From contig NC_088202.1 of the NCBI RefSeq assembly GCF_037126465.1, forward strand, positions 83,184,160-83,248,159: a DNA stretch of 64,000 bases, read 5' to 3'. The notes below the pieces were generated by a model, which worked only from the letters and a program-made list of their open reading frames with translations, was not told the origin of the DNA and ran no database searches. Within the stretch, counting starts at the first letter, position 1. Each line of letters starts with the position of its first letter. The position numbers and the translations under genes were made by a program. Positions 1-64,000 of this stretch are shown one piece after another. Source of the DNA: Ornithodoros turicata (Eukaryota; Arthropoda; Arachnida; Ixodida; Argasidae).

Positions 1-105
1 ACGGCAACAAATAAAATTGATTTCGAGATGATGAATGGGGAGTTTCATCGCCAGGAGCGATACTCTACTCAATTGCTGGTGGTGATGTGGGGAATGAAAT
101 AATGA
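1..105 (-). repeat. LINE 3'-end fragment
   Basis: This segment is nearly identical to the two halves of a repeat at 24230-24288 and 25784-25830, sharing 'gaatggggagtttcatc' and 'gtgatgtggggaatgaaa'. A third, poorer copy lies at about 445-510. In minus orientation it resembles the 3' UTR that follows the RNase H-bearing LINE fragments of this window. It is important as an uninterrupted copy that shows the empty site of the nested LINE at 24.3 kb. No coding capacity is seen. Confidence 0.55.
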
Positions 106-900
106 GAAGAGATGAGTGCGGGTATGAAAATTCGTACCCGCAACCGTGGGAGCATGACCCGCATCCGCACCCGCAGCAATGTCATTGATGCAACCCGCAC
201 CCGCAAGTCCCTACGCGTACCCGCATACCCGCAGATGTACACGCAGCCCAATGCGTAGGCAGGTTTCAGTTACCCCACATGATCCTTTCGGCACGAAATG
301 ATTTATTGATGAGTCAGACGCTGTGGCGACTGCTGACTTGGTTGCCAGCTTACTAACGCGAAGCGTACCAGTCGTGGTGTCGCAAGATAGCCAAAATTAG
401 CCCCATGCGGCAAACATAGTCAAAGAGCGGCAGCAACAACAACTGTATTTTGAGATTATGAATAGGGAGTTTCGTCGCCAGGGGCAATACACTACTCCAT
501 TCTTCATTGCCCATACTACCAACCTTCCCGAACCGCACTTTCCCGGTCTCTTAGTCAGCTGGACTCTTGCCCCCCTCTGTCTATGTCAAAGAGCAAGCAT
601 AGAACGCAGTACTAGTAAATGACAAAACTGTCATCATCTCTTGTACCACAGAAGGCCTGGATATGGAACGTCTCGGAAAGTGTTTGGGCCAAATGTTCGC
701 AATGAATCGGGTTGTGCACCAAAAGCCGGCAGGCTGGTTTAGCGCCTGCGGGTATTGCGGGTATACCCGCGTAATCCACGGAGGCAGTGCGGGTCTACCC
801 GCACCTTAACCGCAACCCGCGATGACACAGCAATGCGAAGAACAACCTTGCGCGGGTATCCGCGGGTATACCCTTCACAATAAGGATCGAAGTCCTATGG
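105..900. repeat. CCCGCA/TGCGGGT-rich repeats and LINE scraps
   Basis: Two patches, about 118-245 and 735-875, are built from CCCGCA or its complement with variants such as CGGGTATAC. The second patch contains both orientations and so can fold on itself. Between them are a LINE 3'-end scrap (about 445-510) and a short piece near 545-600 resembling the LINE tail at 980-1020 in minus orientation. I see no gene here. The short open frames in this stretch are composition effects. Confidence 0.4.
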
Positions 901-911
901 TGTCCAAAAAG

Positions 912-1067
912 GTCAAAAGCGCTTTGAGGGCACAGCGTTGGTGGGCTGGTTTTGGCCATGGACCAAGCAATTTTGATAGAGAGAGTGGCGAGAGTCCAGC
1001 TGATTAAGAGACCCGAAGAGTGCTGTCCAGAAAGGTTGGTACTGGAGGCAACTCCAAGAATGTGCTC
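912..1067 (-). pseudogene. LINE ORF2 C-terminus, distal half of the copy split by the foldback element
   Basis: Read on the minus strand, this is the end of a LINE ORF2. The LINE tail 'FLDTIGL' can be recognised after frame breaks, and the same tail with its flank recurs at 27340-27425. The piece continues in the same reading frame from the fragment at 5315-5420 if the element at 1070-5312 is removed with one TA. The joined residues read E-D-L-E-H-I-L, the usual continuation of a Cys-His knuckle at the end of such ORF2 proteins. Frameshifts make it non-functional. Confidence 0.6.
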
Positions 1068-1079
1068 TACAGGTTTTCC

Positions 1080-1205
1080 AGCTCATTTTAATCCATTGGT
1101 CACTCAATTTAATCCAAGTTCTACCCAATTTAATCCAGTGGTGAACCAAATTAATCCAGACACCAACCAATTTCATCCAAGCGCTACCCAATTTAATCCA
1201 AGCAA
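1080..1205. repeat. ~22-bp tandem repeat, left tip of foldback element
   Basis: About five units of roughly 22 bp with the core CAATTTAATCCA, each followed by a variable 8-10 bp. They lie immediately inside the terminal CAGGTTTTCC. The same units occur inverted at 5175-5300. Open frames here (repeated N-P-S-x-x-T-Q-F) arise only from the repeat. Confidence 0.8.
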
Positions 1206-1339
1206 CACGTGTAAATGTATTCAGTGTGTATTCAGTCATGCCATGACTGAGACTTTCATGATTTCGCCAATGTATCATGACTGGTTCAACAACCCCTGGA
1301 TTTTGCGTGTCATGCGGTGTTTTATGACTGCTTTATGTC

Positions 1340-2146
1340 ATTATGACACTTCATGATGATTTTCATGATATGCGCCATGAATCAATTTTATGGGACTATT
1401 GCTGCTTCAAACAGTGTCATACCGTGTTTTATGACTACCGATGGTCGTTAAGACATTCCATGACTATTTTCGTTTGTGCATTGAAGCAATTTGGGACTAC
1501 CGCTGATTCAAACAGTGTCATACAGCGTTATGTAACTACCGACGATCATTATGACATTCCATGACTATTTTCATGTTTTGTGCCATGAATCCATTTTATG
1601 GGACTACCGCTGCTTCAGACAGGGCCATGCAGTGGTTTGTGACTACCGACGGTCAATATGACATTTCATGACTATTTTCATGATATGCGCCATGAATCCA
1701 TTTTATGGGACTACCGCTTCTTCAAACAGTGTCATGCAGTGTTTTATGACTACCGACGGGCATTACGACATTCCATGACTATTTCATGGTATGTGTCTTG
1801 AATCAATTATATGTGACTACAGCCGCTTCAAAGAGTGTCGTGCAGCGTTTTATACTACCGACGGTCATTACGACATTCTATGATTATTTTCGTGTTATGT
1901 TCCATGAAACAATTTTATGGGACTACCAGTGTTTCCGACAGTGTCATGCAGTGTTTTATGACTAGCGATGGTCATTATGACACTTCGTGACTGTTTTCAT
2001 GTATGTGACATGAATCAATTTGATGGGACTACCACTGTTTCAAACAATGTCATAAAGTGTGTCATGACTACTGGCTGTCATTATGACATTTCATTAGTAT
2101 TTTCGTGATATGTGCCATGAATCAATTTTATGGGACTAGCGCTGCT
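1340..2146. repeat. ~106-bp tandem array, left arm
   Basis: About eight units with starts (ttttatgggactac or variants) near 1387, 1490, 1593, 1701, 1808, 1913, 2019 and 2127, giving a period of 103-108 bp. Units differ at scattered bases. The array resumes in the same orientation at 2777-2960 and 3504-3664 on either side of inserted elements, so it was continuous before those insertions. Confidence 0.85.
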
Positions 2147-2776
2147 TTAAAGTGCCACTCCGGATTCGGAAAACATCGTTTATTTTATTTAGTCCACGAA
2201 AAGAAGGTGACTCAAGGACTTTATATGGGAAATTTCAATCCTATTTGCGAACACTGTGCATTTCTGTCAATTTTTGAAGGTCTGCTGATCCTCCTCGAGT
2301 TTCGAGGACGTCGGGAACGGGTGACGTAACCAAAAGCCCGCAAATTGCGATGATGACATGTTCGAGAGAGGGCACTCTTCTCCAAGCCACGACGCCGGAG
2401 TCCGAGGAGGGTCACGTGGTAGAGAAGTCACGTGACGCTGACTGAAAAAGGCGAAAATGGGAGAGATGTCTTCCCAGTTCATTGTGTTTTCTCGAAGGTA
2501 GCAGAATATGTCATGTGCGGCTCTGCTTACGGAGCGCAAAAAGCGAGCCCCACGGAAGACGCCAAGGGCAACAACGTTGCCAGATGACAGCCGGGCGCTC
2601 CATCGGAGCCTAACATGATGTCACAGTTCTCAAAGATAAAAATTACTTTTCTCTGGCTTTCGCGTCACATAGAGCAAATATATTTTGCAGGAATGTAAAG
2701 TGAGAGAAGACTATTTCAGTAACATAACTTTGGTGGAATTCTGAAGACACGAGATTTAGTCTGCAGTGGCAATTGA
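2147..2776 (-). mobile_element. TTAA-type MITE, copy 1
   Basis: About 630 bp with inverted ends starting TTAAAGTGCCACTCCGGA on the left and ending in a decayed complement (..GCAGTGGCAATTGA) on the right. The flanks join to restore a 106-bp array unit (gctgctt..aaacaa), so it inserted into the foldback array. The interior matches the element at 12430-13064 in opposite orientation, for example the segment containing 'attgaaatttc' and the region with 'cacgtgac..cctcc'. A TTAA target and AAAGTGCC ends suggest a piggyBac- or Kolobok-type non-autonomous element. There is no coding capacity. Confidence 0.75.
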
Positions 2777-2959
2777 AACAACGTCGTAGTGTTTTCTGAC
2801 TACTAATGGTCTTTAATACATTCCATGACTATTTTCTAGATATGGGTCATAACTCGGCTTCATTAAACTATCGTTGCTTCATACAGTGTCACAAGTGTTT
2901 TAGAGACTACAGACGGTCATTATGACATTACATGACAATTTCCATTATAGGTGGCATGA

Positions 2960-3503
2960 ATCGGCATTATTTCGTTTCATTTCATTTGCTTAAAAACCCT
3001 CCACGTAATATCGTTATATAAGGGTGAGAAAAAGATACACAAAATAGAAATTTTTAGACAAGTTTGACTGTTACGATCGAAAGAACATTTTCTCGCAGGC
3101 TATCTGAAAGCTACAAAGACCTGGCAGTGCGACAACATCAGCTGGCAAGTCGTTCCATTCGCTAATACCCAGCCGCAGTGTGGAGTATTTACGTGTGTCT
3201 GTAACTTAGTTTTGATTCTAGCTTGTAAGGATGTTCTACACGACGTGAGGAAAAATGAGCAGGGGTAACATAGGAATCAAAATGATATAATTTATGTATA
3301 AGAACAAGCCCAGCTATTTTACGTCTCACTGCCAATAACGTAATTTTATAACGCCTTTTAATCTCGGACATACTTGCTGTGCGATCACGTATATTAAAAA
3401 TGAACCTCATAGCATTGTTCTGAACAAACTCTAGCCTATCACACAAATATCTCTGAGGACTCCACACACCGGCTGCATATTCCAATTTTGAGGGAACCAA
3501 CAT
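2960..3503 (-). pseudogene. 5'-truncated LINE, reverse transcriptase C-terminus
   Basis: The minus-strand frame 3189-3503 encodes the C-terminal (thumb/connection) part of a non-LTR reverse transcriptase. Motifs include SKLEYAAGVWSP, FVQNNAMRFI, TASMSEIKRR and RRKIAGLVLIHKLYH. These match the same region of the LINE at 20.8 kb, which has SKLEYSATIWDP and ASRRKIFRLSLLHKLYY. The 3' end at about 2965 is an AAATG-type repeat tail, typical of a retrotransposed copy. It is severely 5' truncated, lies inside a foldback array unit and cannot be functional. Confidence 0.8.
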
Positions 3504-5030
3504 GTTCTGGGACTACCGCTGCTTCACACGGTGTCCTATAGTGTTTTATGATTGGTGACGCTCATTATGACACTCCATGATATTTACATGATATCTACCA
3601 TGACCGACTCGATGTAACTCAGCTGCTTTACATCGTGTTATACAGTGTTTTATGACTATGAATACCTTAGTGACCATAGGTATTCATAAAACTGCATGAC
3701 ACTGCGTGAAGCAGCGGTATCTGCATAAATTCCGAGTCATGACCCGTGTCATGAAAATAGTAATGAAATGTCATAATGACCGTCGGTCGTCACAAACCAC
3801 TGGATGACCCTGTGTGAAGCAGCGGTAGTCTCATAAAATCGATTCATGGCACATATCATGAAAATAGTCATTGAACGTCATAATGACTGCCGGTAGCCAT
3901 AAAACACTGTATGACACTGTTTGAAACGGGTAGTCCCATAAAATTGATTCATGGCACACATCTGAAAATAGTCACGAAATGTCGTAATGACCGTCGGCAG
4001 TCATAAAACACTGTATGACACTGTTTGAAGCAGCGGTAGTGCCATAAAATCGATTCATGGCGATATCATGAAAATAGTCACGAGATGTCATATTGAACAT
4101 CGGTAGTCATAAAACACTACACTACACTGTTTGAAACACACGAAGTCACATAAAAACAATTCATGGAACATATCATGAAAATAGTCACGAAATGTCAAAA
4201 TGATCATCTGTAGTCATAAAACATTACATGACACTGTTTGAAACAGCGGTAGTCCCATAAAATTGATTCATGGCACATATCCTGAAAATAGTCACGAAAT
4301 GTCGTAAAACACTGCATGCCACTGTATGAAACAGCGGTAGTCCCATAAAATTGATTCATAGCATATGTCATAAAAATAGTCACGAAATGTCATGACCGTC
4401 GGTAGTCATAACACACTACTTGACACTGTTTGAAACACCCGTAGTCCCATTAAAATGATTCATGGCACATATCATGGAAATAGCATGGAATGTCATAATG
4501 ACCGTCGGCAGTCATAAAACACTGTATGACACTGTTTGAAGCAGCGGTAGTGCCATAAAATCGATTCATGGCGGTATCATGAAAATAGTCATGAAATGCC
4601 ATATTGACTGTCGGTAGTCACAAACAACCTGTATGACCCTGCCAGGCCTGCCTGAAGCAGCGGTAATCCCATAAAATGGATTCATGGCAGATAACATGAA
4701 AATAGTCATGAAATGTCATAATGATCGTTGGTAGTTATAAAACACTGTATAACACTGTTTGAATCAGCGGTAGTCCCATAAAATTGGTTCAATGCACATA
4801 TCATGAAATTAGTCATCGAATGACTTAATGACCATCGGTAGTCATAAGACACTGCATGACAGTGTTTGCAGCAGCGGTAGTCCCATAAAATTGATTCGTG
4901 GCGCATATCATGAAAATAGTCATGGAATGTCATAATGACTGTCGGTGGTCATAAAACACTATGACACTGTTTGAAGCAGCAATAGTCTCATAAAATTGAT
5001 TCATGGCGCATATCATGAAAATCATCATGA
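3504..5030. repeat. ~106-bp tandem array: left-arm remainder, palindromic centre, right arm
   Basis: The left-arm orientation continues from 3504 to about 3664. The sequence then turns round at a short palindrome (ATACCT ... AGGTAT, about 3668-3688) and runs as roughly 13 complementary units to about 5030. Units show the complement of the left core: 'gtagtcataaaacac', 'gaagcagcggtagtcccat' and 'gaaaatagtcatgaaatg'. A cruciform covering kilobases is possible in single-stranded DNA. No gene is present. Confidence 0.85.
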
Positions 5031-5174
5031 AGTGTCATAATGACAAAAAGCAGTCATAAAACACCGCATGACACTTCAAAATCCAGGGGTTGTTGAACCA
5101 GTCATGATACATTGGCGAAATCATGAAAGTCTCAGTCGTAACGTGACTGAATACACACTGAATACATTTACACG

Positions 5175-5300
5175 TGTTGCTTGGATTAAATTGGGTAGCG
5201 CTTGGATTAAGTTGGTTGGTGTCTGGATTAATTTGGTTCACCACTGGATTAAATTGGGTAGCGCTTCAATTAAATTGAGTGACCAATGGATTAAAATGCG
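5175..5300. repeat. ~22-bp tandem repeat, right tip of foldback element
   Basis: Inverted counterpart of the repeat at 1080-1205, with units containing TGGATTAAATTG. It ends 12 bp before the element terminus. Confidence 0.8.
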
Positions 5301-5314
5301 CGGGAAAACCTGTA

Positions 5315-5420
5315 GATCTTCCAGAGCACCGCAGTGGCAGCATCTGGGAGAGTCAACTTGTCTCAAGCGGTAACGCCACTGAGCTGTAAAAGCCACATCC
5401 AGTCCTCCATAACGGCAAAC
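5315..5420 (-). pseudogene. LINE ORF2 Cys-His knuckle fragment, proximal half
   Basis: Minus-strand translation gives FTAQWRYRLRQVDSP followed by C-C-H-C-G-A-L-E-D-L. This is the end of an ORF2 protein with a Cys-His knuckle after the RNase H region. The frame runs straight into the terminus of the foldback element. The continuation lies at 912-1067 on the other side of that element. Upstream, the copy is interrupted by a small palindromic insertion (5404-5587). More LINE-like sequence may extend to about 5720. Confidence 0.7.
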
Positions 5421-5587
5421 CTGAGCGGGGCAAAACCACATAGACGATGCAACAGAGCAGCTCAAGCTTTGAGCTGCCGTGTGCTCAAGCTGTGTGAACT
5501 CTTTGAGCTGCTGTGTGCTCAAGCTTTGAGCTGCGGTGTGGTGTCGTCTATGTGCTTTTGCCCCGCTCATATGCCGTTATGGAGTTC
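5404..5587. mobile_element. Small palindromic element (~184 bp)
   Basis: Two ~46-bp inverted arms (ccataacggca, gagcggggcaaaa, cacatagacga and complements) enclose a ~92-bp loop. The loop is made of repeated 'gctcaagctttgagctgc', itself palindromic. It sits inside the LINE fragment and opens a misleading frame on each strand. It is probably a very short MITE-like foldback. Its family is unknown. Confidence 0.6.
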
Positions 5588-5989
5588 ATCCACCAGCTTG
5601 CCTGTGCATAGGCAATTTTATCTGCTACGTCTATCTGTCGCACTCGATGAATTAATGCAGCATCTTGACGAGAGGTGTTTCGTGGCATGCATAAAACGAG
5701 CGTTGAATCAACTCTTCTCAGCATAGATTGGGGACAGTGTCAGTTGTCCATTGGCGGGTAGACAGGAATGTCACTAAACGTCGAAAAATGAAACGTTGGT
5801 CTCCTCTCAACCAACTAGACAATAGAAAGAAATAACATTTCTTTGAGTTTAAGGTATACACGATATCCACAATACCAAGGGGACAACACAAGATTCTTCT
5901 TCGTAATGTGTGTTCCAGACACACAAGGAAATGTTACCTCTTTCTACAGTATAACAGCTCGCTTGCACCATTCTAATTTGCTCAACTAG

Positions 5990-6370
5990 ATAGTGATGAT
6001 GACATGGGGTGTTTCACCGCGCTGTTGCGCTACCGTACCCCACTGGACGTGAAACAGTACATGAAACAGTACATGAAGGTGAGAGAACAAAGAATAATAG
6101 GAAACACGAGCACACAATAACGCGGCTGAAGCAAGTTCGGGAGGACAACAAGAAGTCCATGAACATATGAAGAACTCGATAATGGAGCACAGGGTCTTCA
6201 TGGGGGCCAATGAGTGCAGTTGAATGGTCTCTTGCCGCTATACGAGCCAGCTGATCACGCAGTGTCCGCCTTTGCGTGCCATAGAGTTCACATTCAACGA
6301 GAAGGTGTTCAGTGTTCGCCACGGCACAGCAGTTCGAGCACCGTGAGAGTATTATGTGGTACGCTATCAA
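5990..6370 (-). pseudogene. LINE ORF2 C-terminal fragment with 3' UTR
   Basis: Minus-strand frame 6014-6370 contains CSNCCAVANTEHLLVECELY, a C-x2-C-x8-H-x4-C knuckle at the end of a LINE ORF2. It is followed by residues typical of that tail (RRTLRDQLARI, ALIGPHEDP, FMDFLLSSR). The 3' UTR (gacatggggtgtttcacc..) resembles the ones at 22500-22640 and 13870-13960. It is strongly 5' truncated. There is no RNase H motif in this copy. Confidence 0.75.
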
Positions 6371-6379
6371 ATAATTTTA

Positions 6380-7240
6380 CGTCGCATAAAAGTATTACAA
6401 CAACGTCGTCTTATCTATTAAGGACAACTGAGCATAGTGTTAAAATATTACATCAACTTTTTTTGTTTTCTCAAGCCCAACTGAGCTCATAGGCGCCTTG
6501 TATCAAAGTGCGAACACAACTTCGCCTAAACTCACGATGTACATAGCAATGCTGCTCATGACGCGATATTAGGTACTTTAGAAGTTTGACCAACGGCATG
6601 GCCGAGCGAGTTAAGAGGGCATACCAGCTCCCCGTCCCAATGTATTTCCTATGGAACAGTTTTTATGCTTTTTCTCGGTAACCACCGCGCAGATTTTGAC
6701 GCGGGTGGTTTCATCATAAAGAGGAAGGCGAGATGAAGAGCATTACGCTACCATATTTCTCATACATGTCGTATGTATTTTACGGCGACGTCACGAATGC
6801 GAAAAAATACACATTTTTTCTCCTCCCTCTTTGAACAGGTTTTATTAAACTTCTATAGACATTTCGAAAAAAATTTTCATTTACTTTCTCTGGAAATATT
6901 TCAGGAATCGATAGACATCAAATTTATATGTCCACCACTTTCCGTTTTTATAAAAAAGCATTGAACGTGAGTACGGATAAATACCGTCTCAAAGCCCCGT
7001 AAACCCCGTCATTCTGTGTCGCCCTCTAGCCGTAGCACAGGAAAAACCGCGCGGAACATTTTGACCGTATCCATCCGCCGACCATGCGGCGCGCACGCGC
7101 ACTGTAGTGCTCCCTCTCTCCTCTTTACTTTCATGGACAGCGGACTTAGGGCATGGCCTTGGAGACCAGAACAAAAGCTTACTTAGCTGCTCGTAAAGGG
7201 ATTATCGTCAGCCAGCATTGTCGGGGGGGGGGGGGACGTT
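6380..7240. other. Anonymous stretch with a tRNA-like scrap
   Basis: I see no gene. At about 6597-6625, 'ggcatggccgagcgagttaa' resembles the 5' half of a Ser/Leu tRNA (A box). No matching 3' half or B box follows, so it is a tRNA-derived SINE relic at best. A G-run lies at 7223-7235. Confidence 0.3.
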
Positions 7241-7290
7241 GGGTAGACTAGAGTCACTAAATACAGGTATTTAGGGACTCTAGGGTAGAC
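7241..7290. mobile_element. 34-bp palindrome with 8-bp direct repeats
   Basis: A 34-bp near-perfect palindrome at 7249-7282 (starts TAGAGTCACTAAATA, ends TATTTAGGGACTCTA) is bracketed by an identical 8-bp repeat GGGTAGAC at 7241-7248 and 7283-7290. An 8-bp duplication is the hAT signature, so this may be an extreme deletion derivative retaining only its two ends. A similar 'gagtcactaaat' hairpin lies near 40998-41032. Confidence 0.6.
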
Positions 7291-7299
7291 GTGCCAGCA

Positions 7300-7920
7300 T
7301 TGTCGCGGCCCGTGTAAGAGACCACCGAGACCTCTCCTTTTTTCGGTGCGCTTATAGAGAAATGAGATGAGTTGATCAGCTTGACATGAAGCGTCAATTT
7401 GCTCGATGTTGCCGTTTCGGGTTTGTGCTTACTCAGTCAACTGCCTCATAAGACTAACGAGAACCTCTCGTATTTACGGTTAGTGGAAGGCCGACTTCAC
7501 AAACATTCCAGTAACGTTTAACAGGACTGCCCTGTAATGTTCGTAATGTTGAAACAGCCAGCAAGCGGATTACATACAGATAAAAGACACACACAGATAA
7601 ATACATACACACACACAGATAAAAGAAAAATGTTTCTTAGGATAATGGTACTTAGAACTGCAGCTTTATTTGTTGTTTCTCTTTCTTTATTTTATTGATC
7701 GATTTATTTTTATTTTTATCTTTATTATTTTCTTGTTTTTCTTTTTTTCATGAACGCTCCACGTGAACAAATAAGAAAAATCGATCAAGCGGCCGCTGCA
7801 CAATTATTTCCGCCCACGCAATGAGCAACAGTCTTTTCCGGAACCCAAATTCAATAGCCATTTTTCATTTCCAAATTCACGTTCGCGAAGCAAGGAAAAC
7901 CAACGACAACCAACGACAGC
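7300..7920. other. Anonymous AT-rich and low-complexity stretch
   Basis: Contains short runs of acacaca/gataaa (7585-7625) and a T-rich tract (7660-7750). No gene, exon or terminal repeat was recognised. Confidence 0.3.
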
Positions 7921-7924
7921 GACG

Positions 7925-8020
7925 GGGGAGGGGGGGATATATTTATTAGACGAAAAGGAAAAAAAAAAAAAAAAACAGGCTAAAGGTCAGCCAAACGGGA
8001 CGTCGGCTTGCTATTCCGGA
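7925..8020 (-). repeat. LINE 3' UTR tail
   Basis: The minus strand reads gaatagcaagccgacgtccc, then ctgacctttagcctg, a pyrimidine tract and cccccc. It is the same 3' tail as at 25711-25790, 11690-11765, 41890-41975 and 45690-45780. No coding part is attached. Confidence 0.7.
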
Positions 8021-8299
8021 TATACATAAATAAATAAATAAAATTAAGAAATAGGAGATAAATGAAACGGACGCGACGGAACAGCACGTTAGTTAGTTGA
8101 TTATAAGGTTAGTAACAGTTCGGTGTTTGCATTTTCATGTTCAGGTTAGTCTAAGTGGGCTTTGGCAGTTTCCGCGCAGAAACAGCCAGATAATATTTAT
8201 TTACAGTAGTTTATTTTGCAACGGGGACTTCGATCACGTTATTTTGAGATACGGCCAATTTTTCGAGACCGGTTCCCTGGATTTTCCATCTTTCGACAA

Positions 8300-9350
8300 T
8301 CCTTGCTAGTTGCACATTGGATGACCCAAAACCTGTACCCGTCTGTCTTTGGACGGCGAACAAAGAGGGGGCCTTCTGATGGAAGATAAGGAAAAGCTCC
8401 GGGTCACTGGGGATTCTCCGCTGAACTAGTGTCTACGCTGAACGAAAGGTCTGGTGTAATGTGAAGTACCCTGTGAAAACCAAGGAGTGTCTAAAAATAT
8501 AGTACTGAAGTTTCTGGGTAATAATCAGAGCGTTATGAGACGGAAATCGTGCTCCGAGACCTCGTCGCGCGTCAAGTAATTGTAATTGCATCTGTGTTGC
8601 CCTTCAAGAATAGTGATTTTCCTAAAATACGCATAAATTTGGCTCACATGGTGTCCAGTTCTTCAGCTTTTCCACGACCGAATTTCACGTTTTCAAGTTT
8701 AGATTGAATTAACTGACACCTCAGCATTCAACACAACGAAATCTGGAGTAAAAATTTACGCTTCAGAAATTCTTCTAAAAAAGAAAGGAATGCATATATT
8801 ATCCCGTCCCACATAATAAGGAGGTCGAACTGTACTTTTTTGCCACACTCAAACAAAAACCTGTTATGTTGTCAGGTGACCATAGTTATTATTTTTCTCC
8901 AATGTGTCCTTTTATTTTTTGTCGAATCGTTCCTCTTGGCGTTCAGGAAAAAAAAAAGACTGTGTAGGGAATATCGCCACTCCCGCTGCGAGGCCTTGCC
9001 GCTCGACCTTCCCATATCTTTTTTGGTTGGTTTCCGTGTGTCGACCCGAAGCCTTTATCGCCCTTCACCTCCTTTGTACGGTTTTGCAACCTGGTACACC
9101 AGAAGAAAAGGGGTCCCCTGTCACTGGGGTTGTCGACTGACATCATTTTTCTGAGCGGGTGTAAGGTAAAAGAAAAAGAAGGAAGAACATGGAGGAAAGG
9201 AGCCTTTCAAATATGTTACTGAAGTTTTCGGGTAATAATAAGAAGTCTGTTCTACGACGGAAATTTTGAAAAGTCTTTTGCACCAACGCCTTGTAAATGA
9301 ATTCAGATATTTGATAATGCTTACTTACCAGAAATATACATATCAAAATG
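8300..9350. repeat. Diverged direct repeat pair (~8300-8590 and ~9035-9290)
   Basis: The two blocks share 'gtactgaagttt', 'gggtaataat', 'gacggaaat' and 'gtcactggggattc/gttg' in the same order. They are separated by about 730 bp, with roughly 70% identity by eye. They could be two copies of one ancient element or terminal repeats of a larger one. Frames at 8840-9154 show no recognised domain. Nothing else was identified from 8020 to 9350. Confidence 0.4.
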
Positions 9351-9379
9351 TCATTTTTGCATGAATAATAGAGTTATTA

Positions 9380-9785
9380 TCAAGGTAAATTGCATGTTGT
9401 AAAAACATTTTTGGGACCCCTCATATAGGACCCCGGTTAGCGAATGCTGCCCTTCTAGACGCAGGCGGGTTAACTTTGTTGTGCATTTCTCACACACAAA
9501 ATATGGACTTTGTCGCAGGCAATGCTATGTACCTCGTAACTTTAATGAGCTCCCCTTCGACAGTTTTTCTTTGGAATCGAAGTACAAACTAAAAAAAAGC
9601 GCTACGGCAACTTTATCATAGGATGTAGCACCTTTACATGTTCATATACTGTCAAACTGTATGCCGCTGGCTGCTTCAGGGCGAGTGCCACAAGCCTTTC
9701 GGCTTAGACGGGCCTGTTTTATTATATTTGTCGTTTGCTTTCTTGAGTAAAATTATTATTATTATTATTATTATTATTATGTAAG
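9380..9785 (+). repeat. LINE-like 3' end with (ATT)n tail
   Basis: The segment ends with 'gcctttcggcttagacggg' and 'gtttgctttcttgag', then an (ATT)n microsatellite at about 9752-9780. The arrangement resembles the 3' end of the LINE at 22.45 kb, which has 'gggccttgagggtat' before (AATA)n. It is probably a dead 3' fragment. No frame is preserved. Confidence 0.4.
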
Positions 9786-10039
9786 CGAGTGCAAAAAAAA
9801 GGGGGGGGATACCGTTTCGAGCACTAGATTCTCCAGACTGGCATTGTAAGCGCTGTGTGTAGGCAATGTTTATAGCCTAATTTATGGCCGCTGGTAGATC
9901 CAATTGAGGGCCTCCGAGATACCGGCATCCATACTATCCGATCACACACACACATGTTCTGAGGCTGGAACAAGATAGAAGGGACAGATACCAACAAAGC
10001 CTCAAATTGTCTAAGAAATCAACGATGAAAGATGAAAGT

Positions 10040-10105
10040 CACTGAAAAGGTTAGCCAGCTGTAGGGATCGAACCCACATCTTCTGGATTACCGGTGTGGA
10101 TTACA
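10040..10105 (-). repeat. tRNA-derived SINE head fragment
   Basis: The minus strand contains GTTCGATCC, an RNA polymerase III B box, in a tRNA-like setting. No cloverleaf with paired acceptor arms can be drawn, so it is a SINE relic and not a tRNA gene. Confidence 0.35.
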
Positions 10106-10318
10106 TGTGTTATGGCTGCTGTCTCTCGTCAACGGATGTGTGTTCACCGTACCGTACTTTCAACCGGTACGATCCTGTGGCGTTGTGTCTAGTTGTGTCT
10201 GTCGACTGTGGTGTTCGTTAAATATACGATGCCCGCCAGGCAGCTAAGCCCTCTATGGAAAATGTAGCAGAAAATGCGCCGTGTAATTCTACGAAGACAT
10301 TGTGCGGCTAGGTGCATA
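10106..10318 (+). repeat. ~210-bp direct repeat, copy A
   Basis: The block from 'gttatggctgctgtctctc' to 'gacattgtgcggcta' recurs at 12029-12241 in the same orientation, with an estimated 88-90% identity. It contains 'gtctagttgtgtctgtcgac' and 'gatgcccgccaggcagct'. It may be a solo LTR-like block, a SINE body or a segmental repeat. No open frame spans it. Confidence 0.6.
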
Positions 10319-10942
10319 AATTTTGTACCCGTCGTCCGACGTCTGCTGGGTACCGCTACAACATTCAGTACTAAAATGAAACAAGGCGTAACTACTCAGT
10401 ACTCTTTTATTTTTGGTGTTTTTAAAATAGTTCGACGTGTAAACGCCATGCAACAAAATACAGAGAGGTAACGGTTCGCGCCGCTGCTGGCGACGAACTT
10501 CAAGCATGCAGGTCTGGCAACTACGGTCCACAAGATGGCAGCGTCTGTCGTTTGACGGTTTTTCGAAGGGAGTTGAGCCCACCTGCGTGAGCGGATAGAG
10601 GATACCTGGAAGGAACGCACGCTGTTACTAGGTGGCTGATTTTCCGACACGCGAAATTAAACGCTCTCTTGCGCACCACGACTGCGTTTTTGTGCGACTG
10701 CGTGTCCCAGGGCTTGTAATCCCAATTTCAACTCTTGGCGGCATATTTTTTTCGAGCCTTTTCATGTTCCTTTAACCCATGACCATGCTCTCACTGAGGC
10801 AGCCTGATGAGCAAAGCATGTGCGAGCGAGACAAAGGCCTGCTTTCGACAAAGGTCTGATTACGTTAATGGCCCGTTAGCCAAAGCATGAAGCAGTTCCA
10901 TTGGTTACATCGGGGAAAGGTGAAAGCGCTTGTGTTGCATCC

Positions 10943-11060
10943 TACCACCGGCTGTGCTGTGCAAGGTTTTCCCTTGATGTTCCGGCAGGCTTTCCAGACG
11001 ATGTCGGCACAGTTCACCCTGAAGTCGTCCCAGGACGCACACCACCCCCACCCCCACTCC
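10943..11060 (+). repeat. Ruka-like SINE fragment, body only
   Basis: The segment 'accggctgtgctgtgcaagg' to 'caggacgcacacc' matches the body of the SINE at 38598-38845 (ccggctgtgctgt, gtcggcacagttc, aagtcg..cc..gacgcaca). The tRNA-like head is missing. Overlapping open frames on both strands in 10865-11209 belong to this repeat. Confidence 0.6.
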
Positions 11061-11449
11061 TTTCTGCTGTCCTCTCTCCATCTGTCCACGTCTGTACGCC
11101 GCTCATAGCCACAGTTGCTTCCTGGTACAGCTCCGGTCAACCTTAATAATAGCACCGGAAAAAATGTGGTCTTATTCGCGAGTGCGATTACAGCAACCCT
11201 TGGGCTCATGAGGAAATCTTAATTGAACGAAATTATTCTGTCAGTTTAACGCAAGGATTTTGTTCACTTAACATTCCCCCCGTGCCCGAAGGGTGGCTGT
11301 TATCGCGCTAGGAAATGAAACCGAGTTTTTTCCAGTGTTAATATTACGGTTGACCGGAGGTGTACTAACGCTGAATCATAAGGAAGCACACATTAGGGAC
11401 GTTTAGTACATCGGAAGCGCTCTACGGTGGTAGTGTCTGGTGGTGGCGA

Positions 11450-11572
11450 TAAAACTGCTTGCCGTAGTTGGCCACGCTTATGCGGCAAACGTCACGACTA
11501 TCGCAGAGGTGGGGTGCGTCCTGAGCCGACTTCACAGGGAATTGTACCGACATTTGACTTAAAGCGCTTGTT
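11450..11572 (-). repeat. Ruka-like SINE fragment
   Basis: The minus strand reads 'atgtcggtacaattccct', 'gaagtcggctcaggacgca', then 'agtcgtgacgtttgcc' and 'gtggccaactacggc'. These correspond in order to the 3' body of the SINE at 38598-38845. The head is absent. Confidence 0.55.
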
Positions 11573-11649
11573 TTAACAGTCCAGTACAGTCACGGGTGCC
11601 TAGTCTATTTCAAGAAGCGCCCTGCGAAAACTATACAATAAAGGAAGCG

Positions 11650-11768
11650 GTCTTTTTGTCCTTTTCCCTCTTTCCTTTTCCTTCTTTTCTCAGTAGCAAA
11701 CCGACCTCTGTTCGGCTGACCTTTCCTTTTTTCCTTTAGTAAACCATCATATCCCCCCTTCCCCAAGA
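11650..11768 (+). repeat. LINE 3' UTR tail
   Basis: Contains 'agtagcaaaccgacctctg', 'cggctgacctttcc', a T/C-rich tract, 'agtaaaccatcatatcccc'. It is the same tail family as at 25711-25790. No coding part is preserved upstream. Confidence 0.65.
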
Positions 11769-12028
11769 TCAGCAACGTGATGCCAGCGACTTCAAAGGAG
11801 TCAAGTGTTTGGATTATCCTGTTCTCGGAACCTTTATCGTAAGTGCCTTAATCGTAAGTCGCCGTCTCGTATTTCAGCCTATTCGTTACGGAGGCCGCCA
11901 TCTTGTGGACCATAGTTATTAGCACTGAAAAATATGCCACCTGGATTTGTACTGAAGTAGGAATTATGTGCAAACACAGTGAGCGTGGTATTTTTGCGGA
12001 ATAGCCACGTCAATCCGTATCCAATCCA

Positions 12029-12241
12029 GCGTGTGTTATGGCTGCCGTCTCTCCTCAACGGGTGTGTGCTCACTGTACCGTACTTTCAACCACTACGATC
12101 CTGCGGCGTTGTGTCTAGTTGTGTCTGTCGACTGTGGTGTTCATTAAATATTGTGATGCCCGCCAGGCAGCTGAATCCGCTTTGGAATATGTAGCAGAAA
12201 GTGCGCCGCGTAATTCTACGACGACATTGTGCGGCTACGTA
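12029..12241 (+). repeat. ~210-bp direct repeat, copy B
   Basis: Second copy of the block at 10106-10318, in the same orientation. The intervening 1.7 kb holds SINE and LINE scraps but no reverse transcriptase or integrase, so an LTR interpretation is not supported. Confidence 0.6.
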
Positions 12242-12429
12242 TTACGCTTTACGTATAACGTATACTTTCAATCTGCTAAATGTATTCTAATCCTTCCAAA
12301 CCTCCCTACTGAACCGGCAGCGCGATAAAGAAACACACGTGGGGGAGAGAGCGCATCGCGAGAGTGAGGGGGCCCATGTCCGTCTGCAGCGTGACGCGAC
12401 GCGGCTACACGGAGGCCCCAAAAGTGCGT

Positions 12430-13064
12430 TAAAGTGCCACTACGGACTAAATCTCGTGTCTTCAGAATGCTACCAAGATTATGTTACCGAAATCTCCTTG
12501 CACTTTACATTCCTGCAAAATATTTTGTCTCTACGTGACGCGTAAGCTAGATAAAACTAATTTTCATTTTTGAGAACTGTGACGTCATGTCATGCTCCGA
12601 CGGAGTGCCCGGCTCTCATCTGGCGACATTGTTGCCCTTCGCATCTTCCGGGGGCTCAGTTTCTGCACTCCGTTAGCGGAGCTCCACGTGACATACCATC
12701 CGACCGCTCCGACCTTGGAGAAAACACAAAGGAGGGAGAAGTGATCTCTCCCATTTTCCCCTCTTTCGATCAGCCTCACATGACTTCTCCACCACGTGAC
12801 CCTCCCCGAACGCCGGCATCGTTGCTAGGAGACGAGTGCCCTCTCCAGCACGTGACATCATTGCAGTTTGTGGGCTTATGATTACATCACTCGCTCGTTG
12901 CGTCATCGAAACTTGCGGAGGTTCAGCAGATCTTCAAACATTGACAGAAATGCACAGCGTTCGTAAACAGGATTGAAATTTCAAGTATAGAATCCTTGAG
13001 GCACCTTCTTTTCATGGATTAAATAAAATAAACGCTATTTTCTGAGTCCCGAGTGGCCCTTTAA
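12430..13064 (+). mobile_element. TTAA-type MITE, copy 2
   Basis: 635 bp with ends TTAAAGTGCCACTACGGAC and GTCCCGAGTGGCCCTTTAA, which are inverted repeats containing the TTAA target. Its interior matches the element at 2147-2776 inverted, for example 'ggactaaatctcgtgtcttc', 'gaaatctccttgca', 'cacgtgaccctcc' and 'ttgaaatttcaa'. The ends are better preserved than in copy 1. No transposase frame is seen. It is probably mobilised in trans by a piggyBac/Kolobok-type enzyme. Confidence 0.8.
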
Positions 13065-13860
13065 AGAAGTGCTATCGCATTTAAAATACACAGGCTCTGA
13101 AGTTCCCCTCGCGCCATTCAACGACCAGAAAATGCTTGCGCGACGGGGTCGTTTCGCGAAATATGTATACACCAGTGGCTATTACCGTGGAAGAGGAGGC
13201 ATCCCCGTGAATGCTCTTGAGGGATGCACGCGTTTCTATACTTGCCGAGTAGCTTTGCGGGACTAATGGATTTCGGTCGGAGAAAGCGAAGTAGGCGCAA
13301 AAGAAGAGGCACAGAAAGAGAATACCAAGTTGGGAGCCAGAGGACAAGATAACCTGATCAACAAAGAAACGCGTGGAAAGCACCTGACTTCCTCTTAATG
13401 GGTTTGGACTTCCTTCCTAAAGGTAAAGATAAAAACGTCTTCTCAAGTGGGTAGGAGAAATAAAAAAAGAATCTTGCCCTATCGAGACGATTGGATGTTG
13501 ACGTCATTATACGTTGACGTTCGAAGGTTTAGGTTATTACATAGTTGTTTTGCTAGATGATAATGACGTACATTCCTTTTAAGGTGACTGCTGTTCATTC
13601 TATATTTGCAGAGTGTCTGCCTCGATGTACGGACGGTGAAAGCGTTAGAGAAATAAAATATGTTTTGAACTATGAAAAACGCATGTCACAATACTCGTTT
13701 GTAAACGTCTCTTTGTTGGTTCTGACATGCCTCGTTGGCTTTCGTTCTTCTTTTATATCACCAGACAGCTGCGGATTGGGAGCGTCACCGGTGTTAGGGT
13801 TTTTTTCCATTCCAAATGCATAAACTGTCTGCGGCGTGTGCTATTTGCCTCGACACACAC
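13065..13860. other. Anonymous stretch
   Basis: No gene was recognised. Opposing frames 13069-13266 and 13081-13383 look like shadows without domains. A (CA)n run at 13853-13869 marks the 3' tail of the LINE fragment that follows on the minus strand. Confidence 0.3.
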
Positions 13861-13869
13861 ACACACACA

Positions 13870-14580
13870 TAAATGGGATGATGATCTGGGGGCCATTCTC
13901 CGCCGTTATGGCGGTGCACTGCCCCATTGCGCTTGTGGAAGGGATGAGAAAGTGATGATGATGGAAAAGTGTCCTATTAGAGTTCGTCCATTAGTCCAGT
14001 GCTGGAGAGGAACTCAGCAACAGCTCGTAGGCCTTGCATCAGATGTGAGGGGTCCGACCATGGCCCGAGAATTTTGGCTAAGTCGACCTGGCGTTGATCG
14101 AGGCGTTGCAGAGCAGTTTCCATGAGGGCGCGCTCGCGATCGTACTGTCCGCGACTGATGGAGGTCACCGCGCACACCACACGTGGAACAGAGGCTGGAC
14201 CCGCCGACACCGAGGAGGTGTTTGAAAGCCGGTGTAAAGGCCACATTAAGTCTCATGCGGTGGAAGACTGTGGTAAAGGAACGCATTCGGCGGGGGAGCG
14301 TAAGGGACAATGGTGGGGTCAACGGAGAAAACCAGAGTGTGGGTGGTGATGTCACGTTGCCGTTGAGACTGCATCATGGGGCCAGTGAGGCTTGAGACGA
14401 GGTAACGGCGATCCCCCCCGAGGCAAGATGATGGGAACACACCGGGTGTACTGGTGCGCGCCTGCGGCTGCTCGATCTGCGTTCTCGTTTCCGCTGATAC
14501 CCACATGACCCGGGATCCACTGGAAGACGATAGAGTGGCCCTCTGCGCTTGCTTTCTTGTGTACTTGTTGCTTGTACTTG
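13870..14580 (-). pseudogene. LINE ORF2 fragment: end of RNase H and C-terminal knuckle
   Basis: On the minus strand, 14475-14550 reads FQWIPGHVGISGNENAD, the C-terminal RNase H motif (W-x-P-G-H-x-G-x-x-G-N-E-x-A-D). Downstream frames, shifted relative to one another, give MRLNVAFTPAFKH, SLCSTCG and GPWSDPSHLMQGLRAVAEFL, the usual ORF2 tail. At least two frameshifts separate them. The 3' UTR (13870-13975) ends at a (TG)n tail. It is a dead 5'-truncated copy, related to the fragment at 22639-23307. Confidence 0.8.
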
Positions 14581-14599
14581 TATTGCCTCGAATCTGCGA

Positions 14600-16750
14600 C
14601 ATTACATTCACATTCTGATCCGCTTTACGTGTTTTTGCACTTTACAAATAGTCCACGCAATGCTGCTCTACTCTGCTGTATACTCTTCTACAACTAGTTT
14701 GCGCAATGTCGAAAGTGTTGCTGAACTATACATGTGGGTGGTGACGTCTCCAGTGCGTGTGTGGAGGCACGATGCTTGAAAAGAAGTTTAATTAGTTTCG
14801 GCTCATCTTTCTCGACACAGTGTGTCATTTATTGCCTTTTTAACGACAGTTGTCAGAAACCGGGAAGATGGGGCGATTGTATTTTAGATCACTGTGTTTC
14901 TCAGGCCTTTTCTCTGCCATTCAGTAATGAGTACGGCAGAGCCTGTGCATACCAGCAGTGAGGCAGTGCGGGTAACGCGTTATATGTCACGAATCGATCT
15001 TGACGTTGAAAGCAGCGCGTGTCATCCGACGAAATGCATAAGACAGCAATTATGCGCCCTGCATGCGCTCTAACATAGCAAATATACAAAGAAAAGGAAA
15101 ATGTATTACATTGATCTGTATACAATGAAACCAGTGAGTAAATGGGCTTTGTGTGCGTCGTTCTGTCGTCTTCATCCCATGGTTAGCTGCGCTTCCCTAA
15201 GTATGGAACTGTACCAACGCGAATAAAGGCGGTGCATCACCACCGACCCTCTATGGGAATCCCCATACAACTCCCGTAGCGCCGCGAAAATTTGGTTGAT
15301 CTCCGTGCAACTGCTTTTAAATGGAAGACGATGCTTAGATCTAGTGCCTGATCGAAGCAGATTTTGCGTTTTAGACACAGAAATGTTTATATCGTCGTCG
15401 AAAGGTTTGGGAAAAGTTATATTTCGAGATTCCGCTCGCTTACAAAATAGAGCCGCCCAAAATCGAAAATCTGGCTCGATCACGCACTAGAAAAACATAT
15501 CAAGAACCAATACCAACAAAAAGATTCATCTATGTTAAGCCGTTGACTTGGCACACGAGTTTTTGTCAGGTATGGTCATTCGTGGAGTACGACGCTTCAG
15601 AATGGGCAGCGCAGTTCTGCCATCTCTCATCGAGTGTATCGTCACAAGCAACAACAATTTGACCGCTGGAAATGATATACCGCTGCACGTGGCCGGAAGA
15701 CGACAAGGCTGACGTTGACCATGACGCGGGAGCACGAGCAGCGTAGCCCAGCCCCAAATTTTGTTTATTGTTTGTTCAACGATGCTCATTTTCTCGGGGG
15801 AACAGTAGATGAAACTTATTTGTCTTGGAATTCCCAGTCGCAGCCACAGAAATGTGGAAGGATCATGTTTGTAAAAAAATAGTGGCGCTGGATAGGTTAT
15901 TCAGTGAAATCTTTTCTTTTACACTGGATGCCGGAAACCTGGCAGCGCTTTTAGCACTCATCCAGTAGGATGTCAACGGGAAGGGGGGTCTGTTGTTTCA
16001 TGGGACAACTTTACAATAGTTATTTGAACCGCACTGGGTATCCCCTCGTCCCATGACGTGGTTAGGTGCGCGGATCAGGTGCGGTCCCCTAGGCTCTAAG
16101 CATTTGGAATTCCGGGCGGCGGATGGAGGTGGTTTGGGCAGATTTCAGACACGTCCATATCGTTTAGTGTACAATAAGGTACAGTGGACAGTTTGATGGG
16201 CAAGTGTGCAGATACGCTTCGTCTGAGAAAAGTTATTCAGGATCGAAGTTGAATCAGAATGGAAGCTGAAATGGAATCGGAGCACTTGGGACCCAGGTCG
16301 AACTACGGTAACTACGGTACTACGAACTACGGTAAATAAATGGATAGAAATGTTGGCTCCCTCAGACTGGGAAATGAATCTCAGCGTTACGACGTCATGA
16401 GCGAGCACTGGGATGGCAGAAGCGTCAAAAACCGGCGGCACGGCAAACCCACCGCCGTCTTCCTCACACCGTTACACAATGATGGCGTCAGGGCGGACAC
16501 TGATGAACGTGAGCATATGATGCCAGTAATACCTTAGTGATACCTCAGAAAGTTATACATGTGTAGTTGCTCGCACGATGAAGCAAAGATTACAACACCT
16601 GGATGCCACCGCCTCGTGTGCGCTATGAAACCATTACTTTTTCCAGGGGATCTTTGCTGCGTTATGGATACATGAAAACACATGTGCAATTGTTTGTGCA
16701 ATTTGACGTCGCTTTGACAGCAGCGAAGTGCATATTTCAGATGACTGAAT
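14600..16750. other. Anonymous stretch with unassigned frames
   Basis: No gene can be named. The minus-strand frame 15172-15483 (103 residues) and frame 15535-15789 (84 residues) have no motif I recognise. 16135-16440 likewise. Several 'aactacgg' repeats occur near 16305-16335. Confidence 0.3.
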
Positions 16751-16755
16751 ATTTA

Positions 16756-16999
16756 GGGCTTTAGCTACATGTCAATATTTGGGGCTTTAGTAACATGTCA
16801 ACGTTTTGGCCTTCGTTACATGTCAATATTTTGGGTTTTAGTTACATGTCAATATTGTGGGATTTAGTTACATGTCAGTATTGTTTGCTTTAGTTACATG
16901 TCAGTATTGTGGGCTTTAGTCACATGTCAGTATTGTGGGCTTTGGTCACATGTCAACGTTTTGGCCTTTGGTTAGTCAATATTGTGGGCTTTAGTTACG
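16756..16999 (+). repeat. ~26-bp minisatellite
   Basis: About nine to ten tandem units of the form 'gggctttagttacatgtca' plus 'atattgt' or 'acgtttt'. Two unit variants (..caatatt.. and ..caacgtt..) alternate irregularly. One unit near 16960-16985 is shortened. It directly precedes the Mutator-like remnant at 17.05 kb. Confidence 0.85.
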
Positions 17000-17054
17000 T
17001 CTGTCTTCACTAATGCATCTGTTCAGTAGCTTCAAGGCGCTCGGAATCTATCAC

Positions 17055-17720
17055 CCATTCAGTTGTGCACTTGCGGACATGGAAGTCGTTTCTGAACGCA
17101 GAAAAGGACAGCGCAGTGAACTAACACTGCAGTGCAAAATGTGCACACTAAAGGGTGTGGCTGACACTGAGGTTCCACCAAGCATCGGACAAGATCATGT
17201 GGACGTGAACACCGCTGTAGTTTTGGGAGTCCTCTCTAGTGGAACGGCATATTGAGCCGATGCTCAGTTATGTGCCGCACTAAACATGCCGTGTATGGTG
17301 ACCGGAACATTCGCGAAATATCAGGACCAACTGGCGGACGGTAGCAAGCGTACAGGACAGAGTCACCTACCGGAACTGAGGAAGTGCGGCCTGTGGAAGT
17401 GCGCGCATGTCTACTGGTACCAGATCCACGGTCAACTCCACGTATAACCAACCGGCAGTGCTGCCTCTTCGTTGTAGGTACTGGACGACGCCTTTCGGAA
17501 CGAGAAAAGGGTGGTGTACCTTGCGCGAATTTATAACGACTACCTCCTGCCAGAGCCTGTTGACCCTGCTATCCTCGAAGCACGCGAATTAGAGTTCCCG
17601 ATTACAGAAGGAAGTACGCTAAGCCAGAAGAATTGTAATCAGTGTGCCGTGTGCCTTTTGCTAATCGAGACAAGGTCATGTGATGTCGGCAGCCTCGACG
17701 AGGACGAGAATGAAAGCTAG
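17055..17720 (+). pseudogene. Degraded Mutator-like transposase remnant
   Basis: The frame at 17100-17255 reads RSELTLQCKMCTLKG, then VNTAAVLG-type sequence (DVNTAVVLGVLSSGTAY), an in-frame TGA at 17253-17255, then ADAQLCAALNMPCMVTGTFAKYQ. This order (Cys pair, V-N-T-A-x-V-x-G, C-A-A-L-N-M-P-C-M, F-x-K-Y) is the pattern I know from the N-terminal half of the Mutator-like transposase family of arthropods and cnidarians. Further related sequence (DDAFRNEKRVVYLARIYND) lies at 17480-17560 after another break. Catalytic residues are not visible. The assignment rests on pattern memory. It is a pseudogene. Confidence 0.5.
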
Positions 17721-18757
17721 AGTGGATTTCTGGAAGTTCCTGCGCGGATAGGCAAGATGACACTCACAATGACAATTTGTTATGAAATGCTCTCACTCCG
17801 AGATCCACGAGCTGAAGGTCACTTCCAGACGAATGGGACATCAGAGACCCAGTTCACGGCATGCTGATCTGTACTTGGGCGAAGTCTGGGGCCGTGGTTA
17901 GTGACGACCAGGATGAGCACAACAGACCCGAATTATATACTCGACCAAACTGGAAACCTCCATTCGCACTTTACGTTCCAAGCAGCTGTATGGTCCACGC
18001 ACGCACATTTTTCTCCTCTACCCTGCTTTTCTTCCCTTTTCTTCTTCTCTTTTGCCTTTCTCCTCCCCTCCACTGATATCCAATGATATGGGAAACGCTA
18101 TGCAGCCTCTTTGCAGTTTTATTTCATTTCCGTTGACTGTGCAAGTAAATGAAGCGTTTTGCACCACCACAACGTGGTGTGAAATTTGTAAGCCCAGGTG
18201 ACAGGAAATAAAGAAAACAGGTTGCGGTTTCGTTTCGCAATTTCCGCGTAATGTCGGTAGGCTATAACATGTCGACACCAACTTGTTTCAACCGCGTCGT
18301 GTCCAACCTAGGTTTTTTGTGTTACGAGAGATTTCGTTTATTATATGCGCAAGCAGTGCAGAAATCACACGAAACGACTGGTGACTAACCCTTCACCCGA
18401 CAACAACACAGCACAGAACAGCAACAGATCAACGAAGAAGTCCAGGAGACAGCTGGACAGCCTGTGCGCATTCAAAAGCCGCGCCACTAATTGTTCCGTC
18501 TGACTGAGCGATGCGTGTTTACAGTATTGGACTTGGCATGGGTGAGCACGAGCGGTCATATGTTTGCACAAGATTTCGCTTGACCCGGCGCGCGCCAAGG
18601 GAAAACAAAAATAACACAAAAAGAAGACGTTACATCAGCGGTACTGCATTTCCAAGCAAGCGCCAAAATGTTGTGAAGCGGTGACTGCGCGAACCATTTC
18701 GCTCGCTGCGCCATCCCTCGACTGTAGACGACGAAGTGCCGGCTATGATGCGCCGCG
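17721..18757. other. Anonymous stretch
   Basis: Contains a pyrimidine-rich tract at 18005-18075 that may be a LINE tail. No domain was recognised in the frames on either strand. Confidence 0.3.
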
Positions 18758-19407
18758 TTAAAAGGGCACTAAAATGTCAAAACAAGTTCACTTCAAATTA
18801 CGTTACACGCTATCTTAATTTCGTACTCGTTATCGTATTTCAAAACTTTGGTTCCGTTACGAAACTACAATCAAAATTATGCCGGACTCTTTCTTGCTTC
18901 GACACTAAGCAGTGAACGACGCTTCAGTTCGTGCATCGGTGTTTGTAGTCCATGATGCGCGAGCACGCGTGTGCTACGCCATGGAGCAGTCCCGGTGAAA
19001 AACATTGTGCGCGTCGCGAAGCGTACTGGCGTCGCTGTCCGAAGGACGTGAAGATAAATGTTGTCAGTGGAACATTCGCGAGAACTGTTGTGGGTTACAA
19101 TTCAGTGAATCGATATTGAAAAATGCAGCAGTGCGCATCATACCGCACATATACGGAACACTACGATCGGACCCGTTCCAAAACCACATGTCCACGATAG
19201 GTATGCGCGCTTCTCCTGCTGTCTCATTGGCCGCCAATCTTTGCCTCCTGGGTATCCCATTCGTTGCCTCCAAAGACGGCTCTGTTTTCATTGCGTTTTT
19301 CTTCTAAACGGTAGCGTTGTGTGAGCTGATTTTGCTTGCAGTACACCAATTGAAACACGGACTTTCATTTGAGAGCAAGTGGTTTTTGCATTTTAATGCC
19401 CGTTTAA
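18758..19407. mobile_element. TTAA-type MITE, second family
   Basis: 650 bp. The left end TTAAAAGGGCACTAAAATG and right end CATTTTAATGCCCGTTTAAA are inverted repeats. The match continues for about 50 bp (..caaaacaagttcactt.. against ..caaaaaccacttgct..). Both ends contain TTAA. The 'AAAGGGCACTAAA' end is typical of TTAA-targeting MITEs in arthropods. The open frames inside (19005-19307 and its antisense) have no recognised domain. Confidence 0.65.
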
Positions 19408-19409
19408 AG

Positions 19410-20100
19410 TGGTTCCTTCTTCAACGTTCATTTCTCGCGGCTTAGCAGAATGCGATACGTACCCATTTAACAATGATCGCTTGTTGTGCTACTTGACAAA
19501 CTGCATTCTATAGTTTTACGTCAAAACTACGGAACTACGAAGAGAAATTATATTTCTCGCACAGACTTCGCGAGGTTTCTATGGGCACATAGAGGCGCTC
19601 GCGTCGTCTTCAAGATGGCGGAGAAAAGAATGATTGCCGATAAATAAATCAACCTGCTTCATGCCTTCTTCCACGAGACACGCTTCAAAAATTTTACAAA
19701 TAACATAACTCGCGCGTGGTTTCCCGCTGTCTTCGTTGCTTTCGTTCACGCCGCTCCTGTGATAGTATCTTTCCCCTCTTCGACATTGAATATTCTTCTC
19801 CACTGTAATTTTACGCTGCAGAATTGAGCAGCACTGTTGCTGTTTGAGTTCTGTAAGCCGGGAAACTCCGTCGCACACGAAGGGAAGTTGCGGCAGTTTC
19901 GGGTCAGCGCCGAATATACCTGTCGTCTGCTGTTATACTATCATTCATTGAGCGCTTCCGCTGGGGTTCGCTAGGTGGCGAGCAGCCAGCTGGAGAGGCG
20001 AATAGAATCCAATTTCAACGGCACTAGAGTAAGCGTAACGCTATATGTGCAAGTTAAGAATCCTTCTGGTCGTCCGACTCCCGCAATCGAGTGGAGGCTG
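19410..20100. other. Anonymous stretch
   Basis: No gene was recognised. A YY1-like 'aagatggcgg' occurs at 19611 but the frame behind it closes after about ten codons. The minus-strand frame 19579-19878 has no known motif. Confidence 0.3.
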
Positions 20101-20112
20101 CCATGATAGAGT

Positions 20113-20236
20113 GATCTCATTTCGGTCAAAGTCTCATTACGGTCAATGTCTCATTACGATCAAAAGTCTCATTACGCACAATAATTCTTTATTTAATCGC
20201 CAAGTGTCTCATTACGTTCAAAAGCATTCTCATTTG
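20113..20236 (+). repeat. ~17-bp minisatellite
   Basis: Five to six irregular units of 'gtctcattacggtcaaa'. One unit is separated by an AT-rich spacer at 20180-20200. Confidence 0.7.
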
Positions 20237-20816
20237 TATAGCCGACTCTAGGATGGGACAAGCGCAATATTTGCCTACATCACATTTCAATAATAGTACT
20301 AGCCCTCGCCCTAAGAACGAAAAAAAGTCACTCACTGCTTTGTCTCCCTCCCCGGCGAACATTATCAATTATATTACCTTCTCGTTTCGTTCAAAAAAGA
20401 ATACACCGTGCTAGTCATGTTAGCGATGAGTGTGTTGTACCTTTAGGCGAATGTACCACTATGCTGTGTACACAGTGTTGTCTGACGGTGGTTGTAGCGC
20501 ATACATAAAACATGGCGTCAAAAAGGAAACTGCGACAAGGGAAAGGTGTCACAGACAAGTTTACTGCTGTTTGAGAAAAGTGCACTTGTTATGAGAAAGG
20601 TGATCTTTTTTCATCTTTGCTGCTTTGTTTTGCTAAAACTTTTTGTGACTTCAGAGTTTACGAATACAAAAGTGCTGGCGTGTCTACAAAAGCGCCTTTA
20701 TTTGCATATTCTGTATTGCAATCTGCTTATTTTCAAAATAAGAAAAGCAGACACTCCTAGTCGTTATGCCACGCTACCCAGTTACCCATTGCCTCTGTGA
20801 GCAGCAACAACAACAA
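20237..20816. other. Anonymous stretch upstream of LINE
   Basis: No gene was recognised. A short (CAA)n at 20805-20818 lies exactly at the 5' truncation point of the LINE. Confidence 0.3.
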
Positions 20817-22500
20817 CAAATAAAGCATGCCGGAGCAGTGGTTTTGACGGAATCAATACGAAGTTTTTGAAGAGCACTGTACAATACACATCAATCATAC
20901 TTTCCAAACTGTTCCAGCAGTCACTCAATACGCATACAATTCCTAATGATTGGAAAGTCGGGAAGGTGGTTCCAATACACAAATCCGGGAGTAAATCTTC
21001 GCCATCTAATTATCGTCCTATTTCCCTCACCAGCATCCCCTGCAAATTGTTAGAACACGTTTTATTCTCACATTTAGCGTCTTTTCTTGAAACAAACCCG
21101 TTTTTCTCTCACGCACAAGATGGGTTTCGCAAAAAATTTTCCTGTGAAACACAACTTCTTTCTTTCACTCACAAACTTCACCTAGTTTTGGATCGTAATT
21201 CATCTTCTGCCTGTATATTTCTCGATTTCTCTAAAGCCTTTGATAAAGTACGTCATAAACTTCTATTACTTAAACTAAGTAAACTAAATCTTGACCATAA
21301 TCTTCTCTCTTGGTTGCATTATTACCTGTCTAACCGTTCACAGTACGTCACAGCTAACGGCTATGACTCCACGCCTAGCCCAGTCCACTCAGGTGTTCCA
21401 CAAGGTTCCGTCCTTGGTCTCCTTTTGTTTTTAATCTATATCAACGACCTACCTAACTGTGTTTCCAGTAACATTCATTTATTTGCGGATGGTTGTGTAA
21501 TTTTTCGTCAAATCACTAATCCTAACGATATTTTTTTGTTGCAACAAGATTTAACTGCTATCTCTGAATGGTGTGACACTTGGTTAATGAAATTAAATAT
21601 TACTAAATGTAAAGTCTTGCGCATATCTCGAACAAATATGTTGCCTCCTGATATTACTCTTGAAAATGTTTCATCATACAAGTACCTTGGTCTTCATATA
21701 ACTTCACCTCTATCCTGGTCGTTTCACATAAAGAGCATAATTAACAACGCAAACCGCATGTTAGGCTACCTTCGTCGCAACTTCTCTTCAGCCCCCCTAT
21801 GCCTAAAAACATTGCTCTATAAGTCTCTTGTGCGTTCAAAATTAGAATACTCCGCCACCATATGGGATCCGAGCTCAGCGACACTATTTAATGCAATCGA
21901 ACTTGTCCAAAATAATTCTGCGCATTTCATTACTGGTAATTATTCTCGCACAGCGAGTATTAGTACGATAAAGAACACTCTTGCCTTACCTTCCCTTGCT
22001 TCACGTCGTAAAATTTTTCGTTTATCTTTACTTCACAAACTTTACTATGACCTGCCTTGTTTGCGTGGTGAACTTCTACCTCCGCCCACTTACATTTCAT
22101 CTCGGATTGATCATCAACATAGATAGGCCTAACGTCATACCACACCAACACGTGCCTGCAATCTTTCGTCCCCCGCACATCTGCTGAGTGGAACCACCTT
22201 CCTAGTGACATCATACACATTCGCGATCACTCCCGATTTCGCTCTGCATTATGTTCCTTTTTTGACTCGCAATAACACCACTTAGTGTCATATCAACCTG
22301 TACACCTTAATATAAACTCTCACAACTCACTGGCTCTTGTACTATACACTTCATCAATTTGTTACATTTTAATTTAGCATCTTGATTTACTGACCTTTGT
22401 TCACTGTTATTTATTACTGTTTTGTATTTTCTTTTCCCACTCCCCTCTGTAATGCCCAACGGGCCTTGAGGGTATAATAAATAAATAAATAAATAAATGA
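20817..22500 (+). pseudogene. Jockey/CR1-like LINE with reverse transcriptase, 5' truncated
   Basis: This is the longest coding remnant. Translation starts mid-protein (SSGFDGINTKFLK, RT block 0). The RT palm follows: PNDWKVGKVVPIHKSG, NYRPISLTSIPCKLLE, AQDGFRKKFSCETQL, FLDFSKAFDKV, HSGVPQGSVLG. At 21479-21493 the catalytic F-A-D-D box reads F-A-D-G (second Asp codon is GGT), so polymerase activity should be lost. The thumb follows (WLMKLNITKCKV, YKYLGLHI, SKLEYSATIWDP, RRKIFRLSLLHKLYY). A frameshift near 22115 separates the last block (FVPRTSAEWNHLPSD), which ends about 22276. The endonuclease domain is missing. The 3' UTR contains 'cgggccttgagggtat' and ends in (AATA)n at about 22477-22499. 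The copy is young enough to keep about 430 open codons. Confidence 0.9.
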
Positions 22501-23310
22501 CTATGGCCTGGGGTGATTCACCGCTTGAGAGCAGTACACTACCCCATTACACGAGAAACATGAGATGTGAAATATGAAAATGAAGTTATGTGCAAGTACA
22601 ACTCTTGGACTCCCGTCCTCTGGTTGCGCAACGCCACGTCACACAAAAGGAAGAAGCACATGAAAGAAGCGCCAATGGTCCTTGAGATGCAGGGAGGACC
22701 CTACAGCGTCTGGAGCAAGCCGGTAGCCAAGAGGAACTCCAAGAACATCAGAAGACTTCGACGGTGTTGCACATGGCTCTGATGGGCCAATAATTGCAGC
22801 CAGGTTGAACGTCTGTCGGCTAGTACCACTCAGCTGAGCACAGAGTTGCCGCCTCTCCGTTTCGTAGAGCTTACATTCTATTAGGACGTGCTCAATGTTC
22901 GCTACGGCGCCACATTTGGAGCATAGGAAGCTGTCACAGTATCCGATTCGGCACTTGAATTGGGGAGTGAAGGCTACTTTGAGATGAAGCCTGCGCAGGA
23001 GGGACGTAAAAGAGCGTGGTAAACGGCCAGGAACTGAGAAGGACGTAGTGGGATCCACCGAATGCATGAGAGATCTGTCAGTGATGTCCCGACTCCACTG
23101 CTGGAGAGCTAGTGGCTGAATGAGCTGATTCAGAAGTGATCTCCTGTCTCCTCTTGATAACACGGTTGGCACAACAGTCCGAGACTGTTGGGCAGCCGTT
23201 GCCGCTCTGTCGGCTTCTTCGTTTCCGCTCAAACCACAGTGACCCGGGACCCACTGCAGGGATATATGATGACCGTGGTCGCTTAGACGCTGAACCTGAT
23301 GGAGCAAACT
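22500..23310 (-). pseudogene. RNase H-bearing LINE, 3' fragment
   Basis: Minus-strand frame 22639-23307 (222 residues) starts in the last part of an RNase H domain, ISLQWVPGHCGLSGNEEAD. It continues through the linker (HLKVAFTPQFKCRIGY) to a knuckle (CSKCGAVANIEHVLIECKLY) and the tail. Catalytic residues of the N-terminal half of RNase H were lost to 5' truncation at about 23310. The 3' UTR lies at 22500-22640, tail to tail with the RT-bearing LINE. The last residues after about 22750 look frame-shifted relative to relatives. Confidence 0.85.
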
Positions 23311-24225
23311 ACTGATGTGTATTCAGAAAAAGGTTCCTCCACTTGAGTGTGCACCAAGAGCTGCATTCCACGATTTATGTCCTTCTAAAAAATACACAAA
23401 GTGCTGTACAACATGGCATATACTCTTGTTCGGTGATGGTATCACACGCCATGTCGCCAGCAAGACATTTTTTACTGCTCCTAGGTGTACACATGCAATA
23501 CAAAGCTTTTGTTTTAATATGAGGGACCATTCAATGACCATAATGTCATACCGATGTCGCAATGTTATAAGCGTGTGTCTTTTGGGGCGACATGTTTGTA
23601 GTAATGTATTCCCTGGTCCTGAAATTCTGAGTTACCCTGAGGAACAAGATGTAAATTCAAAATCCGTATGTCAGAAAGGGAGCATCAGAAGCGGGCTTCA
23701 TGCTGAAGCGTATAGATTCAGAACACTTGCGCAGTGGCGTGCGACGTTGTTTTATCACACACGCAGGACATTTTCGAACACAAGGGACGGTAGCCGCAAC
23801 CTGTAAACGATACAATTTCTCATTATCTATGTGAAACATAATAAAAAAACAGTCTTCTAGAGCCGCAGTACCATCCCGTATGTTCGGTTTTGTGTTTTTG
23901 TTGTTTGTAGGCAGCACTATATAGTGCACGACACTTGGTCATAGGTGTAAGCGACAACGCGAGAGGTCCAGGTCTCCCAATTACGTCATCCAAATAGACT
24001 TCAACCATGTATCCATGAGCGTCGCGAGACACCATGCATCCATATATAATGACAGTGTAATGTGAAATAATGTGTAGGAATGAAAAAGAGAAATGCTAGC
24101 ATACCTGAAATCCAGCGTCTTGTAAACTTACTTCGATTTTCTGGTAGCGTACCATGGGATGCACAGTCTGCAAGTTGCGTTTCGCGTTTCGAATCGCCTG
24201 TAACAACTACAACAGCAACTTTACT
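23311..24225. other. Anonymous stretch with one long frame
   Basis: Plus frame 23315-23806 (163 residues) has no domain I can name. Its beginning (PPLECAPR) is identical to a short stretch of the frames in the inverted repeats at 48.5 and 55.5 kb, with similar DNA over about 20 bp. This may indicate a distant relative of that repeat. No splice structure is convincing. Confidence 0.3.
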
Positions 24226-25830
24226 TCAAGATCATGAATGGGGAGTTTCATCACCAGGGGCGATACTCTTACCCCATTGTCCGGACTCCAGCGTTGGTAT
24301 TGCTGTTGACCGCCTGAAAGTGCACCTCCCCACCACGCCATCAGTGCTTTCCTATGCCCCGCCGACGTGGACTCTTCGCAGGCCTCCTGTATGTGATCAC
24401 ATTCCTGGTCTTCTGAAGAAAAACTCTGTCCCTCCCGTTGTTGCTCACCAACTTACACTGGAGCACCTTAACTCAGCGTACTCTCAACGACTCCCTGTGT
24501 ACACTGACGGATCAGTGTCTCAAGGCGGATCTACTGCAGCCTTTTATATGCCAAATGAAAACCTTGAACTGGCGCACAAGTTCCCCTACGAAACGTCATC
24601 TACAGAGTCCGAGCTCTTCGCCATACTGACCGCGTTGAACCACATAGCGGTATCACCGCCTGGCGCTTGGGTTGTGTTCACGGACAGTAAGGTGGCGCTA
24701 GAAGTTCTAGCAAATTATTGTTCCAGAACAATCGGCGGCCTAGACATCATGATAGTCGCAATATACAACCGACTCTATCCTTTGGCCATAGCCTGTGTTT
24801 CCAATGGGTACCCAGTCACACCGGCCTGCACGGAAACACCCGCGGAGACGCCTTAAAACGTCGGGCACATGGGGACGGCACCTCCAATAACTGTCTCCTA
24901 CCACTTTCAGCCTCATTGTGTCGGTTACAGACACAGCGACTCCGTCATAACGGCATTCGGCAGTTTCAAGAGGACGCTGTCCGACTGAACGACCATCTCT
25001 GGTCTATCGACCCGTCGATGGATTTCGTTGCCACACACCACTGCTCGCGTCAAGAAACGTTCATTCTACACCGACTACGGCTTAATGCCGCCAGGACACC
25101 TCTACTTCTCTGTAAAATGGGTCTTCTCCTGTCGCCCAAATGCCCAACTTGCACTGTTGAAGCTAATGTGCCACACCCTCTCCTCGACTGTCACAGATTC
25201 GACACCCCTCGAGCCACGCTGAGACGACGCCTACTCGAGCTGCGGTGCACGGACTTTTCTCTGGCCACTCTGCTCGGCCCAGTACGAGATCACACAGAGC
25301 GGTCTGTGACCAAAGCAGTTCTGACTTTCCTGAGAGATTCAGGTCTGATGAACAGCCTGTGAACTCAGTCGTGCAATCTCATTCTTCTGCGCCCCACTCT
25401 CACCCTCAACGCATTAACCTCATGCTTTCCTTTTAAAGTCATCTTCTGTGATTCATCTCATCATTCTTTCACCGTTTGTTAGTCATCTTTTTTTTGTCAT
25501 CTTTGTCTTTGATCAACCTCATCCTTCTTTCATCATTTGTTAGTTTTTCGTTATTTCCTAATTCTTTTCTTTATTTCTTATTTCTTAATTTTCTTTATTT
25601 TTATTTCTTATTCCTTCCTATTTCTTTCTTTCTTTAATTCTTATCTTTTCTTTTTATTTATTTATTATTATTTCTTCTTATTATTATTCTATTATTTCTT
25701 ATTTCTGGAATAGCAAGCCTACGTCCCGTTTGACTGACCTTTCCCTGTTTTTTTTCCTTTTCGTCTAATAAATCTATCCCCCCCCCCATTGCTGGTGATG
25801 ATGTGGGGAATGAAAACAATGAGCCCCTTC
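24226..25830 (+). pseudogene. RNase H-bearing LINE nested in another LINE's 3' UTR
   Basis: The host repeat (24230-24288 and 25784-25830) is split. Its two parts join to match the intact copy at 1-105. The insert, about 24289-25783, carries an RNase H domain with YTDGSV (Asp), ESELFAI (Glu) and FTDSKVAL (Asp). A frameshift near 24775 follows, then FQWVPSHTGLHGNT with a final Asp, the linker LNAARTPLLLCKMG and a knuckle CPTC..H..LLDC. It ends DSGLMNSL at 25362. The 3' UTR holds the T-rich tract, 'aatagcaagcctacgtccc' and a C-run. CCCATTG occurs at both junctions as a likely target duplication. 5' truncated, with no reverse transcriptase. Confidence 0.85.
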
Positions 25831-25845
25831 AGAATAGGGATCCAA

Positions 25846-27338
25846 GGGAGCCCTTCTCATCAAAGTAAGCTACCTGCTTACTTTACACGTCACGAGCTGT
25901 TGGGCTGAGCCACCGCGACAAGCTCCGCCTGAACGCTCCGCCCATTTCTAGGGACATTTATCCCCAGCGCATACACAGCGTGTAGAGCATCACAGCTTAG
26001 ACCTACAGTGGCGCTGTGTATCGAATTTAAATAGGTTGTATGGGAAAAAAGGAGAAACAACAGTACATCGGTTTAAACGTGCAGGAATAATTATAACGTC
26101 CTGATATTATAGTTGCTATAGAATATCTCTCATGAACGGAGCTCTGGCAATTTTGATGTGACATGTTTGACGGCGGGCTGCCGCCGCCGCTGTCTTTTTT
26201 ACAGTCAAAAAGTGGCGCCACACCCAATACCATGCTTCTATGAAGAACATTGCTCTTTGAAGTTGTCCCCTCGCTGTCCCTAGATTTTCCCTAGCTCACG
26301 GGATGATGTTAAGAGGTACGTCATTTTGACGTAGGCAGTGACGTAGTATCTTACTTTTTGCGCTGAAAAGTAAGCACCGAAAAGAGGGTGATTACTTTGA
26401 ACGGGGACGGCGGTAACGATGAGGATGGCGTACATGCCTCGGACTATAACTTTTATTTGACTCCAAATACGTTTCCACGACGGCGGAAATGGCGCAGAGT
26501 GCATAAATATTTGCATTTCGTCGGAAGAATGATCGGAAGATCCATGCTCATTGCCGTGGTTCGTGCTTCACCAGAATGCACCGCTCTCCGATACAGAGTC
26601 GTTCGTCATATCGACGATTGAAGCGATGACGTCTATCATTAAACTAGTAAAAGTCTGTCCCTTACACAGACAGAATTGAGAATAATGTATAGTGGTCGTT
26701 TCGTGCTACTTCCTCACACGACTCATTACATGAGAGGGGGGGGCACGATGTCGGGGTTGTGGACAATGAAAGATACGAATGCAAGGCGAAGACAACGAAA
26801 TCAGTGTCACTTAATAACAAATGGCGCCGCAGAGGCGTTGCGCGCAAACAAAAAATGACATAAGAAACTGTAGGGGGAATAGTAATCTTTTCGCGCCACT
26901 CCGCCAGTTCAAAATCTTGGGCACGCACGAGCGCCACCCCACTGTTTACTTGTTCGCTATCTCGCTCACAACGCGATCGCTACACAAGTTTGTTTTCCTA
27001 TTTTTACCCCGTGGAAGTTTTTTAGATATTACTATCAAGCAAGTGAACTTGTCATGACCACTTTTCTCCGCATTCCTCCAACCTTCTCTTTTAAGTTGTA
27101 GTCTTCCGTTTCCGGGGAGACAATCTAAGGGCGGGAAGGACGGTATCATGATGATCCTATCGTGAAAACACAGACACAGCAGCAAGGCTGGACGATCAAA
27201 TGCTCGTCTATTGGCTAATGGCGCGTGAAAACCATTCCCAATGACATTCCCATTGTTCCCGCCTTCTTTATTCGGAGACCAATAACCTCCTTGCAAAGAA
27301 AGTAAGCAGGTAGCTTACTTTGACGAGAATAGCTCCCC
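25846..27338. mobile_element. Non-autonomous DNA element with hairpin terminal repeats (~1.5 kb)
   Basis: Inverted ends begin GGGAGC, then TTCTC(A/G)TCAAAG, then a segment that is itself palindromic: AAGTAAGC-TACCT-GCTTACTT. They lie at 25846-25887 and 27298-27338, with about 37 of 40 bp matching. The interior has no recognised transposase. Frames at 26388-26621, 26662-26937 and 26946-27296 show no domain. A shorter 'gaaaagtaagcac' echo lies at 26365. The right flank is a LINE tail like that at 890-1010. Superfamily unknown. Confidence 0.65.
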
Positions 27339-27570
27339 AGGTTCTATGGTGTCCAAAAAGTCAAAAGATCTTTGAGGAGAGAGCGTTGATGGGCTAGATT
27401 TGGCCACGGACCAAGCCATTATAGCTTTTAATATTGTCACTTAAAGATGCAACATGACCTACTTTTCTTTAATGAAAGTGGTTTTAAAATCTTTTAATGT
27501 TTAAAATGGCTTGCGCCACAGACGAATATGTTCATTTGAAGGCGATTTATGCTGTGCAGGCGATAGAAGG

Positions 27571-27605
<35 letters not shown>

Positions 27606-28740
27606 GTAGGAGAAAAATGTGGAGATGTGAGCCGACCCCCGCGGGACAAGGTACTCCAGGTAGTAGAAAAAGAAAGAAAAAGGCACATCTAAAAAGACGA
27701 GAGCTCTGCTATGCCCTTAACAAAGGTGATGAGGGGATCCTTTGGTGTATTGATACCTTCTTATTAGCAAGTTTTAGCAAATGAGTTTGCAACGTCGCGC
27801 TACGGTGCACGGTACGCTAATCCGAAACGTTATCATGACACGCGAGACTGACGCTGTTGGCGTTCTAGTACACCGTGGAAGGAGATGTATATATGGTTAA
27901 TTAACGTCGTAGCGCTCCCGCATGCCGGATAGAACTGTGAACCATGAAGCCTTTCGATGTTACGCTGTTCAGGAGTTCTGTTATTGCAATCCATTTCGTT
28001 TCATCCACGAAAGGGTTACTCGCAATCACCTTGAGCAGCATATTAAAACTCTACGGGAGTCCGCACCGCCATATGCTTCTTGGGTAGTTGGCATCGTAGT
28101 TAGCAACTTCTGTTCCTGTTCGTTCAACAGTGTGCTATCCACACATGCTTGTATTCTCATACAAGTAACTTGACTGAATAAAAATAGCATAACTGCTTGT
28201 ATTAGAAGGTACACTTCGATAAGTTAGTAGTATACTTGCACCGTTAGTAGTTCGTTGCGCATTTAGGAACAACTTCAGAGTGAAAGTTTTAAAGGAGTAC
28301 AGAGGGCCATAAAAAAAAAAAAAATTCAGATCAAGACGTCTGATGAAAGTGTGCGTGTCATTTTACCGAGTAGCGCGAAAGGTTTGGATGTGTGCAATTT
28401 GTTTCCCAGAAAAATAATCACATAAACATGGCTCCGCGCGTTCACCCTTAACTCGTCACTCCAGGTATAACGAAGATGAGAAGGTATGATGCCACGTCAC
28501 CGATGACGTTATAAGGAGAACTCCTTCTGGTTCGCCGGTCAGTGGGGGTCAGCGCCTCGTGTCTTTGCCGCAGTAAACCAGTTTTGCCGGTTCTCCCGGA
28601 GAATAGACCTTTTCTGAAACGCAGCGCCATCTAGTGTATGCAACGCCAATTCACAACCGCCGCCATTGTAGGGTACGTTCCGTCGTTCTGTCGCGTCGGA
28701 TGCGTAGCGAATGCCCGTTTGAACTGGGGTTGTTGATTGT
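27339..28740. other. LINE tail scrap, (GAT)n microsatellite and anonymous sequence
   Basis: 27340-27425 matches the LINE tail at 890-1010 ('tatggtgtccaaaaag', 'ggccacggaccaagc'). A (GAT)n run at about 27573-27606 produces an artefactual poly-Asp or poly-His frame. 27610-27690 (gagccgacccccgcgggac) looks like a common LINE 3' UTR. The rest, to 28640, shows no gene. The segment 28560-28745 is probably the 5' part of the following transposon. Confidence 0.4.
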
Positions 28741-28746
28741 TCCACG

Positions 28747-30363
28747 ATGCCATCCTATTGTTGCGTTCCCTACTGCAAGCAGAAGGGCTACGTACACGAA
28801 AACGGGAGCAAAGTAAGTGACGTGTTTGAACAGGAAAGAATAGAGACCTTGTACCCCGTGCAGTTTGCCGACATTTCTTTGTTTATCCTAGGTGTCGTTT
28901 CATAACTTCCCGAAATCGGCTGCTGCTTACAAGAAATGGATAATCGCAATAAAACGCGATGAGGGGAAACTGTTTCGTGTCACACGTTCGACACAAGTGT
29001 GCTCGAGACACTTCCTGGAGTCTGACTACGTCCAGAACGTCGCTAGCGGGCACAGATATCTCCACAGTTGGGCAGTACCATCTGTCTTTGACTTCTGCAA
29101 ACCTAAGACGCTAAGGAAACCTCCACGTCAGCGGGAAGTAGCAGCTGTACTGCCTCTCACCACAAAAGACCCTCAAGAGCCTGTGCAACCGCTACATGAT
29201 ATCACCGCGTCCGAAGAAAACCTTCCACCTGAGTGCACGCAGGAGATGGAACAACTGTGTGAGTGTGGTTTATCCGACACTGTGCTGAACTCAAAGATGC
29301 ACTGGACAAAACTGTGAAAGACAATGACGCATTAAGGAAATGTTTGAAGGAAAAAACTGAAGAAGTGTACCGGCTCAAGGCGCAACTTGAAACAGCTGAA
29401 GCAAAATGCAAAACCATGGAGGATCAGCAGGCTCCATTTAGCATTAACAAGTTTAAAGACTCTGATGAAGATGTGCGGTTCTACACGGGTCTCCCTTCGT
29501 ATGCACATTTCAGATCACTTCACGAATATGTTGGTCCTGGAGAAAGTGGGAAAAACATAGTGCTGTGGCAAAGTACTGCTTCTAGTGGTGACAATGTTGG
29601 GCGACCACGCAAGTTGAATACAGAAGACCAGCTGTTCCTTGTTCTCATCAAACTGAAAGTTGGGCTATTCCACAAGCATCTGGCTCACTTGTTCAACGTG
29701 TCATCGGGTACTGTGTCCAGGATCTTCTTATCCTGGATTAACTATCTCTACATTCAGTTGTCGCAGCTACCGTTGTGGCAACCACGCAGTTTTGTCGATG
29801 AGACAATGCCTCTTGCATTTAAAGAAAAGTACCCAACAACCAGAGTAATCATTGATGCTACCGAACTGCAATGTGAGGCGCCAAGCTCGTTTGTAACACA
29901 GTCTGGGACATACTCCACGTATAAGTCAGCGAACACATGTAAAGGTTTGGTTGGTGTTGCACCAAATGGCCTGCTAACATTTGTGTCTGAGCTGTTTATG
30001 GGATCCCTATCCGACAGAGAATGTGTTATTCGAAGTGGGTTTTTAGAAATGCCTTTTGACACACACGACTCAGTAATGGCTGACAAGGGATTCAGAATTG
30101 CTGATTTACTGCATGCTAAAAATGTGTCATTGAACATCCCTCCATTTCTGACGAGAGGACAGTTCTCCCAAGAGGAAAACCACGAGACACAAGATATTGC
30201 GGCACTCCGAATTCACGTCCAGAGGCGGATTCAAAGAATCAAGACATACCATATATTTGATCATTCTATCCCCATTTCTTTGGCACCAGTCTCTAATCAG
30301 ATCTGGACAGTTTGTGCGATTTTGAGCAACATGCAGCCTGCCATTATTAAAGCTGCAGATTAG
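28747..30363 (+). pseudogene. THAP-domain DDE transposase, catalytic Glu lost
   Basis: Exon 1 (28747-28812) encodes MPSYCCVPYCKQKG and ends at a GTAAGT donor. The acceptor at 28890-28891 opens exon 2 (VSFHNFPKS). Together they give a C2CH THAP zinc finger: CVPYC, the core Trp in YKKW, CSRHF, and an AVPSVF end. A coiled coil follows (DNDALRKCLKEKTEEV, QLETAEAKC), reached only after a frame change at about 29255-29290 (indel or very short intron). A helix-turn-helix region (LFNVSSGTVSRIFLSW) precedes a DDE_Tnp_4-type core: first Asp in VIIDATE, second in VMADKGF. The third position reads HVQRRIQRIK, where relatives have H-V-E-R, so the catalytic Glu is Gln. The enzyme would bind element ends and cut DNA in the nucleus. 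This copy should be catalytically dead but may still bind DNA. Confidence 0.8.
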
Positions 30364-30544
30364 AATTTAACACTTCAATTTAAGAAAACTCTTGTCTTGT
30401 ACTCTTGTGACCCACTCTAAATATCATGCATGTGCATAAAGGTACTGCACAATCTTGTAGTTTGTATATATATTTATTCATCACCAATGACCGTTACATG
30501 CAGGTTATCCAGCATTATGTATGCAAACACTTGGCAAAAGGTAT

Positions 30545-32525
30545 CTACATTGTACGTAAATATGGTAGCATTATGTTAAAATAAAATGACTTCAGTTTAT
30601 CATACAAAACCTTCCACTCATCACTGACAAACCTGATTCTCTCAACAATGATAAAACTTCTTCCGTACACCACAAAATCACCCCAAGCTAGTCCAGAAAT
30701 TGCCATCTGGCCCAATATCTGGTAGTAATAAGGATGATCCCTCTTGAGTGTTGCCGTGTTCTCGTCAACGCGAAAACAGAACGCCTCATCCTTCAGTTCT
30801 GTCAACGTCTTGTCACACAGAGAGTAGGGACATTTTATCTCCACCACACCATGAGGCGAGTCCTCAGCAGGATCGAAAACAACCCTGTCTGGTGTGGCTC
30901 CAAGCCACGGGCAGGATGGGTCGACATATAACCCACATGGCACGACAGTAACATTACGGCCCCTGCTACGAAGTACTTCTTGGTATCGCTGTGCAGCAAC
31001 TGGCTCATTTGCAGTGCCGTACCTAAAAGAGAAAATAGCTATTTGGCAACCTATTTACCAAAGCAACACAGGAGACCTAGCATATACACAGGATTTCAAG
31101 AAATGTATCGTAACGTGTAAAGATTCCACCATATTTTGTAGTTTGTTTTTTTATGTAAGGTCTCCCAGCTGCTTCACATCCTTTGCAAGCAGGTGCTTTG
31201 CTATTTCGTGCTCAAAATTGTAACATACCTCACAGCTCGAACTCGTGAGAGGTCTTTCCTTGTTGTTAGGGCTTGCAAACCCTTGTGCGTCCAAACCTGC
31301 CTCTTCATGACGGTGCCAAAATTTGAAGCAGTTAGGCGCAGTCCACGCTCCTTCAACCACGTTTCGCTTTTCGTCTGTTGCCGTGTGTTCTTCTCCAAGC
31401 TGTGGGCTGTCTCTGGGGAAAGGCACAGTGCCTGCAATTTGAAAATAATGTATATATGTGTGTACTAGTGCATTCACTTCTTTTTTTTTTACCTTTACAG
31501 TTAGTGTCTTCTTTCAGGCTTGGGGGCACAATCCATGCTTGACTATGTATAAATGGTATGTATTCCTGTGGCACCATGTGTTGGTTGTCACTAACACTAG
31601 ATATATCTGGAGAGATTACCACACCATACCCAAATGGAACCATGGGCTGCTGATACACCATAGGTGATAAGGCCGACGATGGTCCAAGTTTTGTTTTCTT
31701 GCATTCAGACTGAGATGCTTTCAACAACGCTCGTCCAAACAGGCTCCCCTCGTTCAGTCTGGCCAGGGATTCCCCGAAGGTTGCAGCGGCATTCTGCTGT
31801 GCTGTGAAAGCTTTCGGATTTCGTCGCGGGTCATAGAAGCGGCACAAGATTGGATTCTCGAGTCCACCTTCGCGTACACTTCGCCAATCCACTGTTTGCA
31901 CAGATGTACCCCTTATCTGCCGTCCTCTCGGTACTCCCCAGCGCTGCGGCAAGTCCGTAACAGAAATTTCTGGCGGAGCTTCACTGAAACCTTTTTCCTG
32001 TAGCAAGATGACACTTCGCAACACTCCTAAAACATGATTGCACGATCCAAGGCCTGCTGGACATTCGCACTTCCCACGTACAATGTTTCCGCTGATGTTA
32101 ATTTCAACTGCAACACTGTAAGGTGGTGCAGTCTTCTTCTTGCTTCTGTAACATTTGGCCGTCACGTAGAACATCCCAAATCTGAAGCAGAAAGTGCGAA
32201 TTACGTTGGGTACGTAGACAATGACAGTTTACATGCGAAACCAAAACCATGTGCGTTATAATCGAGGCGACGGCTCGAACGAATGTATATTTAATGGTAG
32301 GAAATCACTATACAGTTACAAACATTTTCGTGCTTACCGCTCCTCTGAGTAGTTGGCCTTCACAGATTGCATATCGACGTACGATTCCACCAGGAAATTG
32401 TAGCTTCGCTCCATGTGCCGCTCAGTCGACGACCTTTCTTCGTGGTACGCGCGAAGACAGTTCATAGTAAGCAGCGGTAGACGTGACAAGGCAGCCTCCC
32501 ATCCAACAACTGGGAAAGCTGTCAT
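30545..32525 (-). CDS. SWIM zinc-finger / YqaJ-type nuclease of the transposon, copy 1
   Basis: Four minus-strand exons: 32338-32525 (start MTAFPVVGWEAAL; donor GTAAGC), 31493-32181, 31229-31431 and 30545-31022. Exon 2 holds a SWIM finger (CECPAGLGSCNH, CxCxnCxH). Exons 3-4 hold the YqaJ/lambda-exonuclease-like domain: RLTASNFG, RYGTANEP, WLGATPD, VEIKCPYS and YYYQILGQM, which supply the expected acidic and E-x-K metal-binding residues. The family resects or nicks double-stranded DNA, and its role in transposition is inferred. Exons 1-2 and 3-4 join in phase. At the exon 2/3 junction the phase is off by one beside a 10-A run, so an indel is likely there. All core residues are present. It is convergent with the transposase. 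Whether it is expressed is unknown. Confidence 0.75.
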
Positions 32526-32640
32526 TTCGCTACTCCAGCAAAGGCGACTTTTGCAGAACGCGCAACAGTCAGTCAAATCCGTGCGTGATGTATGACTACC
32601 CGGACAGCACGTATCCCCTACTATGGCGGCGCCTCACAGT

Positions 32641-34517
32641 TTCGGTTCAATGTTGACCGACTTTCTGAAAGGGAGTATTGGGGATAAAAGGAGCGGTCGA
32701 ATCATTACCGAGCCAGGAAAAAAGGCTTTTTCAGAACCCCGAACAGCCGAGTAGCAGATGATAGCGGAGTAGCAGACAACATTTCTCTAGACCAATCCGC
32801 GAGCGTTCTCCCTCGTTATTAATAAAAGAAAGGGAAACTACACCAACCTCGAGGCTTTGAAACGCTTTGAAAGAATAAATGAGAACATCATCACCTAGCT
32901 TGGCACCAAAACCTTGGCTTGGCCTTGAGACTTCGCTTTTGACTGGTACTGCTCTTCACCACCGTTGCGCACGGTCGCTTTTTACCACGTACTTCAAATT
33001 CAGTTTCTGCGATAATTATGACTCTGTGGTGTGAATTACTTCGCATGGTGCATCTTACTGGCCTACTTAACAGTTTTATAGGAAGAAAACAGGGTGTTAA
33101 AAGTGACTTCTGTGCTATTTTATGTGCCGAGAATGTTGTGTCACTACTTCTGGATCCCCTAACGCCCAGCACATTTACGATATCGACTTTTCTGTTTTCG
33201 GAACGGTTCGAGAGCAGATTTTAATGTCTATCTTCGGGATACACATCGTGTGAAGTGCGTGACGATCTGCTCGGTATCAAAGAACATTCCGATCCGGTCG
33301 AGGCGCATCATTTCTTCATACATAAATACGATATATTAGCACAGGAGGGCAAGGGCGCAGGGGAGCTGGCACATAATTACAACCGTGAAACCCGAGACAC
33401 GGAAGAAAAACAGAAGACGACACACGATTGTGTCGTAATATTGGCACAGCACGGAAATCGTAATAATCCATTCGCAGGTATATCTTGCACACATCCGCAC
33501 GCAGCCGAGGGATCCGACCATATTTAACGCCGAATGTACGCGTGACGTGACATAAAAGATAGTATGTCATGCGATCGCGTGTATCTTACGTTTCTTGGGG
33601 CGAAATTGAAGTTGACCGCCAGAATGAGAACTTACCCGGACTAGGGTGTGCCGCCGATGATGGAGAAGGCAGGGAAGTTACTGGAGACGCTCCATTCGAA
33701 AATGTTGTTAGTTGGAACGACACTTGCTCAAGATACTATTCTAATTTCCTTCTTGTTTCCTGTACGCACTATACCTGTGAAAGAAAACGTTGCCACGCCA
33801 ACTTGTTCTGCGCATAAAAATTTACAACACATTATCTGCAGGCATGCATAACTGTAGCGCTTTCTGATCGCCGTAAAATACATACCTATACGCATAGTTC
33901 CGTTTCTTAGAGCACATGTGCGCAAGCATCTTCAAAGCTAAGTTATTCCGACGGATGTTACCTATCGTGCTCTCGTGCCAGCCGAAATTGAATAGCGACA
34001 CACCCTGCAAGCGCCGGAACTGGAGCAGTCACGTTATTTTGTTTCTGAATATTGCGTATTCGCAACCAGAAGCTCGTCGCTATTTTTGGTATGCAGATTG
34101 CGAATGCTACAGCGGAGATAATAAAAGCTCTTTCACGGTGCATGGAAGCGCGGCGTGCGGGCACAGCACTGTAGTGTAATACTTGCGCTATGCTCCCAAA
34201 ATTTTCTTCGTGAGTGTTCATAATGTTATCGCTGGTGCCGGTAAAAGAACATAGAGACGGATCGTTTTGACGGCGTTCTATTAGACTATTTTCGTTCGCT
34301 CTAAACGTTCCTTTCTGTCTTTACGTCCTGCCGGATGGCGCCATTAAATCTGGTATTGTTCAGCTGCACCCGATGGCGTTCATGTAAATTGTACACACGT
34401 CCTTTCTCTTCTACAGGGGAGGATAAGGTGAGGTTTCTTTGTGTCTGTGTGCGTGTGACGTGCATATGTGCGTGCGTGCGTCCATGTGCAGGCGATGGCG
34501 GGGGCGAAGCTGAAATA
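32641..34517. other. Anonymous stretch
   Basis: No gene, RNA or terminal repeat was recognised. Frames at 32891-33172, 33255-33527, 33569-33817 and 33916-34179 are short, overlap antisense frames and lack domains. 34440-34495 is GTGCGTGC-rich. Confidence 0.35.
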
Positions 34518-34683
34518 CGAGGGGTGTTCAAGTCAAACCGGGACTTTCTTTCTCCTGAGTGTACAAATGGCTCGCGCTACTTCTTTTTCGTCATTTTCAC
34601 ACGCGATAGGCCTCCGCGTTCACCACGTGGTGGTCCAAAGTTTGTGCAAAACAGAAGACACGTGCTGGACAAGGTGGCCGACA

Positions 34684-37277
34684 ACGAGGTGAGCGCGCAC
34701 ATCGAACAGCGAATTGTCATGAAATTTCTCGTGAATGAAGGCGTAAAGTCATCTGAAATTCAAAGAAGACTTCAGGCTCAGTATGGCCACGCTACACTTA
34801 GCCGCAGCAAAGCGTTTGAGTGGTGCAAACGGTTCCGAGACGGCCGTACATCAGTGCAGGACGATCCCGGCTGGGACGGCTCAGAGCCCAGTGTGAAAGT
34901 TCCTGAGAACATCCAACTTGTGGAGCGCCTGATCCTCAAGGACCGACGGATAACATGTCTCGAACTGGCTCGAAAGACGGACCTTTCTGTGGGAACGTTG
35001 AACACTATCATTCGTGAACACCTCCAGTTTCGGAAAGCCGGGCCTCATCACCAAAGGAGTCCTCCTCCTACACTCTAAGAAAAAAAGGTGTAATTTTCTA
35101 CCTTTTGGGGTAGAAGTGTGTTGTTACAGATTCTCAACCCTTTTGGGGTAAAAACACTTCTACCCCTTAATTTCTACCACACTGGTGGAACAGTTCTACC
35201 TCTGAGTGTGAAGAAAATTCTACCCTGTTAGTGGCAAAATTCTGCCCCTACATGGTTAACTGTTATTCCTCTGGGGGGTCTATCTTTTCTCTTCATATGG
35301 AAGACACCTCTACCCCAAAGATGAGAAATATCTCCCCACCTTGACGCTAAATATTCAACCATTCCCGGAAGACAGTTCTACCGTGAGTAGAACTGTCCTC
35401 CCTTATTGGAAGATAATTTTTTACCCGAAATGGTAAGAATCTCTTCTATTATTGGTGCTGCGTCTACCGGTGGCATATAGACCTTCTAGAGAAATATTTA
35501 CTCCGCCTTTCATGAAGGACGTCTGCCCTTTTGAGAAGAACTTGACGTACAGTATTTGCGTGGATGAGATAGAATATATAGACAACTGTTACTGGTCACA
35601 GCATTTTATTACCACGTCACAATTGGAATAGTGCACTTGCGCTTACTAATGCGAAAGGTACATCCATATTGAAGAAGCCTGAGCACGTAGACACGAAAGA
35701 AAACAGGACACAACACAGACGACTCCATTGTTGCATCCATCAGACTGCACAGCACTTGCATGGACTGTCTTGCACATAAATTCCACATGCATTTACCATA
35801 ACAAGGGCATCGGGATAACTTCTGAGGGCTTGACGTTTCACACTGCTGTGTCACTCTAAATACACACGAATCTTCGTTCGGTGTGTAATATCTACCCGGA
35901 GGAACACGTGGCAGGACAGATGAATTCAACTGAAATGTAAATGGCATTAATAGAGCATTTAAGATAGCGATAAATAATAACGACGGTACATGTTTCACTC
36001 CTCAGAAATATGTTTACATGCGTGGTTCCCTCAGAAATAAGCATACAAAAAGAAGACGGCTATGCAGTGCACAAAAGCCAAGCAAAAAAATAAAATAAAA
36101 ATTAAAAAATAAATAACACAGAGCACATCCAAAAAACCAAGACTCGAGCGATGAGTGCCTTCTCCCATCAAACAGTGGCTTACCGTATGGCCCCGTTTCT
36201 TCATTTTCGAAGTGGATCCTGTAATCACATCCGGCGGGCGCTGATAACGTGCCGTGCTAAAGTTGTCATGGTGACCTGCGTGTATTACACAAACGCATTT
36301 GGTGATATTGCAGTTTCATAAGATGCTGAAAAAGTGTCAGACGACATGCCGATCAACCCGAACACGCAAAACACATCTCATCACTGCATATAAGACGCTC
36401 GGGAAGAAAAATCTTGAATATCAAAATTACTCACCTGATTCTGTCCTAACACCATCTTGCTTATGTTCATGTCATTGCAGCTGAACCGATAACACCTTCC
36501 ACCACGAACCGGCCGCACGCATGGCCTTTGGTGCAGCAATGTCCACGTGCAAACCGACAGTCTGTCACTTTCAGCTTTCGTCTCTATACTGACCCCTTTT
36601 GCACAATCAGCGATTTCGCGCACTGAGCGCAGACACTCTGTGTTTGGTCGCTCTGGCTAATCTCTTGAACAGTGACCTTCAAAGCTGAACCAAACGCTTT
36701 TGTGCGCAGGATTAGTAAACCTCAACTATTGTCGTCGCTTGAGTGACTTCATTTACACTTCCATTAGTGACCCTGCTATGAAACACACAAAAAGAAAAAA
36801 GATTCACTTGAACCCTAGTAGTGATAAGATTGCCACAGCGGTTCTACCGTTAGGGGGAGAGAGTTGAGTAAAAGGGCAGAAACAGCACAACTTCAGCCTG
36901 CAGTCGGTAGAGGGAAAATAAATCGGGGAGAACTGTTGTGCTTCTACCCGTTTTCAACCTTTTTTTCTCAGAGTGTACAGGACAATGCACGCCCGCATAC
37001 CGCACATCTCACGACACGCACCTTACAGGAACTTGGCTGGGAGTTGCTGCCACATCCCCCTTACAGTCCAGACCTCGCCCCCAACCATTTCCATCTCTTC
37101 GGTCCACTGAAAGCATTCCTTGGGGGCCGCCACTTCAGCTGCGACGACGAGGTCAAGAATGCGGTCCGATCATGGCTGCTACGCGCCGGTAAGGATTTCT
37201 ACGCTGCTGGCATCCAAGCCCTCGTGAGACGCTGGGACAAGTGCATTAGTGCAGCTGGAGAATACGTTGAAAACTAA
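34684..37277 (+). pseudogene. mariner transposase, N- and C-terminal pieces
   Basis: The N-terminal piece (34690-35066) holds paired-like helix-turn-helix regions: EQRIVMKFLVNEGVKSSEIQ, SRSKAFEWCKRFRDGRTSVQ and DDPGWDGSEPS (relatives have DDPRPGRP-like). It also has SVGTLNTIIREHL. The C-terminal piece (36978-37277) starts QDNARPHTAHLTTRTLQELG and continues PHPPYSPDLAPNHFHLFGPL, carrying the second and third Asp of the DD34D triad. About 125 residues including the first catalytic Asp (T-G-D-E-T-W in relatives) are missing. The 1.9-kb element sits exactly at the junction. No protein could be made from the two pieces. The frame that starts at 36864 is a chimera with the inserted element. Confidence 0.9.
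35071..36975. mobile_element. TA-flanked element (1905 bp) inserted in mariner
   Basis: Ends CACTCTAAGAAAAAAAGGTG and CCTTTTTTTCTCAGAGTG are inverted repeats of ~22 bp. TA flanks both sides (35069-35070, 36976-36977). The left 400 bp contain about ten diverged 'ttctacc' motifs in both orientations, including a perfect 11-bp-stem hairpin at 35371-35396. The minus frame 35609-35998 (129 residues) and others have no recognised domain, so it is non-autonomous or its enzyme is unfamiliar to me. The TA target suggests the Tc1/mariner/ITm group. Confidence 0.75.
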
Positions 37278-37439
37278 AACTAATTTCTCGCCTCTAAGTT
37301 CACTTTACTTTTACGAAAAATGAAAAGTCCCGGTTTGACTTGAACGCCCCTCGTAGAATAATTGCGTATGCGCAAAAGTTGATGGGAAATTTTGTTAAAG
37401 CGAAAGTTTGCTCCCTGCCGTCGTTAAAATAAATATATT

Positions 37440-37596
37440 CTGGTAGGACTACATATTAGGACTATATATTATATAGGACTATTATTAGGACTATATATTA
37501 TATAGGACTACTATTAGGACTATATATTATATAGGAATATTATTAGGACTATATATTATATATACTATTATTAGGTAGATCTATATATTTCTAGGA
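37440..37596 (+). repeat. ~31-bp AT-rich minisatellite
   Basis: About five units of 'ttaggactatatattatata' plus 'ggactatta' variants. Confidence 0.8.
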
Positions 37597-37814
37597 TTAT
37601 TCGTATTCTATCGTGATAGTTTGCAGCAGACCAGCAACGACAGGGAGGAGCAACCGGAGAATCTCATCATCAACGCGCGGGACCTTACAATGACGTGTCA
37701 GCCGTCGTCCTCTCCCCCACTTCCTTCTCACGGATCCTCTGTAGCAGGACGCACATAATTCTGCAGCAAGGGAGAAGGAAGTCACGCGCAAAGGCTGCGC
37801 CTGTATTTCCACAC

Positions 37815-38000
37815 AGATAGGCTCAAACTTGGCAATATGGGTCCCATAATGCTGACATTTTCCCCATATTGGTTAAAACTTGGCAATATGAGGCCCATAT
37901 TGCCAAGTTTGACCCAATATGGGGGAAATCCTGGGAAAACGAGCCTCATCCGGTATCGCCAATGTCCAGCCAGCATGGGTCCCATATTGTGTGCTGCCTG
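37815..38000. repeat. CCCATATTG-rich palindromic block
   Basis: A strong hairpin at 37875-37911 pairs 'aaacttggcaatatg' with 'catattgccaagttt' around a 7-nt loop. Further 'ggcaatatgggtcccat' copies flank it. It ends at a G-run (37999-38012). Similar 'cccatattg' blocks are known as short interspersed elements in invertebrates, but I cannot name the family. Confidence 0.6.
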
Positions 38001-38069
38001 GGGGGGGGGGGGCGCTTTTTGCGAGCGAATTTTGAAACCTTGTGGGTTCCTATGATTTCTAATATCGAT

Positions 38070-38093
38070 AATATATATATATATATATATATA
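38070..38093. repeat. (AT)n microsatellite
   Basis: About 11 AT dinucleotides. Confidence 0.9.
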
Positions 38094-38597
38094 GTTCGAG
38101 TACGCGGAAACGTGAAGCGGGAATTATCAGGGAATACACCACTCGTGGAGACGGATGTCTACGAATTGATGCTTGGAGAGCAAACTATATCCCTTTAAGG
38201 CTCTGTAGCAGTTCGCGCCATCTGTCATTTCCAACATTGCGACGCGCGTATACATGCAAAAATATAAGAGAGGAAGCCAATGAATCAATTCAGTGTAGTA
38301 GAACTTCATATAATCTGTCATTATACCTAAAACCTTAAGGAAGACAAGAACACGACACGACTATTGGTTGCTTGACGCACAACTTTGAGGCCAACTTGAG
38401 GTCCTTGACCATAGACCATTCAGCTTCTCCAAAGTGCTTAGCCCATGGAGCTCCCCTGTGCATCAGTGTGGGACTCTTCGCTCCCTTTTTCGTTTCATTC
38501 AAGCCACTGGACTCCTCGAAGAGCTCTAAACGGAACTCCGACCTGTCGTCGGTTCGCGTTCACCATAATTCATCCTCTCATATTAACCTCTGTGGTG

Positions 38598-38845
38598 GGT
38601 GATGGTGAAAGGTCTCGCCGTTGTCGGCCTCACATATGTGGGCAATGTCACGACTGACGCCCTGGGGAATGTGCGTCTTGGGCCGACTTCTGAGGGAACT
38701 GTGCCGACATATGTCTGAAAGCGTCTGAGAAAACCCAGGAAAAACCCCTGACAGCACAGCCGGCACCGGGATTCGAACCCGGGTACCTCCCAGTCTCGAC
38801 CACCCAACCTCTGTGAATGGGGTAGGGTCCTGTGGCTACCACTGG
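38598..38845 (-). repeat. Ruka-like tRNA-derived SINE
   Basis: On the minus strand the head contains a tRNA-like A-box region (ggttgggtggtcgagactgg) and a strong B box (GGTTCGAATCC) at about 38770-38782. The body follows: 'gtgccggctgtgctgtcagg', 'cctgggttttctcagacgc', 'atgtcggcacagttccct', 'gaagtcggcccaagacgcac', and 'gaggccgacaacggcgag'. This is the layout I know for Ruka, a SINE abundant in hard ticks. Two headless relatives occur at 10943-11060 and 11450-11572. It is the best taxonomic hint in the window. Confidence 0.75.
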
Positions 38846-39308
38846 GAAACATCCGATGTCATCATCACTTCTCCTTCAGTTATTGTTGTTGTTGTTGACG
38901 CACAAAGAGCAGAGAGTTTCCCTCTCTTTTATTATATTCAATTCAAACAATAAAGTTTGCACCTATAACATGGCAGACATGGCAACAATGTTTGGCAATG
39001 TGTTCTGCGTGACCTGACGAACTAAATTACTTGTTTTCTGTCTTTCAGGTTGACAAATGACTGACCTTATCAACAGTTTGGCAAATGGAGGGGTCGAGTT
39101 AGTGCAAATATTGTTGCAGCTATAATAGCCCATGTATTCTGGAGCGGTAAAAGCATTCCACGCGTACCTTCAGGCTCCTGAACATACAAAATGCGAAGGA
39201 TTCAATCATAAAAAGTTACTTTTACACAACGTGGAGACCGCACAGTGTACGGCTGACCGTGGAACTTCGAACAACCCTGCGATAGATCTTATAGCACGAA
39301 AATATATA

Positions 39309-40178
39309 CAGGGTGTCCCAGAACACGTGTCATTCAATTATAATTAAAAAACTACACCACCTAGAGTCACGCGGTCAATGGCATTTGTTCTTACTGGATT
39401 TTTGTCACCTCCTGATGTGAATGTCGTGTAACGTAAGTTTAATTATGTAAATTTTTGCGAGCTTAAGTCGGAAATTTGCCAAGTAAAAGTAACTTTTTTA
39501 CCCCACCAATGTGAAGAGCGTGTCTAATTTAAATTAATGGTAATGATAATTGACAGGGGTATTCAGGAGCTATCCCATCGGAAAAAATAGCCGAACATCA
39601 TGCTCTACGGAGCTCCCACAGAATAGCGCACGATGAATTTTTCGGCGCAAGATTTGTCAGTCCGACGAAACGAAACCCAGCCCACCCCGTCATCGCAGAA
39701 AGAGATAACACAGGCATGTCTTATCACGTCCGACTTTCGCTTGGATAATGCTTTCCCTCTCCCAATTTTAGGAACTTACTTTTTCTACTATCACTCTGTG
39801 GGCTGGCTTTGGAACCTCCTTTCGTCGGACTCAGAGCGATTGCGCTCAAAAAGTCATCGCGCGTTATGGTCCGGTGCTCCGAAAAGCATGATATTCGGCT
39901 ATTTTTTCCGATGGGATAGCTCGTGATTATCACTGTCAATTATCATGAATTTGAGTGAGTTCGGCACGCTCTTCATATTGGTGGGGTAAAAAAGTGACCT
40001 TTACTTGGCAAATTTCAGAGTTCAGTTCGCAAATATTTACATAATTAAACTTAGGATACATGACATTCACATCAGGAGGTGGCAAAAACCTAATAAGAAC
40101 AAATGCCATCGACCGCATGATTCTTGGTGCCGTAGTTTTGTTATTATAATTCAATGACACGTTTTCTGGGACACCCTA
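39309..40178. mobile_element. Foldback MITE with ~355-bp arms
   Basis: 870 bp. Arms 39309-39675 and 39825-40178 are inverted copies (estimated 85%), separated by a ~150-bp loop. Tips are CAGGGTGTCCCAGAA and TTCTGGGACACCCT, flanked by ATATA-rich sequence so the TA duplication cannot be separated from the target. No coding capacity is present; the opposing frames 39633-39926 and 39724-39939 lie in loop and arm. The tip motif is shared with a partial element ending at 45015. Confidence 0.85.
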
Positions 40179-40179
40179 T

Positions 40180-42320
40180 ATATAAGTGTGTACATCTGCT
40201 CATATGTTGTTGTCGCTATAGCAAGTGTTGCTTTTCGTATGTTTAAAAGCACAGGGGTTTTCCGAAACGCTACAAGCCTGCGGCAACGAGGTGATGATGT
40301 ATATCTCATCTCTGCGTCTCGGACACAACGCTTCCGGTGTGCAGTGTAAGCCACGATAAAGAAATCATCATTTACAGTAAAGCCTGGAAAACGGAACGTG
40401 TTACATTGTACGATCATCCATATCTCGAATGTTGCTTCTGTATGTGGGTCCACCACGAACTGATTCCGCCACGTGTACTTAATGTAGTGATGGATGGATT
40501 GTGTCTAAGACAAGAAATTGAGGTCATTTACTACTGACTGTAACACAACAGTTGGAAAGACAACCTAATTTATTAAGGTACTAATCGCTCCTACGAACTT
40601 GGCTAAATTCAACAATAACGTGACTGGTCTTTCAGACGTTATCAGCACACAGTGTCGTATACCCAGACTGAAAGACCCGTTGTGCGGTCGGTTAACGTCT
40701 CAAACGTTTCGAATAGGATTGACGATGGTCCACTCGAGTCAGGCGTAACACGAGGTTACCGTGACAGTCCTGGTAGCTTTGGTAATGCGGGCTCTCGTCT
40801 CTCTCCCACATACCAGTGGTGTTCTGCAGACCAAGGAGTTGTAGAACTTTGCAGGCCATGCTATCAACAACTGAAATATGGCAGTCCTTGAATGGAGTTC
40901 CTCGTTCAAGATCGGCTTCGATTTGACTTTCCCTGTAGTGGCCGGCTGCTCCATCAGATGGGGATAACGAGGTCTCCAAACTGCTTGGTGTTGGAGTCAC
41001 TAAATTTAATAAGTGAGACTTATTCAGTGACTTTACCTGGTCTGAGGTGAAATCGAAGATAGAAAATACGCTCTTACGTCGTATGTGTGCTACTCTGTCG
41101 CTTGCAGTCCCCTTCGGTCTACGCTCGGGATTCATTCCGTCCATTTAATATTGTGACGGTCTTGAGCGCTCGGCTCTCGCTTCTTAGACGGTGTGCGCCT
41201 GGATGTTGTGATATCATTCCTTACAGATATCGGGGCGGACAAAGCTCTTTGTTTTCTGTTCTCCCCCCCCCCCCCCCCCGTTGTTCCAGCCCACCGGTTG
41301 TGTCGTTTTTCTGTTGTGCCCATAGCTCAGTCAGGCCTCTGACTGAGGCTATCTCAGTAGATATGTTTTTGAGGACGTATCTTTTCGGTTCCTGCAACTG
41401 GTCAAAGTCCCTGTCACAAACGTCTTTGTTAAATTTGTTTGTTTGTAAGGAAAAAAAAAAAGAAGAGGAGAAATTGAACTCGTCTCCCGACTTGTTCTGC
41501 TACTCCTAATACAAACGTCTTTCTTCGAGTATATTCCCGGCTATTTTACTTGAGCCGCCATCCATATCCATGGAGCATACTTGTCCATATCGTTTTTCTT
41601 CTTCCATTTAAATTTCCAGTTTTCTATTTTGTTCGCCTGTTCATGTGTTCCAGCCTCAGCATGGTTACTTACCGTGACGCCGCCCACGGCAAACGTTCGA
41701 AATAGATGCTTATCAACTATCTGCTTATCTGACCTGCTGCCAACCGGAGTTTGCTGTTTGCATAAACGCTTTCTAGCACACATCTTACTAAGACCGTCCG
41801 AATCCGAATGTGAATGCGAGACTAAACTCCGTTTATTATATGTACCTCCGATTATCAGTCCGCCTAAAATGGTGTCTATGGTCGTACTAGTAGTGGCTTC
41901 TAAAAGTTAGGACCCTTCTTTCCCTGGCTAAGCTTTCCTTTCTGTCCTTTTTTTTTAAATAAACATATCCCCCATTCTTCCGTGACACATGAGGGAAGGC
42001 CTCTTTCACGTCTCATTGTCATGAGGAACTAGTCTGAAATCTCTGCTGTCACTCTCATGCACCTAATATCGTAATGAAGTACTGTGAAAATCGTTGATGC
42101 AATTCTTAGTGCTGAAAAAAGTAAGGCTAACTCATCCTCATGCTGCTGCATTTGGAGCAGCTGTATAAACTATGACAGTACTATCAAAGGAATCGCATGG
42201 CAGCATTATTGCGATAATATCGGGCTCCTGATTTTGGCATTGTACAGAGAGATAGAAGAGCGAGACGGACAGAAAGACATGATGATGAGGACGACGACAC
42301 AGAAGTGTTGCAGCACAGCC
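40180..42320. other. Stretch with one unassigned long frame, a LINE tail and a small hairpin
   Basis: The minus frame 40692-41144 (150 residues, starting MDGMNPERRPKG) is the only one of note. It has no domain I recognise and is overlapped by another minus frame. A hairpin 'gtcacta..cagtgac' lies at 40996-41033. A LINE 3' tail (ccctggctaagctttcc.., aaataaacatatcccc) lies at 41915-41975 on the plus strand. A C-run is at 41265-41279. Confidence 0.35.
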
Positions 42321-42712
42321 TTAAAGGGGCCGTAAACAGGCCACCAAACATTTCTGAAATAATGATACCACATGAAAGAACGCATCTTATAATACCCAAA
42401 TATACATTTCGTTCGGCTCGTGCCAGCTCATTAACCCGTATAACTGCTTTCAAAGATGAGTAACCAGCGAGCCTCTCTCCACAACGCATACGTCACATGG
42501 CTACGTAGCGTTTTACCGTCCAATCGGGCGGCCCAGCTGCGCACATGACGTTTCAAATTACCAGCCAATAAACATACTTCGTTATCAGCTGTGAGTCGGA
42601 GCGCTCAGTTTGTTTGTGTGAAACGACGTTTTGCGCTCCGTGGTTCCGAAATTCAACGACATGACATCTTCAGCATCTCCGGCTGGCGCAAACGTCAACA
42701 GCTGGGCTGCTA

Positions 42713-42795
42713 TCACATGACGCGATTCGAACCCGGGTTCCTCCCAGTCACGACGTGACATGGCCAGCACGCTATCCACTGTACCACGCGAGCTG
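42713..42795 (-). repeat. tRNA-like SINE head
   Basis: The minus strand contains gctcgcgtggtacagtgga (A-box region) and GGTTCGAATCG (B box) spaced about 45 nt apart. The acceptor-arm ends do not pair and there is no discriminator context. It is a SINE head rather than a tRNA gene. Confidence 0.5.
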
Positions 42796-43295
42796 GTGAC
42801 GCGATGCCGCGTGGATCAAATCAAAGTACGGTAGCCCAGTTGTCGGAACCATTCGAAGATGACGAAGATGTTCCATCGCGCACCTGCCTAAGATTCCGGA
42901 ACTGTAGTCCGGGATATTCATTCGCGCAGGTGGTGTGCTGCGTGCTACTGCCCAGAAAACGTAGTGCGCGTATGATACCTAAATTAAACGGATTTCTTTC
43001 TCAGTTTGAGGCTGTAACTGTTTAGATTTTGAATAGAAGAGGATTCACGCTCATCTAGTCCAATTCCGCATTTGAAATAAAATCATACGTGGAACACTCA
43101 ATCGTAATTGGTGGGGAAAGCGCTACGTCAAAATGACGTAAAGTTAGAGCGCGGGGCGGAGCTAAAATGCGAAAGAGTGCAGTGAATATTTCATCCGTAT
43201 GCAAGTGCCTTTTGTTTTTGAGCGTTAGTAATTGCAAGGAGTTTTCACTGACTAAGTTCCAATAATATAACACAAAGAAATGAGCACCTTTTGTA

Positions 43296-44283
43296 CAGTG
43301 CTGGACAAAAGTTTACGGAACGCGCGAGCGGCGTATTTTCTCTGGGCAGAGACACCCTAGCGGCGAGCGGAAGCGGGCGAGTCCACGCGTTCAGAGGGAT
43401 GAAAGAGTGCGCTTGTGGCGACCCACCGTGGTAGTAGTAGTAACTTTGCTTTTGAGTGTAACGAACGCCAAAATGGCTTCGTTTTCGGTCTACTGCACCG
43501 AGCGCGAGTGGCTATCGCGGGAAGGAAGTCTCTCCGCTATCGGAGAGATAACAGGGCGCTAGGATGAATTGAGGTGACAACGGGCTGCAGTGCCTAGCTT
43601 TTTTTCTTTTTTTACGCCCCAGCGTAATGCAGCTGACATGGCCGCGCAGAACCCGGACTTAAACATCATCGAAAACGTCTGGGGCAGCCTGAAGAATAGG
43701 ATGAGCAAGAGACGGACGCCTACAAGGAGCAAGGACGCACTCTGGGAATTTATAGAAGCAGAGTGGTCCTTGCTACGTGAAGACGTGGACCTTGTCCGTC
43801 GGCTATACGCTTCCCTTCCTGTGCGTATGGCCCTAGTTATTGCTGCGAAAGGGGGCCGACTAAGTATTGAGACAGTATCGTCTCCCCCTGCCTCTTTTTT
43901 TTTTTTTTTTGTGTGTGTGTGTGTGTTCAAGGGTATGCGCTCTTTTCTTCTGTTTTTGTCTAATAATAAAAGAAAAAAAGCTAGGCACTGCGAGCCCGTT
44001 GTCACCTCAATTGATCTTAGCGCCCTGTTATCTCTCCGATAGCGGGGAGACTTCCTTCCCGCGATAGCCACTCGCGCTCGGTGCATTAGACCGAAAACGA
44101 AGCCATTTTGGCGTTCGTTGCACTCAAAAGCAAAGTTACCACTACTACCACGGTGGGCCGCTACAAGCGCACTCTTTCATCCCTCTGAACGCGTGGACTC
44201 GCCCGCTTCCGCTCGCCGCTAGGGCGTCTCTGCCCAGAGAAAATACGCCGCTCGCGCGTTCCGTAAACTTTTGTCCTGCACTG
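43296..44283 (+). mobile_element. Tc1-like element with ~315-bp inverted repeats
   Basis: 988 bp, flanked by TA (43294-43295, 44284-44285). Tips are CAGTGCTGGACAAAAGTTTA and TAAACTTTTGTCCTGCACTG. The inverted repeats run about 315 bp each (43296-43612 and 43968-44283) with only scattered mismatches. Between them is a 355-bp core carrying the end of a Tc1 transposase. The near-identity of the arms suggests recent activity or gene conversion. Confidence 0.9.
43645..43862 (+). pseudogene. Tc1 transposase C-terminal fragment
   Basis: The frame reads NPDLNIIENVWGSLKNRM, then TPTRSKDALWEFIEAEW and SLPVRMALVIAAKGG. P-D-L-N-x-I-E-N is the last part of the DD34E catalytic core, with the Glu present. 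The helix-turn-helix regions and both catalytic Asp residues are missing, so it cannot act. It is about 70 of the usual ~340 residues. The segment is retained as the core of a deletion derivative. Confidence 0.85.
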
Positions 44284-44314
44284 TACCTGTTTACGGCCCC
44301 TTTAATTGCGGGAA

Positions 44315-45016
44315 ATTTATTTTTGTCAATTGAACTTTGAAAATCGCCAAGCAAACCCCACTTTTTTTTTTACAGAAATATGAAGTCCTCCATGGATAAC
44401 CGCAGACCCAACAAAACATATGCACAGTATCGCAACAGAAATAGTCGAAAAAATTAGTAAAAATTCGACTTTAGTCCCGCCTGCTTGATTTGCGCAAAGA
44501 ACCGCGCGCGAAATGTGCGTCTAGAGGAGGAAGTGTCCTCGCCTTCATGTGTTTTGCCTTCTTTGTGATACGACAGTTTTGTTTTCTTTGTGATAAGACG
44601 GTTGTCACCAGCATCAAGGTGAAAGCAGGAGAAAGAAAGGTAAAAAAGGAGGCGGGAACAGTTCCTCCTCTCTGCGCATCTTCCGTGCGCTGTTCTTTGC
44701 GACAATGAAGCAAGAGGGGCTAAAGCGTAATTTTTACTAATTTTTTTTCGGCGATTTCTGTTGCGATACTATGCATAGTTTTTGTTGGGTCTGGGGTTAT
44801 CCGTGAAGGTCTTAATAGTTCTGTAAGAAAAAATTGGGGTTCTCTTGGCAATTTTTGAAGTTCAACTGAGAAAAAATCTTCCTATTAAAAATTGTCCAAA
44901 GCCTTCCTAAATGACGGCAAAAGTTTCCAGCGGGTAACTGCCGAAAATCCCAGAATCCACCGGCAACCACGTCGCCAGTTATAATTTTTTATCACGTTAG
45001 GCGAAACACCCTGTAT
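44315..45016. mobile_element. Foldback MITE, left tip truncated
   Basis: Arms at about 44315-44520 and 44660-44890 are inverted copies (for example 'ggataaccgcagacccaaca' against 'tgttgggtctggggttatcc', and 'tatcgcaacagaaat' with its complement). The right side continues to a tip GGCGAAACACCCTGTAT at 44999-45015. The matching left tip is absent, so the left end was lost where it abuts the TTAA element. Frames on both strands at 44454-44713 are arm shadows. Confidence 0.65.
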
Positions 45017-47845
45017 GATTAGTACATAAATCGATTACAGTTCTCTCGAAAGGCTGGTCGTCACCAAAAAGTTCTAGAAGAGGCTGAGAGCCTGTGGCTA
45101 ATGCGCGGTGGTAGACCATGAGCCTAGAAGTTTGCAAAGGGTGTCGGCAATCGATTTGCTGCATGCCGTCTCCCTGGGGCTCGCGCTCTTGCTGGTCGCG
45201 GACCTGTACCATGAACATGTCCTGCGGTAGATTTCCAAGTGTCCCTCGCATTTCTGGACTCTCTCTGCATCCGGCACAGCAGTAAGACATGGGACTTCTG
45301 CAGGTATTAGTGGTGCGGAGCGCAACAATTACATCACTACTATCTGCGCAAGTTCGACGTCTCACTCTTAGTTATGCGTCCAATGCAGGGAGTAGTGGAG
45401 TACAGCGCAATAATCCCGTTGAGGAAGGTAGCAATGTAGGAGAGGTAAACATTGCTCCGAGTACCGCGTGTCGGATATTTCTGGCACACGTTGCCCAGCT
45501 TGTCAAACTTTTCAGCAGTCCTACCCCGCGGCACGTGCTGCATGTCTCCACACAAATGTAGGTTGACTCACCTTATTCGTGAATCTGCTCCCAATTGCAA
45601 TTCGCATGGACCCAATTGCGAGCAGTACTCCAATCCCAACTGACCCGCATCAATAGCAAGCCGTTCACGCCGTTTCTTTTCTTTTTGTCTTCTTTTTTTG
45701 TGAAATAGCAAGCCGGCATCAGCCTGGCTGACATTTCCTCTTTTCTTTAATAATAATATTCTTACCCCCCCCCCCTTTTTTGAGCCTTGCCACAATTTTG
45801 GACCCTTGCTCTAACACTGCGCAACACCGTCAATGCCTGCACTTATTTCATCAGTTCTTGACGTCTGCCGGTCTGCCTGAACTCCTCTAACCTCAGAGTA
45901 TTTTGCACGAGTGCGGAGATATGATCTATGGGACTTCATCGTACACATGTTGTCGACTGGATGAACTACTAACATCGACAGATGCGACGCCCCCGCATGT
46001 GTAGTATGTCATTTGCTATGTGTTATGTTATGTGTGTGCATGTGTATGTCTAATCGTTTTAGTCCCGATCCCACTCATATAATATCAATATATTAACCCA
46101 CATGCACTGAGGTATGACATCGCAGTTGTTGCGTTGAAACACCTCATCCCATCGTCATTCGTGGTTGTTGTTGTTTGCTGTTTTCGGAGAGAGAGAGAGA
46201 GAGAGAAATACATGATGACGATGATATGGACCCAAAGTTTTCGGTAGTTTGGTATGTTTGTTTTGTTTGGTATGTTTTCGGAGAAGAAGCTGTTTATCTC
46301 CCGGAAATTGAAGCGCAAAATCGAAATAAGTTTTTTTTTTTATTATTCAGCCTTCAAGAGCCATACCTGTATACCACTACTGTAAACGTTCTGTTCTGCA
46401 TTTTACAAATTATTCCCCAGTTTCTAAGTCTGCAGACAGCATGCAGGCCTCTTTGGTGTATCATTTCGCATCAAGTAGAAGTTAGGTCAAAATTTATGGT
46501 ACGCACACGACTGCCTCCTGCCTCTCCTAATGGCGTTACGACATCACCAGTTCAAACATCTCCGCTAATAAATTCAACACAAGTATAACCAAAGTTGTCA
46601 CGAAGGGGTAGATCGCCTGTGTTCGCCACTGGTGCGCTTCAGTGCTTACGTGCTTCTGGTTGTTTGGTCGACGTCAGGAAGAAAAAAAAAAAAAAAGATA
46701 GAGAGAGAGTCTTTGGGGAAGCCTTGCCTCTGAGAGTCTGTGGTCGCTTACAAAACCATTCCATCACACAGCACTACAAGTTAAAGACGCCAACATAATG
46801 ATAGCAAGAGAAGGATCCTTTCTCTTCATATATCACTTCATACGTTGCTATTTCGTGTGTGATTGCCACAGAGCTTTCGACACCAACTGAGGTCCATGAT
46901 TTATATGGCGTTCCCCCTTGCTATGTTTCTCTGTCGGACGACGAAGACATCACAGAAAGGAGTCTGTCAGCGACATCAATGGCTTCTAAATATCAAAAGG
47001 GGATGTTCTTCGCTTCGAACCATTAAACGCTGTTCGCGTTTTCCGTTTCGCGAGGGGACGACACGCGATTGATTCTGATAAAAGTAGGAACGACATGACT
47101 GCATTCGGGACGACTGGGAAACAGTCAGCTGTCCTTTATTTTTCTTTCTTTTACGTAGCGATGAATGGGCACAAGTTCGAAAATGGCGGTTCAAGCTGTT
47201 CGCAGATGCGTGCTACCGTATCCAATAAAGGGCTGACAGTGTCGTCGTTGCAAAATGTTACGCCCAATGCAAGCTGTCTTTCTATGTCGCTTTCTGACAT
47301 GCAATAAGCAAAGCAGTAACCGGTAAAAACAGAAAAAGAGAGGCGCCCTTGTCAAAAAAGATAAATGAAATTCCCTTTCAAGACAACCGAATTTGTCGTA
47401 TCACACACCAGAAAAAAAGAAAAAAAAAGAGAGAGAAAAAGAAAGAAAGAAAGGAACTCAAGGGGCTGCAGCGAGCTTTCTTGATCGACGGAATTGCGAA
47501 GGTGGAATAAAAATGTTGTTACAGAATAGATGAAATTTGTAGCTGAGAATTCGGAGGAAAACACATTTTGCAACTGCCTTTCATCCCTTTGTGATGTAAT
47601 CCTATTGTTGCGCGTTCACGTTGTGGACATGATGATGATGATTCGGAGTTTAATGGCTCAAGGGCAGCGTAGGCCATAATGTGCCAACGTTGTGGACAAA
47701 AAATAAGAAAAAGAAAGAACGAAAACAAAGGAGAAAAACTCACTGCGTCTCGTATAGGCAGTAACTGAACTTCTGTGTACGATTAACGTGACGAGTCGTT
47801 CAACGATGATACAGTAAAGCTGACTGAACACTTGCTGATGCGACT
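45017..47845. other. LINE tail and low-complexity sequence
   Basis: A LINE 3' tail on the plus strand spans about 45700-45775 ('atagcaagccggcatcagcc', 'ggctgacatttcc', aataataat, C-run). Frames at 44997-45365 (-) and 45289-45561 (+) may be LINE remnants but show no motif. Other contents are a (GA)n run at 46190-46206, an A-run at 46682-46696, and a GATGATGATGATT..tttaatggctcaa repeat at 47630-47690 of a type common in tick UTR-like repeats. No gene was recognised. Confidence 0.35.
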
Positions 47846-47849
47846 GCAA

Positions 47850-48832
47850 CTGGCTAGCTCCATCTATATTCGAAGAATCTGGTACACTTGATGTCTCGAA
47901 TGAACGGGAAAAAATATATGTTCAAGCCATTGGTGAGTTAGGAGAAATAAATTCCTTCAGAATTATCTGCGCTGCGCGGTTCGGGAAATAGGAGAGGAGG
48001 AAAAAAATGCCTTTCATAAGACGATGTCGTCGCACGCAGGTTTGAGCGTTCCCTACTAGGCTATTTCTTGTCGCATTGTAGTAATTTCTTGATCTGGCTT
48101 TAGACCACTTGGGGCACAATAGACTGCTGCGTTGGCAGTGCTGTGTCGGTTTTTGTTTCTCTGCAAAAAAATATCAAAGTTCACTCAAAGTGCCGAAAAG
48201 CACCATATTCACTGCAGCTTTGCGGACGATGTACCAAAGGGATAAGATTGAGCTTGATGCCGTTTAATTTGTCATTCATGGGGCTATCGAATGATCGAAT
48301 GTTGCTCTCCTCTGTAAGGAACATAAGCGATACCTCTTTAAGTAGCACCATACCACCGAAAAATGACGAAATTTGGAAGCCTTTATCTTAAACACCCCAC
48401 CAAAAACTTGCCTCGAAAATTTAATATGTTGTAGGTAGTTCCTTAGACTATGCACAGAAGAAAAATCAAAATTCGGACTTGATCGATAGGCGCACTGTGA
48501 ATTTTTTGCCAGCCCTGTACGTGGAGCGCATTCAAGTGGTGCACCGTCTCCCGCGTGGGGCAAAATCCAATTTTTCAAAGGGACTTTCAACTTCTGTCTT
48601 CACATGAAAAGTAATTGCTGGCATTTGAAACCGTTCTGAGGGTTTGCGTTAGTAACAGTGTTGTAATCGCTCAACGTAGATTGTGGAGCAACCAGATGTG
48701 CTCACATTTTTTGCGGGATGACACACATGGATTGCAAGTGCTGGGAGCCCGTGAAAAACAGAATGCTTTTACATCTTTTTAAGAGGTATATCTGTTCAGG
48801 GTGATTATAAACAAGCATATTTACTGCACGCA
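47850..48832 (+). repeat. ~1-kb inverted repeat, left copy
   Basis: Inverted match to about 55215-56212 with small indels, estimated 85% identity. Shared markers run from the outside in: 'ggtacacttgatgtctcgaa', 'gtgagttaggagaaataaa', 'ctgcgctgcgcg', 'gtagtaatttcttgatctgg', 'ttttgccagccctgtacgtgg', 'gtgttgtaatcgctcaacgt', 'gcaagtgctgggagcccgtg' and 'gcatatttac'. Each copy keeps a ~90-100-codon frame (48276-48590 on minus here) with similar protein. Most differences between the two proteins change residues, so selection is not evident. It may be the terminal repeat of the transposon enclosed. Confidence 0.8.
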
Positions 48833-49163
48833 TGATGTCAGGAGAGACGCAGTGACAGCATTCTTCAAAACATTTCCTTTCCTACGGCCCCATGACCTCG
48901 GACGGTGCAAATCGCACTCAGAAAAGTGTCGTTGTGTAGTGTCTTACGCACACACTCAAGGCTAATTCATGGTGCCTTTTGTGAACCTTGCCGAAACATC
49001 CGGCTGACGCCGTTGTCCAATAGGTCGTGTCGGTTTCGCGGATTAGTGACGTAGGCGCTCCGCCGTCTGCAACTTCCGGGTCAATTTGCTCCTGCCAGCT
49101 GTATTGGCACGTGCATTCGACGCTTGCTGTTTCGGCTCGTCCGACGCGAAATAAGTACCCATA
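48833..49163. promoter_or_regulatory. Putative promoter region of transposase copy 2
   Basis: Non-coding. ACTTCCGGGTC, an ETS-type core, lies at about 49072-49082, 80-90 bp before the start codon. Its inverted match GACCCGGAAGT lies at 54288-54298 beside the start of the YqaJ gene. Both genes may share this element. It could alternatively be part of a terminal repeat. Confidence 0.4.
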
Positions 49164-51483
49164 ATGGGTGGATGTTGTGCATTTAAGTGTACAAACAGCA
49201 CGACGAAGGGTTACCGCATGTTTCGTGTTCCGTGGAACGCAGAAAGGCGAAAAAGGTGGGCGGCAGCGATCGGTAGACTGGGCAGCGATGGAAAGCTCTG
49301 GATGCCATCAACCAACAGCCGACTCTGCAGCGAGCACTTTGTCCACGGTATAGTAAAGTTTCGTATACGTAGTTTGACTGTGTGGATTCAGAAGTGATAG
49401 AGGAAGACAACCTGTACAATGTATAATGGGCTTCGTGTACAGGATGCAGCAGCGACGACCCAGGAAACGTGGATTACGTTCCGAGCGTATTTCGTCACAG
49501 CCAGAAACTTAGCGAGAAATGTGACAAGAAGATTGAAAGGTTGGTTTTTAGTCTGTGTGTGTGGGACGTCGCAGGAGCATGACTTGTTTTAACCTCACAT
49601 CACAGCTACAAACGCCGGTCGCGCGTTGCCCAGAAGCTGGCAAACCCCCTTGCTTCGGAAGCATCGTCCTCAAGTGCCACTGAAGAATGTGTGACATCAG
49701 AGAATGACGTGGAAGACATGGAAACTGGTGAGCTTTTAGTCCAACACATGATTGTTGACACCACAAAAAGTTTTTTTTCTTTTTGGCACTGTTAAGCTGC
49801 AGTGTACTCATCATTGAAATATCGTGCAGATGCCATGCCGCCATCTCTTCCAAATTCAAATGTGCTCGACGCCGCGGTGCAGACTGTTTCGTGTGGGACC
49901 CTGTGCACATCCTGCAACATTTTGCACAGAAAAGTGGACACACTGACGCAACGCATACAGGAACTGGAAGGTGCCAACAAGGAGCTTTCTGCACAGTTGG
50001 CAGAGCAACACAATGTGTATCTGATGCCAGAGAATAAGCTTGCATTCTATACAGGTATGAAACCATTTAGTACTGTTTGCTTGATTAATCTGCTTTATAC
50101 TTCAGTAGACACAGGTCCTTGATGCTACATATATTTTCAGGCATTCCCAAGGCAACATTCCTTGCACTACTGGCTGCTGTTGTAGCCTGCCTTCCACCAG
50201 CACACACAAAGATGCCACATTCTGCTCAGCTCCTCATGGTCTTAATGAAATTGAGGCTGGCACTCACATACCAAGACTTGGCATATCGCTTCAACATCCA
50301 CAGACATACTGTCAGCTCCATCTTTAAACTGTGGATAGGACCCCTTTCATCGCTGTGTGCCAACCTCATCACCTTTCCAAGTCCCTCAGTCGCACAAAGC
50401 TGGCTAACAAAGAAGGAGAGAAAGAAATTCCCACGGTTGCGTGCTATCATAGATTGCACAGAGGTGAAGGTGTCACGGTGAGAACCCATAAGTCATCACT
50501 ACATCTGTTTTCTTGTTTTGTCGCTATTAACAATGATGTTTGCATCACATTCATTATCAGGCCATACAACCTGGATACACAGCAAGTTGTCTGGAGAAAT
50601 TAGAAACAGACTACAACACTGAAGTACCTGGTTTGTGTGAATAACCTAGAGGCAGTGTCCTTCATTTCCAAGGCCTACGGGGGCAGAATATCAGATAAGT
50701 CCATTACACTCAAAAGCGGTAAGTGTCACTCTTCGATTGTTTCTGTCTACTGCTTAATACGTGATACTATGGCCATGTACTCTGACAGAGTATGAATTCA
50801 TAAGAGATCTTTGACTCAACTGGTAGGAGACAGTAGTCGAAAAGGCCAGTCGGGAGCAGGGACCAATCTGGAGCTCCACTTCTGACCGGCCTTTTCAACC
50901 ACTGCCACTCTTTACAGTTAATTACATTGCTGGGATTGCTGCAGGGACATTTGTTGGTATCAGTTCTACTGTATGCCTTCCAGCCTCAGCACAACTAGTG
51001 ACATAAGCAATGCTCTCTGTTCCTTTGCAGGGCTTATGGACCTTCTGAGTGCAGGGGACCAGGTCTTGGCAGATCGTGGATTTCTGTTGCATGATGAATT
51101 TGCTATGCGAGACGTGCAGCTCATCACGCCCACGTTCACTAAAAACAAGAAACAACTGAGTGCTGTGGAAACAACAAAGTCCCGAAGAATATCCTCTACA
51201 CGGATCATTGTGGAGCGATCCATTGGGCATCTAAAGAAGTGGCGTATACTGACTGGTACAGTACCACACTTCCTGTGCCCAATGTATGGTGACATACTTG
51301 TGGTAGTTGCTGGATTGACTAATCTAGCCCCATCCATTGCAAAGAAAGGTATGGCGTTGTGTGACACTCATCTTTTATCGAAACAAGTAGGCATTCATGT
51401 TATGTTGAAACTATATATTTGCAGAAGAAGGAATCAAATATGAACTGACACACAGGTGCTATTTACAATGCAAGGGCAGATAA
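49164..51483 (+). pseudogene. THAP-domain DDE transposase, copy 2, near-complete with one stop
   Basis: Eight exons with canonical GT-AG borders join in phase: 49164-49347, 49443-49539, 49606-49727, 49803-50054, 50141-50477, 50561-50718, 51031-51348 and 51425-51483. Exons 1-2 give a THAP finger (MGGCCAFKC, RRKRW, LCSEHF, YVPSVF). Exon 4 has a second Cys pair (CGTLCTSC) and a coiled coil (DTLTQRIQELEGANKELS). Exon 5 has a helix-turn-helix (YRFNIHRHTVSSIFKLW). The DDE_Tnp_4-type triad is complete: Asp in AIIDCTEV, Asp in QVLADRGF, Glu in IIVERSIGHLKKW. One defect is visible, an in-frame TAG in exon 6 at about 50600-50602 where relatives have Tyr (S-N-Y-K). Length is about 475 residues. It converges with and overlaps the YqaJ gene by about 50 bp. 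Confidence 0.85.
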
Positions 51484-54274
51484 GCAGGAGGAAAAATAGC
51501 ATGAAGCATATATACATGAGACGACATGGCAGTCGCACACTGAGTCCACAGTCCATGTTACGTGCAACCATCCAGTAGCATTTGTGGAAGCACCTTTGCG
51601 TGTAAAAAGTGCGAAGCTTTGTAAAGTTCTGACTGAGGAAGTCATCCTGCTTCTCAATCAAAATTAGATGTCCACAAGCATTTACATGAACGTAAAAGTA
51701 GCACTGCGTTATGTTAAACACATTCAAATGAATCTGGGCCTGGACTTGATAGTAATATTTGTGGGCCACTTTTAGCTTCCCATCTTGATCAAGGCAGAAA
51801 TCTCTTCTGGACTGCCCCAAAGAAAGCAATTCACGAGGGTCGATATCCTGTTGAGAGTGCAAGCACTTGACTTCTAGAAGTGCTGGTGGGTGACAGTCGC
51901 ACTCGAAGATGCCGTCAGGGGTGCAACCAAGAAATGGGCAGTCCGGGTGTATCATTAACCCACATTCTTTGAGCCGAGCATTGCTGAGTTTGACTTAGAG
52001 CACTCAGGGCCATAGCCTTGGCAATGGGCTCATTCTTTCGTCCGTAGAGCACTGCTGGCACATTTAGTGGTCGCGAAGAAAGTATTTTTCTCACAAGTGA
52101 TGCACACTTCACCATTTTCGAGGGGCACACTTCCTTGAAGATTGACGCTGTGATGCGTCCCTTACGATGAGTCTTCCACTCGTCGCATTCATGTTGCCTA
52201 CGCGTTGCCTCTTCAATTTGAAGACAGTCCTGTTCACTTATGTTAAGGCTATTGACGACGCTTGCAGACAGGTCTATCATGTTCTCATTGGTATGTCCTC
52301 TCCTTCGCAGCCCCCTCACTGTCAGCGAGCATAACGGCGAGTCGAAACTGATGTCAATTACCGCTGGTCCATCAGGAAGGTCATCGTTATCTGACAGATC
52401 ATCACCACTGTCTGAGGCACTGTCCACGTGAGTGTTTTCCTCCACCAGTGTAAAATACTGGGCGTCTGGGTTGATCCGGAAAAATGTACGCATTTTATAC
52501 ACACATGTGTCTGCAACAGTGGTCTAGATGTGGTATAGCTGTATCCCTTTCTGAAAGACTTACTCTTTTCAGCTGTGCAAGGAATGGGGCAAAGTCCGTA
52601 CGCAGCTGCTGTGTTGCTTCTCGAGGCTTCTTCTTCTGCCCGACCTCTGTCCGTTTATGGGCGAATAGCAGTTGATCTGCTGGTACAGGTTGAACCTAAA
52701 ATAAGATATGGAAATTGCAATGTCTTAGCTAAAAACGCTTCAAGAGGTAAAGGTAATAAAATTTCCATGGCAAAAAACATTGCAAAGAATGTCTCCTGCT
52801 GCACCTTTTTAAGACAAGGCACAACCCACTTGCAAGGCTGGTCAGTTGGTCCAGTGGATTCTGTCCTCTCCTTGTGCCACATTCCTATTGTGAAGCACAA
52901 GGCTGCAGCATGGCTGCAGCACCTGCCCCACCTGCACACCATTTAAAATCATTCAGTACAGCTCTTCATTTACTGTAGAGTTATGTACCTACCCTGCCAT
53001 GCATGTACAGTATGCACCAAGGATCTTGCCCTCTCCTGTAGCTGCCAGCCAGCAGGTGTATGGACTTTCACTTCTTTGTGATGGGCTCACTTCACCTCTT
53101 ATCACAATCGTGATAAGAGGTACTGTGCCGGTTCTTGGGCAAGCACATTGTAAGCTATGTACTTTGCCTGCGAAAGAAAATTATTCAGGAAAGAAACACT
53201 GACGTTCCTGGCATAGCTAGGGAGTTCCATTCCAATTCTAAACAATAGATTCAGCCCCCCTTATATCTCCAACACAACAACTCTCAAAAGGCTTTCGTCA
53301 CAACTCGCTATGATGTTGCCTTAAAGGTGTGGTGCTATCAGGAAACAAGGCTAACACCTGTTATGTATAAGCTTCAGGTAGCATTTGCATATGCTGCCGC
53401 ATAATACCTGACAAGACGTAATTGTCGCCTTCAAGGGACTTATAGGCCTCAAATGGTGGGCCGTCCACTCCCTCTTTGTCCAGAAAGTACTCCCTTATGT
53501 CATCTTCGGTTATCACAGGCCACATGTGTCTATCCGAAGTATAATGAAGGGTCTTGAGTGCGTCCAGAGGAATTCCACTGTAACAATGATCAACGTCAGT
53601 GGACATCAGTGGCTACAATGGTTCTGATTTATTTTTGCCTACATTACCATCATTAATGCATGCGCTCTTCGCATTTCTAAAAACTACATGCATGAGTGGC
53701 CTTACCTCGCCACGAAATTATCGTCTTTGCCTTGCATCGGGGCTCTGGAGAAGACAAACGCACAAATTGTTCATACGAAAATGTTATACAAGGCGGTCCG
53801 TAAAACAGCAACACGACGCTCTGCCCCCGAGCCTAGAGATCGTAATCTGAGTGAGGCCCTAACGCATTTGTTCCTCGCATTCAGAACAGAAGTGACAATC
53901 GACAAAGGGTTAAAGAGCAATATCGTGGTATCGCACGGCAAGTGCCAACGCAAGCATTAAATAGGCGATTATCCCCGTGCATCTGCCAGTACTTAAGCCC
54001 TTGCTAAGCAAATACAGTGAGTATTAGCATTATGCGCAAATGCGATTCTCCCTTTGTCAACATTCGGGCGCCAAAGCTCGTAAACACCTCAAGACGACGC
54101 GCAAAACATCAACCGTACAACGCTTGAAACGCCCTTGTTATGTGTAAAATGGAAGACCTAACAAATCGAAGACAACGCGATATCATAATCTCACTTGTTC
54201 GAAGTGCCTCACCTTGTAACCGGCAATTGATGAGCAGTGATTTCAGGCGTAACGCTATAGCCAGCGGTCGCCAT
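51434..54274 (-). pseudogene. SWIM / YqaJ-type nuclease, copy 2
   Basis: Minus-strand exons join in phase: 54213-54274 (MATAGYSVTPEITAHQLPVT), 53408-53577 (GIPLDALKTL ... AYKSLEGDNYVLSG), 52993-53122, then from 52931. The exon 3/4 junction completes a SWIM finger (CTCMAG + WGRCCSH). An exon near 52570-52680 reads DQLLFAHKRTEVGQKKKPRE. The frame from 52502 holds an acidic linker and RKGRITASIFKEV. A frame change near 52000 follows, then PFLGCTPDG, LLEVKCLHS and YYYQVQAQIHL, the YqaJ/lambda-exonuclease catalytic signature (Asp, E-x-K, Gln). The C-terminus runs into a hydrophobic tail overlapping the transposase 3' end. The frame break at 52000 could be an indel or an intron. It is otherwise well preserved. 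It acts presumably with the transposase. The mechanism is not established. Confidence 0.75.
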
Positions 54275-55080
54275 GGCGCAGCATTTAGACCCGGAAGTGT
54301 TTCCTCCTCGCACCTTTCCTCCTCGTCAAAAGAACCTACATCACCTATATGTTCTTCGGTTCGACATGCTGCCACCATGGGAAGGTCCTAATCGGATTAA
54401 CTCCCGGCAGACACCTTGCGCAAAGTTTCACAATATCCTCGACTACAGGAATGCACGGAGTGTCCTTATACAGAGTGTGTGAAGACATCTGCGTTACTGT
54501 ACTGTGTCGTCCTGGCATCACACCTACCTCAATGGCGTCTTCGTTGTACAGAGCTGACCGTGTGTATTGCGCTGACTACCGCCCGATACACAAGAAAAAA
54601 GTGCTTCGGACAAATGACTTTCACTTTGCTTCGGAGATCGACGTAGCTGCCATAAAGAACGTGGCTCCAGCGGATCAAGGCATAACAGAAATGGCCCAGC
54701 TGTGCAGAAGTACTTCACAGCAAAGGTGGCTGAATCACAGCACGCAGCAGTGTCGCCCACATTTGAAGGAAGCTCACAGGGTGAGCCGTTTGTGCACCAG
54801 CCCGACGTGGTCGAAGAAATCAATGATTACATATCATCTGAAGCCATTAACGTCACACCGCTTAAGCCAAGAAGGAAGTCGGTGGAGGCATGTGCACAGC
54901 GGAAACACTCCGAAATACGTGAAGAAATGGGCAGAAAGACAGGCCGTAAACTGGAAGCCGCTTTCGGTGTTGCCTTGCCAGGAACATCAAGGAGTATCTG
55001 CCAGGATTGCAGCGAGTTAGCATGTAACGTGAGAAGAGTCTATCAAGAAAATCTGACAAGAACCTCCCATCAAAAGTAAC
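54275..55080 (+). other. Unassigned coding-looking region between transposon genes and right inverted repeat
   Basis: Plus frames 54349-55020 (223 residues) and 54702-55079 (125 residues) overlap. The second looks more protein-like, with VVEEINDYISSEAIN, KRKHSEIREEMGRKTGR-like charged sequence and a final Cys pair (CQDCSELAC). I recognise no family. A start at 54273 (MAQHLDPEVFPPR) nearly coincides with the YqaJ start on the other strand, both within CCATGG, which suggests a bidirectional promoter. It could be a third gene of the element, a host exon or chance. No splice model is secure. Confidence 0.35.
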
Positions 55081-55214
55081 ATTAAGGAAAGTGGCTCCTA
55101 CAACAACAAAAAGCAGTTCAGGACACGAGCACTCTCATCCACCCGGAATGCTCTGTATTACGTTACCTTCTTACCTTCGTTACCTTGTCTTCTTCGCTGT
55201 CAAGTTGTTTTTAT

Positions 55215-56212
55215 TCTGTGTACTGTAAATATGCTTCGATATGATCACCGTGGACAAGTATACCTCTTATAAAGACGCAAAAGTATTCTAAAGCATTCTG
55301 TTCTTCACGGGCTCCCAGCACTTGCAATGCATGTGTGTCATCCCGCAAAAAATGTGAGCACATCTGGTTGATCCACAATCTACGTTGAGCGATTACAACA
55401 CTGTTACTAACGCAAACTCTCATAACGGTTTCAAATGCCAGCAATTACTTTTCATGTGAAGACAGAAGTTGAAAGTTCCTTTGGAAAATTGGATTTTGCC
55501 CCACGCAGGAAACGGTGCCACCACTTGAATGCGCTCCACGTACAGGGCTGGCAAAACATTCACAGTGCGCCTACCGATCAAGTCCGAATTTTGATTTTTC
55601 TTCTGCGCATAGTCTAAAGAACTACCTACAACATATAAAATTTTCTAGGCAAGTTTTTGGTGGGGTTTTTAAGATAAAGGCTTCCGAATTTCGTCATTTT
55701 TCGGTGGTATGGTGCTACTCAAAGAGGTATCGCTTACGTTCCTTACAGAGTAGAGCAACATTCGATCATGCGATAGCCCCATGAATGACAAATTAAACGG
55801 CATAAAGCTCAATCTTGTCCATTTTTTTTTACATCGTCCGCAAAGTTGCAGTGAAAATGGTGCTTACCGGCGTTTTGAGTCAATTTTGATATTTTTTTGC
55901 AGAAAAACAAAAATCTACACAGCACTGCCAACGCAGGAGCCTATTGTGCACTAAGTGGTCTAAAGCCAGATCAAGAAATTACTACAATGCGACAGGAAAT
56001 AGCCTTGTAGGGAACGCTCAAACCTGCGCGCGACGACATCGTCTTATGAGAGGCATTTTTTTCTCCTCTCCTATTTCCCGAATCGCGCAGCGCAGAGAAT
56101 CCGGAAAGCGTTTATTTCTCCTAACTCACGGATGGCTTCAACATATATCCCCGTTCATTCGAGACATCAAGTGTACCGGATTGTTCGATTTGAGATGGAA
56201 CTAGCCAACTGC
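55215..56212 (-). repeat. ~1-kb inverted repeat, right copy
   Basis: Inverted partner of 47850-48832. Its frame 55515-55784 (89 residues) corresponds to the minus frame 48276-48590 of the left copy. The outer end is near 56212 (..ggaactagccaactgc). No target duplication was found at the outer ends by eye. Confidence 0.8.
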
Positions 56213-58120
56213 ATAACGCCGTTAGACAACATTCACGAACACATCCTCACATTACACTGTCAAAATGTGGAGAACGGCAGCGCATTCCATGAGATTGACG
56301 ATGATTACCTAAGTTTTTAGAGGGGAAGCGGACGTGTTGAAACCGAATAGGCCGTCTTCACACGTCTTCCTCTATCAGCGCCCTCCAGCGCCTGTGGAAC
56401 GTAAACACGCTCCCTGCCTTGGCGCCTCATTACACGTTTCATGTGGACTTATCGATTATTTTAAATTTCTTTGTGAGATAGTGTCAGCATTGCTTTAAAG
56501 TTCTCAAACTGTGCTAGTGTTGTCAGATCCGCACTTGAAGTTAAAAATAGGAAGAAAAACCAGAGATACGGAGACAAACACGACCCTACATAGCGCTAGC
56601 GCAAGACAGCATAGGCAGGCAAACAAGCCTTTCGGGCTTGCTCCTATTCAGCTTGGCGACGCCGTCTCACAGCCCCAGCACTCTTTCGTCGCCGATTCTC
56701 CGCACAGCTTTCATTGTCCATTGCGCGCCCACGCACACATCTGAAACTGTCGACCACAACAGCTGCATCTGCACTGCCAGCGCCGCGTTAAAACTTGAAA
56801 ACCCTTTTGGAGCTCCCCTTCACAACACCAGGGGAGGCACAGTGAGCGGGTTTCGCCGCTGCGAAAATAGTGTCGCCGCTGCCATTTCCCGCCAAATTCC
56901 GGCTCTATGCTTTTCATCGGCTCCTGTCTCCCACGTGATCTTTCTCGATCACGATTGGCTGAGGCTCATTTAACCGGTGGATTCGCCCCCGTTCGGTTCC
57001 TTCGAGGTGCCGACCCGTCTGACCGTTGTGCAGCTGGCGGCAAACGATGATTTCGTTTCGTGGATTTCGACGATGTTCGAGCCATAGACGAACACCGGAA
57101 TGAGAGGTAGGCAGACAACGTATGATGCATATCAATGATCAGACGCTTAATACTGCCGCCTAACCGTGTCCATAACTGAAGAGCGCCTTGTCCAGTATTA
57201 CATAAATTTCTGCCGGTCATCAGACATGACCTGGTTGATGTGGTATTCTGTATCGCATTACTAGTTGCGTTTTGTTCTGCTATTTGAATGTGTCTGATGT
57301 GTAATACACTGGTGCACATGAAAGGGAAAACAGCATGTATCGCGTACGCCTGGCTCCCCGAATTTTGTCATTAGGCGACACGTCGGTGCGTAACGGGCCT
57401 AAATCTGATAGCATGTCTTACATAGCCTATTCAGCTAATGAATGTTGCGTATGCTCTGCTTTGCAATGTCGTTAACAGGTTCTTTTTTTTTTTTTTTCAT
57501 TCAGGCACCGACAGCTGTTCGTGGCCCTGGGATCCCCAAGCATGTAGCCCCTGTCACCTGAAAATTCTACAGTTGTGCTAGGATGAAGCGAATGGCTCCT
57601 GCGCCTCATTAGGTGATATGTGCATAGTATATCTACTTTCTCGAAACCGAATAAGTTCCTTTAAAGATGGTATAATATGATAGTCACTGTTGTTCTGCAG
57701 TATTTATTCTTTTTTTATTTATTCTGAAGTATTCTGTAATCATCGTGCAGATTTATTTTCATTCAAATGTTGCTTGTGGTAACCTCTTGTGGTTACTCAA
57801 GCGCGGTGTTGCGGCTATTTGCTCGGTCTCCTGGCATAGTGTGTACAACATGGTGTTGAAATAAATTGATTCTGACTCTTCTGCCACTGTGCAGGGCTGA
57901 GAAGGCAATGAGGGAATATGGTGCTGGCATTTTGTATTGAACTCTATTTGCAAATGCAACTTTTTTCACCTGCAGGATTGGTCGTGTGCCGAATTCAATC
58001 TCTCCATATTTTTTATTTTCAACTTATCAAATTATCACCTGTAGGACGCACTTTGTCTTGATTGCACTGCTACCTCGATATTGAAGCATGTATTGCTCTA
58101 CCGTAAATGTGTGTTTAATA
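56213..58120. other. Anonymous stretch with one permuted repeat
   Basis: 56580-56840 is a repeat that recurs at 61316-61600 in permuted order. Frames 56511-56973 belong to it. A T-run precedes a possible acceptor (cattcag) at about 57503, and an aataaa lies at 57859 after 'ggtgttg', as in a 3' UTR. No exon of a known gene could be identified. Confidence 0.35.
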
Positions 58121-58284
58121 AATAGTAAGGATGGGCCAACCGAATACGCGACTCTTCGAATTCTAGGCAGGGATTCGACATGCGAGAATCCGAATTCTAG
58201 TTCCCAAAACAGCGAATCGAATCTTTCGAATCCACAAAACCACGTTTGTTTGTTTCTTTTTAAAATTGGCACCTCAGGAATCCG

Positions 58285-59272
58285 ACGAAAGCCTGAATGG
58301 TTTCTGCGGACATCTTCAAGTACTCAAGAGGAAGAACGTGGCTCCAACCAAGGTTTATGTGAGGTCGAGAACGGCGAGCCCTTTCACCAACACCAGCACC
58401 ACCCAACCAAGGTTAGCTCGAAAGAGGGGTGCCGACGTTTCGCAGCCGGATGGGCTCCTTCTTCAGGGGTCATAAACAGGGCAGGTTAATAGCAGACTTT
58501 ATACACGGCTGGTTACTGTTTTGGTGGTCACTTGACGGAGTGCGTTTACGTATACGCTGCGTAAAGTCCTCAAGGACCGGTCCAGGTTTCCGGGTGTTGA
58601 CTGTATTTGCCATGACTCAACGAGGAGCCTTCTCGTGACGTTGCTTTCACAATCAGGTATCTGGGCATTGTTCTGCGTTCTAGGTCACACTTACGAATAT
58701 CGTCCTCGTGTTGCGGTAGCCTTTGGGTGAAGTTCTTTGTTACCCTGATGTACGATGCTGGGCACTCAGCGCAAGGAATTTTGTAGATAACACATTGTAT
58801 CTTTTCCTCAGATGGGGGGTCTTTAGCCGCGGCATTAGGTGTGGCCCACACGGGTTTGTGGGCCACGCAGATCCCCTCCTTGGCTAGCGCACGTGCGAAC
58901 GCTTCGCTCGTGCCTCTCACGTACGGGACGGTGATACGTTCCGACTGACGCGCAGGGGCGTCAGTCGTACGTGGACGGTCATCTGGCTTGCGACACCGGC
59001 GGCGGGAAATTTTTTGAATAAAGTTCTTTGTGTAGCCGTTGTTTCGTAGGTCAGACATAATAACTCGTTCTTTTCTCTGTCTGCTTTCCTCGGTCAAGCA
59101 GATATTCCTCGCCTTTTACATAAGGGACGAGACATCCGCCGCCTTGTAACTCATGGGATGGCTGGAGTCGAAGGGCAAATACCGTCCTGTATGCGATGGT
59201 TTTCTGTAAACAGCTTCTCCAGGTTTCCTTCATGCCTTATGACGAGCACGTCGAGGAACGGCAAGCAATGGA
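58285..59272 (-). pseudogene. Penelope-like element fragment with GIY-YIG endonuclease
   Basis: The minus strand from about 59270 reads FHCLPFLDVLVIRHEGNLEK, the end of the RT region of Penelope-like elements (P-F-L-D-V-L). After a frame change the 58570-59097 frame reads VPYVRGTSEAFARALAKEGI (linker) and VIYKIPCAECPASYIR, then QRLPQHEDDIRK. This is the GIY-YIG endonuclease block with Cys pair; the second part reads Y-I-R where the family has Y-I-G. The 3' region (58290-58560) contains 'gaaacgtcggcacccctc', a motif typical of Penelope UTRs. Severely 5' truncated. It is not functional. Confidence 0.8.
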
Positions 59273-59735
59273 AGTACAACCCAAAATATCCCGATTAGAG
59301 GAAATTGTCTAAAAATTCCTGATGACACCCCGATCGACAGTAACGTCAGAAAGAGTCCTCAGCACATTGGGTGTCACAGCGCATAAAAAACGCATTAGGC
59401 TAGACCCTGAGCGGGTGAGAATGCGAGTGTTTTTGAACAAAAATCTGAATTTATTTTAAAACTCTCAGCTCTGTTTTCTTGTTTGTTTGTTTACATTGTT
59501 CATGACTGACGGAGTTCCGGCAGGAACTCTTCCATTGCAAGTTTAAAAGTAAAATGGTTGTGCTTTGTGATTGCTTCTTAGTTTTATGGGAAAAAATTCA
59601 GACTCGATAGGTTATGTATTTCCTGTTGTCGATGAACAACATGTTAAATAGTAAATTACATTTAAGAAGTACACTGTAAAACATTTCACCGTAAAAACCG
59701 CAATTTCACCGCAATTGACAAGCAATTATACCCAC
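59273..59735. other. Anonymous stretch
   Basis: No feature was recognised. 59300-59410 might be further Penelope sequence on the minus strand, without a readable motif. Confidence 0.3.
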
Positions 59736-59736
59736 C

Positions 59737-60260
59737 GTTTATTTTTTCAAAGGAAGAACATACGAAGGAACCATGTGCACCCATCAGTCAGCTCTGGCAC
59801 CAATATACTGCAAAAAGAAAGGAAGCTGTTACACGAAGCAGGACAATTGACATGGGGTTATATTCAACGTTTATTTTTTCAAAGGAAGAACATACGAAGG
59901 AACCATGTGCACCCATCAGTCAGCTCTGGCACCAATATACTGCAAAAAGAAAGGAAGCTGTTACACGAAGCAGGACAATTGACATGGGGTTATATTCAAC
60001 GTTTATTTTTTCAAAGGAAGAACATACGAAGGAACCATGTGCACCCATCAGTCAGCTCAGGCATCAAAATACTGCAAAGAGAAAGGAAACTGTTACAGAG
60101 AGCAGGGCAATTGACATGCAGTTATACTCAACGTTTATTTTTTCAAAGGAAGAACATACGAATGAACCACGTGCACCCATCAGTCAGCTCTGGCATCAAA
60201 ACACTTCAAATAGAAATGAAATTAGACTCACTGTTTTATTTTTTCAAAGGAAGAACAAGA
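59737..60260 (+). repeat. 132-bp minisatellite (four units)
   Basis: Units start at 59737, 59869, 60001 and 60133, then a partial at 60233. The first three periods are exactly 132 bp and the fourth unit is shortened to 100 bp. Units 1 and 2 are identical over 132 bp, while units 3 and 4 differ at several sites. Because 132 is divisible by three, two reading frames stay open across the array, giving 44-residue repeats. No start context or domain supports translation. Confidence 0.9.
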
Positions 60261-60622
60261 CGGTGCACACAAAACGCGGAGACGGCACGGAACTTCATCT
60301 GACAGCGTTCATAAGGACATCTGATCATGACCTTCTCTATGTGCTGCTTCATATGTGACACTATCTCTATATTCGTAGTGAACTGACGCGAGCACGAACG
60401 GACGTGGCATACTTCGGTGGTTTCGGAGAGCAAATCGATTCGAGGCGACAACCCTTGTGTGTTCTTGTAACGTCCCAAAATGTGACATCCGAGTTTTGCA
60501 TAGTTCGCCGCCGTGTACACACATAATGCATGACAGCACGGTATTCTGCTCGCTTCATGTACACCTCTACGGTGGTCAACTAGCCCATCAGAGTGATGAA
60601 AGCACAAGGGCACCTTCCGCAA
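60236..60622 (-). pseudogene. C2H2 zinc-finger exon or remnant
   Basis: The minus frame (128 residues) ends with a C2H2 finger: C-x4-C in CHVRSC, then SHMKQH. A second, incomplete finger follows (CPYERC ... CVHRL, last His missing). The pair resembles a two-finger module seen as an exon of many arthropod and fish proteins (fingers ending in 'S-H-x-x-R-K-H' there). The frame ends where the 132-bp minisatellite begins. It may be a captured exon inside the element or a degraded host exon. A complete gene model was not found. Confidence 0.5.
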
Positions 60623-61313
60623 CGATATATTACAACAAGAGCGCCTTGATCACGCTACGAGCCAGGACGTACACGCAGAACTAGGGAGACGCTTCACAGC
60701 AAACGCGAGCGGCGATTTACTGGTGTCACATAAGTTGAAAAAACCAGGCATGCGGTGCACCACGCTCAAATCGCAAAGAACAGGATGTGCGAACAGAAAT
60801 GTGCTTACCTGTCTACGTGCATTCACGAGATTTACAACAACCGCTTCGTCCGCCTTCGTCAACCATCGTCAGCGCACGATGTTCCGCTTCCGGGGGTTGC
60901 GAATGACGGCAATGCCCTGTACTTGGCTTGGCCTTGCCTCCGCATTGAAGTTTTTGGCCGGCGCATGATGATGGCGCCACCGTTTTACGTAGTTTTCGCA
61001 GTATTTGTGATCACGGTAACACGCCGTCGTGAGATACTATTAAACGCCCGTAGAAATCACAGTATTTTTTTTACAGTGCATGTGGGTATGTTTTCTCCTG
61101 AAATTGAACGGTTATTTAATTTGTGTTTAATTAAACAAATATGTCATATCCTGCTTCAAAACACTTTTCAGCAGGAGTGTGTTTTTTTTTCTGACTTTTC
61201 AAACCTTTCTTCCTTTTTTTAAAGGAAGGATTCGAATGATTCGAGATTCGTGGATTCGCAGACCCTTCCTTGGATTCGGATTCAGAAAATTCTGGATGCG
61301 TCCCATCCTTAGC
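60623..61313. other. Anonymous stretch
   Basis: A CAG|GTAAGC donor-like site occurs on the minus strand at about 60804-60812, downstream of possible short first-exon frames. No coding exon is convincing. 61195-61313 is the gattcg-rich end described with the possible hAT-like element. Confidence 0.3.
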
Positions 61314-61315
61314 AT

Positions 61316-61600
61316 TAAAACTCCTTTGGAACTCCCTTTCACAACGCTAGACACCCCTTCAACGACCCTTCATACGGCCCTATACACAACGCCAACGCAA
61401 GACAGCCTCCGGAGCCAAACGAGCCTTTTGGGCTTTCTCTGACTCAGCTTCGCGTCGTCCAATTGGAGCCTCTGCTTTCTATCGCCGGTGCTCCTACGCA
61501 CAGTTTTCATAACCCATGGCGCGACCACGCTGACACGTCTGAACCTGTGACCACCAGAGCTGCACCGGCCGGTGCGCAGCGTCGCCGTTCTCCACGCGCC
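61316..61600 (+). repeat. Permuted repeat, copy 2
   Basis: Contains 'ttggaactccctttcacaac', then 'cgcaagacagcctccgg', 'acgagccttttgggcttt', 'gacacgtctgaacctgtgac'. The copy at 56580-56840 has the same blocks, but with the 'gagctccccttcacaac' block after the others. Such permutation is expected if both derive from a tandem array. Confidence 0.55.
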
Positions 61601-62089
61601 GTCTCCTTCCCTCTCCACTCATCGCCCATGTGCGCCGCGCCGTGGTTACAGACAGACCTCGCCGCGATTCTTGCGTACACAATGCTAACGCATTAAAATA
61701 ATATCTACCCTTATGACGTTCAAAAATCCACATAAAATGCGACGCATTCGACTATCTAATTTCTATGAAACAACAATCCATCCGCTTCCCAATGAAATAA
61801 CGATGCAGAGAGCAACAAGAATGGACCTCTTTCACATACGCGTCGTATCCTAGCGACTCTTCAGCGAACCACGCTCGGAGCGCGTCAAAACAAATCCACG
61901 TGGGTATAGCATAAAGGACCGAAACCGGTCCGGAGTGGGACTGACGAGCTCGCGCCGTCCCCGCGGCCTCCCCACTGGTGACCACTGGTAACACAGGGGT
62001 GGCATCCAATGTATTGCTCCGTAGACGAAAGCGTGCCGGGCGAACGCAATGCATCCTGGACAGGTCCTGGTCGTACGTCACAGCAAACG

Positions 62090-62195
62090 TCAAGGCACAC
62101 GTGACCTTAAAGATGGCGGCGCCCGTGATCGGCGGCCAAACCGTTTGTCAACAATGCGGTTGTTGTTTCTGGACGACGTTTTGGATGTTTTTCGA
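62090..62195 (+). promoter_or_regulatory. Candidate promoter and first exon with YY1-type motif
   Basis: AAGATGGCGGC at about 62110-62120 is a YY1-type core promoter element with the ATG inside it. The frame MAAPVIGGQTVCQQCGC continues to a donor-like CACG|GTAATT at about 62201. The predicted peptide is not recognised. It could be the first exon of a host gene continuing beyond the window or chance in a GC-rich patch. Confidence 0.3.
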
Positions 62196-62209
62196 TCACG
62201 GTAATTATT

Positions 62210-64000
62210 TTTATCCGATAATCTTGCAGTAAAACGCGCAGGTTTACACATAAAGCCTCGTATTGTTGACAACTTCCAAAGATGTGATGACGACCGCGCG
62301 TTAAGACTTACCGAGCCGATGCGATGTACTTAAACTAAGCTGAAATGAGCTACCATGTTGCGGAAGAAGCACCGCAAAGTTTACGCTGGCAAAATACGGC
62401 CATCTCTTGGTGTTAAGACGGTGAAAATATGTCGGTAAACGGCAAAACGACATGTAAACAAAGTCACATGACCTCAAAATGACGTTTTCTATGACGTGCG
62501 ACCAAGACAAGATGGCAGTTTTGCCAAAAGCACCCGCTTGAGGGTAGTTACAACAATGGCGGGTTTGTGTCACCCCTGTGACTGGTAACCGCACCATACT
62601 GCGCCATCTTATGAAGACGGAGATAACCCTCCCCGGCGCCTCAAGTTCACGCGCATGCGCATAAGTCGTGGTGAAAAAAGTCAATTCCCTTGATTTTGGT
62701 GCTGTCACCAGAGTGTTCCCGGCTTGCTCCTCCCCCCCCCCTCCCAAGTACAGTAATAGAATCAACATATTATCTGTTCTGTGATGATGCAAACACGTTT
62801 ATGTTCCATATGTGCCTTGAAAGCATCGAGCAAAAGAAAACAGAATTACCGTCGTCTTTTAACTGTGGCTGTTTTAGCCACGCAGTGAGGAAGCTACTGC
62901 ATGCACCAGTCTTCCATTAAATGACGTTCTCTTCCTGTTCATAAACCGTTGTGGTCACTCCGTAACGTTTGGGGAGCTGGAAGAGCATGGTACTTTCAAG
63001 ACTGGTGCAGGTGCATGCAGTGTTTCTTTTTTCTTTCTTTTTTTCACGGCAGCTAAGTGCACACTTTATTTAGCAGCTGAGCATCAAGGTGGCAACGCGG
63101 GTGGCAGCGGGACTTGCAGAAACGAATACTAGATATTCAAGCAAAGCGGATTCTTTTTTTCTCTCTTGGCTACGTATTGTGCTCATTTTTGTTTTTCTCT
63201 CGCGAAAACGGGAAAAACAAAATAAAGTTAGGTGGAAAAGTGAGCCTTGAAAGCACTGAAAATGTGTAAATTTCTGCGCGAACTATCCCTCCGGATAAAA
63301 ACTGTGTACGTCAGGGGGATTTATGAAGTTTGACTGTGCTACTTATTCTTCCTTCAAGATCCATCCACACACAAACCTCTGTATTATGGATGCAACGAAT
63401 CTGGGACGACTTTAAAGCTTCAGTTGGGTTGTGCCACAAATATTACCTACGGTACTTTGCTCTGTCCACAGGAAGGAAAAGAATTGTCCTTTTCTGAAAG
63501 AGGGAGCTGGGACTTCAAATGCGAGGTCACGGATTTTGCTCTTTTACGCGCAAGTCCCCGCACAGGGGCGCTCTCGGAATCATTTTGCCATTGGAATGGA
63601 GGTAATATATCAATGGCCTTCACTTCGGACTGCATGCGGATAAAGTTGCACAACATCTAGGAAACTCCTCAGGATGGCAATCAAGTGGTATACGTTGATG
63701 ATAGACGCCACAGTCTCACGCTTACTTGCACACGTACATAGTGTCCTGAACGTGAGTGGTGTGAAGTGTGGTCGATTCCAAAGTTAGAGGATTACGTCAG
63801 GTCGAGCGTGAAGGTGAATCCACCAGAGGCAGTATATACATATTGTTTTATTGTTTTTTGTTGCCTTTTCGACGAAGAGCAGTGCTGGGAGTGGTTCCCA
63901 GAGTACTTTGTGATGGAGTGGAATACGACCTCGATAATCCCGTATGGAAGGTACGGTACTCTCACAGTCTAAGATTCTAAGACATGAACGCACTCAAACA
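62210..64000. other. Anonymous stretch
   Basis: No gene, RNA or mobile element was recognised. A C-run (62736-62743) and pyrimidine tracts (63025-63045) occur. Frames at 62301-62792 (-), 63424-63660 (+) and 63766-63972 (+) have no domain I know. Confidence 0.3.

Follow-up and report, generated by a model that had tools for sequence, protein, structure and literature searches.

Organization of the element

The analyzed window is a 64,000-nt stretch of Ornithodoros turicata DNA (GCF_037126465.1, NC_088202.1, positions 83,184,160 to 83,248,159 of the forward strand), and the tick host presumed in the first-pass annotation is supported. Positions 1070 to 5312 of this window hold a full-length foldback transposon of 4,243 bp with inverted arrays of ~107-bp units, paired ends, and a TA at each side; this copy carries no gene. 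The element begins with CAGG and ends with CCTG. The TA dinucleotides at 1068 to 1069 and 5313 to 5314, presumed to be a 2-bp target duplication, are preceded by C at 1067 and followed by G at 5315, giving the outer context C-TA and TA-G. Within the window, the exact tip TACAGGTTTTCC is present at 1068 to 1079 on the plus strand and at 5303 to 5314 on the minus strand and nowhere else.

Each end consists of a terminal domain that lies outside the 107-bp arrays and contains phased ~21-bp TTAATCC repeats. The left domain (1070–1305, plus strand) starts with the tip CAGGTTTTCC, which recurs in other copies, and the right domain with its tip (5077–5312, minus strand) is its inverted counterpart, 1066 to 1305 being 95% complementary to 5077 to 5316 across 240 nt. 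Six TTAATCC repeats, one of them mismatched, are spaced at exactly 21 bp on the left (1088–1199, plus strand), the first at position 19 from the tip, whereas five are phased at 21 or 42 bp on the right (5183–5294, minus strand); they are candidate transposase binding sites.

Tandem Repeats Finder reported a 107-bp unit in eight copies at 1307 to 2151 (plus strand) and 107-bp arrays on the opposite strand inside 3671 to 5075. The first-pass annotation described the arms as opposed tandem arrays. This holds for the right arm (~1.64 kb), which comprises the terminal domain and one unbroken array of ~13 units by length in reversed orientation (3668–5075, minus strand). However, the left arm (1070 to ~3670) is broken by two foreign inserts, which are separated and followed by short stretches of array, and neither terminal domain is part of a 107-bp array. 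Insert A (2152–2785, plus strand) resembles a short transposon in its own right, flanked by TTAA-type sequence (TTGA on the right side here); it has a second copy at 12429 to 13080 and is missing from family copy L019. The array continues at 2788 to 2962 (plus strand; by alignment, L001 3219–3393 minus 431) up to insert B (2966–3512, minus strand, start approximate), a non-LTR retrotransposon fragment that is 41% identical over 99 amino acids to the C-terminal portion of a reverse-transcriptase ORF located at 20801 to 22126. The innermost left-array piece (3502–3658, plus strand) overlaps the boundary of insert B by a few bases as aligned, and the arms meet, as had been described, at a short palindrome at about 3653 to 3690. 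The inverted terminal domains and opposite-strand arrays confirm a foldback element with tandem-unit arms and give it the long terminal inverted repeats of tandem units of the foldback structural class. Two DDE_Tnp_4 and YqaJ gene pairs are present in the same window.

A dispersed family with shared ends

The first-pass annotation called for a search for further copies with the same tips, the absence of which would speak against a foldback transposon; such copies are numerous, and this outcome therefore did not occur. A 28-nt tip pattern that included the C of CTA and allowed up to two mismatches matched the host assembly at 569 sites (296 + 273), and the reversed-pattern control gave 0. The element itself had at least 293 genome matches (40 of 1,824 candidates scored), and 12 further copies with both tips and differing flanks were read at other places. 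Gene-bearing and gene-less copies have tips, arrays, and terminal domains in common.

Homogenization of the two arms within a copy, as expected under conversion or snap-back copying, was not seen in 13 copies. When terminal domains were compared, the left arm matched its own right arm best in one of 13 copies; for the arrays this was so in none of 13. Mean within/between identities were 95.3/94.1 for the terminal domains and 88.6/85.3 for the arrays. The arms of L015 (100% identical) and L017 (99.5%) suggest recent insertion, although arm identity is a weak guide to age because related copies are equally similar.

Target site

In the alignment of 21 loci, 34 of 36 tips read CTACA[GT]G and the other two have decayed. 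An A or T precedes CTA in all but one of the 34; four of the 34 (one each from L021 to L024) have a flank in common and so do not count as independent. Because the search pattern for the target logo required CTACA[GT]G, the share of tips with C was counted from a pattern-free alignment. All 16 elements read at both ends (13 foldbacks, two MITEs, and one sister-family element) have TA as the direct repeat at their tips, with no longer repeat at any length up to 12 bp, and any direct repeat outside CTA/TAG is at most 2 bp.

As TA is palindromic, flanks alone cannot tell whether TA was duplicated or forms part of the element's end. Sixteen joined-flank probes were compared with a 361-kb pool, and only one of the probes found a junction-spanning empty site: the CTAG-joined flanks of the window element match L018:5607–5365 at 84% over 241 probe bases. 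This part of the evidence is thin, since it amounts to one paralogous site with the four nucleotides CCAG, not CTAG, at the junction. A match of an L012 flank to L017:8445–8295 was not counted, as it stops one base past CTAG, inside a minisatellite. The TA flanks, the lack of any longer direct repeat, and this one empty site support the TA duplication proposed earlier and suggest that TA is duplicated within CTAG.

Larger members encode an IS630/Tc1-mariner-type transposase

An IS630/Tc1-mariner-type DDE transposase lies between the same arrays in seven of the eight loci examined (L015, L017, L020, L025, L026, L037, and L038). It is the sole gene recognized in the larger members. L017 carries it as a 378-codon open frame, and a stop or a break interrupts the matched frame in four of these seven loci. 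The transposase matches the DDE_3 profile with 79.6 bits (cutoff 28.6) and the NCBIfam IS630 model with 111.9 bits (cutoff 100). L017, P0001, and P0003 score above the latter cutoff, and the tick relative P0004 falls under it (93.4 of 100 bits). A match to HTH_32 scores under its curated cutoff. The L017 protein has the three acidic residues of a DDE_3-type DDE/D transposase, Asp184, Asp267, and Glu300, and thus a D-E spacing of 32. Of 29 homologues, 12 have a spacing of 32 and 11 a spacing of 33 (one with Val for Glu); the remaining six are either distant or truncated and include one each with a spacing of 34 and 35. Homologues at least 46% identical come from ticks where the organism is named.

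The AlphaFold model of P0001 (pTM 0.57), a 73% relative, contains helices at its N terminus and weakly matches Pax paired domains. With this model, the best Foldseek match was Mos1 (E 1.7e-12, TM only 0.37–0.42 over the whole chain), followed by the Sleeping Beauty catalytic domain (E 2.8e-8, TM 0.67 by target). A sequence search of solved structures returned nothing significant (Sleeping Beauty, E 0.39). The profile and fold matches point to a place in the IS630-Tc1-mariner group, in agreement with the Tc1/mariner affinity suggested from the window copy.

IS630 elements have short ends, whereas the tick elements are eukaryotic, 4 to 12 kb long, and have foldback arms of tandem units. They resemble IS630 in the model matches above cutoff and in the CTA/TAG at their tips. 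According to the title of Tenzen and Ohtsubo 1991, as cited in PMC2170065, the preferred target of IS630 is the TA in CTAG, and the tick elements are probably a new family with this target reported for a bacterial element. They share with Tc1/mariner elements (Tc1, mariner, maT, Visitor, and others) the DDE_3 domain, the TA duplication, and a predicted fold nearest to Mos1 and Sleeping Beauty, but differ in their foldback arms and in the spacing of 32 to 33 in close homologues. The nine Tc1/mariner families listed in PMC8533490 have D-E spacings of 34, 35, 36, 37, 38, 39, or 41, and the spacing of 32 in L017 places it in none of them. No DD32E transposon was found in the open-licence literature, and no IS630-Tc1-mariner element with tandem arms appeared in the listed titles and abstract openings of open-licence papers on foldback elements and ticks. 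The elements are best labeled a tick clade of IS630-Tc1-mariner foldbacks.

Sister families and the origin of the arms

Two other families in the same genome, one read at both ends and one at a single end, have transposases 55 to 60% identical, tandem-array arms, and the same tip. In all three families and two MITEs, TTAATCC recurs behind the tip at steps of 20 to 21 bp or multiples thereof, and exact TTAATCC is absent from the three arrays searched; these phased repeats are probably transposase binding sites. The two MITEs (~330 bp) have the same ends and no match to the 107-bp unit, and hence the arrays look dispensable for movement.

The window element very probably belongs to a soft-tick foldback family within the IS630-Tc1-mariner group, as a non-autonomous copy presumably moved into the TA of CTAG by the transposase of its relatives. 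Transposase from the larger members would bind the phased TTAATCC repeats just inside the tips and cut at CAGG/CCTG. The element would then be pasted by a Tc1/mariner-type reaction, presumably cut-and-paste, into the TA of CTAG with duplication of TA, and the gene-less copies and MITEs would be cross-mobilized by the transposase of gene-bearing copies.

An inverted second transposase survives as a relic in the family of the window element, and one sister family has two inverted transposases within a 95.7% palindrome. On these grounds, the palindromic form probably arose by the joining of two inverted element copies with the outer ends kept; the right end of L039 is unseen because a retroelement-like insert interrupts it, which counts against two-element joining. 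More broadly, and with slightly less than even confidence, we propose that these elements form an undescribed tick IS630-Tc1-mariner clade (DD32E/DD33E, target CTAG) whose normal body plan is the palindromic foldback with array arms. They would be head-to-head dimers of whole transposons or descendants of such dimers, and the 21-bp-phased sites, two helical turns apart, would drive assembly of a transposase multimer and so keep the ends of very different elements exchangeable. If so, at least three transposase superfamilies (Mutator-like, P, and IS630-Tc1-mariner) would have acquired foldback architecture independently of one another.

A genomic 107-bp satellite might instead have been captured by a mariner-type transposon, in which case the arrays would not be the element's own product. 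The arm units of two families have the same period and no significant sequence similarity (20 of 300 shuffles scored at least as high), so that homology of the two 107-bp units is not claimed, and the third family has a 39-bp unit; arrays may therefore be gained or replaced. However, a 312-base probe of about three units (231 matches, 40 of 429 candidate places scored) revealed no free satellite array among the matches listed: these cluster in less than 3 kb, many where family elements are known. A satellite origin is unlikely, and the link to a free satellite raised in the first-pass annotation is so far unsupported.

Comparison with other foldback elements

Foldback elements are known for chromosome rearrangement, and because many lack a gene, the enzyme that moves them has often been a guess. 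The placement within the IS630-Tc1-mariner group would tie this long-puzzling shape to the well-understood mariner-like enzyme family. One genome spans open transposase frames, gene-less foldbacks, ~330-bp MITEs, a two-transposase palindrome, and sister families with different arm units and the same tip, a range of forms that makes the origin of long tandem-array ends testable with one small transposase.

Tc6, a possible palindromic element of Caenorhabditis elegans, yielded nothing in the open-licence literature. Tc4 of C. elegans and tardigrades comes close in shape: according to PMC11071193, it is a fold-back member of the TcMar superfamily that targets CTNAG, a near-identical palindromic context, duplicates TNA, and has a DDD triad. 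Nevertheless, a Tc4-like identity is quite improbable, as all 16 elements have a direct repeat of TA rather than TNA, Glu rather than Asp is the third catalytic residue, and the protein matches the IS630 model.

The Drosophila Foldback element (FB) makes a 9-bp target duplication, which the tick elements lack, and the duplication made by Galileo is likewise longer than their 2 bp. A Drosophila-type (Mutator-like) Foldback or a Galileo/Tetris-type element with a missed duplication of 7 to 10 bp is very improbable, since none of the 16 elements has a direct repeat of 3 to 12 bp at the tips, repeats outside CTA/TAG reach at most 2 bp, and the encoded transposase is DDE_3/IS630-like. Tandem repeats in long terminal inverted repeats are nonetheless a feature shared with Galileo and Tetris (PMC3688188, PMC4079207). 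Galileo belongs to the P superfamily, and its repeats bear multiple binding sites for the transposase THAP domain (PMC3688188), whereas Tetris has ~220-bp units, duplications of 8 to 10 bp, and no apparent coding capacity (PMC4079207), in contrast to the TA and transposase-bearing relatives of the tick element.

ISL2EU elements also make a 2-bp duplication, and the DDE_Tnp_4 and YqaJ gene pairs lie nearby, but a non-autonomous ISL2EU-type element is hardly credible, given that a DDE_3 gene is present in copies that share these tips and that the exact tip is absent from the rest of the window. Long inverted repeats are prone to assembly error, yet a misassembled inverted duplication is just as hard to credit, because the many copies, among them the 12 further two-tip copies, have distinct flanks on different contigs, and the terminal domains of their two arms are 83.5 to 100% identical and not uniformly 100%.

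Structure of the window element

The window element is a foldback by structure, and its family works like a Tc1/mariner element; both the transposase and the target place it in the IS630-Tc1-mariner group. The element spans positions 1070-5312 (4,243 bp) and is flanked by TA at 1068-1069 and 5313-5314 in the context C-TA...TA-G. The two ends, with 95% complementarity across 240 nt, share the same order on both sides: the tip (CAGGTTTTCC), TTAATCC repeats spaced by 21 bp with the first at position 19, and an array of a ~107-bp unit. The left array (1307-2151) contains 8 copies and the right array (3668-5075) about 13 by length; a short palindrome near 3653-3690 marks the junction of the two arms. 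Two foreign inserts break up the left array. Since the other window copy of insert A (2152-2785), at 12429-13080, has TTTAA at either side and the family copy L019 is devoid of the insert, insert A probably represents a small transposon in its own right, having a TTAA-type duplication. The sequence of insert B (about 2966-3512) is similar to the non-LTR reverse-transcriptase ORF of the window, matching its C-terminal part with 41% identity across 99 aa (E 1e-17).

The foldback family in the host genome

The host is very probably the soft tick Ornithodoros turicata (family Argasidae), and its assembly comprises 1.07 Gb in 379 contigs. A search with the whole element returned at least 293 matches (40 of 1,824 candidates scored), from which 20 places were read along with two more gene-bearing ones. 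Thirteen copies, including that of the window, possess both tips and measure 4,077-6,845 bp. When 36 tips from 21 loci, window copy included, were aligned through the terminal domain, 34 carried CTACA[GT]G and two were decayed; four of the 34 have one flank in common (L021-L024). The 28-nt tip pattern, allowing up to two mismatches, was found at 569 places in the assembly and the reversed pattern, used as a control, at 0. The 100 exact tip places listed include 21 convergent pairs no more than 15 kb apart, of which seven are MITE-sized (313-341 bp) and fourteen 3.9-10.1 kb long. The two MITEs that we read are 334 and 317 bp from the C of CTA to the G of TAG; both contain the terminal domain, and a search of the two for the 107-bp unit gave no match.

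At C1:160-164 Mb, L021-L024 are four foldback copies with a shared outer flank at one end. Because this flank is common to all four, the foldback and its surroundings were probably duplicated after insertion.

Target site and duplication

The base preceding CTA is A or T in 33 of the 34 tips. Both ends were read for sixteen elements (13 foldbacks, two MITEs, and one member of a sister family), and all of them have TA as the direct repeat at their tips, with none longer up to 12 bp, and no more than two bases match beyond CTA/TAG. To distinguish a TA duplication from an element end that includes TA, the flanks of each were joined by CTAG and searched in a 361-kb pool of sequence. One of the 16 joined-flank probes, the window element's own, matched a paralogous site that holds no element, at L018:5607-5365, with 84% identity along 241 bases of the probe. 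The junction reads GTGCT-CCAG-ATCC, compared with GTGCT-CTAG-ATCT in the probe; as CCAG stands in place of CTAG, four target bases are present. Their presence fits a TA duplication in CTAG rather than insertion without duplication, although the L018 site itself has no TA. For IS630, TA in CTAG is the reported target preference (a title cited in PMC2170065).

The transposase

The route to the gene was through family copies that lack inserts A and B. In L017 (C6:15496492-15503031), a transposase gene lies between the family's arrays and tips, with an open frame of 378 codons, or 374 counted from the first Met. The transposase is also present in L015, L020, L025, L026, L037, and L038, that is, in seven of the eight loci examined; the eighth, L014, has the same inner flank as the gene-bearing loci, and the transposase is not there. 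In three full or near-full copies (L017, L037, and L038), the matched frame is free of stops; at the other four of the seven loci it is stopped or broken. Genome-wide, with 110 of 253 candidates scored, at least 20 rows reach 84% identity; they were counted as 14 places, several of them partial.

The L017 protein scores 79.6 bits against DDE_3 (cutoff 28.6) and 111.9 bits against the NCBIfam IS630 model (cutoff 100), and a sequence search of the structure database with it gave no significant match (Sleeping Beauty, E 0.39). Its catalytic triad consists of D184, D267, and E300, with 32 residues separating the last two. Of 29 homologues, 12 share the spacing of 32 and 11 have 33 (V replaces E in one of these); the remaining six are distant or truncated. 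An AlphaFold model was made for P0001, a 73% relative (mean pLDDT 78, pTM 0.57). Its nearest structures by E-value are those of Mos1, with a low whole-chain TM of about 0.4, and TM normalized by target reaches about 0.6-0.7 with the catalytic domains of Sleeping Beauty and Metnase.

Homologues at least 46% identical to P0001 come from ticks wherever the organism is named (Rhipicephalus, Dermacentor, Hyalomma, Ixodes, and Ornithodoros), interspersed with unnamed metagenomic sequences. More distant named homologues are from Harmonia (29%), Strongyloides (28%), and a fungus (27%); a bacterial one reaches 40% identity, but over only 17% of the query. The tick relative P0004, a protein assigned by name to Ornithodoros turicata, matches the translated C5:66829281-66830345 with 100% identity along 355 aa.

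Sister families

Other transposases in the host genome are 55-60% identical to that of the window family, and the three whose surroundings were read represent two families. The first is a 12.2-kb element with the gene inside (C5:66821003-66833211), whose 13-nt tips are identical at both ends in a CTAG context and whose arms are built from a different 107-bp unit and show 96% identity along their longest inverted match. The second (L039, C1:225027421 onward) shares the window family's tip and combines a 39-bp array with a palindrome of 5.06 kb (95.7% identity) containing two inverted transposases, the second frameshifted. It was seen at its left end; the right arm is interrupted by LTR retroelement-like sequence (L039 with L045, C1 about 225034576). 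Another copy of this family, at C3:47116628 (94% aa; interior read), likewise has a 39-bp array and a partial palindrome. All of these transposases fall inside a single clade, which comprises 18 rows and is supported at 100/99. TTAATCC phasing is common to the three families, with 6, 10, and 9 sites at steps of 20-21 bp or multiples, the set of 9 comprising 4 exact sites and 5 with one mismatch. No exact TTAATCC was found in three arrays examined, and similarity of array units between families was not significant.

Proposed mechanism and origin of the palindrome

In the simplest account, a one-protein transposase would recognize the phased subterminal repeats of whatever element has these ends, cut at the tips, and then insert the element at the TA within CTAG; it would also mobilize, in trans, those foldbacks and MITEs that lack the gene. 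A parallel that has been tested is Galileo: according to the cited part of PMC3688188, the THAP domain of its transposase binds near the end, and its long TIRs have additional such sites within their tandem repeats.

The palindromic form probably derives from two inverted copies that came to act as a single unit, because L017 contains, across the interior from its transposase gene, an inverted remnant (78-86%) of that gene's 3' part, and the L039 element retains both transposase genes. Homogenization of arms within copies was not seen; it therefore seems that arm similarity passes down along with the element and is not renewed in each copy.

Relation to known elements

The window family did not show the features tested for Drosophila FB or Tc4, and the Galileo transposase differs from its own. 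None of the spacings listed for nine families in the cited part of PMC8533490 matches that of the window family, and a search of open-licence papers for "DD32E" returned none. A foldback in the Tc1/mariner superfamily is already known (Tc4). As far as our searches of the open-licence literature go, the new features are tandem-array arms in such an element, phased TTAATCC repeats resembling binding sites (candidates), a CTAG/TA target in a Tc1/mariner-type foldback, and a tick clade with array arms in the window's family and two more, two of these three having been read at both ends.

Other repeats in the window

Two transposon-like gene pairs (28892-31054 and 50922-51994) combine a DDE_Tnp_4 transposase (+) with a YqaJ-like nuclease (-), the arrangement of ISL2EU elements; the first transposase adjoins a THAP domain. 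The reverse transcriptase (RVT_1) of a non-LTR retrotransposon lies at 20801-22126, and a Mos1-type HTH at 34305-35078 is what is left of a mariner element. A Pfam search with the ORF at 36828-37277 gave no match. A candidate for another TA-type foldback or MITE lies at 39303-40184, where the inverted repeats start near TACAGGGTGTCC and are about 370 bp long (83%). At 43293-44286, 323-bp inverted repeats (96% identical) enclose a DDE_3 fragment (below cutoff); this is a decayed element of Tc1/mariner type whose ends are well preserved. A palindromic repeat at 44320-44875 is self-complementary at 77% over about 556 bp, and a ~0.98-kb repeat forms an inverted pair (47851-48824 and 55225-56207; 91% identical) about 6.4 kb apart. 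Finally, a 132-bp tandem repeat at 59736-60220 (3.7 copies at 94%) has a period that preserves open frames on the + strand.
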